This document shows, one piece after another, positions 1-64,000 of a stretch of 64,000 nt of DNA. The notes under the pieces were generated by a model. That model ran no database searches, was not told the origin of the DNA, and saw only the letters and a program-made list of their open reading frames with translations. Origin of the DNA: Clarkia xantiana subsp. parviflora (lineage: Eukaryota > Streptophyta > Magnoliopsida > Myrtales > Onagraceae); contig JAPTYO010000020.1 of the NCBI GenBank assembly GCA_036873135.1, forward strand, positions 2,782,081 through 2,846,080. The letters run 5' to 3'. The first letter of the stretch is position 1; each line of letters opens with the position of its first letter. A program made the translations under genes and the position numbers.

Positions 1-712
1 ATAAAATAAATTTCCAAAAATACCCTTCTATCAAGTGTGCCCCTCACATGCATGAAGTGAAAAGACCAAAATGCCCTTGAAGCCACCACGGTACTCCGGC
101 GACCACCAATCGTACTCCGGCGACCACCACCATACTCCGGCGACCACCACCAAGGCTCCGGCGACCACCACCAAGGCTCCGGCGACCACCACCAAGGCTC
201 CGGCGACCACCACCAAGGCTCCGATTGGGCCAAAATCGAGCCACCGGCCCCGATTGAGCTCCGATCGGAGCCACCGGCCCCGATTGGACTCCGATCGGGG
301 CCAAAAAAGCTCCGATCGGAGCCAAAAAGCTCCGATCGGAGCTTTGTGGCTCTGGTCGGAGCCACAGAGCTCCGGTCGGAGCCACAGAGCTCCGGTCGGA
401 GCTCTGTGGCTCCGACCAGAGCCACAGAGCTCCAGATCGGAGCTCTGTGGCTCCGGCCGGGGCCACAGAGCTCCGATCGGAGCTTTTTTGCCCCGATCGG
501 AGCTTTTTTGGCCCCGTGGTGGCCGGAGTCGGGTTGCCGGAGTCGAGGTGGTGGTCGTCGGAGTCGAGGTAGTGGTCGCCGGAGTTGGGTGGTGGTGGCC
601 GGAGTTGGGTGGTTTTAATTTGACTTTAGGGGTAAAATTGTCATTTCACATTTCCTTAAATAAGATATTAAATAAAACAAAATATTAAAGGGGCAAAAAT
701 GTCATTTCACAC
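1..712. repeat. GC-rich minisatellite with palindromic units, probably part of a transposable element
   Basis: Between about 118 and 225 an 18-bp unit (aaggctccggcgaccacc) is repeated in tandem. From about 228 to 510 the sequence repeats short palindromes of the type gctccgatcggagc and agagctccggtcggagc. From about 520 to 615 it becomes gtggtggtcgccggag-type sequence, the inverted complement of the first block. The block is therefore a large imperfect hairpin. AT-rich flanks with caaaaatgtcatttcac-like sequence lie on both sides. The long open frames here are a by-product of the repeat and I do not treat them as genes. The left boundary may lie outside the window. Confidence 0.6.
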
Positions 713-1100
713 AATTCTGTTAAATTTAACCCTAAAAATGGACGGAAAACCTCATATCAACAAAATTGAAATTTCAGACCTCTGTTATTAACTTTTTAAA
801 TTTCAGACCTCTCCCGTTAACATGGGTGATAGTTCAGACCTTTCATAGGTTCTTAACCCTATAAAAAAGGCTACACTTGCAGCCACCTTGACCTGAGCCG
901 GCATAAATGATGAAGAACAGTAGTATGACGAATGTTACGGTTTTTGAGAATGTATATAGATACTAAAGCTCTGAATATGAGAAACATAGTGAATGCTCTA
1001 CTATTATGATAAATAGTAAAATAGGGTATGGTCCTATATATAGGAACCATTAAAGACTAAGTTCATAGCCTCCTATACATCTAGTACTAGATTATCATTA

Positions 1101-1708
1101 GGGTTAAAGGTACTTTTCATACCACATGTTTGACCGAATGTGGCTTTTAGTACTGGATGTTTAGTTTTGTATACTTTTGGTACCAAACGTTTGAAAAAAT
1201 GTGGCTTTTGGTACATCTGTTAGTTGGCCGTTAGTTTTGGCCGTTAAATGACATGTACAAGTCATGTGATCGACTCTAAACTTTTAATTTTGTTCAATTT
1301 AGTCCCTTAAATATATTCATAACTTTTATTTTGTTTAATTTAGTCCTAAAGTTTCAAAATCGAACCCAATTGGGACCTATCCACAATTGGGTAAATTTGA
1401 CCCAAACGGGGCTATGTCAATTGAATTCGATTGGTTTAATTGGGTCCGATTTTGAAGTGTTAAGACTAAGTTAAACAAAATAAAAGTTAGGAATATATTT
1501 GAGGGACTAAATTGAACAAAATTAAAAGTTTAGAATCGATCAGGTGACTTGCACATGTCATTTAACGGCCAAAACTAACGGTCAACTAACGGATGTACCA
1601 AAAACCACATTTTTTCAAACGTTTGGTACCAAAAGTATACAAAACTAAACATGTAATACTAAAAGCCACATTCGGTCAAACATGTGGTATGAAAAGTACA
1701 TTTAACCC
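1101..1708. mobile_element. Mutator-type foldback MITE (608 bp)
   Basis: The element starts GGGTTAAAGGTACTTTTCAT and its other end is nearly its exact reverse complement. The inverted arms run for more than 200 bp and share ggtaccaaacgttt and taacggccaaaac motifs. It is flanked by an exact 9-bp target duplication, ttatcatta, at 1092-1100 and 1709-1717. A 9-bp duplication with long inverted arms is the usual signature of Mutator-like elements. There is no transposase. It sits in the leader of the copia fragment that follows. Confidence 0.85.
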
Positions 1709-2335
1709 TTATCATTATCATACACCTAATTTTAAAATTTCAAGAACACCAATTTATCAAAATTATGAACTCCTAACAAATGCTCTGATACCACTGTTAG
1801 ATTACGGGGAATAACTACGGAAACTAAAACCATGGTACATGCAAGTAATCGAAATTATGCAGCGGAAGATTCGCACCAGTAGTCTGTTGTCCCAAGATCT
1901 TTGCAGGAGGAAGTTCATCGATCTTCCGGTCGGCACCTGTAGGGGTTCTTTTGAAGGAAGCCCGACGTGGTATATTTTTCACAGCAAAGCCTCTGATCGA
2001 TTCTTGGCAAGGGACAGATCTAGAGTGTTTGCTCGAAGGCAAATTGGCACACCCTTGGTGTTTGCTAGGTTCGGCCGAATATGGTGTCTTTGGGGGAAGA
2101 GTTTTCTCTCAAAATACCACTTAAAGGGAATTGTGATTAACCTTAATAAAACCTCTAACTCCCCATATATATAGGAGGAGTAAGTGTACAAAAGTCCATT
2201 TTACCTCCACCTATATTTCGGCCGGCCATGCTAGTATAGGGAGGCCCAATTTTGGTCTCTCATGTCAATTGGAATTTGGGTCTGGCCCAATGTCCTCATG
2301 TGACATGTACCCAATTAACTTAGGTAACATATACA
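1709..2335 (-). mobile_element. Truncated Ty1/copia LTR plus primer-binding site
   Basis: Read on the minus strand, the sequence ends an LTR at 1795 (plus-strand TGTTAG) and is followed by the initiator-Met-type primer-binding site TGGTATCAGAGC (1793-1782) and a leader resembling the one after the LTR at 45014 (gttaggagttc, gttcttgaaatt). The LTR shares the cggccggcc, gacccaatt and acatg blocks of the 45014 element, so it belongs to a related family. No partner LTR or coding domain is present. The far LTR end near 2335 is not clear. Confidence 0.65.
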
Positions 2336-2341
2336 TATAAT

Positions 2342-2881
2342 GAGCTTCCATTTACGGCGTCTATCACAATATGCTTACAAAAAGACCTCATGGCAGAATA
2401 CTATTGTATTCTATGCAGTGATGACGGTGTTATAGCCGCTCATGATCCCGCTGACGAAGTAGACGTATGGACAAGAGCTCGTAAAGTAATGAAGATGTTT
2501 CCTCTATCATGGTTTGCTGACGATAATGGACTCACACATATGATCACATCGATTAAGACAATTATAGATCTATACGAGGCCAACCATGAGGAATGAACCA
2601 CCTTCAAAGAACCTGAGACAACCGATGACAGATTCGACGGTCTTCTGAAATGCTTGGCTAAACCCAGCAATAAAAAGTCTAAACGATGGTCTGGTGCAAA
2701 CCACCGTTGATTCGTGTGCCCTAATAGGTACGCCTCGTTTACCACAAATATAGAACTGAAAGACGTTTTATTTGATGCAAGACATCTGATCAAATTCATT
2801 TGTGAATTTTTTTCAGGTGGAACGTTGAACGTGGTCGTGTCTGCTTGTCTATCTTACCTTCATCAAGGCTTCATACTATGA
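2342..2881 (+). pseudogene. Broken coding fragment of unknown family
   Basis: One frame reads through from 2342 to about 2881 with only two stops, both TGA (2594 and about 2708). The first open part encodes a peptide with ITICLQKDLMAEYYCIL followed by CSDDGVIAAHDPADEVD. The part after the first stop (TTFKEPETTDDRFDGLLKC) and after the second (FTTNIELKDVLFDARHL) keeps normal coding character. The fragment begins directly at the edge of the copia LTR, as if the LTR cut into an exon. I do not recognise the family. It could be a decayed host gene exon or a captured fragment. Confidence 0.35.
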
Positions 2882-3631
2882 TCAGAAACCTTATTATTGT
2901 TGAGAATGGTAAGAAGAGAAGAAGAGAGGCTCCATTCTCAATTTCTTTTGGTTTGGAGAAAATCTCTGGTCATAGTGGAAGTTGATGGAATGAATGATAA
3001 AGAAGGAAGGAATATGCTATTCCTAGAGCTTCTACTTGCAACACGTGTACTTATTACTCGAATAGTCCGTACGGTTGTAATCGAGCCGAGTCGCTGATGA
3101 GCCTCCTGATGGGCCAACTAAGACCAACCCGTGAAAAATAAAGTCAAGCCGAGTATCTGAAAATTTCGGCACGATTCATTTTAATCGAGCTCGAAGTCAA
3201 CTGACCTAAAATTTTCAAGATCGAGACAGTTCGGTACCATATTCGACGAGTTCGATCCCGACTCGCGAAGTTTAAAATTGTTAGTTAAATTATAAATGGT
3301 GCATCTTAGATTGAGTTTAAACTCGACTTGATAGCTTGTGTGTGTGAATATGTATAATATTATGTAAAACTCGAATAAGCTCCAACTCGACTCGAATATG
3401 CTTTTGGCAAAAAAAAAAAACTTGATTAGGCTCTCGAGCCTCTCAAGTATAAAATGAACTCGTTACTCGACTCAGTAAAAAAAAAAAACTTGACTCCGGA
3501 AGTTAGATAGTCAAAATTGAATATCGACTGAGTCGATATTAAATAGCTCACAAGTAATTTAATCATTAATAGTTGTATATAACACTTATCTATCCTCTTT
3601 ACTTATCTATCCTCTTAGGAAAATATGTGTA

Positions 3632-4274
3632 GAAGTAGGGTTGGACATGGAACCACCCTTGAACCGGTTCCGACCCGAAATGAAACTATTTAAAATAGTC
3701 CTGATACACAATGGTTCGGTTTTTGGCTTATCCTTATAAGAACTAGGACATAGCATAAATCCCGACAAATCTGAACTCCCGAGGAACCCGTCCCAAGCCC
3801 TTCCCGAAAAGCCCGTCCGAAATTGTGTCCGAGCCCGTATGGGAGGGACTTTTACTCCCAACTAGGGATCAGGCTAGGGCTATGGCTTTTTTTAGAAAAT
3901 ACATATTGTCTCGAGTTACTTACCTTAGTTCAACATTTTACAACCTAAATAATCTAACTATAGTAATTCACCATACTTGATTTATGTTGTGAATTTGATG
4001 GATGTGTTTGTGAACTTGATGTATATGTTCGTGAACTTAATGAATGTTTGAACTTGAACTTATATTTTGAGTTGAAACAAGAATTATTTTAATTTTATAT
4101 GTAAATTTGTGTTGTCCCAAACCCGCCCCGAATTAGGTAGTTCCGACCAAGTCGAGAATTTTTCAAATGTTTAACATCGGACTAGGGCTAGGGACAATAG
4201 TGGAAAATACCGAAAATTAGAATTAGAGACATTTTCCTGAAAAGTCCCGTCCATTTGTCCGGAGCTCACCCCTA
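3632..4274. mobile_element. Possible degenerate hAT-type element
   Basis: The left end TAGGGTTGGACATGG and the right end GAGCTCACCCCTA resemble the TAGGGGTG ends of the better hAT elements in this window, and the interior is rich in ccgaccc/gtcccg motifs. The flanks do not form a clear 8-bp duplication, so the boundaries are tentative. The surrounding 2900-4300 stretch has no gene I can support. Confidence 0.3.
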
Positions 4275-4327
4275 ATAAGAACTGGTCTGTTTGAAATCGA
4301 TTCGGAACTGTTCTGAAAACATCATAT

Positions 4328-5777
4328 CAGTGTTATCAGAACCGGACCGGTCATCGAGCCGGTTTCCGATTCACCCGGTCAGACCCGGTTCGAACCCGAT
4401 CCACCCGTTCTGCCCTCTAAAGTAGATATTTAATTTAATATTCTTCAGTAGCCGTCAGTCTTCTATCTTATCCTTCCTCTTCTCCTTTCACCTTCAACCT
4501 CACAACTCACAAGCTTCCTCTAAACCCAATACAAGTGCCAGACACGCAGTAGAGCCACAACCCGGGAGCGGATTCCCCACCGGAAGGGGGAAAGGAGACG
4601 GCCATCTCAAGGCATATCACGGCCTACAAGCAACACCGACGAGACACGGCGAGACCCGGGACCTGCAGCTTTTACGGAAGTTTCTGGTGAGGAATTGGAG
4701 TCACTAACAGAGGCAAAGTAAATATCGGTAACTCAATTTACTTTGCATATAACTTCATACAGATCCGCTCCAGATCCGCTCATTTCCTCCTCCAGATCCG
4801 CAGTGCAGAAGCTTCCTCACCCCAGATTTGTTGTCGGACCAAGTTCAACGTTGAATCTTCGCCGTTTTCGGTTGGCGGGCGATGGTGGCTACAGAGAAGG
4901 ACGATCGTCGGTGGTGGTGGAGAAGATGAAGAAGAAGCTGTTGTTAGTCTTTCATGGAAGCAGAAGATGAAGTTGGACTGGAGGCAGCGGTGACTAGGCT
5001 TTAAAGTTTTTTTTTTTTTTTTTCCATGACAGATGGCGAACCGGCTGACCGATGGACCGCCCGGTTCTCTAAAAATCGAGCGGTTCGTTAAAACTAGGGG
5101 TGAAACCGTACCGGTCCAACCGGTTTTTCGCTTGGTTCGGTCGGTTACCCATTTTCGGTCCGGTTTTTTTCATTAAAAAAATCCGACTAAAAAATCGTAT
5201 GAGGAAAAATAAACCGTCCATTAGTAGTACGGTTTTTCGGTTTAAACCGAAAAATCCAAAATTAACAATCACCGTTTAAAATTCTCATTATTTTCATGGA
5301 ATTTATCAAACCGAAAAGAAAAATAGCGTCAATTAATATAATTAAATAAATTATAAAACAAAATTAGAAAAAATAATCTTCATAAGTGACTATTTTATAA
5401 TTTTTGTTAACCTAATTAATTAATTATATTGATTAATATCAACTAATATAGTATATATTTTACATATTTAGTTAGCATAACGGTCGGTTCGGTCCCCACG
5501 GTCCTCAACGCTCAAAATCCGAACCGAACCGAAAAACCGAACTAGAGTAAAAAAACCAAAAACCAAACCGTATATTTTGGATTCGGTTTTTTCGGTCCGG
5601 ACCGGTTCGGTTTTCACCGGTTTTTCGAACCAACCGGATTTTGGTTTCACCCCTAGTTAAAACCGGTCAATTGAACCGGATTCGCTTACATCCTCCGGAT
5701 TTGCTCGAACCAGACCGTTAGAGGCTCCGGTTCAAACCCGGTCGGACCGCCGGTCCGGTCCGGTTCTGATAACACTG
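4328..5777. mobile_element. hAT-type non-autonomous element (1450 bp) with a nested MITE
   Basis: The ends are inverted: CAGTGTTATCAGAACCGG at 4328 and its complement ending ...CACTG at 5777. CAGTG-type ends are common in hAT elements. The flanking 8-mers catcatat (4320-4327) and catcagaa (5778-5785) agree at 6 of 8 positions, consistent with a decayed 8-bp duplication. The middle (about 4440-5030) is unlike the ends and resembles a plant 5' leader, with CT-rich tracts and the short reading frame at 4743-4970; it may be captured sequence. Another hAT MITE is inserted at 5095-5655. Confidence 0.65.
5095..5655. mobile_element. hAT MITE (561 bp), TAGGGGTG ends
   Basis: It starts TAGGGGTGAAACCG and ends GGTTTCACCCCTA, with an exact 8-bp target duplication gttaaaac at 5087-5094 and 5656-5663. 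The subterminal parts are dense in accggtt/aaccgg motifs and fold back on one another; the core is AT-rich. There is no transposase. It is inserted inside the 4328-5777 element. Confidence 0.9.
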
Positions 5778-5979
5778 CATCAGAATCAGATCTTGGAACA
5801 CATTCTAAAAAGTAGATAATAACCGAATTGCTAGCTGAATTTTTACTCAATTATAAATTACTATCTTGATTACTGCGTAAACAGCAGCCCAAGCTGATCT
5901 ATTGGATCTTCACTCGGTCCAAACTCCAAAAACTGTATTTTTATGGCCCAGCCCAACCTGTCTCTTATCTTTGTCTGCA

Positions 5980-6045
5980 ATGCATCGTCGTCTTTCTCAC
6001 CATTTTCTCGACCTCCTCAAATCTGCGGCATCCAACTTCCATTGA
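5980..6045 (+). promoter_or_regulatory. Possible upstream ORF in the leader of the UVR/SnoaL gene
   Basis: An ATG at 5980 opens a 21-codon frame ending TGA at 6043, ahead of a likely 5'-UTR intron (donor after gcgcag at about 6083, acceptor TTTTGCAG ending 6361). A TGGCCCAGCCCA block at about 5943-5955 resembles site II elements of plant housekeeping promoters. Whether the transcript starts early enough to include this frame is unknown. Confidence 0.3.
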
Positions 6046-6419
6046 CAGACACTCTCCAATCGGCGGGAGGTTGCTCTGCGCAGGTTAGGTTCTTCCGTCA
6101 TTCGATTCTGTGATTTGGAGGCAAGTAACTTTGAACTCATTGCCGATTTGTTCAGCTCTGTTTGCTATATATGCGTGATCGAGCTTCACTGAGCCTTTAG
6201 ATTTGTGCTTTTAGCTCGAAATCGAGATGAATTCGATTCAAAATTAGTGTATTATCCAATTTGAAGTGTAATTAACTTCTAGATAGAAGGTTTAGATTAA
6301 TCAACATTGAAAAGTTGTTCACTATTTGAACTTATTCCTATGTGGATGAATAATTTTGCAGGACTTGAGTTGCCTTTCCAGCTTCTCTCCTTGTTGATTG
6401 ATTGTTTGTATGTGAAAGG

Positions 6420-7796
6420 ATGAACCTTGCCACTGGTATCATGTGTGACCCCATCTCCAGTTGCAGTCTACCAAAGGTACTAAATTTCTGTATGAAGTTC
6501 GGGTTTATCACGAAATTACATTTGAAAGATTCGACATTGCTTCTCAATGTACAAGAAAAATATGCTGCTAGACTTAGCAATGAGCTTAGTTAGAGGCCTT
6601 CATCATCAATTTCACTATACATTTTTCTGAATCCTATCGTCGGGTGTTTAAGGTTGAATCTTTGCCGTGCTCCATCGTAAAGAACATCAGATTATCCCGT
6701 AATTTCTCACCGACTTGTCAGAGGCAGCATCTTCACATTCTTGGGAACAATTCTTTTAGAAGGAGAAACTCCGGAGTACTCAATAATCTCAAAGCACAAA
6801 ATTCATGTGAGTTCTTTAACAAAATTCATGTGAGTTCTTTATCAAACATTTTGTTTTATCAGCCATGACATCGACAACCGAGTTCGTTAATTGAGTAAAT
6901 TAGTTAGTTCATGTGGCATTATTTGATTATCCTGCCAAATACTCGATCCTTTTATAGAGATTGCGATGATACACTACCAGATTAGGTGACTTTTTTTTTC
7001 TTCTCTAGTATGCATCTGATCTTGTGATTGTTGGGAGATTAAATCTGAAGAGCGAGCCCAGTCCCACTTCATAAGCGCAATGAGGTTCCATACTGAAACC
7101 AATTAGCTTTAGTAGGAGTAGCCCATTAAGCTTATATAGTGTTCCAATTCTTTCAAACTATCTGATGTGGTACTATCCACTCACATGTAAACTTAACAGT
7201 GATTATTCAGTGCAGTGCTTCATCGATCACCACCAACAAATACATTCTCCACAATCTGCAAAGTGAAGAGTGGGGAAACCGAGGGATCATCATCTGCAAG
7301 TGGCGAAAGCATCGTTCTAAGCCAAGAGTTCTTAGAGCGCGAAATGGAAATCGCCATTGCAGAGGAAAACTACATCGAGGCTGCAAAAATCAGGGACAGT
7401 CTCCAGAATCTCCGGGAGGACAGCAAGGCGTCTGTTCTTGCTGCAAATACGCAGTTTTACGACGCTTTCAAGAACGGTGAAGTTTCTACAATGCAACAAC
7501 TTTGGTTGAAGGAAGACAGCATTTGTTGTGTCCACCCGGGTGCGATTGGTATTTCTGGTTATGAATCTGTGATCGATAGTTGGAACCATATACTGGCGAA
7601 TTACGAGTATCCGTTGGATATTGAGTTGAGGGAAGTGAAGGTTCAGGTTGGGGGGAATATGGGGTTTGTGACTTGTGTGGAGTTGGTGAAGACGAAAGGG
7701 AGTAGCTGGGGAGCTCAGTTTGTTACCAATGTGTTTCAGAGGGTGGGTGGTAAGTGGTTTATTTGCATTCACCATGCTTCACATTTTGATTTTTGA
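6420..7796 (+). CDS. UVR-motif / SnoaL-like (NTF2-fold) domain protein, probably plastid-targeted
   Basis: Coding exons deduced from splice sites are 6420-6476, 6653-6806 and 7216-7796. The phases fit (0, then 1), giving 263 residues. Residues 1 to about 75 are rich in S, R, N and K with almost no acid, as in plastid transit peptides. Residues about 110-136 (LEREMEIAIAEENYIEAAKI and on) match the UVR motif, a short helical pair seen in UvrB/UvrC and Clp-related proteins. Residues about 145-260 match the SnoaL-like/NTF2-like fold (QFYDAFKNGEV, WLKEDSICCVHPG, ending GGKWFICIHHAS). A UVR plus SnoaL-like layout occurs in plant plastid proteins of unclear function; no catalytic role can be assigned. 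The start is the first ATG after an in-frame stop. A 5'-UTR intron is likely. The second donor has been duplicated (see 6796-6841). Confidence 0.85.
6796..6841 (+). repeat. Tandem 23-bp duplication carrying a duplicated splice donor
   Basis: Two exact 23-bp copies (6796-6818 and 6819-6841) each contain CAT|GTGAGT. The first donor (GT at 6807) joins in frame to the acceptor at 7215. The second (GT at 6830) would add 23 nt and shift the frame. Confidence 0.85.
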
Positions 7797-8582
7797 TTTG
7801 AGGAGGAACTAACTAGCTGAGTGAATCTTTCTGTTTATTATTATTTAGGGTTAAATTTTAAAAGGATCAAACAATTTCAAAGTATAGGTCATGCTTGATA
7901 TGGTATTTCAACTTATATTTGTTGCGATTGGATATCTAAAGCATCATATTTGTTGTTTTCCACTTTTTTTGTCTTGAAATGGACGAAATAAAAACATATT
8001 TCTAAGTATTAAAGAAACTTAAATCATGAGTTGACAAATCAGAAATTTTGGAAAAGTGAAAAGCATCCTATTATTGTTACTTATGAACGCTAATTTTAAT
8101 GTCTCGCAACATAATATATACTTCAGTCTGCTTTTTATAAGCATTAAATAAAACTAAATTATTAGCAATGAATCCGATAGCTCAGACAAATTTTTATAAA
8201 AAAAATTGTTACGGAAAAATACTAAAGTAAAAATCAGATAAAAAGTAACAAATCTAATATTTCAACCACTAATAACAACAAAAGTGAAATATCAAATCGC
8301 AACATAGTCTATATTTCAAATTGTAAACCATTTTTTTTATGTATTAAGTGTAAACCATAAATAACAAATATGAAACTTCGATATTAAATCGCAACATAGT
8401 CTATATACTTTAGATACTAGAATGTAACAATATATAGTGGTTTATAAATTCATGTAGAAAGGCAAACTTTTTACTACAAGAAGCTCTGTATGTATTTATT
8501 TTCTACAAACAAATTTATTTTACTCCTTGGAAGAACGAAAGAAGATGCAAAAGACCGAATCGGATCTTAAGCAGTTAGTTAA
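7797..8582. other. Intergenic region between convergent genes, with MITE-like sequence
   Basis: This is the 3' side of both the UVR/SnoaL gene and PGK. About 7848-8420 resembles the element in PGK intron 3: agggttaa near the left, ttttccacttttt-type sequence, a block around ggacgaaataaaaac, and repeated aatcgcaacatagtctata near the right. Its ends are not sharp and I see no clear target duplication. No coding sequence is visible. Confidence 0.4.
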
Positions 8583-11457
8583 TTACACGGCGACGGCAAT
8601 GGCCTCGTCAAGAGCAATGACACCAGGAAGCTCCTTCCCTTCCAACAGCTCCAAGCTAGCTCCACCACCAGTTGATATGTGGCTCATCACATTAGCCACT
8701 CCTACTTTCTCCACTGCCGCCACCGAGTCTCCTCCTCCGATGATCGTCGTCACACCTTTCCCGCTCAGCTCCGCCAACTTCTTAGCCACCGACTGTATTC
8801 ACCATAACACACCTCGGTTAATTACATTTACAAAAATGGTCGAATTATTCAGATGTAGATCACATGCCCCACTTTTTCTACCCAGATCGTGTCTCACGGT
8901 TGTGATCTTGACATATTTTCCTTCTAGGTTTCACCAATCACACCAAGTGCACGTGTCAAGATCGCAACGGTGAAGTGATCTGGATAGGAAGAGTGTGGCA
9001 GGTTATCTGAATTATTCAAGGCTTACCTCAGTTCCGACAGCAAATTTGTCGAACTCAAACACTCCCATTGGTCCGTTCCAGATAACGGTCTTGGTAGTTT
9101 CCAGGGCATCGTTGAATGTCTTAATGGAGTCGGGTCCAATATCCAATCCCATCCACCCATCTGGGATTTCAGTTGCGGGCACAATCTGCAATCCCAGTGA
9201 AATTTTAGATGAACCACTTAACCATAAATGTCATAAAACCTTAAGTTTTATAGATGAAGATGTGGTTTGATTTATAAAAATATATATACCTTGCTGTTGG
9301 CATCGGGTGCGAACTTGTCGGCAATAACAACATCAGTGGGCAACAGAAGAGAGACACCCTTTTCCTTGGCCTTTGCGAGGAGCGATGTTGCGAGTTCTAG
9401 CTTGTCCTCCTCGACTAGGGATGAGCCGACGGAGATGCCTTGTGCTTTGTAGAATGTGAAGATCATGCCTCCACCCAATAGAAGGATGTCACACTTCTCG
9501 AGAAGAGACTCGATCACTCCGATCTTGGATGACACCTTTGAACCACCGACAATGGCAGCAAATGGCCTCTTCGGGGTTGATACTGCTCCAACAAGGTAAT
9601 CCAATTCCTACCAAGAGAATGACATGAGAAAAATGCACTTGATTATAAGAACTGAAAACAGTTTCAACTGTAGTCCTTGTTGTTAATCGCGGTCTCGAAT
9701 TTAAAATGTTGATATTTGGTGTCTCAACTATCATATTGGTTGATTTCCACTTTTTTCTCTTTAAATTGATGGGACAAATACATATTTTTTAATCATCAAA
9801 TAAGCCTAAACCATGGGCAACAAATCGGATACTTAAAAAATGTGGAAAACATGTTTTTGTTGCTTAAAACGCTAATTTAACGCCAAAATCAGCCGAAAAA
9901 AGTGAAAAGTAAAAATCTGATAGGTGAGTCACCAAATATTAACATTTTGAATCTGAGACAGTGATTAGCAGCATGGGCTACAATTGGGACTGTTTTTAGG
10001 TTCTTAACCCTCTTAACTATGTCAACATCCAAAATGCATAGTGCTTATACCAGAAAAATGCACTTGATTCACCCTTAACCAAGTCTAAGTTTTTATCACT
10101 TTTGCCCCCAGAATGTGCTAAATGTTCATTTCTAACATATAATAGCAATTAGCCTTACAGGATTCATAAAGAGTTTCATATTTGCAGAAGTGTTATAGAG
10201 TGATAGAATAAAAATGCACCTTTTGCAAGAGGAACCCAGCAACTGAAGGCTTCAAGAACTTGGTGACACCTTCAGTGGATGCATGAGCTCTGTGTGCAGT
10301 TCCGAATGCATCGTTGACATATAGATCAGCTAATGCAGCGAGCTTCTTTGCAAACTCGGGGTCGTTCTTCTCTTCCTCCTTGTAAAACCGAACGTTTTCA
10401 AGGAGAAGAACACTGCCCTCTGGAAGTGAAGCCACCAATTTCTCTACATCAGGGCCAATGCAGTCATCGGCTTTCACCACCTGATCAATCGACAATCCAC
10501 ATATCAACAAGAGGTCATACTGTATACTTGCAGAACAAGTCAAGATTCATGGCTATGCACATTGTAGTAAAAGTAAGCACCTCGATACCGAGGAGTTCGG
10601 ATAGCCTTGGAACCAGAGGTGCCAAGCTGTACTTTGGAGTCACTCCCTTCGGTCGTCCCTGAGAATTATATGGAACATAATTAGATGAGAAACCCTAAAC
10701 AGTATATGATTTGGTATAATCAGAGGTATAACCAAATATCAATGGCATGTAGTTACAGAGAGATTATGGCAATCATGATACAAATGTGATTAAGCTGCTA
10801 CTGAATTCTAAATTACCCAAGCATTACATACATACAAAATATCAAAGACGTAGGAATTAGGATCATACATTATTAACAGGGAGCAATTGATGGAAATCAA
10901 AGCACAATTCATCAATTAATAGAGCTCGAATTGGGGAAGTATCTGAAATTACAGAAAGAAAACCCTAATTGAGCATCTAATATGCATTATTTCAACTCAA
11001 ATTGATGAACAAGACGGAGGCGATAATGACGTACCAAGTGGCTGGTGAGGAGGACTTTAGCGCCTTTCTCGATCAAATACTTGATAGTGGGAATGGCGGC
11101 ACGAATCCTGGTATCGTCTGTGATGTTCTGGCTATCGTCCAGAGGCACATTCAAATCGGCCCTCACGAAAACCCTCTTCCCCTTCAGCTCGGCGGCGGAC
11201 AAGTCGCCGACGCTCTTCTTTGCATTGGAGATGACTCCGGCGGTGGCCTTCCGGGAGAAGGATCGGAGCTTGGATGCCACGTTGGCAGCCAAAAGAGGGT
11301 CAGCGGGGGCAAATCCGAGGCGGCGGAGGCCGGAGGAGCGGAGGCCGAGGCCGGAGGTTGGGAAGTGGGCGGCGACAGGGGTGCGGCTCCGGGAGGAGGT
11401 CGTGGATGAGGTGGAAGGGAGAAGAGAGAGGGTGGTGGGAGCAGCGGCGGAAGCCAT
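8583..11457 (-). CDS. PGK: Phosphoglycerate kinase, plastid form
   Basis: Six exons on the minus strand: 11457-11035, 10658-10581, 10480-10220, 9607-9290, 9185-9027 and 8792-8583. All join in phase 0 and give 482 residues, close to the usual length of plant plastid PGK. The enzyme interconverts 1,3-bisphosphoglycerate plus ADP with 3-phosphoglycerate plus ATP, in the stroma for the Calvin cycle. Residues 1 to about 75 are an S/T/R/A-rich transit peptide. Signature segments are intact: [13 protein letters not shown] (about 96-108), SHLGRPKG (139-146, split by intron 1), [16 protein letters not shown], the nucleotide-binding GGGDS (about 432-436) and STGGGAS (about 453-459). No stops or frameshifts are seen. 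MITEs lie in introns 3 and 5. It is divergent from the mTERF gene. The leader argues against the cytosolic paralogue. Confidence 0.97.
8852..9008. mobile_element. Small MITE in PGK intron 5 (157 bp)
   Basis: Inverted ends carry gatctTGACA/TGTCAAGATC and cagatc motifs. The flanks repeat gaattattca exactly (8842-8851 and 9009-9018), a 9- to 10-bp duplication suggesting a Mutator-like origin. A relative lies at about 63735-63950. Confidence 0.65.
9643..10010. mobile_element. Foldback MITE in PGK intron 3
   Basis: The left part (taagaactgaaaacagttt, then ttaatcgcggtctcgaattt) is the inverted relative of the right part (ending gtttttaggttcttaaccc). Its core contains ttgatttccactttttt and acatatttttt. 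Related sequence occurs at 15719-16460 and 36935-37450. An 18-bp sequence, agaaaaatgcacttgatt, is repeated outside it at 9627-9644 and 10052-10069. Confidence 0.6.
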
Positions 11458-12069
11458 TGATTTGGAAGAAGGGAAGAGCCACCGAGAGTGTAGTGTGAGT
11501 AGTAGTAGGTGGGTGCGGCGGATATAGATGAGTGAGTGTATCCACTCACTGTTCAGCAGAAATGGCGATATCTGATCTGAGGATGGTTGATCTGTGGTGA
11601 TGGATGAAGATGTGGACGTGAGACGATGACAAGAAAGGGAAGGGGATGATGAAGAAATGAAAAGATTGGGTGTTGTTGTTAGGGGTGGCAACGGAGCGCG
11701 GGGCCCCGCCGATCCGCAGTGCCCCGCCCCGAATTTGACCCGAAAATCCGTGACCCGCCGCCGTTGGGCCATCAGGCCATTAACATGACAAAACGGATAT
11801 GTCATTTTCATTCGTTGCTCCGCCGCCGTGTAATCAAGCCTCTGGATATCTGTGGCGGCGGTCAGCCCTTTACTGCAAACCACCAACTGGAAGCTCATTA
11901 CCTGATCCCCAAGTTTCATATTACATTATCTTCTTCATCCTCAGACGGAATCATATAACCCTACATTTACTACTGAACGTCATATATCAGATACGAGTAA
12001 CCGAAGGAGAAGCCGCGGAATCTCATCTCTGCAACTCCCACTCCCACTCCTTCGCCGGAATCGTACCAC
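11458..12069. promoter_or_regulatory. Divergent PGK / mTERF intergenic promoter region
   Basis: The two start codons lie 612 bp apart and face away from each other, so both promoters must sit here or overlap. For PGK a CTATATCC stretch lies at about 11519-11526 (minus strand). For mTERF there is catataacc at about 11950. TTGGGCCATC at about 11763 contains TGGGCC, a site II-like motif often found upstream of plant housekeeping and organelle-related genes. A fragment starting TAGGGGTGGCAACGG at 11680 matches the left end of the hAT element at 25469, so part of the region comes from a transposon. Confidence 0.5.
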
Positions 12070-13377
12070 ATGAAAGCTAAAGCATCTTCCCTAGCTGTCT
12101 CCCTCCGGCCACTGCTCTCATTTGCCCGCGAACGACTCCGTTTCTGCTCAATCTCCGTGTCAACAAACTCGCCCACCAACTGTTCGACGATATGTCCCAC
12201 AGAGACTGAAGAGAACTCCGCAGAGCCATCTGGTCGGCTAGAAGACAGTCCCGATGTAGGGCCGACAGAGGTGCTTCAACAGTGGAGTTGCAGGAGCAAC
12301 GATGTATCAATCTCCGTGTCAACCAACTCGCCCACCAATTGTTTGACGAAATGTCCTACCGAGGCTGAAGAGAACTCCGCAGAGCCATCTGGTCAAGAAG
12401 ACTTTCCCGATGTAGGGCCAACAGAGGTGCTTCAACAATGGGGTTGCAGCAGCGATGAGATATCGAAGCTAATTGCTCGTCGCCCTTCCCTCCTCCGAGC
12501 CAACCCTGCCCACCTCGAATCCAAGCTCACCATCCTCAGCCGCATCGGCATCACAGGCCCGGACCTCGTTAAAGTGGTCAACTGCCGCCCAAGGTTCCTC
12601 GGCTGCCGCATCAACCACCACCTGGACGAGCGGCTCGAGTTCTTCACCTCACTCTTCGGCTCAAAAGAAATGCTCCGCAAGGCTGTCATCCGAAACCCAT
12701 CTTTCCTCACCTACGATTTCCACCACAAGATCAAACCTGTGATCGAACACTACGGAAATTTAGGTGTAGCAGGGAATAACCTGGTATCAATGCTGCTTTC
12801 CCGACCCACCATGATCCCAAGATCATCGTTCGAAGAAGAGAAAATGGAGTATATCCGCCGAACCGGCGTCTCCCCCACATCCAAGATGTACAAATACGTA
12901 GTGACCCTCATTGGCATCTCCAGGCTCGAGACAATCCGTGAAAAAGTTACCAACTTTGAGCGATTCGGGTTCAGTGAAGACGAGGTTTTGATCCTCTTCG
13001 GCCGATCCCCGCTGCTTTTAACACTGTCAGTAGACAAGATACAGAGAAACATGACATTCTTGCTGGGGACGATGAAGGTGCCTGCAAAAGCAGTGGTTCA
13101 GTATCCATATCTTCTATACTGCAACCTCGAGGCGGTGCTCAAGCCACGGATGGCTCTTGCAGGGAAGATCCAGGATATGGGTCTTCAGCCTGAAGTGAAA
13201 GGCCCGAACATTTTTCGAGCCTTGAGAATGACGGAGAAGAGATTCTTGAAATTCTTCGTTCGGTGTCACCCGAAGGATGTTGCAGATGAGCTCATGGTGT
13301 TGTATAATGATGCGAAATGTGTGAAGCGTTTGGCTGAATCTTCGAAGAAATATATCCATAAAGGTTTTCCGTTCTGA
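12070..13377 (+). CDS. mTERF domain-containing protein, organelle-targeted, intronless
   Basis: Single exon, 435 residues. The N-terminus (about 1-26) is rich in S, R, K and L without acids, as in a mitochondrial or plastid presequence. From about residue 117 to 420 the protein consists of the roughly 30-residue helical repeats of the mTERF family: LQQWGCSSDEISKLIARRPS, then LTILSRIGITGPDLVKVV, RFGFSEDEVLILFGRSPLLL and MKVPAKAVVQYPYLL. Plant mTERF proteins bind organellar nucleic acids and act in transcription, termination or splicing; the target of this one cannot be read from sequence. Residues 27-79 are duplicated as 80-131. It resembles the large intronless, clustered plant mTERF subgroup. 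The ATG is the first in this frame after upstream stops. Confidence 0.9.
   Translation: MKAKASSLAVSLRPLLSFARERLRFCSISVSTNSPTNCSTICPTETEENSAEPSGRLEDSPDVGPTEVLQQWSCRSNDVSISVSTNSPTNCLTKCPTEAEENSAEPSGQEDFPDVGPTEVLQQWGCSSDEISKLIARRPSLLRANPAHLESKLTILSRIGITGPDLVKVVNCRPRFLGCRINHHLDERLEFFTSLFGSKEMLRKAVIRNPSFLTYDFHHKIKPVIEHYGNLGVAGNNLVSMLLSRPTMIPRSSFEEEKMEYIRRTGVSPTSKMYKYVVTLIGISRLETIREKVTNFERFGFSEDEVLILFGRSPLLLTLSVDKIQRNMTFLLGTMKVPAKAVVQYPYLLYCNLEAVLKPRMALAGKIQDMGLQPEVKGPNIFRALRMTEKRFLKFFVRCHPKDVADELMVLYNDAKCVKRLAESSKKYIHKGFPF
12148..12462 (+). repeat. In-frame tandem duplication inside the mTERF gene
   Basis: Two units of 159 and 156 bp (12148-12306, 12307-12462) encode near-identical segments that begin SISVSTNSPTNC and end VLQQWxCxSx. 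They differ by scattered substitutions and by one residue near GRLEDS versus GQEDF. The second copy leads straight into the mTERF repeats. Confidence 0.95.
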
Positions 13378-15093
13378 TTGAGTAGCCGGAAATCTGCAGT
13401 TGCTGTCTCGTTCGTTCATTCGGGGTTTCGATAAATGGAGGACGAGGTCACTGGTTTGAGAATGATGGGAAGCAGCAAGGGGTTTTATTCATTGCCTTGC
13501 CTTGCATTCCAAGGAATGCAAGTTGATGGTTTTGTAATCTATGGGATTTGATTGATATATATTATCAGATCATGGATAGTTTTCTTTGATACAATTTAGT
13601 TAGTTGGACTTTGTTTAATCCAAGACGTTTAATTTCAATTGTACCCCAAAGCCTTAGACTTAATTTGTTAATTACCACACAATTTACTGTTCAATCGAAC
13701 ACATTGCACACATTTCAATGTATCAATGTTCAATTTAATTTCACTAAACGCGAAAAACTTCATTTAAATGCTTATTTCCGTTCAATTTTACAAAAAAAAA
13801 AGTAATATATAACATAATAATAAATATACCGTATCAATTCAGCAAGCAATTTTAAAAATTCGAACATTGATTTGATTATTAACGATTTATCTTAATATGT
13901 ATATAATATTATTTACAACAGTGATAGACATTCCGACTTCCCAAATGTAAACATTATGACTCCCTTTAATTGGCAAATATGTTTTAAATGGTAGCTTAAA
14001 ATGTCATTTTTATTTGAACACACAAGTTGGAATTTTTGCATTCCGAGAATCAAAATGTTAATCATCTTTCTATTATTTAAAAATTGATAGTCGTTCCAAA
14101 ACAAAATCGCGAGATGTTCCAAAAGTATAGAGGATGGCATTAGGTGTAATCTTTTTGAACTTTTAAAGAGAAATAACTAACTACTCTAAAGTCGGAACAT
14201 CTCCTGATTTCTTGTCGGAATGATAATCATTTTTCTATTTATGAGTAGTATTTGGTTTTTCCCTCCGTCTCCATCTCTAGTTACCCTTTTGCAGCCTCCG
14301 GCCAAAGATTCAAATATGTGTTGCATTATAAAAACAAAGTCACATCTTTACCTATTACTTTAAAAATTTAGTACAGTTTGTTAAGTAGTGAATCTAAACT
14401 TTTAACATAGTATGAGAGTCTGATTCCGATTGGTGGTATAGAGTTTGTATCTCATTTGTTGATTCCACATACCAGATTATCCAAGTTGAGTCTGAAATTT
14501 ATTAAAATTTAGTTTAAATTTGGATTTGAAAAGCCCGATTGCAGTGTTGAGTTTATGCTCTTTATTGACTCTACAAACCAGATTGTCGGTCTAGACATGA
14601 GAGTGGAGTCCGAGTCTGGGTGTAATAGTGGAGTGTTGATATCTCACTGTGAGCACGGTTTAGTATATCACACCGTTGGTTTAGAAAATTGAGAGAACCA
14701 TATAAGTAAGTAGACTACTCTTATCACCAATTATTTTTAGGATGAAATACTAATTATATAAGGAAAATGATAGACAATCCGACACTTACAAGCCGACAAA
14801 TTTTGAATGTGAAGGACTCTAAAAAAACCATAAAAGTTAATCAGAATTACAGTCCTACCATACAGACACATACACAATTCGAAACCTCGGAATTTCTATC
14901 ATTTCTCTTTTATACATATAAAAAATTGTTTTATATTGATTTGTTGAGTTTTGAGAAATATAACATTATTATCTAATATAAATACGAACAAAAGGAAAAT
15001 AGATTGAATATCACATTGATTGACGAATATACAAATGAAGGAATTTCCAAAACTGTAACAGTACCCCAAACCAAACCCGAGCAATTGTCAGTC
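13378..15093. other. Intergenic, AT-rich, no gene seen
   Basis: The 3' flank of mTERF is followed by AT-rich sequence. A stretch at 13913-14240 and one near 14765 share gatagac(a)(a)ttccgac-type segments, suggesting old repeat copies. Short open frames lack coding character. Confidence 0.5.
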
Positions 15094-16468
15094 TCACATA
15101 TTAAGATCGAACTGATACTTCTTCTTGGATTTCAATTTATTGGACCCAGGCAACGGAACCACCGAGCTGCACCGTGGACACCTCGGATTCCTCCTTGAAA
15201 TCAATACATACAGTAAACAGCTCGGACACCCCGCCGCCACCTGTTTATCCTCCTCCTCCGAAGAAACCGACGAAGACGATGAAGGAGACGCCGATTTCCG
15301 GAACATTCCGCCGCCGCGGCTTTTCCGAGACTGGTCCCGCTCCGCTCTCTCCAGCGCCGACTTCACCTTGTCGAGTGTGCACACGCTCTGGTAGTTCCAT
15401 GACGAGGCCGCCGACGAGGATGACGATGATGACGTCAGCTGCAGGTCCAGGAAATGGGCGTCGCTTTGGCGGACGAAGTCGTGGTGGCGGTGGCTGGGTG
15501 TGTGGGTGTGAGTGTGAGATGGGTAGGATGAATAAGACGGCGGGAGGTTTAGGTCTTGGAGCTGGTTTGGGCTGCCGCCGGAGTGGTGGCGTCTGCTGCG
15601 GTGGTTGTCGGAGGAAGATGAACTGCATCTCTGCAAGTAGACTTTTCCAGACTGCAGCAAGAGTAACTAATTAATTGGTTGTATATTAGGACCAAGTCCT
15701 CTACATACATAATTATTAGGGGTTAAGAACTTAAAACAGTCCAAATTATATGCAGGCTGTTGCAGATTTTTTATTTTTTTTCGACTGATTTAGTTTTACT
15801 ATTGATTCGTTTTAATAAAAATATTTTATCTTTTATTTTTCAAAATATTAGATTTGTTACTCATAATTTAAATTTATTTAGGATATAGAGGCGGATTTTT
15901 TTTTTTTTTTTTTTTTTTTCAGAAGACAATAATTGAATTAGAGTCAACTAACCAGTTACAGTCTTACAGAAAAGCTTAGGGAGTACATGTAAGCTTTTAA
16001 AGGGTAAAAACTGACGATAATTACAAATTTTAAAATAAAAATTGCACATCACAAAAAATTGAAGGGGATAATTGTCTCTTTCGTCCTATACTTGAAATTA
16101 TCTGATGCTTAAAAATCATATTTTTATTTCTCCAGTTTTAAGAAGAAAAAAGCGGAAATCAATTAATCTAATAGGCTTTTTTTTGGCAAACTAATCTGAT
16201 TAGTTCGAACACTAAATATTAACATTTTAAATCCGAGACAGCGATTACCAACATCGTCTATAGTTGAAACTATTTTTAGGTTCTTAACCCTACATTAAGT
16301 ATTGATGCTTAAAAAATATATTTTTGTTTCTTCAATTTTAAGAAGAAAAAAAAAAGTGAAAATTAATCAATCTGATAGTTCGAACAGAATATGAACATTT
16401 TAAATCCGAGGTAACGATTAACAACATCATATCTATCGTTTAAACGGTATTTAGGTTCTTAACCCTAA

Positions 16469-16540
<72 letters not shown>

Positions 16541-16669
16541 TTTAAGTATAATTAGTACCTGGAGATCAAGGCGCTTCTCCCAGCCGGAAGGGACCTGAAC
16601 GTCGAGGTCTAGCTCTTGGGAATCCATGTCATTGTTGCCTAGTAAGTCTCGAGTGTAAATGGCGGCCAT
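15094..16669 (-). CDS. Small EAR-motif / CxxC zinc-ribbon-like plant protein (GIR1-like family, tentative)
   Basis: Two exons on the minus strand, 16669-16559 and 15651-15094, join in phase 0 to give 222 residues. The C-terminus has a CPSC (C179, C182) and CPRC (C195, C198) pair, as in a zinc ribbon, within GCPSCLLYVLISRRNPRCPR. Before it is a conserved-looking block (NYQSVCTLDKVKSALERAER). LQDLNLPPS (68-76) fits the DLNxxP type of EAR motif and LDLQL (105-109) the LxLxL type; both types recruit TOPLESS corepressors in plants. I recall related unnamed Arabidopsis proteins and the smaller GIR1/GIR2 repressors with a similar Cys pair, so a nuclear adaptor role in repression is an inference. Ser and His runs fill the middle. 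The intron (15652-16558) holds MITE-like sequence and a TA microsatellite. Confidence 0.8.
15719..16460. mobile_element. MITE-like sequence in the intron of the CxxC gene
   Basis: The left end aggggttaagaacttaaaacag and the right end ctatttttaggttcttaaccct (about 16278) are inverted. A second, partial copy ending ggtatttaggttcttaaccct lies at about 16282-16460. Both resemble the element in PGK intron 3. Confidence 0.5.
16472..16539. repeat. (TA)n microsatellite
   Basis: About 68 bp of uninterrupted TA in the intron, close to the first donor of the CxxC gene (donor at 16558). Confidence 0.95.
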
Positions 16670-16734
16670 TGTCTTCTCTCTCTCTCTCTTTATCTGGTGC
16701 TAAGGTTTCAGAAGACAGAGAGATAGATACAGGG

Positions 16735-16741
16735 TTTTATA
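16735..16741 (-). promoter_or_regulatory. TATA box of the CxxC gene
   Basis: On the minus strand the sequence reads ATATAAAACC about 66 bp upstream of the ATG at 16669. The region between is GA-rich on the minus strand (CT-rich on plus), typical of a plant 5' leader. The position fits a leader of roughly 35 nt. Confidence 0.5.
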
Positions 16742-16940
16742 TGAAGATGTGAATATATATATAGAAGAAGAAGAAGAAGACACGAGGCAGGAGGATTTTA
16801 CAGATTTGGACAGAGTTTTAAATTCCATGCAGCTGTTTGGGCCAGACATAATTAATTAGTATATGGTCCGGTCTAGTTTAGAAGTTTGGTCCGACCCAAC
16901 CATCCGGTTCGCGCAATAAGTACGTATTATCGTTATGGTA

Positions 16941-17736
16941 TCTATATATATTATAAATTCTGAAGAAAAGATAATAATAGAGTGATGTGGAGCTGATTTT
17001 ATTTTTTAACGTTAATTGATGCATTTATGACAATTGAACTAACGGTTTTGTAGGTATTAACTCCATAGTATTAATTGCACTAAGGAGCTGAGGGTTTTTA
17101 AGTTGCAATTAATCGCAATTAAAATTTCGCTGATTTCGAACCGTTAAAAATTTAATGTATACAATTAATCGCAATTAAAATTTCTGATCGTTCAAGATTC
17201 AATGTATGCAATTAATCGCAATAAAATTTCTCTGATTTCGAGCTGTTCAAGATTCAATGTATGCAATTAATCACAATTAAAATTTCGGACTGTTCAAGAT
17301 TCAATGTATGTAATTAATCGAAATTAAAATTTCACGGATTTTTAACAGACACTTGACGCGGAGCCGGCGAACGAAGATACCAGGCGGTACGGGCGGCTGA
17401 CAGTCTCAGTGGCAGAGCTATCTCTATCTCCGGCGAGATATCGTCGGTGGTCATCGAAGCCATATCTGTTGAAGAACAGACGCATGACACGGATCCGACG
17501 ACCAAAGGTAGCATGCGGTACAGACATCTAAAATTTATTTGTTAATTTGTGCAATTGTATTTTATGGTTCAAAATTTTCAGTCTTTCGTTGAGTTTTTCA
17601 AATTTTAGACTGATATTTTATTTAAAAATAGTGTTCCAACATATTACAATTAGTAAATAAATTTCATCGAATATTAATTTGTTAAATATACATATTTGGT
17701 AAGTCACTCCGCGCGATGCGCGGGAAATCTACCTAA
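16941..17736. mobile_element. Non-autonomous Helitron (796 bp)
   Basis: The 5' end is TCTATATATATTATAAATTC preceded by A. The 3' end has the hairpin CCGCGC-GAT-GCGCGG followed about 10 nt later by CTAA and then T in the flank. TC start, CTRR end, a GC hairpin and A/T insertion without target duplication are the Helitron hallmarks. It contains tandem repeats (17103-17335) and a GC-richer stretch (about 17340-17535) that may be captured. Confidence 0.75.
17103..17335. repeat. Tandem repeat, unit about 55-60 bp, about four copies
   Basis: Units begin caattaatcgcaattaaaat and contain gttcaagattcaatgtat. Repeats of this kind are common inside Helitrons. Confidence 0.85.
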
Positions 17737-18455
17737 TAAGTGTTCATCCAAAAACTGTATTTATTATACATACTAAATATATATGACTATGTTAATTCAC
17801 AGTTTATACACATTTTAGCTAACAGTTGAGACAAACACTCCTTAAAGTGCTTGCGTTCTGTTTTGTTTAATAATATGTAAATTAAAGCTCGAGTTCGAGC
17901 TTATTAACTTAGGGTTCGAACTCACCTAGCTAGTCAAAAGAAACTTATTTGTTTCAAAAGATAGGCTTGAACACATGCAGGTGAATTAGACCGGGTATTG
18001 TTTGGTTGGATCAGACCGGATCCCTTAATTAATTAACACGATTAAGAAAATAAGAGGAAGAGACAAATTAATGATTTAGGGTGTAATTAAGATTCCTAGT
18101 TTGAATAAAAGAATTTTGATTAAGATCATTAAATAGTAAAAGTATTAATTAATATTTATTATTATAATAACTAAAGGATCGTAGGGGGAAGGAATAATAA
18201 ATATTAGTAGTTGTGGAGCATTTAAAGGAGAAGTGGGGGAGGAGAGGGAAGTAGAAGAGATATTATAGGGGGACTTAATTATCAAAGCTTAACCAAGGCA
18301 TAGATAGTGCATTGCATTGAATGCCACAATTCCATTCAGTTATTTTGTGTTGCCTTGCATTGTGTGTCGTGATGTTGACACTTGTAACACTATATCTCCT
18401 TTTTTTCATTTTAAAATTAAAGAATGATCACCACTTGCAATAGTGATCTAGCTAG
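17737..18455. other. Intergenic, nothing recognised
   Basis: AT-rich sequence with no coding character between the Helitron and the gypsy LTR. Confidence 0.5.
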
Positions 18456-19139
18456 TGTTCGATGGATCACGCGCATCGAGATAATCGTTAGGTGTCTATT
18501 ACTGACGTCAGATTCTTGTATGCCGATCGCTTCTTCTTGTAATCCGTTCCTCGCTAGCCTGCAAAAAGGGTGAGCTGGGGGTGTGCCCAGCGAACCATCT
18601 CCGATACTTAAATGAGAATACAATTCTAGAGAGAGGAAGTAGAGAGAAAGCATAGCTCAATAGTAAAGTTAGACTCAAAACCCTTGAATGGGAGGTCTTG
18701 ATCTCTATTTATAGAGATCAAGAGTCCTTACTCCCGGTCAAGGATAGTGCTAACCCGGGATAGTAGATATTCGCGGATAGTAACAGGGTTTGGACCTGTT
18801 TGGCATCGGAATGGTCCACTATGTTTGGTAGGGTCCGCGTGTGTAAGTGTTGGGTATTGGGCGGGTCGACGAGGCCTTCAGAGGCGTAGCCCGGGTGAGA
18901 GTCACCCGGGCGTCGGGACCGCCCTCCAGTTGGACAACTAGTCTAACCGAAGGGTGCTTCAACCAGATTAGTTTGCGGTTCGGCGGGTTCGCCCTCGTCC
19001 GGACCGTTTTGTGTTTCGAGATATGTTTTAGTGTCCTTAGCTGTTTTAAGGCCAAAGTTTCGGTTTGCAACCGTGTGCGGGGTCAACGTGGCGACTAAGT
19101 CCAGACTATGACGAGCTCAAATTGGGTGTATATCCATCA
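18456..19139 (-). repeat. 3' LTR of the Tat-like element (684 bp)
   Basis: Begins TGTTCGATGG and ends TATCCATCA on the plus strand. A TATAAATA box lies on the minus strand at 18713-18706. The CTCCGATACTTAA block resembles CTCCGATGCTTAA in the solo LTR at 35157. The other LTR (31494) lacks about 420 bp of its middle. Confidence 0.85.
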
Positions 19140-19672
19140 TTTTCCCCCGAGACAAGTAATTGCTTAACCCTTGCTTAACTCTATTTATAATGGGATGAAC
19201 ACTCAATTTGAGTTCGTGGATTACCTTTCAATAATCTTACCGTCTATTGGCGCGTGGCGCAACGTCTTTTTCCCCTTTTCTTTCAAGGGATGAGAAAACA
19301 TAGACATTAGCTTGCTTATGAGCATAAGCACAAGTATGTAGTGGATATAAGTGTGGGAATGTGTGTGCTAGCATGTACATGTAAATGATCATGGGTATGA
19401 ATGCAAGTGTAAACGTGTCATAACTATATGTATGAATTGTATATGCGTTGAATGCACGCGGGCATGGGTATCCTAAATATATAGCAATCATAAATATGTG
19501 TGTACATATTGAGCCTGTATAAGGATATGAGTATGAATATGTATGCATGAAGGTATGACAATTATTGATGTAGATAAGGATGTATGTCATCTTTAATCAT
19601 GACCATTGATCTCATCCCTATAATTTAATGGTGGAGATTAGAGGGTTTTTGAAAAACCCTAACTTGCCTCAT

Positions 19673-19680
19673 TATATAAA
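19673..19680 (+). promoter_or_regulatory. TATA box ahead of the antisense ORF
   Basis: CATTATATAAAG on the plus strand, preceded by aaaaaccctaact (a telo-box-like motif, about 19650). It faces the antisense ORF and opposes the retroelement. It is predicted by motif only. Confidence 0.45.
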
Positions 19681-19796
19681 GAGAAGAGAGTTTACCTCAT
19701 TCTAGTAGCCACCAAACAAAGTTATCATCTTTTTCCTCTCAATATTCATTTCTTGGTGACCAAGAAATCAACTTTTATTTGATTTGAGCAAGGTAA

Positions 19797-20115
19797 ATCG
19801 ATGGTGAACTGCGGAAATCAAGGCGGCGGCTAGACGACAGCGAGGTGGTGGTTCGGATGGTCGACGACAGCTCGGCGGTGGCTTGGCGGGGGCGTAGGAA
19901 ATCAGGGAGCAGCGGACAGAGGGGCTTGGTGCCTTCCCGGAGGCCTCGGCGGCAGCGGAGCTTGGTAGCTCGAGTGGCGGCGCAGAAGGCTCCTGGACGG
20001 TGGCGGGACAGCTCGGCATCGGCGGATCGAGCGGCGGACGGAGGCGATGCAGTGATCGGCGGTGGAAGCTCCGTGTGGCGATCGTTGGCGGTGGATCCGG
20101 CGAGCAATAGCGGCT
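19797..20115 (+). other. GC-rich segment with ggcggcg-type sequence
   Basis: A sharply GC-rich block inside an AT-richer element, open in several frames at once. Both strands give low-complexity peptides rich in A, P, R, S and G. It may be the leader or first exon of the antisense ORF or captured host sequence; I do not assign a protein. Confidence 0.4.
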
Positions 20116-20256
20116 GAAAATCAACTCGGCTTTTCGGGTCGAGCCGGGTTTTCCAAAGGGATCTTTTTTTTTTTTTTACGTTTGCTTTCGATATGCTTAG
20201 GCAACATATTAAGGAAGGAGTATCGTGCTCATATCGAGCTAGCCTAACTTTGCCCT

Positions 20257-22185
20257 TTGGACGAAGTCGTATACCCTTTTCATTCGTCTTCAGATAGCAT
20301 TCAGGGCGATGTTACAGTGCCCCCGGATAGGATGGTGGTCGTGTATACAGCCCAGGTGCTGGCCGGTTCGTGTTCCCTTATTGCAAGGACCTCGTCAATC
20401 TCTTTCGGTATTACGGGATTTCTCCTACCGACCTTGCCCTCACAGGCATTCAGGTTTGGGTTGGTTTTCGAGTACTATGTCATCAGCAATCTTGGGACTA
20501 TTCCCTCACTCTTTACCGATGCTTTTATCAGATTCAACATCAAGACACATCTGGCATGTCTACCATGGTTATTCGTTTTCCTTCTTTGAAGGGTTATGGG
20601 GTTTCTCAGTTGGGGTTGGGCGAAGTCCAATGGAATTTCGGTCTTCTCTTTGTTGCTCATGCGGATCGTTCTTGTGGTCATTGGGGCGATCACTATTTTT
20701 TCATCAAGGATTGCCATGTTACTTGGTCGATCACTCACATTGCTCACACATATGGGAATCTTTCTTTCTCCGAGTTTTCTACTTATGATAAGGAAACTGT
20801 GAAGATCATCTACAGAAGCCGTAAAGCTCGCACTTATCGCCTTGTGTCTCGGGTATAGGAGTTAGATTTGTATGAAGCGGGCATTCGATTGAATCATCCT
20901 CCTTCTGACCCTTTGGATGATATTGATCTCCTCGCTTTTCATTCTCTTCATTGTCTTGCCTTGTAGGTTGGTTTCATGGCAAAGCTTCACATTTGCAGGC
21001 GAGTCTTCTTGGTCATATCGTCGCCCCAAAAAGGAAGAAATCCTCTAGTGTGCTCCTAGCGCTTTGAAAGAAGCTAGATCTTTGAAGGCAGGGAAAGGAT
21101 CCGAGACCTCGAGTATGATATTCCTTGCATTATTGTTTTTTCCTTATATGTCGCATTTATGATCATCTTTACGTTATATTCCTTGTGTTTTTAGGCAAGT
21201 TGTCTCTAGTTACATCGCAGGTCGTTACGTTGATAAGGCTCCAGCTAAGCCGAGGATCAGGAAATCCGACTTCGAGATCGGACCCTCGATTGCTCTTAAG
21301 AGGATAAAAATATGTTCCTATTGGTGACTCTTCGAAGGCCCCTTCTCGTGATGAAGGGAAAGAGGTTGAGGCTGGCACTCTTCCTTTTCCTTTGAAAGAC
21401 AAAGGAAAGATACCCCTGGCGTATGGTGCATGTGCTGACGATCTCAATGTGTCACCCATTTCCGCTGCCCCCCAATCGAGGGTCCGAGCCTCGACTGAGG
21501 GACCGAATCGAGCAGGTTTGTTCCCATTGTTGTGTTTTTATGTTTTAATACCGTGTTTCATTTGTATGTTTCCATTGTAGGCATGATTCAGAATCCTGTT
21601 CTAAGTCGGGAGGACTTGATTCGCCCTATCGCTGGCGAAGTTGTTAGAGCCGCATGGGTTCCCTTTTCTTCTGAGGGGAGTTGTCACTTTGATAGGCGGT
21701 CTTCCTTGAAGACACCTGAGATTGGAGTTCGTGTGCTGCACACCGTTGTGCCCCCTGCTGATCTGAAGGAAGCTTATCGTTTGATCAAGGAGATTTTATC
21801 CTGTTACGCTCTTGTAAGTATTATTTTTTTGCGTCTTTGTTGTTAAATGTTAGACTCTTCATTTGATGTTTGTGTTTCCTTTCAGGGCGTTGTTGATATT
21901 GTCAATCTCTCGTCTTTTGTAGTTGACTTGGTTGAGGAGAGGAAGCTCCTTCAGGATGAGCAAGTTTCGCTCAAGGCTGACCTTCTTGGAGCAATGGAGA
22001 ATACGCGTCTCTTGGACGAGAAAGTGCGCGGGTTTGACTCGTCGGAGTCGCTCCTTCGAGATCGTATATCCGCTCTCGAGGCTGAAATTTTGGGGTTGCG
22101 TCAGAAGATTGAGAGCGACGGGGCTCTACACGCGATTGAGTTGAAGATTGTTGCTGAGGATTCCCAAGAAGGGGAAAAAGTCTGA
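20257..22185 (+). pseudogene. Antisense extra ORF (aORF) of the Tat-like element, intron-containing
   Basis: The frame opens with PPDRMVVVYTAQVLAG, shifts near 20370, and continues as YCKDLVNLFRYYGISPTDLA to 20858. This resembles the putative gypsy-type transposon domain (Transposase_28-like) found in such ORFs. Downstream, exons 21315-21515, 21581-21813 and 21886-22185 join through GT-AG introns (21516-21580, phase 1; 21814-21885 starting GTAAGT, phase 0), giving LSREDLIRPIAGEVVRAAW and then a coiled coil rich in E, L and K (LVEERKLLQDEQVSLKADLL). A further acceptor (TTTTTAG) lies at 21194. There is a frame break near 21305. The protein's role is unknown; such ORFs are carried by Tat elements in antisense. 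Sequence after the stop to about 22399 still looks coding in another frame. Confidence 0.7.
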
Positions 22186-22886
22186 TGTTGGTGAGTACAA
22201 GAGTTCCCCTGCTTTCGAGGTTGACATCGACGCTAAGTGCAATATGGTGATGTATGAATTTAGGGAGAAGCTCGTTGTGCATATGTATTCTCTCTTGCCC
22301 AATATTCCTTTCGACCATCTTGGCGATTTCACGGATTTTGCGACTAGTCATATGGAGGCTTTGGTTATTCGAGATGTTAGTCCTGGTGGCGTAGTTTAGT
22401 CGGGTTCCTCCTCATCTTCGCATATTAATATTGTTGGTACCACCCCTGAACGTCAGAGTGGCGGCGACCCACCATTGGCTTCTTGTTGATCCTTGATGCC
22501 CTATTACATGCTATGTACATATTTTTTAGCTTTTGCACCCAGTGTTGGATTGAGATGATTTTATGTTTGACTGTCATGCACTCTATCTTTTTGCTACTTG
22601 AAGTATATGTCGTAGCTTTATAATTTTGCGGTACACCTGTCATGGATGTTTGCACATTATGGTTTGATATCATGATTATTATTTCATACATTTTTTTGTC
22701 ATTGTTTCCTTTTTGAGTTAGGTTATGCTTGTGGAGTTATGTCCCCGTATTTTGCTTTGTCGGATGTTGAATTCATCATGTTTTTGGAGATGTTCCCTTT
22801 GTTGATAAGTTGCAAGGTGATTTCATCTCCTCTTAGTTTTCCAAGTCATTGTGTGGTCGGCCGTTGAAGACGTGATACATGAGATA

Positions 22887-23130
22887 GTTGCTTGTCATAG
22901 GTCACGTAAAGTGACATGCAAGGCAGATGCTTGTCAGAGGTCACGTGAAGTGACATGCAAGGCAGATGCTTGTCACATGTCACGTGAAGTGACATGCAAG
23001 ACAGATGCTTGTCAGAGGTCACACGAAGTGACATGCAAGGCAGATGCTTGTCAGAAGTCACGCGAAGTGACATGCAAGCATATGCTTGTCAAAGGTCACG
23101 TGAATTGACATGCAAGGCATATGCTTGTCA
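22887..23130. repeat. Tandem repeat, 39-bp unit, about six copies
   Basis: The unit is built from gatgcttgtcagaggtcac and gtgacatgcaaggca, starting near 22887, 22926, 22965, 23004, 23043 and 23081. It is translatable in both directions but codes for nothing recognisable. Confidence 0.95.
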
Positions 23131-23320
23131 GAGGTCGCATTGGGCGACTTGCAAGGAAATTCTTCTCCATAACTTGACAGAGGTCGTATTGGGCAACTTG
23201 CAAGGCAATTCTTCTCCATAGCTTGTCAAAGGTCGCATTGGGTGACTTGCAAGGCATTTCTTCTCCATAGCTTGTCAGAGGTCACATTGGGCGACTTTCA
23301 AGGCATTTCTTCTCTGTAGG
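23120..23320. repeat. Tandem repeat, unit about 53 bp, about four copies
   Basis: Units contain agaggtcgcattgggcgact, then tgcaaggcatttcttctcca. The gtcagaggtc core is shared with the 39-bp array, so this looks like an extended derivative. Confidence 0.9.
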
Positions 23321-23339
23321 TCGTTTTGCACGACTTGTG

Positions 23340-24110
23340 ATTTTCACCGTCGCTTGGTCCACTCCAAGTTGACATTGTAGCAAGACGCTACTTGCAATTT
23401 TGATGCGTTTTAAATCTGTTACTTGGTTACTTCCAGAAAAACGTTGTGGCAAGACGCTACCTGGCTAGTCTGAAGATGCGACTTGCGATGCTAATGCGCC
23501 TCAACATGGTTATTCTAAGGGACGCGACAGAGGTCGCTGGGTTCGACATGTAATTTTTACTATCCCTTGGTATTCTCCAGATGACGTTGCGGCAAGATGC
23601 TACTTGCAAATTTGATGCGTTTTGAATCTGTTATTTGGTCACTTCCAAAATAACGTTGTGGCAAGACGCTACCTGCCTAGTCCGAGGATGCGACTTGCGA
23701 TGCTAACACGCTTCAACATGGTTATTCCAAGGGACGCGACAGAGGTCACGGGGTGCAGCATGTATTTTTTACCATCGCTTGGTCCTTTCCAAGGCGACGT
23801 TGTGGCAAGACGCTACTTGCGAATTTGATGTGTTTTGCATCCGTCATTCGGTCACTTCCAAAATGACATTGTTGCAAGACGTTTCCTGGCTAGTCTGAGG
23901 ATGCGACTTGCGATGCTAATGTGCCTCAACATGGTTATTCCAGGGGACGCGACAGAGGTCGCGAGGTGCGACGTGTAATTTACCGTCACTTGGTCCTCTC
24001 CAAGGTGACGTTGTGGCAAGACACTACTTGCATATTTGTGTGTTTTGAATCTGTTATTTGTTCACTTTCAAGATAACGTTTTGCAAGACGTGACTTGCAG
24101 ATTTTAGGCG
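23340..24110. repeat. Tandem repeat, unit about 213 bp, about 3.5 copies
   Basis: The marker ttattccaagggacgcgaca recurs with spacing of about 212-214 bp (near 23507, 23719 and 23933), together with gttgtggcaagacgctac. The array lies between the antisense ORF and the coding region, the hypervariable 3' zone of Tat elements. Confidence 0.9.
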
Positions 24111-24289
24111 TTTTCAGAATGCGTTATTGGAGCATTGTATTCGAACTCTACTTGGTGTTATTTCCTAAGTAGGGTGCCTTTTGATGGAGACGTTGTACAA
24201 GATGCGACTTGCAGATTTGATGCGTTTTTAGAATTAGATAGTTGTGCTCCGTCTGGGGAGTCTTTCTAAACGAGAAAATATAGATAGGG

Positions 24290-24910
24290 TCAAAGCAAAT
24301 AAAGACATAAGGATATGCTTGTCGCTTGTTGGATTGGCTCATTCGTGGCGGTGAGAGTCATGTCTATGTAGGCCCTTAATGCTCCATGATAGATCATTTC
24401 CTCGAACTCGATTTTGAGCACAAGACAGTTGTTTGTGCTATCTCCCCATGTTTCATGGTACTCGCACCATTCTTTTGTGTTCATCCCAACAAAATCTTTC
24501 CGCACTCCCTGGGGTGGTGGTAGCTTGTCCTGTAGAATGTATTTGTACAGTTTTTCCATTTCGATGTTGAATAGGGTGAATGAAAAGTTTATGTCGTTGC
24601 CAGCCTTCTGGAGTTCTTCTTTCTCCCCATGTTCATTGTCTTTTTCAGTGAGTGTTTTTCCATTCCCTTCTCCTTCTTACTCATGTAAGATAGCTTGTTC
24701 AAGTTTTTCTATGAGGTCAACTATTGTATCGGTTGCAATCGTTCTATATGTTCCTCAAATAGTTTTATGGAAGAAGGCCTCATGTTTCCAAAGAAAGCTC
24801 GTATGGCTTCTCTCTCTGTGGTGTCGACCCAGGCGCTATTCTTTGCATACCTTTGGAAGTAGTTGGTTATTGTCTTTACCGGCCTTTTTCGGACATCCTC
24901 GATGTTTCTA
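24290..24910 (-). pseudogene. Second gag-like fragment
   Basis: On the minus strand, KTITNYFQRYAKNSAWVD (about 24880) and then KEWCEYHETWGDSTNNCLVL (about 24480) match the late gag region of Tat elements. They parallel KNKWCDNNEVWGHETNECFS in the gag at 29700. The fragment lies 3' of the protease remnant, where gag should not be, so a second element or a rearrangement contributed it. Several stops and shifts are present. Confidence 0.6.
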
Positions 24911-25053
24911 CATTCCCAAGCTATGTATATGTTTGTTCTTCTTTCCTCCTTGGTGTCAGATTGCTCTGGCTGGCTTTCAGCTGTCTACGCTTTCTCAGGT
25001 CGCACTTTCTTAGTCGACTTGAAGCAAAGTTGTTTGCTTAGGCGAAGCGAGAA

Positions 25054-25468
25054 TCATTCTTTCCTCTTTTTCACTGTGCTCTGCTTCCTCCGTACCGACA
25101 GAGTTTTCTTGTCTTTATTGATGTTTGCTGTGACCATAGCGACGGTGTTGGGCTGCAGTGATTTACGCCTCATGGTGTTAACATAGCATTTCCTTGTCGT
25201 TGGTTGGTCCCCTAGCACTTCTCCAATTTTATTTTTCGTTGGGAACTTCATCTTTTGGTGTACGGTGGAGGGGAATATTCCATTTGGATTGATTTTTTTC
25301 TGCCTAGGATCCCGTTGTAGGCCCTAGGTGGTCCACTATTACAAAATTTACGTTCATTCGGAGCTGCGTCCATCCCTGCCCCAGCGTTACCGGCAAAGTG
25401 ATAGTTCCTAGAGGGTAGGTTGTCACTCTTGCGAAACCTATGAGTGGGAAATCCACTGGAGGTAAGTC
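25054..25468 (-). pseudogene. C-terminal half of gypsy protease and start of RT linker
   Basis: Reading down from 25468, the frame gives FPLIGFARVTTYPLGTITLP followed by LRMNVNFVIVDHLG, the typical second half of a Tat-type protease. Then MKFPTKNKIGEVLGDQPTTR (25251 down) matches the linker before RT. Stops and shifts interrupt it. It continues the protease half at 29170-29634, from which the hAT element separates it. Confidence 0.7.
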
Positions 25469-25827
25469 TAGGGGTGGCAACGGGTCACGGGTACCCGTTG
25501 ACCCGCGGAGCCCCGCCCCGTTTTGACCCGTTGACCCGCCGACCCGTGCCCCGTGGGACGGGTTCGGGTCTAGTTATCCATGGGGCGGGGCGGGTCCGGG
25601 TCAGGGGTCGCGGAGCCCCATAGACCCGCCCCGTAGCATATATATATTCTGTCGGCCATTCATTCATATCTAGGTGTTGGATTACAACTAGAACATGAAG
25701 AATCATCAACTCAAACTCTTTAATTTGGTGGAATGGCTTCATCCGCCGCGCAGCCGCCCACTTCATCTCTTTGGAGTTCTTCTCTGTGTTATTTTTATTT
25801 CTTTCTCATCGACTCCTTTTCTCTCTC

Positions 25828-25983
25828 CAATCAACTTTTATACCTCTCAAAACCTAGACATCTAAAACTCACCGTATCACTCTTTCACTTAAGGGACTAG
25901 ACACCCAATCAACTTTTATACCTCTCAAAACCTAGACATCTAAAACTCACCGTATCACTCTTTCACTTAAGGGACTAGACACA
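25828..25983. repeat. Tandem duplication, 78-bp unit, two copies
   Basis: caatcaacttttatacctct starts at 25828 and again at 25906, and the copies run on to ttaagggactagacac. The second copy abuts the TTC array. Confidence 0.95.
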
Positions 25984-25985
25984 AA

Positions 25986-28956
25986 TTCTTCTTCTTCTTC
26001 TTCTTCTTCTTCTTCTTCTTCTTCTTCTTCTTCTTCTTCTTCTTCTTCTTCTTCTTCTTCTTCTTCTTCTTCTTCTTCTTCTTCTTCTTCTTCTTCTTCT
26101 TCTTCTTCTTCTTCTTCTTCTTCTTCTTCTTCTTCTTCTTCTTCTTCTTCTTCTTCTTCTTCTTCTTCTTCTTCTTCTTCTTCTTCTTCTTCTTCTTCTT
26201 CTTCTTCTTCTTCTTCTTCTTCTTCTTCTTCTTCTTCTTCTTCTTCTTCTTCTTCTTCTTCTTCTTCTTCTTCTTCTTCTTCTTCTTCTTCTTCTTCTTC
26301 TTCTTCTTCTTCTTCTTCTTCTTCTTCTTCTTCTTCTTCTTCTTCTTCTTCTTCTTCTTCTTCTTCTTCTTCTTCTTCTTCTTCTTCTTCTTCTTCTTCT
26401 TCTTCTTCTTCTTCTTCTTCTTCTTCTTTCTTCTTCTTCTTCTTCTTCTTCTTCTTCTTCTTCTTCTTCTTCTTCTTCTTCTTCTTCTTCTTCTTCTTCT
26501 TCTTCTTCTTCTTCTTCTTCTTCTTCTTCTTCTTCTTCTTCTTCTTCTTCTTCTTCTTCTTCTTCTTCTTCTTCTTCTTCTTCTTCTTCTTCTTCTTCTT
26601 CTTCTTCTTCTTCTTCTTCTTCTTCTTCTTCTTCTTCTTCTTCTTCTTCTTCTTCTTCTTCTTCTTCTTCTTCTTCTTCTTCTTCTTCTTCTTCTTCTTC
26701 TTCTTCTTCTTCTTCTTCTTCTTCTTCTTCTTCTTCTTCTTCTTCTTCTTCTTCTTCTTCTTCTTCTTCTTCTTCTTCTTCTTCTTCTTCTTCTTCTTCT
26801 TCTTCTTCTTCTTCTTCTTCTTCTTCTTCTTCTTCTTCTTCTTCTTCTTCTTCTTCTTCTTCTTCTTCTTCTTCTTCTTCTTCTTCTTCTTCTCTTCTTC
26901 TTCTTCTTCTTCTTCTTCTTCTTCTTCTTCTTCTTCTTCTTCTTCTTCTTCTTCTTCTTCTTCTTCTTCTTCTTCTTCTTCTTCTTCTTCTTCTTCTTCT
27001 TCTTCTTCTTCTTCTTCTTCTTCTTCTTCTTCTTCTTCTTCTTCTTCTTCTTCTTCTTCTTCTTCTTCTTCTTCTTCTTCTTCTTCTTCTTCTTCTTCTT
27101 CTTCTTCTTCTTCTTCTTCTTCTTCTTCTTCTTCTTCTTCTTCTTCTTCTTCTTCTTCTTCTTCTTCTTCTTCTTCTTCTTCTTCTTCTTCTTCTTCTTC
27201 TTCTTCTTCTTCTTCTCTTCTTCTTCTTCTTCTTCTTCTTCTTCTTCTTCTTCTTCTTCTTCTTCTTCTTCTTCTTCTTCTTCTTCTTCTTCTTCTTCTT
27301 CTTCTTCTTCTTCTTCTTCTTCTTCTTCTTCTTCTTCTTCTTCTTCTTCTTCTTCTTCTTCTTCTTCTTCTTCTTCTTCTTCTTCTTCTTCTTCTTCTTC
27401 TTCTTCTTCTTCTTCTTCTTCTTCTTCTTCTTCTTCTTCTTCTTCTTCTTCTTCTTCTTCTTCTTCTTCTTCTTCTTCTTCTTCTTCTTCTTCTTCTTCT
27501 TCTTCTTCTTCTTCTTCTTCTTCTTCTTCTTCTTCTTCTTCTTCTTCTTCTTCTTCTTCTTCTTCTTCTTCTTCTTCTTCTTCTTCTTCTTCTTCTTCTT
27601 CTTCTTCTTCTTCTTCTTCTTCTTCTTCTTCTTCTTCTTCTTCTTCTTCTTCTTCTTCTTCTTCTTCTTCTTCTTCTTCTTCTTCTTCTTCTTCTTCTTC
27701 TTCTTCTTCTTCTTCTTCTTCTTCTTCTTCTTCTTCTTCTTCTTCTTCTTCTTCTTCTTCTTCTTCTTCTTCTTCTTCTTCTTCTTCTTCTTCTTCTTCT
27801 TCTTCTTCTTCTTCTTCTTCTTCTTCTTCTTCTTCTTCTTCTTCTCTTCTTCTTCTTCTTCTTCTTCTTCTTCTTCTTCTTCTTCTTCTTCTTCTTCTTC
27901 TCTTCTTCTTCTTCTTCTTCTTCTTCTTCTTCTTCTTCTTCTTCTTCTTCTTCTTCTTCTTCTTCTTCTTCTTCTTCTTCTTCTTCTCTTCTTCTTCTTC
28001 TTCTTCTTCTTCTCTTCTTCTTCTTCTTCTTCTTCTTCTTCTTCTTCTTCTTCTTCTTCTTCTTCTTCTTCTTCTTCTTCTTCTTCTTCTTCTTCTTCTT
28101 CTTCTTCTTCTTCTTCTTCTTCTTCTTCTTCTTCTTCTTCTTCTTCTTCTTCTTCTTCTTCTTCTTCTTCTTCTTCTTCTTCTTCTTCTTCTTCTTCTCT
28201 TCTTCTTCTTTCTTCTTCTTCTTCTTCTTCTTCTTCTTCTTCTTCTTCTTCTTCTTCTTCTTCTTCTTCTTCTTCTTCTTCTTCTTCTTCTTCTTCTTCT
28301 TCTTCTTCTTCTTCTTCTTCTTCTTCTTCTTCTTCTTCTTCTTCTTCTTCTTCTTCTTCTTCTTCTTCTTCTTCTTCTTCTTCTTCTTCTTCTTCTTCTT
28401 CTTCTTCTTCTTCTTCTTCTTCTTCTTCTTCTTCTTCTTCTTCTTCTTCTTCTTCTTCTTCTTCTTCTTCTTCTTCTTCTTCTTCTTCTTCTTCTTCTTC
28501 TTCTTCTTCTTCTTCTTCTTCTTCTTCTTCTTCTTCTTCTTCTTCTTCTTCTTCTTCTTCTTCTTCTTCTTCTTCTTCTTCTTCTTCTTCTTCTTCTTCT
28601 TCTTCTTCTTCTTCTTCTTCTTCTTCTTCTTCTTCTTCTTCTTCTTCTTCTTCTTCTTCTTCTTCTTCTTCTTCTTCTTCTTCTTCTTCTTCTTCTTCTT
28701 CTTCTTCTTCTTCTTCTTCTTCTTCTTCTTCTTCTTCTTCTTCTTCTTCTTCTTCTTCTTCTTCTTCTTCTTCTTCTTCTTCTTCTTCTTCTTCTTCTTC
28801 TTCTTCTTCTTCTTCTTCTTCTTCTTCTTCTTCTTCTTCTTCTTCTTCTTCTTCTTCTTCTTCTTCTTCTTCTTCTTCTTCTTCTTCTTCTTCTTCTTCT
28901 TCTTCTTCTTCTTCTTCTTCTTCTTCTTCTTCTTCTTCTTCTTCTTCTTCTTCTTC
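25986..28956. repeat. Expanded (TTC)n / (GAA)n microsatellite, about 2971 bp, about 990 units
   Basis: The plus strand is TTC repeated with only about nine 1-bp phase slips (near 26429, 26893, 27216, 27845, 27900, 27987, 28013, 28199 and 28210). The longest uninterrupted tract is 28211-28956, about 248 units. The 1003-residue K/R/E open frame across it is a by-product. GAA/TTC tracts of this size are known to form triplex DNA and to silence nearby genes. Assembly length error is possible. Confidence 0.97.
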
Positions 28957-29169
28957 ATCTTCAGTGGAGGACTAGCATTGGTTAGACAAGCAGCATCAAC
29001 TCAGGGCGGGCGGATATCCGCGGGTCGCTCTGTAGGATTTTTTTTACCCCTAAGACCCGCCTCGCGATGTGTATGGGGCGGGTGCGGGTCGACCACGTCG
29101 ACCCGCGGGGCGGGTCCGGATCTGACGATACCCGCCCCGCCCCGACCCATTGACACCTCTAGGTAAGTC

Positions 29170-29634
29170 CATATTGGATTTTCCCAACTCTTCCAGCACT
29201 CGCACGTAGAGGATGTCAGCCGAGCTTCCTCCACCGACGAGTATTCTTTTGACGTTGAAATTAGCAATCTCCATCGTTATGACCAAAGCGTCGTCATGTG
29301 GAAAGACGACGTGGTTCATATCTTTTCCAGAGAACTGAATGATCAACTCTTTTTCCGGCCTTGGCCTCTTTCCCCATTTTGTCATTGATTCCGCTTGGGA
29401 GGCGTATACCTCTCTTGCGTTGGATGTTTGACCTCCCGCGGCTTGTCTGCCGTGGATTACATTGATCGTCCATCTTTTGGTGGGAGGAGGGTTGATATCC
29501 ATTTTCTCATTCCGTTTGGCTCTCGGAGTTGGTCTGGTAGGCGGGCTTCTTGCTCTTTTTCCTCCATGATCACGTAGTGTTTCAGTTCTCCGCGTTGGAT
29601 TGTGTTGTTTATGCTCAGTTTCAGACTGAAACAC
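29170..29634 (-). pseudogene. N-terminal half of gypsy (Tat-like) aspartic protease
   Basis: Minus-strand frame with LIIQFSGKDMNHVVFPHDDA, then VKRILVGGGSSADILYVRVL. The family motif at the active site is normally LVD(x)GSSADIL; here Gly stands where the catalytic Asp is expected. The frame runs into the hAT element at 29161 and resumes at 25468. Confidence 0.75.
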
Positions 29635-31235
29635 TCATTTGTTTCATGTCCCCACACTTCATTATTATCACACCACTTATTCTTCTCTGAGCCTACTTGG
29701 TCGTTTTGCCATCTGGCTGGGGGTACCCACAATCTTCGTTGTTTCATCTATCTAACGATAATTGATGAAGACGCATTCAAGGGAACGAACTTGATGACGT
29801 TTATGTCCTTAGGTTTTTGGAATTCACCTAGTTGCATTCTTCTTTGTGGGGGGTGCAATTTTTGTTGTTTGTCACTGGGCGGCCCAAGAGGTGGTTTTTC
29901 CCTTGTAGCTTTGCTGCATTCTTCCCTTCCTGTTAGTGCACTTGCTTTTGCTCGCTTGTTTGTTCTGAATATTTTCAAATCAATATGTGATTTTACTCGC
30001 GCTGCTAGTTCTTCAAGGGCGTTGACTGGCTTTTTAGCCATTATTTTCCGCCAAAGTTGAGCCAAGACGGCCCAAGTTCCTTATGAAAGCTCTGACGATT
30101 TTGCCTTCCTGTCATATCCCCTTGAATATCCGTCAAGTTCTGGTTGAAGCAAGTGTAGTAACTACTTCGTCGTGCTCTTGACGGGAGTCATCGATGGAAT
30201 TTGATCCTTTTAACAACTAGAGTTCGCCTAGGTATCGCTTGAGGAATTTAGCTTTCAGATACGGCCATGATGTGACACTTTCTTATGACAGGCCAAAAAA
30301 CCAATGCAATGTCATCCCTGTCAGGGTTGTTGGGAACATGAGGGCTATATGGTTTTCGTTGTTTGTTCTCCCTAGAAGGGAAGCTTCACGTTGCTGAATA
30401 TGTTCCAAAGGGTCCCTTTTCCCACTATACTTATATATCTTCGTTGTATTTAAACCATCCAGGATGCGAGTGTTCATAATTTCTTGTGTGAATGGGCGGG
30501 AGGCATTTTCACTCTAGGAGTGCATCACATTCGTTTTGCGTTCATTCATCTTCTTTACAATCAATGCTTCTATCTCCTCTGGAGTCAATGCCAATGGAGG
30601 CGGGTTACGATCTCTTGAGGGTATGCGAAGCTTGCATTCGGCTTGCCGGCTTGTCGTTGGGCAGTGTTCTTGATATTCCTGGGAGTATGGGTCGTAAGAG
30701 TACCATGGCTGGCTGTACTGGTACAGATGGAGGGATGGTGTAGGTGGCTGTCTCCAAGGTTGAGGTGGGGTGTCTCTTCTCCCATTGGAGTGTATGACCA
30801 TGTCCCCGTGGAAGCTTGGTTATGTGGTTGTGCAGGAGATAGGGGTGGTTGCATTCCCATTGTAGCAGGTATTTCTTCATCCTGTCTTGGATGTTGCCGT
30901 GTCCCTGCCGGGGTGCAGTGGTGCTGCTGTGCCGGTGGCACTTGTCTTTCTCCTTGGTTTCTAAGATGTTCTCTGTAAGCCAACAAATCATCCAACGCGG
31001 ACATGAAATCCGGTGTCACTGTAGGAGCTCCCCGTGAGTACATCAGACGATGGGGGGGGGGGGGGGGGTACTCCATGAGCGTGGTGATTGCACGAGGGCA
31101 TATCGTATGATGGCATTCCATATGGGAACTCTTGAGAGGGCATTCCATATTGGAATCCTTGTGCAGGCATTCCCCGCTGGACCATGTCGCGAGGTCTCCA
31201 TGTTGGGTTGTTCACGAACTATTGGAGTCAACGAG
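29457..31235 (-). pseudogene. gag region of the Tat-like element, several broken frames
   Basis: On the minus strand: a low-complexity N-terminal part rich in P, M, G and H (31231-30600), the retrotransposon gag core IYKYSGKRDPLEHIQQREAS followed by FPTTLTGMTLHWF (30477-30283), then LEELAARVKSHIDLKIF (30065-29748), and the end domain KNKWCDNNEVWGHETNECFS (29747-29457). The order matches a Tat-type gag. At least three frame changes separate the parts. A run of about 20 G lies at 31050-31068. Confidence 0.75.
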
Positions 31236-31480
31236 ACGGAGGATGCGGCCCAAGGTGAGCGCGACAGTCCAGCCTGATTGTTCCTTAGAGGAATTTGCCG
31301 ACTTGCTTGCGGGGGGAACCTGTTGACTTGGTTGTGGGGGAGCCTGTCGACTCGGAAGTACTGGTGGCCTCGCTTGATTGGTTGGGAGGGGGGTTATCTC
31401 CTGGAGGATGATTTTCCCCTGATTGCTGACTACTCGTCATCGCTCGTGTGATAGCCAGGCTTGCTTTGTTCGAATCTCAC

Positions 31481-31492
31481 GTGACGGCGCCA
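31481..31492 (-). other. Primer-binding site of the Tat-like element
   Basis: Minus-strand TGGCGCCGTCAC lies one base inside the LTR edge at 31494. The first eight bases match the TGGCGCCG start of primer sites used by Tat/Athila-type elements. Confidence 0.75.
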
Positions 31493-31493
31493 A

Positions 31494-32310
31494 TGTTTGA
31501 TCACACGCGTCGAGATGCTCGCTCGGTTTCAATCACTGACGCAGATCCTTGTATGTCGATCTCTTCCAACCGGATTAGTCCGCGGTCCGGGCGAGTTCGC
31601 CCCTGTCCAGACTGTTTTGTGTTTCAGGATGTGCTTTAGTGTCCTTAGCCGTTTTAAGGCCAAAGTTTCGATTTGCAACCGTGTACGGGGTCGGCGTGGT
31701 GACTAAGTCCATACTAAGAAGAACTCAAATTGGGTGTATATAGGGGTGAGCTCGGGACGGGACGGGCGGGCTTTTGTCTGAGCCCGAGCCCGAGCCCGAA
31801 AATTTCGGGACTCATATTTTTTGCCCGAGCCCGAGCCCGAGCCCGAACCTAAAGGAAATGTCCCGCCCGAGTCGGGACATCGGGATTCGGGCTCGGGCTA
31901 GCCCGAATTTGAACCCAAAAAAAAAAAAAAAAAATCCTAATATGAGGTTCATCCATTTCAAATACATGCAAGTTCAACACATCAATACAAAATTCAATAA
32001 GTTCAAACATCATCCATAATCTAATTCTAGGGTTTTTTTATTTTAACTATAGTAAAGTTACTTAAACTATAGTTACTAGACTTAGGTTAAACTTAAATAT
32101 ATATAATATATACATATATTCGGGCGGGCTCGGGACTTTCGGGCTTTTTAAGAAAAAGCCCGAGCCCGAGCCCGACTTGGGAAGAAAAATCCCGCCCGAC
32201 CGGGCTCGGGCTACATCTCGGGACGGGATTTTCGGGACGGGCTCGGGTCGGGATTTTCGGGCCTTCGGGCTTTTCGGGCTTCTTGCTCAGCCCTAGGTGT
32301 ATATACATCA
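31494..32310 (-). repeat. 5' LTR of the Tat-like element, internally deleted and interrupted by a hAT MITE
   Basis: TGTTTGATCACACGCG to TATACATCA aligns to the ends of the LTR at 18456-19139. The middle (counterpart of about 18530-18950) is missing; the join lies at a shared cttc, suggesting deletion between short direct repeats. The MITE at 31741-32295 lies in the remaining part. The LTR promoter TATA is within the deleted part. Confidence 0.8.
31741..32295. mobile_element. hAT MITE (555 bp) with cccgag-rich ends
   Basis: TAGGGGTGAGCTCGGG to GGCTTCTTGCTCAGCCCTA, with an exact 8-bp duplication ggtgtata at 31733-31740 and 32296-32303. Subterminal regions are iterated gagcccgagcccga and cgggctcggg in inverted order; the core is AT-rich. 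Confidence 0.9.
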
Positions 32311-33126
32311 GTGTTTAAAATTGTTTACTTTCCTATATTTTCACTTCAAATTCCCGGCTTCGAAATCTCTTCGGGAGTCTTCGCTGTCTCGGTGAACTGA
32401 TTAAAATATCAGGTCAGTCTGACTCACATATTATGTTAGACATAAAGATTTGGTTGGTATAACTAGACTTAATGGGTCGGCCGCTTGACTATACTAGGTT
32501 GTTGGTATGGCTACGTTGAATATGCTAGTGCATGCACTAGTTGTTCATTAAGTCTGCTCGGAAAAAACTCCAGTCCGTGAGCAGAAAAATCTGAACATTA
32601 TGCAGCGGGATATGCCTAGAGTCGCAACTACTAGCTAATTCTTTTAGTTGACAAAAATATATTAAGGAATTTCCTAATGGATTAACTAAAAATATTGTAT
32701 ATATATAATGAAGATAAATAATTAATAGTTTCTTTTTCATAATTAAGAAATCGAGATACATCTTGGTACATAATGTTCGGGTTCTTCGTTTACAGTTTGA
32801 GATTTTTTACGACCATACTTAGTGAATAAACGACGGAAGCAATGGTTCCGTCAACGTATCTTCACCAACAACCTAGTATAGTCCATATGTTGACATGTTA
32901 ATTAAGCACAATTCTACTCGTCTCCTCTAATAACGTGGTATGTGAGTTAGGCGCAGTGGCAGATGTATGTATAAAAATGGGGTTACGAACGTAACCTCAT
33001 TATCGAGTATTTTTAGTGGTACACTAGGTTTATTTCCAAAGAAAAATATAATCGATCCCTATTATTTATATATAAGATCCTCATTATTTAAGTGTAAGAC
33101 CCAAATTATTTTGTGCAAGACACTAA
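32311..33126. other. Intergenic, nothing recognised
   Basis: AT-rich with fragments (attctactcgtctcc, tatgtgagttagg) resembling the repeats at 37470-37990. No coding sequence. Confidence 0.5.
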
Positions 33127-34011
33127 GGGCGCGTTTGATTGCCGGTATTGCGATATCCTAATACCGGTATTAGCTAATACCGTGTTTGTGTCAACTTGGT
33201 ATTGGTATTAGCTAATACTTGGTATTAGCTAATACTCAATTATAGAAGGAATTTGGTATTAATTAATACCATCTAAAAGTAAAGCATTAGCTAATACCAA
33301 TCTCCTAATTACCAATTTACCCTTGTAATATATGGCAAACTCTCACTGTTTACATCGTAGTTTCGGGCCGGACCCCGTTTACATCGAAACTTCGGACGCG
33401 GGTCGGGCCGGGCTGGGCGGTTCGGGCCGGGCTGGGTGGTTCGAGCTAGGCTGGTCAGTTCGGGCCGGACAAGGTGGTTCGGGCCAGGCAGGTCAATTCG
33501 GGTCGGGCTGTGCGGTTCGGGCCGGGCTGAGCAATTCGGGCTGTTCGGGTCGGGTTGCTTTATGTTGCTTTGGTTTAGTTCGGGCTAGGCCCGGCTAGAA
33601 CGGGCCGGGTCGGGCTAATCACTTTTTTCAATTGTTTTGTACTATTTTCTTTATATACATACATATTTATACATTAGCAAAAAATAGTTTTTACTATTTA
33701 TACATAAATTTGATTTTTGTTTTATGAAAAATATTATTTTAAATAATTGAAGTTACTTTTTTTTGTTAAATTTTATCATTGTTAAATTAATCATATGTAA
33801 AATATATCTTCATTGAAAATGCAAGTAAGGGTATTTAGGTCTTTTAGTCATTGTATTAGGATATCCTAATACAAAGTTCATTCAAACATTGTATAGGATA
33901 TCCTAATACATAGCTCAATCAAACATTGTATTAGCTAAGCATGTATTAGCTAAGCATGTATTAGCTAATACCGGTATTAGGATATCGCAATACCAGCAAT
34001 CAAACGTGCCC
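33127..34011. mobile_element. PIF/Harbinger (Tourist-type) MITE, 885 bp
   Basis: The inverted ends of more than 50 bp start GGGCGCGTTTGATTGCCGGT and GGGCACGTTTGATTGCTGGT. The 3-bp flanks are TAA (33124-33126, 34012-34014), the usual TWA duplication of this superfamily. The interior carries a GC-rich minisatellite (33360-33620), unusual for such an element. Confidence 0.85.
33398..33565. repeat. GC-rich minisatellite, period about 30 bp
   Basis: About six irregular units of the type gttcgggccgggctgggcg inside the Tourist element. The G/A/R-rich open frame over it is a by-product. Confidence 0.8.
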
Positions 34012-34239
34012 TAAGACCCTGTTATTAAGTTAGACTCATTATTATTTTGTAACATTCAACTCTCATTCAATAAATCCATGAGAGAATCTCATCAATTTTA
34101 AGGTTTGAGTTTTTTACTTTAAGAGTATACAGTTGTAAATTTTATTATTCGCTTCTTTTTTCCTAGACTATGAGCCATAGTTACTATAATCTAATATAAT
34201 ACGAAAGGTCCAATAAAGCAAAAGTATTTAATCATATAG

Positions 34240-34650
34240 TATTTTTGAACAAATTTTTTTAGTACCAAAATGTACAAATATTTCAAAACAATGGTAATTG
34301 ATACTTCTTTTAATCTTCCGTCCAAAATTGTCCTCAAATATATATTTTAAATTTATAAATTAAGTGAATACTTTTCTGAATATCAAAATCAAGACCAAAT
34401 AAATTATATTAGTCTTACGATAGTGTTGTTAAAATATGAATAAGAATGTGTTCAACGCCTTCACTCACAAGTTCAGACTTATGGGACAGTTGGTTAAGGC
34501 ACGCGTAATACTTTGAAAAGTACTTATTATATTTGTACATTTTAACGACAATTTTGGATAAATAATTATAGAAAGTATCAATTATCATCGTTTTGAAATA
34601 TGTATATTTTAAAATAGGTTAGTACAAAAACCCATTTTTTTTAAATACGT
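34240..34650. mobile_element. Foldback element, boundaries approximate
   Basis: tttagtaccaaaatgtacaa with aattgatactt on the left pairs with the inverted counterpart near 34540-34640 (aagtatcaatt, ggttagtacaaaaac). No clear duplication was found. Confidence 0.45.
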
Positions 34651-35089
34651 TTTATATATTTTACATAATTTTCTTTAAAAAATGTGTTAAATCTTCGCCA
34701 CAATTTATTTTTTTATTTTTTTACATTAGCGTATCCCATTGTCGAGGCCCTAGCTCCGCCACTGGTTAGGCGGGATAACACGATATGTGAGTCAGACGGG
34801 AACTGATATTCGAATCAGGCTACTGCGATGAGACTCTCTTAGAGGTTTCAAACCTAGGATTTCGAAGTCAAACCACATGAAAGTAAACGCTCTTAGCCAC
34901 CAAATTAACACTGTCCGTCCATGGTAACTAATTAATAGTTTAAGAAAAAGATTACTAGAAATTTCAAATTAATAATCTAAACAAATATTATGATGAAATA
35001 AAATGGGAATGAATTATGAAAAATGCAATGGGGGTGTAAGTGAATTTTGGATAGGCGATGAAAAATAAACCAAAATAATGGGAGATTAA

Positions 35090-35098
<9 letters not shown>

Positions 35099-35150
<52 letters not shown>
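35099..35150. repeat. (TTA)n microsatellite
   Basis: About 50 bp of ATT/TTA repeats just left of the solo LTR. Confidence 0.9.
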
Positions 35151-35151
<1 letters not shown>

Positions 35152-35156
35152 GTTAT

Positions 35157-35794
35157 TGTTGGATCACGGCGGAACTCCGGTTACGGTGACGGATTCCTTA
35201 GCTCCTCGCAATCCTGCAGAAGGGGATAGAGGGCAGTGGCCCAGAATCCCTCTCCGATGCTTAACGTAAGTATGGTGGCCAACAGCGCAAGTAAGCAATA
35301 AATGTGTGTGTAAAACGTAACCCTAATCTGGGATAACTTCCCTCCTTTTATAGAGGAAAAGTTACCCCAGTTACCTGGTTAGGCCGTTGGATCGTGATCC
35401 GTTATCCCACATATTTCGCCGTGTATCTGGCCATGTATCTCGTGCGGTTATTCGCATCCCCCAAATCTCGCCCATTATGCCACTACTGTGATCGTGGCGA
35501 GATTTCCGGGATTGTGCTTTTACTGGCGAGCCTCGATCGTTATTGGAGGCTCCCAAGTTAAGTCGTTTAAGGATTCGGTCTCGGGGAGTGGCTTCAACTC
35601 CCATATCGGGGCCGACTACGTCCAGGTCCGATATTTTCAGTGCCCTCCCCTATCGGGGCCATACTTGCTCGGGGCCTTTCGATGTCGGAGCCTCCTTCTG
35701 TCGGAGCCCTTAGCCCTCCAGCTCCTAGCCCAACGGGCCTAAATGCCGTTTGTCAATCGTTAAGGGGCCTAACGGCCTCCGCCGGAGCCCATCA
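35157..35794 (-). repeat. Solo LTR of a gypsy-type element (638 bp)
   Basis: TGTTGGATCACGGCGG to GGAGCCCATCA with an exact 5-bp duplication gttat at 35152-35156 and 35795-35799. No internal domain is attached. A TATAAAAG box lies on the minus strand at 35352-35345. Blocks such as CTCCGATGCTTAA match the LTR at 18456, so the two families are related. Confidence 0.85.
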
Positions 35795-35799
35795 GTTAT

Positions 35800-38700
35800 A
35801 ATATGGCAAAAAGGATAATAAAATATTTTTGTGCACGGAGAGCTATTATCCTCATATATATAAAATAGAAGTAGGTCAAAGTATTAATATATGTTTAATA
35901 TTATAGTCGTCCGACCCTGCCCCTGGAGTGCAGCCGATGGATGTGCATCCCGAGCTATAAGTTAATGCTCAGCACGTATGTACGTTATAGCCAACTTGTG
36001 GTTCTACTATATATAATTATTGTCATTGGTTAATTAACAATATTATTATGGAAAATGATAAAAGGTGATCTTATCTATTAAGCACTGCAGAAAAAAATGA
36101 TAATCTATCCATCCAATCATGTATAATATATATATATTTACTAATTTGACTAGAATTTATAAAGATACGACTTTTACTAAGTTTTTAATAACATTCTATA
36201 TTTAATTTTAATATCATTATAGTTTTTATAATTAATCTACCGTCAAACATGCAATTTTCATTCATGAATGGTAATGTCATGTAAATTATTTTAAAATTCT
36301 TTATTGTCCATGTAATTTACAAAAAATAAAAACATTTATGGATCATCAATTATTTAATTATTTAAAATATGAGTTATAGTCAGTGTTAATTCGATTCACC
36401 TATTTAGAGGCTTGTTTTTACCGGAGATCATACAAAATATATTAAGTTGGTATGGTAGAGTTAGCATAGCATGATCCTACTAATGTTGTACCTATGGTGG
36501 CTCTATCTTTTCTGATTTTGTGTAAATCTTTTTTATTCGACCGTAATCGATTGGCAAGTGGTATAAACCTTTTGAAGTTACGACGATGTTTTCTTTTAAG
36601 TAATAATAAATTCACAGATTCATGTTGTTTCTTCACAAAATAAAAAGGAAGAAAATAAAATCATGTTGTTTTACAAATAATAATAATTATTTATGAATGA
36701 ATATTGGAATTGAGGAAGTGAGATTCGATGCCTCTATGAACGTACTATATATAATTAATGAATAACGCACGTAGTTGTTGTCCAATATTTATGTTTTGAC
36801 AACATCGTTTATCTAATTCTAGAGATGGATATGCGTGTATTAATTATCTATTAATGTCTATATGCACCAAACTTGCCAATATATATATATATATATACAA
36901 ACGTCCATGGAGAGCTTTAATCTTTTTAAGGTTAAAGAATTTATAAATTGTCTGAAGTTTTATCAATATTGAAATTTGGTATCTAATGTTAAAATAGAGT
37001 GTCTCAGATTTAATTTTTGTTAAAATTTAATGTACTGTGTGATTACTTTAGAGAAGTCAGTCCCGACAAAACCAACTGTGAAATTCAACTTCCCATGCAC
37101 GCTCCCTTCTTGTCACCTTACCGGGACTGTCGCCTAAGAAGTTTGCCACATATACGCAAATAAATTTCGTTCATTTGTCGCTGGAAATTGCTCCACACCA
37201 CTCTGTTGGAAACCTTTTCTTTTGGATGTTCAAGTTTAGGGGGAAATTTGGCAATTTTGTGAAAAGTAAAGAGTGATGGATTATACGTGGGTGAGTGAGT
37301 TGATAAAAATGATTGAAGTGAGAAGGAAATACGTGTATAGACACCTAATTTCAACAAAAATGAAACATGAGACCGTCCATTTAAACATTTCAAACTTCAG
37401 ACACCAAATTCAACATTGGTGAAACTTCCGAAAGTTTATAGGTTCTTAACCCCTTTTTTTATGAGGTAAAAGATTGAGTTAGGCGGTGTCAATTTTAAAC
37501 TCATCCCGCTACGTAATGTTTCAGTTCTTCTATTTATGATATATATTGAGTTTTTTTTTTTCATACCATAATTAATAAACAATAAGCGCACACACACTAA
37601 CTTCTCCAACATAGTCCTAACAACAGTATAGTATAGTTAAGAAGCAGACATATTAAGCTCAGTTCTACTCGACAAATCTTATGCCTAACGCTGTATGTGA
37701 GTCAAACAAGACCTGATTTGTTAAGCTTAACTTTTTTTTATGAGGTAAAAGATCGAGTTATGTGGTGTCGATTTTAAACTCATCCCACTACGTAATGTTC
37801 GTGTTTTTCTATTTACGATATATACTGAATTTTTTCCTACAAAATTTAGTGAACAATAAACATATACACTGACTCTTTCAACGTAGCTCTAACAACAGTC
37901 TAGTATAGTCAAGAACACATATATTAAGCTCAGTTCTACTCAACAAATTTTATATTTAACACAATATGTGAGTTAAAGGAAACCTGATATTTTAATCATG
38001 TAATTCTAACGTGACACCCTCAAAATATTTAGAATCTAAGACTTGAAGATAAACTAAATAAGAGGAAATGATCTTAATTCTTAACTAATCCATTACTGTC
38101 AGAATTAACAAAAGCTTTACTTGATCATCACATACGTACGGATTATTATGTTATAATATATTTTATCTACGTGACATTTTACATTACATGCCTAAATTTC
38201 TCTCTCCTCATAACTACTAATTAGTAAACAGTTAAATGCTACTTCATGATTGTCTATACAGATTATTTTTTAGTTTGGATTATATGATTATATCCGGAGA
38301 CCTTATTGGCTTGCATGTTAACATCACGACCAGATAGACCTTCTTAAAATAATATTATTATAGGGAAAAGTGCTGAAACACTCCTAAAAAATTTGCACGA
38401 AAATTACGAGAACTCCCCTTTTTAAGTTTTTTATTTAATGTACGTATTATTATAAAAATATATTTTTGAAAATAGACAAATCGTAGTTAAAAGTCGATTC
38501 GATTTTTTATTTCATTTATTTTTTACTATATAGTATCTATAAAATAATTTAGTTATTTTGGCAGGGTGAATCTCGAGAGTTAAAATTGGATGAACCGTTC
38601 ATCCAATTTTAACTCTTTAGGGTTCATCCGGCCAAACTATTCACAATTTCTAATAGAGTTTTATAAAAAAAAATCATAAAATTACATAAGGGTTCGGCTA

Positions 38701-39894
38701 AAATAAACTCGAGTTTATTTCAACTTGTTTTTTCAGCCATCAGATTATGCATGTGTAAGAAACACTTTTTATCTCTCCTGAATTCTGATTGATTCTCTCT
38801 CATGATCTAACGACTGAGAAACTGAGTTGAAATAAACTCGACTGCATTTTAGCCAGCCCCTTTTCTTCTTTTATATAATATATAATTATTTAGAAAAAAA
38901 ATTAATTAAATAAAAACAATTAAATAGTATAATGTTTTTAAATGAATACCGACGAATAAAAAAGTAGAGTTACGATAATAGAAAAATAAAAAGTTAAATA
39001 TGGAAAATATTTCTCGACAAAAAACTCAGATAAAAATTCTCTGAAAGGAAAAAAAAAATGGTTAAATGCATAAAGGTAAGAGAAAATTACATGGAAAACA
39101 CTTACTTTAAATTTAGAATAAATGATGATATGTCAATATATTAATAATGATCTCTAATTTTCTACGTTTTAAGGAGGCTCCTTATGATAGTCACTCCCGT
39201 TATTATATCTACTTGTAGTTTAAAATTGGTTGTTTTACGCCCTATCGATAAAACAACGATCATAAGTCATAACTTGTTTGCTTCATACTTATACTGTATC
39301 AGGCCAGCTCGTAAGAAGTAAAGTATTGTTGTCCATAAATATTATTTTTCATTCTCAGATCTCTGCATGATTTAAACTTGTGTTTCTAGTTAATGAATGA
39401 AGTATGAACTATTACACCATATTACAGTCTTAAAATTCATGTATAGTTATTAATATGTGACAATTAAAGGATTAATAGTTTTCTTTTCCACTGATTAATA
39501 TAATTTGAGCCGTCGATATCTGTATGTAATATGTATAACTTTATTATTAGTGCAAGTTAAACTATTTTCAAACTGTTATAGAAATTTGAATTTGTAAATA
39601 AATGCGGGAATAACTATTTCATTATTAGTAATTACAAACATATAATGGAATATATATATTCATTAGTCGAACTTGTATATTCATTAACTATGCTGTCCCC
39701 GTCGTGTCGTTTGTGTACGAGTTAGGAGAAAAATAAATGCAGTGTCCATTAAAAGACAGAGATTAATTAGAAGGTGCGCCATAAATGCACGAAAAGAACA
39801 TTTATCTAAACTCAATGAACGAGAGATGCTACTATATATATAGCCATTAAAATTAACCGTTAGGTTTTTAAATGTTTCGATTCGATCAGTATAA
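35800..39894. other. AT-rich intergenic region with old repeats
   Basis: I see no gene. About 36935-37450 resembles the PGK intron 3 MITE family (ends ...tttataggttcttaacccc). About 37457-37990 is a direct duplication. The small minus frame at 36442-36636 (K/R-rich) has no recognisable relatives. Confidence 0.5.
37457..37990. repeat. Direct repeat, unit about 280 bp, two diverged copies
   Basis: ttatgaggtaaaagattgag at about 37459 and ttatgaggtaaaagatcgag at about 37739 start two copies that also share ctcatcccactacgtaatgtt and attaagctcagttctactc. Confidence 0.75.
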
Positions 39895-39903
39895 TTTATA
39901 AAA

Positions 39904-41003
39904 GGGATAATGATACTTTTGGTACCACTTCTTTGGACAGAATCCACTTTTGGTACCGCTTTTTTTTTGTACACTTTTTGTACCAACGTTTTCCATTTTG
40001 TACCCTTTTGGTACCTCCGTTAGAATTCCGTCCAAAATGGCCGTTAAACTCCCCATATGAGCTGCATGTGACCAAAAACTAAACTTGGCTGGACGGATTT
40101 ACCCTTAGGAATAAGGGTTCCTTTGGTACCACTTCTTTGGGCCACTTTTGGTACCACTTTTTTTTTTTTTAATATATATATACTTTGTTTTGCAGTCAGA
40201 TTTATATGGATTCAATATAGAATTGTCTCATATATACATTTCCAACTTTGTTCAGAGCCCTACTTAGTAATGTTGCGACTTATATTTTCGGTCTAACAAA
40301 AGGAAACGTCGCATCTTTAAAAGTTTATATTATTGTTGCAGAGTATCGAAATGTTTATTCTATAGTGGTAAGGAATGACGTATCTATTTGTGTTTATAGA
40401 AAACGTTATTAAATTCATAGTGATACTTTTCACAATACAAAAAGATAATTTTAACGCCACGAACAAATAATTTTCTTATATATTGCACGAAATTCTAATA
40501 CTTACAAACATATCTATAATACTATGCACCGCATTATTATCAAATATCAACCGATACATGAAACATACATACATTACAAAATAGGTTTTTACAACGACAT
40601 ATAAATTTCTTCGAATGTGTCAGACACAAAGTACACAAAAGAATAGTATAAGGAAGAGTTGTATGATGACAATGGAAGTTCTGTAATTAATATAAGGTTC
40701 ACCGACTGCAAAACAAAGTATATATTAAAAAAAAAAAAAAGTGGTACCAAAAGTGGATTTTGCCCAAAGAAGTGGTACCAAAGGAACCCTTATGCCTAAG
40801 GGTAAATCCGTCCAGCCAAATTTAGTTTTTGGTCACGTGCAGCTCACATGGGGGTTTAACGGCCATTTTGGACGGAATTCTAACATACGTACCAAAATGG
40901 TACAAAATGGAAAACGTTGGTACCAAAAGTGTATAAAAAAAAAAGAAGTGGTACCAAAAGTGGATTCTGCCCAAAGAAGTGGTACCAAAGGAACCCTAAT
41001 CCC
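39904..41003. mobile_element. Mutator-type foldback element (1100 bp)
   Basis: The ends GGGATAATGATACTTTTGG and GGGATTAGGGTTCCTTTGG (the latter read inward from 41003) begin inverted arms of about 285 bp with ggtaccacttctttgg, ccattttggacgg and acggatttaccctta motifs. An exact 9-bp duplication, tttataaaa, lies at 39895-39903 and 41004-41012. The core (about 40190-40715) is unrelated to the arms. There is no transposase. Confidence 0.85.
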
Positions 41004-41016
41004 TTTATAAAATATA

Positions 41017-44000
41017 GGGATTTTAACCAAACTATTACTTGCGCTAACAGTCCAAAACAAATTGCAACATTCACTAAATTTTGTGACAAATTGGTACCCG
41101 AGTTAACCTGGGTGTTGCACCGTTAGAAATTATAGTTAAAACTCATGGAATAGGTCACGTGCAGAGCACGTGACCACATTTGGCGCGAAAGACAACTAAA
41201 AATGGTTTGAAAAGACCAAAATACCATTATAGCATATAATAATAGAAATAATCATCTTCTCCTTATTCATTTCAATTAGGGCTTGTAGGGGATAGAATGC
41301 TCCGAAATTGAAAACCCCAAAAACTGTGAAATTGAAAACCCCAGCTCAAATTGACGTCTTTCATGTCTTCTAATTCTTCGATGGCCACACCCACTCAAAG
41401 AAAATGCGGTTGTGGACTGATTTCCGTGATAAAAACGTTGGACACGGGTATGAAGAGAAAATGAGAAGATTAATCTTGAAATGGTGAAGTTTTTTCATGA
41501 AAAATAGATGTTTTGTCAGCACAAGTCATATTAGTTGTGTTGTTTTTATTTCTGCATATGGTTTCTAGGTACGTTTGTGTATAATGTTCTGACTGTTCTT
41601 GTTGCTGTTGTAACTGTTTCATTTTGGTGTATGACAAAACTTTGATGTTCTATATATGGGTTGTTTTAAGTGTTGCAATTTGAACCCGGGTTTTTATAAA
41701 TGTTGCAGTGTAATGTTCGTTTTATCTAGAACTGTTGTAATTTGGTAAACTCAAACTCACACATTACATCGAGAACAGTTTCATAACATATCATAATCAA
41801 AACTTACAAACACAACAATTCCACAGTTTGCTTTCAGACTCAGGACTGCACAAAAATAGGGTTTCAACTGTCAACATATAAACTCAAAGCAACTGCGCCT
41901 TACAAAACATCTAGCCTACAACAATCACAGTTTCTTCCTAGCAGCATCTAGGGGTGAGAAAAATACCCGATTGGAACCGGAACCGAATCGAAACATGCCA
42001 TTTGGGTAGGTTCCGGGTAAAGGTAAACGGTTCTTGGATAAAATTCTAGGAACCAGAATTTTTTATTCCGGTTCTGGGATAAGCATTTGGGTACCCTAAT
42101 ACCCGGAACCGGAACTGTTTAGTGTATATATATATATTAATAATTAAATGTTTATGTTTTTTTACAATATTAATTTTTTTTACTAAGTTACTAAAACTTT
42201 TTATTCAATTACGCTACATGATTTATAGATTTATATGTGTTTTTTGACATATCAATAAAAAATCAAACGTTTAGATTGACTTTTGTAAAAAAAAATTCAT
42301 GAATGTAACCGGTTCCAAACGGGTACCCTTAACCGATTGTATCTAAATGGTTCCGGGGCAGTTCCAGTCCAAACGGTTCTGGGTAATAGTTGTAAAGAAT
42401 CACTTGGTATTGGTATGGTTCTGAAATACCCTAAAATTACAGGGTACCTGGAATCGCTCACTCCTAGCAGCATCTGAACTTGCAGTCGTGCTCGGTGCCA
42501 TTCTCATGTCTTTTCCTCCTAATTATCCCCCTTTTCCTTTTGCATTTTTCTTGATTCTCATCTTCTTGGGACCTTCAGATGGTGAAGCTTCAACCTAGGA
42601 AACATGTATGCTTCAATATGTAAAGCTTCAGCCTGTGCAGAATCTGCATTGTAGTTCTCACTTAGGTTGTTGACAATTAACTCAAAGTATATATTCAAAA
42701 CAACGAGATTGATACTTTGTATATTTAAGTTATTTGCTACTACTTGTATAAGTGGTTTCTTAATTTTATACTTTAATAATATACTAGAAACCATAAAAAT
42801 ATATTATCAAAGTAGAAAATTAAGAAACCACTTATACAAGTAGTGGCACATAACCTAAATATACAAAATCTCAATCTCGTTGCTTTGAATTTATGCTTTG
42901 ACTTAATTGTCAACAATCTAAGTGAGAGCTTTAATGCTCGAATTCTTGAATGTCACAAGCAGATCCTGCACAGGCTGAAGTTTCACATGTTGAAGCATCA
43001 TAGGTTTCCCATGGTGAATCTTCACCATCTGAAGGTCCAAAGAAGATGAGGTTCAAGCGAAACACAAAAAGAAAAGGGGGATAGTCATGAGAAAAGACAT
43101 GAGAATGGCACCGAGCACGATTGCAAGTTCAGATGCTGCTAGGAAGATACTGTAATTGTTGTAGGCTAAGGTTTTTTAAGGCATGGTTGCTTTAAGTTTA
43201 TATGTTGACGGTTTGAATCCTATTTTTGTGCAGTCCTGGGTCTGAAATCAAATTGTGGAATTGTATGTCTGAAGTTTTGATTACGATATGGTATGAAACT
43301 GTTTTCGGTATAATGTGTGAGTTTGGGTTTACTAGATTACAACGGTTCTAGATAAAACAAACAATACATTGCAACATTTATAAACAATCAGGTACCAAAT
43401 TGCAACACTTAAAACAACTCATATATTGAATTAGAACATCAAAGTTTTTTCATACACCAAAATGAAACAGTTACAATATCATCAAGAATAGTAAAAACAT
43501 TATACCCAAACATACCTAGAAACCATATGCAAAAATAAAACACAACACAACTAATATGACTCTTGCTGATAAAGCATCTCTTTTTTCATGAAAAAGCTTC
43601 ACATTTCATGATTAATCTTCTCATTTTCTCTTTATACCCGTGCTTGACGTTTTTATCACGGAAATAAGTTCACAACCGCATTTTCTTTGAGTGGGTGTGG
43701 CCATCGAAGGACTAGAAGCCATGGAAGACATCAATTTGAGCTGAGGTTTTCAATTTCGCAGCTTTTGGGGTGTTCAATTCGGAGCATTCTATCCCCTATA
43801 AGCCCTAATTGAAATAAAGAAGGAGAAGATGGGTATCTCTATTATTATATGCAATAAGGGTATTTTGGTCTTTTCAGACCTTTTTTTTGTCTTTCGCGCC
43901 AATTGTGGTCACGTGCTCTACAAGTGACATATTCCGTGAGTTTTAACCAGAATTTCTAACGGTGCAACGCCCATGTTAACTCGGGTACCAATTTGTCACA

Positions 44001-44065
44001 AAATTTAGTGGAGGTACCAGTTCGTTTTGGATTGCTAGCCAATGTACCAATTTAGTTAAAATACT
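41017..44065. mobile_element. Giant foldback element (3049 bp), Mutator-like
   Basis: Left (41017 to about 42780) and right (about 42800 to 44065) halves are inverted copies over essentially their full length once the nested hAT MITE is removed. The centre is near 42790, where acttgtataagtggtttctt meets its complement. An exact 9-bp duplication, taaaatata, lies at 41008-41016 and 44066-44074. Ends read GGGATTTTAACCAAA and AGTATTTTAACTAAA inward. Each arm is about 1.2 kb, with matching landmarks such as ggtcacgtgc and tttggcgcgaaagac. No protein is encoded; a transcript would form a very long hairpin. Confidence 0.85.
41949..42466. mobile_element. hAT MITE (518 bp) nested in the left arm of the giant foldback
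   Basis: TAGGGGTGAGAAAAATACCC to CGCTCACTCCTA, with an exact 8-bp duplication gcagcatc at 41941-41948 and 42467-42474. Subterminal sequence is rich in ggtaccc/gggtacc and accggaacc. The right arm has no counterpart, so it came after the foldback formed. Confidence 0.92.
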
Positions 44066-44073
44066 TAAAATAT

Positions 44074-44640
44074 ATATCATCTTCTCTGCATTGGCATGAT
44101 TTTTTATACGTAAATGAGAACTCATATTCTAGTTAAGGATGAAGACAGAAAATCTGTTTAGATTGCAAGAATTAAGTTATAAGTAAATAATTAGTACAAA
44201 AATATTGAAAAGTAAACGTAAGATTTTAAAGGCCAAAATTGATAATAACTACAAATATATCATATACTTTGCTTATCATGTTTTTTTATACGTAAACGAA
44301 AAACTTATATTCTAGTCAGGAAGACAAAAATTATGTTCAGCGGTAAGAATTGAACTGTGAGCAAATAACTATTATAAAAGAATTTCAAGGAGTAAGTGTG
44401 AGCTTTTAAAGGCCAAAACTGACAATCTACAAATATATCATATACTCTGCATTGACATGATTTTTTTTATACGTAAATGAAAACTTTTATTCTAATCAAT
44501 GATGAAGTTAAAAAGTTAAGATAATAAGAATTGAGTTATGGGTAAATGAATAGTATAAAAAAAAACTCTAAGGGTAAACGTAAGATTTTAAAGACCAAAA
44601 TTGAAGATAATTACAAATCTTAGGTACAAATTGCGCATCA
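44074..44640. repeat. Tandem repeat, unit about 180 bp, three copies
   Basis: Copies start at about 44074, 44257 and 44435 with atatcatatactttgc and tttttttatacgtaaa(t/c)ga, and end in ggccaaaattgataataact. A related single copy is at about 15945-16070. Confidence 0.8.
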
Positions 44641-44711
44641 CTACAATTTTTTTTATTACAATATTGCTTTCGCAATTTCAGACCTGAAGCATTAAGGTTA
44701 AAACTCTTCTT

Positions 44712-44957
44712 GATTTTTGTACCATGCTCCAAGAGCACCATGCTTTTGGTTTTTTTATTATTACGGTGTACTTAATTGTAACATTGGTAAAACTTTAAAA
44801 GTATGAAAAAAATATGAAATTTTTTAACCACACCGAATATTTGCATTATAATATTAATAATATCAATTTCCCTATAGGGTTCACTTTTAGGGCAATAGAA
44901 AAATACAAAAAAATATTACTAAAAGCATGGTGCTCTTGGAGCATGGTAGAAAGATCC
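44712..44957. mobile_element. Short hairpin MITE (246 bp)
   Basis: GATTTTTGTACCATGCTCC and its inverted partner GGAGCATGGTAGAAAGATCC. The flanks repeat aactcttctt exactly (44702-44711, 44958-44967), a 9- to 10-bp duplication as in Mutator-like MITEs. Each end is itself nearly palindromic (catgctccaagagcaccatg). Confidence 0.75.
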
Positions 44958-45013
44958 AACTCTTCTTAAGGTGGATTCTTTAGTGGGAACATAATAAAAG
45001 TTGAGGGGGCAAT

Positions 45014-45610
45014 TGTTAGCATATGGTGACGTGGCGCCGTAATTGGTAGCCCGTTAATATATGTAGTTACCTAAGATAATTAGGTAAATGTCACATAAGG
45101 GTTAATTGGGCCAGACCCAATTCCCATGTGACATGGGAGGCCCAAAAGTGGGCCTCCCACTACACATAGGTCGGTCGAAACCCTAGATATAGGGGATGAT
45201 GATTTTCTCCTCCTCCCACTATATAAGGAGGTCTTGGGGTCACTCCCAAAACACACCTTAACAAAACTCCTCCTAAGTTGTGATTTGAGAGAAATCCATT
45301 TCTCTTAAATAACCTAGTTTCAGCCGGCCACCCTAACACCATAGGTGTGCCAAATTGCTTTCGAGCATATAGTGCGAGGTTCTGTTCCCGTTGAAGAATT
45401 GATCAGAGGATTTGCTGTGGAGCTTATACCACGTAGGACTTCTTCTCACGAAGAACTTGTACGAGGTTCCGACCGGAGGATCAGAACTCCCTCCACAACA
45501 TCCTTGGGCGGGAAAGCTATTGAGGTATGTACATAATTCCGCTGCGTAATTCGATTACTTACATGTACATGTTTTAGCATTCCGTAGTATTACGTCCCCG
45601 TATTCCAACA
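45014..45610 (+). repeat. 5' LTR of the copia element (597 bp)
   Basis: TGTTAG to CCAACA, followed after one base by TGGTATCAGAGC. The 3' LTR (54339-54939, 601 bp) is nearly identical by eye. Contains ctatataagg as its promoter TATA. Confidence 0.9.
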
Positions 45611-46215
45611 GTGGTATCAGAGCGAGGTTAGGAGTTCTTGAAATTTTGATAAACTAATGTTCTTGAAATTTATATAAAAAACCGAAATTTATATATATTA
45701 AGAACACCATGAGTAATCCAAAATTTTTAAATAAATTTCACATGTTTGATCTTTGAAAACTTAAATTTTCGAAATTTACATGTTTTTATGGATCAAAACC
45801 GAAATTCATGTTTGAATTTGAGTTTGATGTTCATGATCTTCAAGAACACGATGAGTTTTATCAAGAACACTTTTTGGATTCATGATCATAGTAGTATTTG
45901 ATCTTAAAATTTGACAAATTTTTTCAATTTTTGGTGTTATGGCCGAAAACCCTAGTAAATTATTAGGTAAAATTTTTAATTTCTTAGGGTCCAAGTAAGA
46001 TAATTTCGGCCGGCCCTAGTAGATATATATGTTACCATATTTTAACTTTATTAAAAGGAGACAATATATCTATAAATTGGAAAGGTAAGATAAGATTCAC
46101 ATTATATAGTAAAATATATGAACTATCAATATATTTAACTAAAATATAGGGATAAAGATATATTGATAGGATTTAGTTACTTAAAAAGATTAATAAGATA
46201 TATTGTATATATATA

Positions 46216-47694
46216 TCTTTATACCAATATAAAAAGTGAAGGTTGTCCTCACCCCAATAGGTACCTTTTGAGTATTATTTTTTTTTTTATTACATTTAGT
46301 TTCTATAATTTTATACAATAGATAATTTAATTTTTATTATATTTGAGGCACATTTATTTATCTTTCTTACTATCACTAAAAATATTATTTAGTTAAATTT
46401 CGTTATTTTTAAAAAGTTGCTTAATTGGGATGTAACAAAATGTATTATTAACTTTTAAATCCAATATAGAGTCAGCCTTAACATATGATATGTAATCAAT
46501 ATGTGCAAATTATGGGTACATGTATTTTTCATTAACCGAATCATAGAGATCGGAGAATGTTCTACCTGTTGGGTTTTTCTTTATAACATAAATCTATTAC
46601 TTGTCAACTCATATAACATACAAAATATGGATCAAACATGGTTCTTGAAGTTTAACCTTATAGATAACCTATTACTCGCAATTTAATATTTATGGACTTG
46701 AATTATTGATTTTTTTTTCTTTTGTTTGTCAATTGAATCACATTATTGGGTATATCCTAATTAGTAGTAGAATAAATAATTAATGTCAAGTATAAACTTT
46801 AGACTTTAGTGATTTAAAAAAAATGATGATTTAGTCCCTACTAAAATATTCATTTAGTTAAATTCTATCCAGTGTTTTTTTGCTAAAGTCACTTAACTGA
46901 CATGTAACATTAATTATTATCAACTTTTCAATCCACCAAATTCAAATTGAGTCACCCCCAAATATGATTTATACTCAATCCAAGCAAATTTTGGGTACAT
47001 GTTGATATTTTTTTATCACATAGATCAACCACTTGCCAAATTATAAAACATCTCAAAATGTTGGTCAAACACGGTTCTTGAAGTTTGACTAGATAACATG
47101 TTACTTATCTTCCAACATTTATGGTCTCGAACTATAAATTTAGTTATTTTGTTTGACAATTCAATTACATTGTGTAAAATCCTAATTAGTAGTTAAATAA
47201 ATAACTAGGGTAAAATCATGTATAAACTTTATATTTTAGTGAATTAAATTTTTCTTTAGCGTTAAATCAATTTGTGTTGGTATTATGCTATAAAATTGCG
47301 TGAAAAATTTATAATACGTTTGATAAATTAAACTGGTCCACCGATGACTCTAAGTGGTTAAGTGCGATTTTACATTCTTGACTCCTTAAATTGATGAGTT
47401 AGATACAACTGAGTCGTCAATGACCCGCGTCATGCTCGACCCTACTCATTGACAGATTTAGTACCATATTGAAAACGCAGTTAATTTTGTACTTAATAAT
47501 CCTTTTTCTATTTCTCATGTTTTGAATAACGTTGTGTCGTTCTTCTCTATCACATGAATTCCTTTCTAGCAACGCCTTAACTTGCCAAAGTATTATGATT
47601 AATTATAGGTATTGTCATATTATAAAATTTAAGATAAATATGTATTTTAAAATTTAGATGATTAATACGCGTGCAACGCACGCGTTAATAACTA

Positions 47695-47695
<1 letters not shown>
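46216..47695. mobile_element. Non-autonomous Helitron (1480 bp)
   Basis: 5' TCTTTATACCAATATAAAAA preceded by A. The 3' end has the hairpin ACGCGTGC-AAC-GCACGCGT followed by TAATAA and CTAG, then T. No target duplication is expected or seen. Internally, about 46330-46560 and 46790-47060 are diverged copies of one another (tagttaaatt..., gggtacatgt, tggtcaaacacggttcttgaag). No Rep/helicase is encoded. Confidence 0.75.

Positions 47696-47741
<46 letters not shown>
47696..47741. repeat. (TA)n microsatellite
   Basis: About 46 bp of TA directly after the Helitron end. Confidence 0.9.
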
Positions 47742-47743
<2 letters not shown>

Positions 47744-50700
47744 ATCCCTAAATATATTTTTGACAATATTTATATATATATAGATTTGGCTGAAAATTAT
47801 ATATATATTGATAATTGATTTACATCTTATAGATCGAATCTTGACAATATTTATATATATTAATAATATATTTGCTGAATTTTTATATATATTAGCAATA
47901 TTGGAAATTATTTATATAATTAATACTTCTTGTGGCTAATTTAAATTTTTAGTGGACTTTAAAACTCTATTTAGCCCAAAATAGGTGTTTTGGCCGAACC
48001 CACTAGGGTTCATGGGCCAATCCAATTTGCATTAACGGAAAAGGGTTAAACCAATCCAGATCTTCTTAATCGGAAAAGGGTTAAACCAATCCAGATCAAC
48101 CTAGTTAGGTAGGGTTGAACCAAGGTAACTAAAATGAATCTAAACCTAACCGGTTTCGAGTGATGAACTGAACCACAATCTAATTTTATTGAACAATTTC
48201 GGACCAAATTGGATTTTTAAAATCGGACCGACCCGAACCGGATTTTAAATTGGACCGAACCAGAATTTTAAAATTTCGCAAATTTAAAATGTTCAATAAA
48301 ATAGGATGTCAAATTTTAAATCCAAAATGTTTTCAAACTTTAAAAGTTAACCTAAACAGTGCTCTTAGGGTTTACGTTTTAACACGTTTTCGGATAAAAC
48401 CCTAATACCTAGTTACGATAATGGGGATGGATCTCGGATATGCATGTTTTCGGGACTGGACTAAATTAGTGGGCTGAATTGCAATTTTTTACTTTCTGCA
48501 ACATATATTAGAACTGTCGTCTTGACTTAGTCAAGCTAGCTGGATAATAAATTGCGAGCATTGAGCTCTGGGATTTAAATATATGGTTTGCGCAATAGGA
48601 TAGACATGCTATGCTAATTGAAAGTGCCTAGAATCCATGTCTAAGAATTTTGCATGATTGATTGTAAGCATGAATTACAAATCAGCCCCTAATATTTCAA
48701 AACGTTTTAAAACCGAAAATACTAGTCGCCAATTATGCATGATGTATGCGGAAGTTGCATGTTTTGACACGTATGCTAGAATGTTCATGATCAGAAGCAT
48801 GTGATAATTTACTTTACGTAGAATTATGTATGCTAAAGAACATTGGACGCATAACGCGTAAGCATGATGTTTATTCGATGTTTATGGCGTGATGCATGCG
48901 TAAATTATCGAATAATTTAATAAAATAACAAAGGGCCATGGGAAAGCCAAGATCGGGTATGCTTGTTTGAAAATTCTCGTTCCGGTGATTTGTAAAATAA
49001 TAACCGTTTTCAAAATACTGGTCTATTGGATTGAAGACGACAATGGTGTGAACTCTTTCACGGACCCCCTTCCCTCGGTTTACTGGCGGTCGGTTTGGTC
49101 TAGATGACTGAGGGATCACTATTTGTCGTATTCCATCTTAATAGATAATCCGATGTTTGCAATTCTGTCAAAATGTTTTTGTCTTCCTAACTTAGCATAA
49201 TTATCAATGTATCGAGTTTTCATGGCTAAGTTGGTACGCTTCTATGAACATTGCAATCTTGATAGTATGAATTATGATGAACGTAAGGAATATGTATTCG
49301 ACTCCTCTCTACTACGATTCCGATAAGCGGAGAGGACAACTACGAATGAATATGGTAGTTCGTATGATTTTGACAATGAGAGATGAACGTGATAGTTTGT
49401 TTCCCAATAATTGGAGTAGATTCTTTGATTATCTGAATGCAAATGTGGTGATACATTCAACATTGGATAAAGGGGTTGAAGAAGACTTCAATTGCGACCA
49501 GACAATGTCAAAGCTTGGTGTTCTTTTGCATCTACCTCTGTAGAAGCAAATATGCTAAAGCTAGAAATGTTTCGGTTGAATGTGATATTCTTTTCTTTGT
49601 CCATGGATGCTGGTGTAAAAGCCACTTGAGACCTTTTCAATAAAAGTTCAACATGGAAAAGATGTATATGGTTGCCTAACATTGATAGGATTCAATAACC
49701 TTGAGTCTAGTTAAGCATAGGAACCAAGGCAGTGAAGCGGAAACCTTCTCTACTCACCACAAGAGATCAAATGAAGTCAATTGTGATCTATATATCATGA
49801 AATGAACTAGACCGTAAAAGGTTTTATATAATTAATCCAGTGGGTTAAACCCCGTTAATTAAGTGCGTCTTAGACACGCCTCGTATGTCATGTATGTAAA
49901 ACCGTGAAACGTTTTATTTGAACACAAACAATTTGATGTGATTCACTACTGAATTTAATCAGATGTGATGTTCAACATGACTTAAAGTTCATATAAGCAT
50001 GGATCAGACACATGATCACTTTCATATCAAGAACCATACCATTGTCATTTATCGTTCGTTGTTCGTTCGAATTATTAAAATTTTGGTTATTTTGAGATTC
50101 AGAGTTATTGAATAAAGTAATTGTTGCTCGATTCGAATCACAGTTTGCTTCTCAATTTAACGTTCTGATCAAAGGGAACGATCCGACACGAAAATTCAAA
50201 CCCACGGGTTAGAACCAAAATTTCGGCCAGGTAAAATTGGTCGAACAAGACGAAACAATGTACACACTCCGTCATCTCAGTCAGGTCAAACTGCACTGAA
50301 TAAATTCATCGATCGCATAGTTCTAAAAGGCGAACCGACTTAATTCTTCTTATATGTTAGTATTCCATTTAAAATGATTGTTTGCGTAATAATTAAACAT
50401 GTTCAAAACCGATTAAGTTAAATTTGAAAACAAAACGATTTAAACCACGGGATAAAACTGGTTTTATGCGCCGTACGCGCGTGTGCCTCGAAAGATGGAA
50501 CACATCGTTTTGAAGTACAAATTTAATAAAGAAGTGTTTTAATGAATGAATGAATGCTTATTTTTCGTTTATTCCTTGGATATAACTCATTGATAACTAC
50601 TATGGTCAGCATGTATGCTTTAAAAGGCTACTACAATCAAGTAGGATGTCAACTATAGCATTAAACCGAAAGCTTAAATGCATAATCCATGAGATGGATA

Positions 50701-51849
50701 AATCTCTGGACGAGTTAACGAAAGGAAGCAGTCCGTAAAACGAATCTCCCACTACTAGCCTAAAACGATAAGTTCATGTAATTAAACACTTCAAATGACA
50801 TAGTCTAAAATTACATAAATGTTAGAATTTAACATTAAACGTTCCTCCGGGATGAAATAAGTTGAATCACATTAATGTAAAACCTATGTTCTAATAAATC
50901 GGTTGACGCGTTACCATAATAGCTAAGAAATGATTTGGGTGAAACCTTATCATAAAACATCATTAATTTGCACATTAAACATGTATTTATCAAGAGTACG
51001 GACTACTCTTAAAGAATACAAGTTTAAGATTAGCTTGGATTAATGGTAAACGTGATCGAACATGACACACTTGAGGGTGGATTTCCAACACTTTGCGAAA
51101 CGAAATGAACTAAAGTCCTGATCGAATTGAAATGGATAACAGGGATATTTAGGTCCCACTTACTTCGAATAAATGAAATAAGTTGAATCACATTAGTGAA
51201 TGCATTAGTGAATGACATGGTAAATAATGATAGAAACGTCTTCATAATAAATCCAGTGGGAGGGCTCACTCTCCCTCACATAATCATCACTAAATGTTAA
51301 TGCGAATCAAGTCGGACCTGATAATCATAATGCTGAACCATTGGATGAAAATCCAATAAATGACACAACTACCCATTATTTCTAGTGGGAGGAATCGACC
51401 AACTTGGTTCCAGATCCTAGTGATCAAGGAATAAATCTCGGAAGTAAAATCCCGAGACCAAAAGGTTATTCTAAGAAAGTTGTTGACCAAAGTTCAAGCA
51501 CCGCCATTGTTCCCAGTGGGAGTAATGCTCCGAGAAGAAGCATTATTTCGAGTGGGAGTAACGATCAGACTTAAGATGAGAATATCAGGCTTAAACTTAG
51601 TTTAAGGCAACGGAGTTCTTTTAAGAAGTATCCCATTAAGTAAGACATTCGTTCACGAACCAGTGACAGTTCGCCAAAGTATCGGAATGACCTCAAACTA
51701 GGAATGGAGGAAAACAATGGGATGAAATTGCCTAAATAAGAACAAATTCGCTTTTGGTCTTCAGTTGATTTATCTTCTAACCGCAGAGCTAGATAATGAA
51801 ATTTTAGAATTCACTACTGATGGAAAAAGGTCGAGTAGTGTAAAACTCG
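47742..51849 (+). other. Decayed gag-integrase interval of the copia element
   Basis: By position this should encode gag, protease and integrase, but I find no readable motif. Repeated gtgggag segments (51380-51560) and scattered short frames remain. Confidence 0.45.
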
Positions 51850-53208
51850 AATAATTGCGAAAGGATATACCCAAATTCACGGAGTGGACTTTGATGTAAC
51901 ATACTCACCAACTGTGCTTTACACCACATTAAGGGCCATCATTGCCCTTGTTGCGTGTCTCGATCCAAGAGCTGCATCAAATGGATGTTAAGACCGCATT
52001 CCTCCATGGAAACCTGGAGGAAGAGATCTATATGGAGCAGCCATAGTGTTTTATCACTCCTGGCAAAGAACGTAAAACTCCAAAGATCTATTTACGGTCT
52101 TAAACAATCGTCTCGGAAATGGTATCACAGATTCCACGAGGAAATCGTTGGAAACAGATTTGTGAATCTTCACGAAGATCCATGCGTTTACACCAAGACC
52201 TCTGAGTCTAAGTATGTCATTATAACCTTATACGTAGATGACATACTCATTGCTGCGAGCGATGTGAGTATAATGAATAAATCAAAGTCCTGGTTGGCAT
52301 CAACATTTGAGATGAAAGACATGGGAGAGGCCACGTACATCTTAGGCATTAAATTGCCCGAGATCGTGCCGCCCGGAAATTATGTCTATCTCAAGAATCT
52401 TATATCAACAAATTGTTGAAGAGATTCAGAATGCTCGATGCCAAACCCGTGGATACGCCGGTTGTGTTCGGGTGCGCGCTGTCAAAGCGTGATGGCCCGA
52501 AAAACCAGCAAGAGAGTGAACAGATGAAGAATGCAGAGTATCTCAGCATGGTAGAAAGTCTAATGTACACCATGCTATGTACTCAGCCAGACATCTGTTA
52601 CGCTGTGGGCCTAGTAGCAAGATTCCAATCAGATCCTGGCAATCAACATTTAAAGGCCGTAAAACGAATTATAAGGTATCTGAAAGGTACTGACGACTAT
52701 GTTATGTGCTATAAGGGCAGGCAAATCGAATTAACTGGTCATAGTGACGCCGACCACGGTGGCGATCCGGACGATCGTAAGTCCACCACAGGGGGAGTTT
52801 TCCTCCTTGCTAATGCTGCCATATCATGGGTAAGCAATAAGCAATCATGTGTCGTGCTTTCCACTATGGAATCAGAATTCGTTGCTCTTTCCAAAAAAAA
52901 AATGCACAAGAAGCAGTCTGGCTGAAAAGGCTTCTTAGTGCATTGATTGGCACTGACAAAAAGAGCAGACTTGTAAAGGTATTCTCTGACAGTTAGGCGG
53001 CCATTGCAGCAGTTAAGAATCCAAAGTACCATAGTAGGACCAAACACATTGATGTAAAATACAATTATGCTAAATCTGTTCTGGAAGACAATATAATCGC
53101 TTTAGAATACTTGTCCACAGACAATATGGTCGCAGACCCTTTGACTAAGCCATTACGTAGAGAGATTTTCGAAAAGCATGTAAAACTGCTTGGATTACGT
53201 AGGGCTTG
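51850..53208 (+). pseudogene. copia reverse transcriptase and RNase H, frameshifted
   Basis: In changing frames one reads KGYTQIHGVDFDVTYSPTV, then MDVKTAFLHGNLEEEIYMEQ, then LKQSSRKWYHRFHEE, the catalytic YVDDILIAA (about 52230), FEMKDMGEATYILGIK, then in a new frame CTQPDICYAVGLVARFQ, RIIRYLKGT, HSDADHGGD and LSTMESEFVALS. These are the ordered RT and RNase H motifs of copia elements. At least three shifts and several stops make it non-functional. HSDADHGG replaces the more usual (Y/S)(T/S)DADW(A/G)G. Confidence 0.85.
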
Positions 53209-54338
53209 ACAAGTGGCTTGTATAAGTGATGACTTTGACATTTGAAATAATATTTCAATTGAATAAAAGAATTGCAAATTGAGTATATGATCCATCGACG
53301 TCATAATGATAAATAACATCGGATTTTACGGTCTATAAACTAAGTCGTAGGAAGAGGTAAAATTCTTCCACCAAAATTATGTCGAATGTGAACATTGCCT
53401 CGTCACACAGGCACGGTCATCTTGTAGGAGAGGGAAACCTCTACCACAACAAGATTGGCTAAGAACAAGGGGGATAAACCTGGTTAAACGAAATGATAAC
53501 CTAGTCACGCTTATAGCATGACTTGATCTTCATTTTGTGAATCGCCGTGTTGGACTCCGTCCATCATCAAATTCACATTCAGGGCCAGATGAAAGACTCT
53601 GCGATAGCATGATTGACATATCCCACCCCTGGCTTGTCCAGGTGTGCTATCGACGCGTGCTTCATACAGCGCGTGCCATGTTCGACCACGGGGTCATGCT
53701 CGGTTGTGCTAGCTAGAATCCTTGTGATTCAAAGGGCGCATACTTTTTCACCTTGAGCGTGTGATTGATCCCGGGTGTCTTATGAAGAGGCACCCAAAGT
53801 ATCCTCTCAGACTCAGAACTTAATTATACCTAAAGTCTGGCTCAATGTTCGCTTCCCGGCGTACGAGCGTAGAGCCAAATAAAACGGCCAAGTGACCACG
53901 TCTAGGAAACCGATTGAGATAGACTAAGGGTATGAGCTATGGGGATGGTCATGTTCATCTATAATTCACCGACTCTTGTGTTCACTAGGTGGTCACCAAC
54001 CGGATATTAGTTGAAGGTTGTGAACACTTGTACAGATGCCCTGGAGAAGTATTCCTATGTGGAAAACCGGGCAATTGGAGAATTATCAGTTGACCAAGGA
54101 TACAGTGCGGTACATATTTTATTTTTGATAGGATTGATTTACGATAGGGAATCAACGTTCTGCGGGCGCTACAATACTCCTAACAGATGAGTAGCACAAT
54201 GCCCGTCGTATCCGCCGGTCGCACATCAAACCTCGTATGAACTATTCGAAGACAAAGACAACAATTGAAGACTGAAATATTGATGCTATTGGATGACAAT
54301 ACATTAACAGGCACCCTCCCATTCCGGCGAGTGGGAGC

Positions 54339-54939
54339 TGTTATCATATGGTGACGTGACGCCGTAATTGGTAGCCCGTTAATATATGTGGTTACCTAAG
54401 ATAATTAGGTAAACGTCACATTAGGGCTAATTGGGCCAGACCCAATTCCCATGTGACATGGGAGGCCCAAAATTGGGCCTCCCACCACACATAGGTCGGT
54501 CGAAACCCTAGATATAGGGGAGGAGGATTTTCTCCTCCTCCCACTATGTAAGGAGGTCTTGGGGTCACTCCCAAAACACACATTAACACAACTCCTCCTA
54601 AGTTGTGATTTGAGAGAAATCCATTTCTCTCAAAGAACCTAGTTTCGGCCGGCCACCCTAACTAACACCATAGGTGTGCCAAATTGCTTTCGAGCATTTA
54701 GTCCGAGGTTCTGTTCCCGTTGAAGAATTGATCAGAGGATTTGCTGTGGAGCTTATACCACGTAGGATTTCTTCTCACGAAGAACTTGTACGAGGTTCCA
54801 ACCGGAGGATCAGAACTCCCTCCACAACATCCTTGGGCAGGAAAGCTATTGAGGTATGTACATAATTCCGCTGCGTAATTCAATTACTTAAATGTACATG
54901 TTTTAGCATTCCGTAGTATAATGTCGCTGTATTCCAACA
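54339..54939 (+). repeat. 3' LTR of the copia element (601 bp)
   Basis: TGTTATCATATGG to CCAACA. Preceded by the purine tract gagtgggagc. Confidence 0.9.
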
Positions 54940-55600
54940 ATTTCCCCCTCCCATTTCATTGTTGCTCGTGAATTCATTTCTAAATTAATATAAATATTAA
55001 AATTTTACAATATTTTATGGAAGTTATAAATAAATTACTATATATTATATAAAACATATTTAAATTTACCTTTTAAGAAAATCTGAGTATTATAAAAACA
55101 ATTATAGTGATTTAATTACATTATTCAAAATCAATTAATATTATAATAAATAAAAGACAAATATAATTATAAATATTAAAAGTATATAATATTACATTAT
55201 TACTTAATGTTGTAATTTTTTTTTATTGTTGATTTTGTGACATAATAATGCAGTAATGTATATTTAAAATTTAATCAAAAAATAATTTTATAAACATTTA
55301 AAAATTAAAATTACTAGTCGGTCACAATAAGTTATTATAAAAAATAAAAATAAAATAGTAATTTGTAATTATATATCAATGTTTTCCCAACTCCCACTAT
55401 ATCATTGCTTCAGGGCCTTTTTTATTGGCTGGACCATGAATTTCGCTAAAAAAAGAAGAAGGGAAGAATAATATATCATGATTTTAGGTTTTGGACTTTA
55501 GTTTAGCGTCAAGTTCAATGTAATCTAACAGAAATTACTAGCACATAGATATATTAGTTAAATATCAGTCGCATGCTGGACAATGAGGGACAAACTTTTC

Positions 55601-55641
<41 letters not shown>

Positions 55642-55777
55642 CTATACATACAGAATAATCTTGGATGTAAAAGGGAGAGTTGCAATCCCCTACTTTTCTG
55701 TAAAAACTGAATAAACCATATCATTTACATTTACTTTTTTTTATTGTGTGATTTTTAGTAAACTTCTATTTTTAAAA
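54940..55777. other. AT-rich intergenic region
   Basis: Very AT-rich with a (TAA)n microsatellite at about 55600-55641. No gene seen. Confidence 0.5.
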
Positions 55778-56295
55778 GATTAAATGGTCCACTTCGTACT
55801 ATATGTTTGCACGAAATATAATGTTCATACCATATGTTTTTTTGTACCAATTTGGTATCAGACTTTTTCATTTTTACCGTTTTCATACCTCCGTTAAAGT
55901 TTCGTCCATTTTGGCCGTTAAAAGTCATGTGTCGTGCACGTGAGTGACACTAAACTTTTGACCTAACCCAATTGGGGTTAGGTCCGGCTAGGTCAATTTG
56001 GGTCAAGGGTTCGATATTGAAATTTTAGGACTAAATTGAAATAATTAAAAGTTAGGAATGTATTTTTTTTTTGGCAAATAGTTAGGAATGTATTAGAGGG
56101 ATTAAATTGAACAAAATCAAAAGTTTAGGGTCACTCACATCACGGCACATGACTTTTAACGGCCAAAATGGACGGAACTTTAACGGATATATGAAAACGG
56201 TACAAAATGGAAACGTTTGGTACCAAATTGGTACAAAAAAACATATGACATAAACACTGTATTTCGTGTAAACATATCAAGTGGACCGTTAACCC
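55778..56295. mobile_element. Mutator-type foldback MITE (518 bp)
   Basis: Left gattaaatggtccactt and right aagtggaccgttaaccc are inverted, and the arms share ccattttggccgttaaaagt and caaacgtttggtacc-like motifs with the element at 1101. The flanks tttttaaaa and ttttcaaat agree at 7 of 9. The 16-bp run agttaggaatgtattt recurs either side of a T-rich insert near 56050-56095. Confidence 0.7.
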
Positions 56296-57358
56296 TTTTC
56301 AAATCATAAATACATCTTATAATAATGCATATTACAAACCATAATTTATGATTATTTCCAATTTTATTATTGAGTTATAGTTTTATTTTATTTTTAAAAA
56401 CAATAAATAAATAAAAAATTATTAAAAAAAATCGTATTTAAAAATTGCAGAAAAATGTAAAATAATAAAAATTTATATAATCGAGTCCTAATAGACCCGA
56501 CTGGAATCTATGCCGATAAAAGCAATGATATAGTCAGGCCCGTTATAGAGATAATGTGCTTAAGGCCATTACTTTGAAGGTTCCTCTAAAAGCCTTAGGC
56601 CGAAGCCATGCTATTACGCCGAGAATGACTAATTAGACTAAGATATAAACAAACAAATTTTCACCAAAACAATAATAATATATAAACAAACTTTACTTAG
56701 GCCTATGATTTGAATTTGAAAATGGATTTAAATTTGAGAAGTTATGAATTTGAAATAGAATTGAGGCTCACAGGGCACGATGAGACTCGCTTCCAGATCT
56801 ATTAGTGAAATCTTTTTTCTATTATATTCGGCCCGCGAGATATATAATATATGTATGAGACTCATATGTCGAACAACGGGGCGGGTTCAACATTGGTAAA
56901 ACCCGCACCGACCCAACCCATTGAAACCCGTAGCAGTGAGGAGCGGAAGCAACAATGATGCAAAGAAAGGTTTCTTGGACCCATCACACTTAGGCAACCG
57001 TCCTAAGTTTGGATCATAATAGTTTTAGGTGTTCCAAGTTTAAATTGTTGCACTCAAGTTTTATTTTCGTTATTATTTGGTATTTCGTTAATTTTTTTCC
57101 GTAAAAGAACTGAAATTGATACAAAATCGATTGAAAAGTCGAATATTCTTTCAAATGAGGTTTATAAAAAAAATAAATAATAAAAACTCGATATCCTCAA
57201 AGTAATCCCCCTCTTTACACATATAAGGTTCTGACATAATGATCACATATCAAAATACAACACTATTATCGATTATAAATTAAGCACATAATTCTTTTTG
57301 GTGACTTGGGCCTTAAGTAATCTTTTTGGTGGTCTATAGTGCGCCAACAATCCCTTCC

Positions 57359-57418
<60 letters not shown>

Positions 57419-57569
57419 CAAGGATGTCGACCTTTTTAAAACCCAACAAACAAACACAATAAACACCATCTCAAAACACCCCAACCTAGTATGTAAAACT
57501 CAACCTTACCTTTTTGCCGCAACAAATCTAATACTTCGAATCGCAACAAAAAAAAGAAAAGAGACAGTA
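56296..57569. other. Intergenic region with (TAA)n microsatellite
   Basis: No gene seen. The (ATA)n tract spans about 57361-57416. Confidence 0.5.
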
Positions 57570-57854
57570 TGTCAAAAAGGAATAAAATACAGATTATGAA
57601 ATAGTAAATAGGAAAATTATGTAATTTAGGAATAGAGTAATATAGCAATATTACATTTCCTTGTAATTGTATTACCTTTCCTAATTAGCTCCAGCATTTT
57701 CCTACATAAACACTTGTAATCACAGATTATATGAATAAGAAACTTTACAAGTTATCATGGTATCAGAGCAGGTTCAAACGGTTCAAGGACCGAGTTTGTC
57801 TTAATGCTCATCATCTACCGATTTTTCCTTCCATCACACCCAGATTAAGCTACC

Positions 57855-59378
57855 ATGTCTGACGATGATAGCTCCACCAACCAAACATGCATCAACAATG
57901 ACGATCTGACAACTCAAATAGCCAAACTTATCAAATTGAGTCTCAATTCCCAAAACCAAACTCCCAAACAAAACTTATCAGACAGCCTGCAAATCAGTGT
58001 TAAGTTAAATAGCCAAAACTATGCACTATGTGCTCGTATGATTCGAGTAGCCATTGGAGGAAGATCCAAGGCACTCTTAGGACATCTGTCAGGGAAGTCA
58101 CCACAGCCAGAACCGACAGATGACAGTTACGAAAGCTGGGAACAAGATGATCTTGTCGTTTTTTCGTGGCTTATACAGAACATTGAACCCGCAATCACAA
58201 GTAACCTAACCGAGTTTCCAACAGCAAAGTCGTTGTAGGATGCTCTGGTGGTCACATACGGCAGCAGGAAAGACAAGCTACAGACATTTGATTTGCACGT
58301 CAAAGCGAATGAATTAAAACAGAATGGGATACCTCTCGAGGATTTCTGGATTGTGATGCAGGGAGTTTGAGGAGAGATCGAGCGAATAGATCCAAACCCA
58401 ATGATTTGTGCCGAAGACATCGCGACATATAACAAGCTCAGAGCCGAACAAAAATTATTTCAGTTTCTGAATGCCATTGATCAACAATATGACTCCATTT
58501 AACGAGAAATGCTTCGATGGGATCCTTTACCTTCGGTTGAAAAAGCCTACGCCGCTGTTCGGAAAGAAACAACCCACAAGAACATCCTTTCATCGTCATC
58601 ACAGCAAGGCGTGGTGGCCGGATTAAGAGTCGCTCGGCCAGGCGACACCGCAGACATCAGACTCGTTTCAAAGATGCATCGTCGGTCAGACTCCAGTAAT
58701 AAACAGAATGACCGACAGAACAGCCGACCATCTCAGGTGGATAAATCACGACTGAAGTGCAGCCATTGTGGAAAAACCAGACATACCAAAGATGATTGCT
58801 TCGAACTACGTGGGTATCCCGATTGGTGGATTGATGGCCACAAGAAAGGAGCCACCGGAGCCGTGGGCAGCGCCACCACCGGAAGCCGGAGCGACGTCGC
58901 CTTCAACGACGGAGAAGAGGCGGCGCTAGGAATGGTCGTCGCTGCGTTGGGGGTAAGCTCGCCCGTGGCTGCGCTGGGAGGAGGCTCGCCCGTGGCTGCG
59001 CTGGGAGGAGGCTCGACAGAAAAGAAACCAGACGTGAAGGCATCTGGGTCTTCAGCGCGATGGAGAGCGGGAACTCCTTCTCAATCTATTTTTGCGTCGC
59101 CAGAGAAAAGACGAGCAGGTATAGGGTTTGGAAATTCTTCCAAACCTTTCAATATTACCCCAGCAACTTTAAGTAGTGTCAATTCAGCCCAGAACATTAA
59201 TAAGCAGCAAAACAAGTCCTGGATCTTTGACTGTAGTGCAACCGACAACATGACATTTGATATATCTGACATTATGTCTCAGTCTGTGCCAAACAAAACA
59301 CATGTTCAAGCCGCTAATGGGGGAGTAATACTCGTGCAAGGGGGGGGGGGGGGACGGTTGAGATCTCCTCCACGATGA
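57855..59378 (+). pseudogene. copia gag and protease, three stops in frame
   Basis: One frame starts at ATG 57855 and is interrupted by TAG (58236), TGA (58368) and TAA (58500). Core gag: LQISVKLNSQNYALCARMIR and ESWEQDDLVVFSWLIQNIEP. The CCHC knuckle is CSHCGKTRHTKDDC (about 58758). The protease site reads WIFDCSATDNMTF, where copia elements normally have D(S/T)GA, so Gly is replaced by Ser. A duplicated PVAALGGGS segment lies between them. A run of about 13 G at 59341-59354 shifts the frame. Confidence 0.88.
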
Positions 59379-60424
59379 GATTATCTAATTGTCTTTATGT
59401 GCCTGCATTAACACATAAATTATTGTCAATTAGTCATGTGACGAAGGAACTTGATTGTACGGTATTAATGTACCCCAATTTTTGTATCTTACAGGACGGA
59501 AGTGATTATTGGACGTGGCACTGAGCACCAAGGGTTGTACTACGTGGACGATGTGACTCAACAAGGTACTGTGATGGTAGTTAGCGGGACTACAGATCGG
59601 GAGGCCTGGCTATGGCATCGCAGATTGGGGCACCCATCCACGGGTTACCTACAACTTCTACCGAGGTTATTTCCTTTGAATAATGAATGGCATTGTGAGA
59701 CTTGTATGTTTGCCAAAAGCCATAGACAAAGTTATAAACCCAATAATACTAGAGTGTTCGTACCTTTTTCACTAGTTCATTCTGATGTATGGGGACCGGC
59801 CCCTGTTGTGGGGGGCAAGTGTTTCGTTTTTTCCTTATATTTGTGGATGATTGCACTCGGATGACGTGGGTATATTTTCTTAAACATAAGTCAGAGGTTC
59901 ACGAAAAGTTCTCCCTCTTTTATGCCATGATCCTAACTTAATTCAATCACCATATCAAAGTCTTGCGGTCTGATAATGGGGGTGAGTTTGTTAACACCTC
60001 AATGAAGGAGTTTTTTCAATCTAAAGGGCTAGTCCATCAAACCACGTGTCCGCACACTCCCGAACAAAATGGTGTGGCTGAAAGAAAAAACCGGATTCTT
60101 TCAGAGATGACGCGAGCTCTCTTACTTGAGTCTCGAGTCCCAAAGTCCTTTTGGCCAGAAGCTCTTGCTACTGCTACATATCTTTTGAACAGACTCCTCA
60201 CAAAAGTCCTCCAACTCAAAACCGAATTACAAACACTGTCTGATTTCACCCTTATACCTCCGATCCTTACTCTGCAAACAAGAATATTTGGTTGCTCTGT
60301 CTTTGTCCACGTTCCCAAAATCCAGCGTAATAAGTTTGATCCATGTGCTGAAAAATGTGTCTTTGTGGGTACGGTGTCAATCAAAAGGAATACAGGTGCT
60401 ACAATCCCCGAAATCGTCAGATAA
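59379..60424 (+). pseudogene. copia integrase, frameshifted
   Basis: The linker LSNCLYVPALTHKLLSISHV is in another frame; then GLYYVDDVTQQG and the zinc-binding HRRLGHPSTGYL...CETCMFAKSHR. The catalytic triad is visible: Asp in LVHSDVWGP, Asp in RSDNGGEF, Glu in NGVAERKNR. A shift near 59850 and another near 59940 separate the first two. The end domain IFGCSVFVHVPKIQRNKFDP is present. Confidence 0.88.
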
Positions 60425-60636
60425 TCACCCCCATGAACTGTACATTCCTTGAGACCGAGTATTTTTATCACAGCCAATCTGGTGGTCAGGAGGGGACATC
60501 ACATTTAGACACACTGAGTTAGCTGAGTTGGGTACCATCTTCCGAGGTTGTTATAGGAGAAGAAGATCACAGTACCAAAGTCACTCCAATACAACCCGCG
60601 GAACCCAGTGTCACAGAAGAGATTCCTCCCAACCTG

Positions 60637-62739
60637 GTGCCCGAGGTAAGTAACTCTGAACGCCCTGAAAGTCCTTTTGTTTCATCTAATCATCGTGAAA
60701 CAGTCGAAGAACAATCCGCGGAACCAATCCAGGAGGAGACTATACAGGGATATGTACTACCTCCGAGGGAAAATAGGGGAGTTCCACCCAAACGGTACTC
60801 TCCAGAGAAGGAAAGTCGAGGGTCAAGATATCCTATAGCTAACATAGCCAGGGGAGATTATCTGAGGTGGCCAAGGCTTTTGCCTCGTCATTGTGTTCCG
60901 AGCAGATTCTGACCACAGTACAACAGGCTATGGAGTCAGAAAAAATGGATAGACGCAATGGAGATGGAGATGAAGGCTCTAGTAAAGAGTGGCACATGGG
61001 AGATGTGTGCCCTACCACCCGGGAAGAGGCCGGTTGGTTTTCGTTGGGTGTTTACAATAAAGCACAAACCTGATGGAACTATTGAGCGATATAAGGCTCG
61101 ACTAGTGGCAAAAGGTTACACCCAGACATATGGCGTTGACTACTCAAAGGCGTTCTCTCCAGTAGCCAAAATTCATACAATCAAGGTGTTATTCTCAATA
61201 GCAGCAAATGAGGGGTGGCCGCTTCATCAGTTTGATGTGAAGAATGCTTTCCTACATGGGGAATTAAAAGAAGAGGTTTATATGGAGGTTCCTCCTGGGT
61301 ACACATGAAAGTTTAGGACATGGGAAGTATGTCGACTGAAGAAAACTCTATATGGCCTCAAACAGTCACCCCGGACTTGGTTTGGCAGGTTTATTTCAGC
61401 CATGAAAGAATATGGATATAAACAGAGCAATTCCGACCATACTCTGTTTCTCAAGCGACGACAAAATTTCGTAACTTGTTTGATTATATATGTTGATGAT
61501 ATGATCATTACAGGGAACGATGTAGAAGAAATACAGAGTCTGAGGGGAAATTTGTTCAAAGAGTTTGAGATGAAGGATGTAGGGAGACTGAAGTATTTTC
61601 TCGGAATCGAAGTGCTACGGTCGGAACATGGAATTTTCATATGCCAAAAGAAGTATGTTTTGGATTTGCTGGCAGAAACAGGGATGATTGACTGCAAACC
61701 GGTTGATATACCGATTGTAGTAAATCATAAACTCCGGATTGTGGAAGGGGCAGAATCGGCAGACAATGAGCAATATCAACGGTTGGTTGGGAAACTTATC
61801 TACCTATCACATACACGTCCAGGCATTGCATATGCAGTAGGGATAGTAAGCCAGTTTATGCATCAGCCTCAAGTAGATCACATGGAGGCAGCACGACGAA
61901 TCGTACGGTACTTGAAGGGGACAGCAGGGATGATTGACTACAAACCGGTTGATATACCGATTGTAGTAAATCATAAACTCCGGATTGTGGAAGGGGCAGA
62001 ATTGGCAGACAAGGAGCAATATCAACGGTTGGTTGGGAAACTTATCTACCTATCACATACACGTCCAGACATTGCATATGCAGTAGGGATAGTAAGCCAG
62101 TTTATGCATCAGCCTCAAGTAGATCACATGGAGACAGCACTACGAATCGTACGGTACTTGAAGGGGACAACAGGTGATGATGTGCTGTTCAAGTCGAATG
62201 GGCACTTAGAGGTACAAGGATACACCGATGCGGATTGGGCGGGTAACCTTGTGGATCGAAGATCAACTTATGGATACTTCACCTTAGTAGGAGGAAACCT
62301 AGTCACTTGGAGAAGCAAAAAACAAAAAGCAGTTTCACTGTCTAGTGCAGAGGCAGAATATCGAGTAATAGTACAAGGGATCAAAGAAGTATTGTGGCTG
62401 CGAAAGTTGCTCACGGAAATCGGGTTCCCTCCATCGGTTCCAACCAAGATCATGTGCGATAATAAAGCAGCTATTCGCATCTCCGAGAATCCAGTGCAAC
62501 ATGACAATATGAAGCATGTGGAGATAAACAGACACTTCGCCAAGGATAATATAGAAAACAGAGTGGTAGAACTACCATTCGTACGGTCTGAAGATCAACT
62601 AGCTGATATCCTAACGAAGTCTGTAAACGGAAAGGTCTTCAGAAACATTCTGGACAAGTTGAGCATCGAGAATCCCACTATTCAACTTGAGGGGGAGTGT
62701 CAGAAAGGAATAAAACACAGATTAGGAAATAGCAAATAG
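60637..62739 (+). pseudogene. copia reverse transcriptase and RNase H, one stop and an internal duplication
   Basis: After a variable linker (60637-60912), the frame starting at 60958 gives RYKARLVAKGYTQTYGVDYS, FDVKNAFLHGELKEEVYME, a TGA at 61306, LKKTLYGLKQSPRTWFGRF, the catalytic YVDDM (about 61490), FLGIEVLRSEHGIFICQKKY, then RNase H with YTDADWAGN, SSAEAEYR and HVEINRHF. The frame runs past the purine tract into the 3' LTR (stop 62737). Residues encoded at 61681-61926 are repeated at 61927-62172. Confidence 0.92.
61681..62172 (+). repeat. In-frame tandem duplication, 246-bp unit
   Basis: gggatgattgactgcaaacc at 61681 and gggatgattgactacaaacc at 61927 begin two units of 246 bp (82 codons). 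They differ by a handful of substitutions and both end in VRYLKGT. Confidence 0.95.
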
Positions 62740-62992
62740 GGAAATTATGTAATTTAGGAATAGAGTAATATAGCAATATTACATTTCCTTGTATTACCTT
62801 TCCTAATTAGCTCCAACATTTTCCTACATAAACACTTGTAATCACAGATTATATGAATAAGAAAGTTTACAAGTTATCACACTATATCCTAACATAATCT
62901 AAACTTTAAACTATTTTTTAACTTTTTAGACCTTAAACCCGACCCATCCTTTTGTCGCTAAGATGCTAACTATATATAATGTGTGTAAATGA

Positions 62993-63032
62993 TTCAACGA
63001 CGCATACGTGCGTAGCGCAAACATGTATCTAG
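62993..63032. mobile_element. Possible Helitron 3' end
   Basis: Hairpin ACGCA-TACG-TGCGT followed by about 16 nt and CTAG, then T, as in the Helitron end at 47695. The partner 5' end was not identified; the copia at 57570 may sit inside this element. Confidence 0.4.
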
Positions 63033-64000
63033 TAAAATTTAGAATAGGTATAATCTTAGGGAAAAGTATGAAAAATATATAATATGTTTGCTCACAGTTG
63101 TAAAAGATATAACATGTTTCATAATGGATATAATATGTTTTGTTTTGTTTATTTTAGATGAATTATATTAACACCGTTAAATCTAACCGTTAAGTCATCA
63201 TATGTTATGCACATGACTTACTGAAAATAATAAAGAAATAGAAAATACCTATTACACCCTTATTGTCCGTGATAATATTCAAATACTTTAGATATATACT
63301 GGCCCGAGCTCCCCTCTGAAAGTTATGTCTTAACTCAAGCCCGACTTCGTGGATATGGAAATCTGACTTCATGAACTCCCAATACTGCATTACTACATCA
63401 TATATGCACCCGACATCACATCATAATTCAGAAAATGGCTTCTTCAATTTCATTTTACCTCCCCAACAACCTCAGTATACATACAACACTAGCTAACTAA
63501 CAGGCAAGGCAAGGGTAACACTAAGATGGGTTTTATTAATTTGAGTTGAAAATTTACTTAGTGGTGAAAATGTTAAAGGATTGAGCCAGTAAATACTATA
63601 GAGGCTATTTGTTTAAAAGGAAGAAGATAACACTTCAAAGTAGAACGTTCAGAGTTCAACTAATATACACAGAAATCATTATACTAAACTGTGACCATGT
63701 TCAACATTGACAAACATACTTTTCGTGGATCCAGATCATCTGCCAATCTCTTTATGTTTCAGATCGTGCATTGTTGTTGTGATTTTGACACGTGTACTTG
63801 GAGTAATTAATTTTGTCGTTTTTTTCTTTTTTCTAAAAACCTATTGAGATTGGTGAACTATATATGCAAAATATTAAATCTAAAGACACGTGTCAAGATC
63901 TTAAAGGTGAAGCATGATCTAAGATAGGAAGAGCGGAACATATGATCTGAATCCATCCTTATCAGTCCTGTATATAAATTCCTATTCAGACCAAAATGCC
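63033..64000. other. Intergenic region with one MITE-like segment
   Basis: About 63735-63950 is an inverted-repeat segment (ccagatcatctgcc, gacacgtgt ... acacgtgtcaagatct, gatctgaatcc) related to the MITE in PGK intron 5. No gene is seen; the sequence continues past the window. Confidence 0.5.

Follow-up and report, generated by a model that had tools for sequence, protein, structure and literature searches.

A nearly pure TTC/GAA array of about 990 triplets enclosed by a hAT-like element in a likely plant genome

Intron 1 of FXN (Friedreich ataxia) contains the same triplet as the array described here, in a long pure tract of comparable order that can far exceed a thousand repeats. In plants, the expanded IIL1 alleles of Arabidopsis Bur-0 have been scored as 200+ repeats (PMC5006647), and the tract spans 0–36 units in global accessions (PMC5006647, PMC12177298). 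Simple sequence repeats (SSRs) make up 6.87% of the Vanilla planifolia genome, with AAG/CTT accounting for more than 90% of them (PMC13340410), and a GAA satellite has long been known in barley (PMC11447152). As summarised in the accessible sections of a review, the Xenopus elements miDNA4 and Xstir are short inverted-repeat elements with an internal tandem array that is able to lengthen (PMC12628747). The rice element nDart1-0, a non-autonomous hAT, is 607 bp long and GC-rich, with terminal inverted repeats (TIRs) and an 8-bp target duplication (PMC10199049). Huge GAA/TTC expansion in plants and MITEs with expanding internal tandem arrays are each already known. To our knowledge, the units of miDNA4 and Xstir are not GAA/TTC. 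The open-access literature searched, which was covered largely by titles and abstracts, yielded no report of one hAT-like element with some 990 triplets in a pure array.

The array lies in a 64-kb window, which is the whole stretch of DNA analysed. Unlike the FXN tract, it lies within a transposon and in none of the genes found, likely in a plant, and no phenotype is known for it. The IIL1 expansion is likewise a large expansion of the same triplet in a plant; however, it is intronic and tied to a growth defect, and the accessible parts of its description mention no transposon (PMC5006647, PMC12177298). The Vanilla repeats share the triplet class, the very large scale in a plant and the reasoning on triplexes and replication barriers, whereas they are spread genome-wide, mainly in central chromosome parts, and are not described as lying inside single transposons in the available text (PMC13340410). 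Barley offers GAA/TTC tracts both in its GAA satellite and in HvuSat02-444, whose arrangement is transposon-like and inverted. However, perfect and degenerate triplets are mixed in barley, the satellite loci are visible by FISH, and in HvuSat02-444 the tracts make up the inverted repeats rather than the interior, according to the portions of the report consulted (PMC11447152). The Xenopus arrays differ in their satellite-like units, and miDNA4 is a Tc1/mariner MITE rather than a hAT (PMC12628747). Finally, nDart1-0 resembles the element described here in its length of about 600 bp (722 bp here when the array is left out), GC-richness, TIRs and 8-bp duplication, but it has perfect 19-bp TIRs and about 72% GC, comes from rice, and is described in the accessible text with no mention of an array (PMC10199049).

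The array and its most interrupted part are as follows.

25986..28956, + strand: (TTC)n/(GAA)n array with nine one-T slips and no purine
27845..28209, + strand: stretch with six of the nine slips, a possible weak consensus or read junction (clustering P ~0.008)

By direct count on the + strand, the array is 2,971 nt long (about 990 triplets) and consists of 1,979 T and 992 C, with zero purines; an A at 28957 forms its right border. TRF called 25986–28962, with 994 copies and a 99% match. There are nine interruptions, each a gain or loss of one T within a TT pair: two gains (26427 and 28209) and seven losses (26893, 27216, 27845, 27901, 27987, 28013 and 28198). Base substitutions are absent over all 2,971 nt. 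The clean tracts of at least 8 units measure, in order, 147, 155, 108, 209, 19, 28, 9, 61 and 249 units. The first-pass annotation had described nearly 3 kb of almost pure TTC/GAA with roughly nine single-base slips, and its coordinates proved exact; its longest clean tract of about 248 units compares with 249 units (28210–28956) in our count. Like the expanded repeats of the FXN and IIL1 type, the tract is long and pure, and its 2,971 purine-free nucleotides make it a pure polypurine/polypyrimidine tract, the sort of sequence from which triplexes arise in the FXN system. The claim that it exceeds most plant examples holds against the 200+ repeats of IIL1 (PMC5006647), but less so against the large AAG/CTT expansion known in Vanilla (PMC13340410), where the comparison is by genome share and not by array length.

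The array also stands out within the window. The runner-up among perfect simple repeats is 67 bp long, there is only one other TTC/GAA run of at least 4 units (15 bp, 16764–16778), and (TTC)4 occurs 957 times, against a mean of 0.02 in shuffles of the window. As TTC/GAA contains no stop, all six frames of the array are open simply from its composition, and we rejected it as coding sequence. Array ORFs of about 1,000 aa are found at 25936–29166, and gene-finding programs may report them as proteins built from one to three residue kinds. Block duplication within the array was rejected as well, as the clean tracts of at least 8 units show no repeated spacing.

The sequence around the array has the following structure.

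25469..29161, unstranded: non-autonomous hAT-like element, 3,693 bp, with TIRs alike at 12 of 15 positions and an exact 8-bp target-site duplication
25461..25468, unstranded: left copy of the target-site duplication, GGTAAGTC, an exact match to the right copy
29162..29169, unstranded: right copy of the target-site duplication, GGTAAGTC, an exact match to the left copy
25469..25483, + strand: left TIR, TAGGGGTGGCAACGG, which pairs with the right TIR
29147..29161, unstranded: right TIR, TAGAGGTGTCAATGG in inverted reading, alike with the left TIR at 12 of 15 positions
25469..25648, unstranded: left GC-rich subterminal region (first 180 bp, 68% GC) with repeated GACCCG and GGGGCGGG motifs
28957..29161, unstranded: right element end (205 bp, 61% GC) with GC-rich subterminal GACCCG/GGGGCGGG motifs and the right TIR
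25827..25982, + strand: perfect tandem duplication with a 78-bp unit, separated from the array by three bases (AAA)

The array is thus enclosed, as had been proposed, by a transposon with an exact 8-bp target duplication, GGTAAGTC being found on both sides of hAT-like ends. As an exact 8-bp duplication together with short TIRs at both ends fits hAT, we refer to the element as hAT-like; membership beyond these ends and the duplication would be an extrapolation from sequence. The left subterminal region contains nine GACCCG and four GGGGCGGG motifs, counting both strands. We take the TIR letters of nDart1-0 to resemble those of this element. The two strands of the flanks give 120,558 15-mers, of which a single one, at the 11680 end discussed below, matches the left TIR as well as its partner does; matches with at most three mismatches number three in the window versus 0.57 expected in shuffles. 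The right element end has no other match in the 64-kb window. An encoded transposase, as expected of an autonomous hAT, was not found by Pfam in the 10 of 13 non-array ORFs of at least 30 aa that were scanned; the best match among them was DUF5556 (E 0.043, below the cut-off). The 106-aa frame at 25488–25805 (− strand) has no protein relatives up to E 10. Without the array the element measures 722 bp (517 + 205), a part to which the label MITE would fit, a MITE family being a short element in many similar copies. A pyrimidine-rich stretch (81% at 25793–25840) lies near the array.

Two pieces of a coding frame flank the element.

25307..25468, − strand: downstream part of a coding frame that is likely from a retroelement, in frame with 29164–29634 (− strand) after discounting 3,701 bp
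29164..29634, − strand: upstream part of that coding frame (gag/protease is likely), with 40% identity over 107 aa to the ENA protein P0121

The discounted 3,701 bp correspond to the element plus one duplication. With three frames possible, the agreement across the insertion site lends slight weight to a single interrupted frame. The P0121 match stops short of the insertion point, and P0121 has no match to the downstream piece; P0121 itself gave only zf-XS (E 0.089, below the cut-off) and no PDB match. An overlapping frame at 29460–29747 (− strand) matches the CLIP1 zinc knuckle (E 0.0084, below the Pfam cut-off), which would suit a gag protein. The frames flanking the element presumably recall Ty3/gypsy gag/protease motifs. 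The Ty3/gypsy gag/protease label comes from this likeness, the frame agreement and one 40% protein match, and together they suggest that the element's host is likely an old Ty3/gypsy-type retroelement. Pfam gave nothing above the cut-off in ten target-region pieces and some others, so this retroelement seems degenerate already; the remaining sub-cut-off matches are weak and were taken as chance. A direct repeat of about 175–179 bp (18957–19133 and 31563–31741, 86%) may represent the remains of its long terminal repeats. To the left of the element, the likely retroelement region contains tandem arrays of 39-, 49- and 212-bp units (22889–24090). To its right, a run of 17 G is found at 31052–31068, where the consensus may be uncertain.

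Next, we consider how the array arose. Our preferred reading, to which we assign a probability of about 0.6, is that a non-autonomous hAT-like element is nested in a likely old Ty3/gypsy-type retroelement, and that its array probably arose by recent growth in place, with a short TTC tract of ordinary kind as its seed, likely by way of triplex formation, fork stalling and restart. The zero substitutions place the divergence of the array from perfect TTC at no more than 0.1% (95% bound), and thus the array is either young or constantly renewed. Plant substitution rates are 6.5e-9 to 1.3e-8 per site and year. Under these rates, and absent homogenisation, the last renewal would date to at most about 78,000–155,000 years ago. 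That the array grew after the insertion, rather than before transposition, appears likely.

The nine slips bear on a competing account, in which the array is real and its length is an assembly product, with flank reads joined inside the repeat and a true length that falls below or exceeds 2,971 nt. Ordinary mutation would also produce substitutions: were these half of all changes, the absence of any among the nine would have a probability of 0.002, and the slips are therefore consensus errors or local slippage. They seem special to the array, as the 1,374-bp open mTERF frame to the left of the element contains no frame-breaking one-base indel where about four would be expected at the slip rate of the array (P 0.016), in a control that is biased by having been picked as an open frame. 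The excess of losses over gains (7:2) provides no evidence on its own (sign test P 0.18). The slips are probably errors of the long-read consensus rather than old mutations, although their spectrum alone does not separate error from real slippage, and this leaves the exact length of the array unproven. Six of the nine cluster within 365 bp (27845–28209; P ~0.008 under uniform placement) and all are one-T indels, as a poorly covered join might give, and loss of HiFi coverage at GA-rich sequence is described for the human T2T assembly in the accessible part of that report (PMC9186530). However, neither the flanks nor the target duplication show any break or inconsistency, and the long clean tracts (249, 209, 155 and 147 units) give no sign of a broken consensus. 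Moreover, ordinary long reads can span a 3-kb array. We therefore regard an artefactual length as unlikely.

It had also been suggested that the array points to an element family able to spread expandable triplets. Under this account, the family would carry long TTC tracts heritably, and transposition would seed expandable GAA/TTC loci genome-wide. The element that encloses the entire array is indeed complete and has an exact target duplication, and a Xenopus MITE offers a possible parallel, with an internal tandem array that can lengthen and give rise to satellites (Scalvenzi and Pollet, as cited in the accessible text of the review PMC12628747). The window contains one related hAT left end, at 11680–11742 (81% over 63 bp to the left end of the array-bearing element), where it overlaps a PGK frame in the latter's upstream part and lies close to the mTERF frame. 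The left end stands alone, as a search of the window found no right end for it, and no TTC run of at least 3 units occurs within 400 bp of it; with the right end missing, it argues weakly against the family account. A second hAT-like element, of another kind, is found at 31741–32295 (555 bp), with an exact 8-bp duplication, GGTGTATA. The left copy of the 86% repeat (18957–19133) retains the site without the insertion, at 19125–19132. No more than two consecutive GAA units occur in this second element, and, given that it is of a different kind, it and the 11680 end weigh only slightly against the family. The bound of 0.1% on substitutions, which suggests recent growth, may stand against heritable carriage as well, depending on the age of the element. 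In viral contigs, a TIR 17-mer and a 29-unit TTC pattern each matched three contigs; the six loci showed no similarity to the element ends or to the array-masked window (BLAST, E 1e-4), and their longest TTC tract was 33 units. Heritable carriage by a family seems improbable to us. The same holds for the stronger form of the idea, a mobile triplet-expansion cassette, in which the TTC/GAA tract of a hAT family passes the expansion threshold and each insertion plants a triplex-forming, expandable and silencing-prone locus; we would be surprised to see it confirmed. A last account has the array kept for an effect, such as heterochromatin nucleation or a replication block, that silences its retroelement host or the neighbourhood. 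In the accessible sections of the respective reports, the expanded IIL1 tract raises 24-nt siRNAs and H3K27me3 at 27 °C (PMC12177298), and AAG/CTT arrays in Vanilla are proposed as endoreplication barriers (PMC13340410), and both might by analogy lend it some plausibility. Yet the nearest host gene found (ORF 15094–15666) is 9.8 kb away, and the retroelement host, with no Pfam match above the cut-off in the scanned pieces, seems degenerate already, and we consider selection for such an effect very improbable. The array might form local heterochromatin through the small-RNA route described for IIL1. Growth in place, the reading that we favour, proposes no selected function.

Growth in place could have proceeded as follows. 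Expansion would have started from a short TTC tract within the element, near pyrimidine-rich sequence, and the pure purine/pyrimidine tract could have formed a triplex at which the replication fork stalled and reversed. Out-of-register restart of the fork would then have inserted numerous units in one step. Repair of a similar kind might also account for the perfect 78-bp duplication next to the array. Far from genes, there would be little selection against length. A model of this kind, in which a triplex forms, the fork stalls and reverses, and restart is out of register, has been put forward for large GAA/TTC expansions in human cells, and expansion was lowered both by triplex-disrupting compounds and by a triplex-stabilising one, as given in the available sections of that report (PMC10484681). 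The role of the triplex is therefore not simple. In a purified replication system, (GAA)161 caused only mild stalling and (TTC)161 none, according to the portion of the study consulted (PMC9296464), which by analogy would argue against a simple fork-stalling form of the model. By comparison with the human-cell system, fork stalling and restart would still be the likely route of expansion here.

The array constitutes a single-locus, nearly pure GAA/TTC tract of disease-allele scale inside a well-bounded element. A single site would therefore suffice for following instability, small RNAs and chromatin, and no known gene would be affected. Should copies elsewhere also carry long tracts, the element would supply expandable triplets in portable form.

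No host gene was found around the array among the frames scanned (20 of the 48 frames of at least 95 aa in 1–19000 and 33000–64000, plus part of those between), a scan in which small exons may be missed. As the array lies in no gene found, the phenotype logic of FXN and IIL1 is not directly transferable. Across the 64-kb window, neither Rfam at its gathering threshold nor a tRNA scan gave a match. The nearest host frame, 15094–15666, is a GIR1-like zinc-ribbon frame, beyond which lie the mTERF frame (12001–13374) and the PGK frame (10987–11925). Among the 120 listed of 297 relatives of the mTERF frame, the best is at 84%; those with names are from flowering plants, Punica at 66% and Vitis at 50% among them, which makes a eudicot the likely source of the DNA. 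Far to the right of the element there are copia pieces, and a tandem duplication of a 246-bp unit (61677–62181, 96%) lies inside a frame (61309–62736) with a copia-type reverse-transcriptase match.
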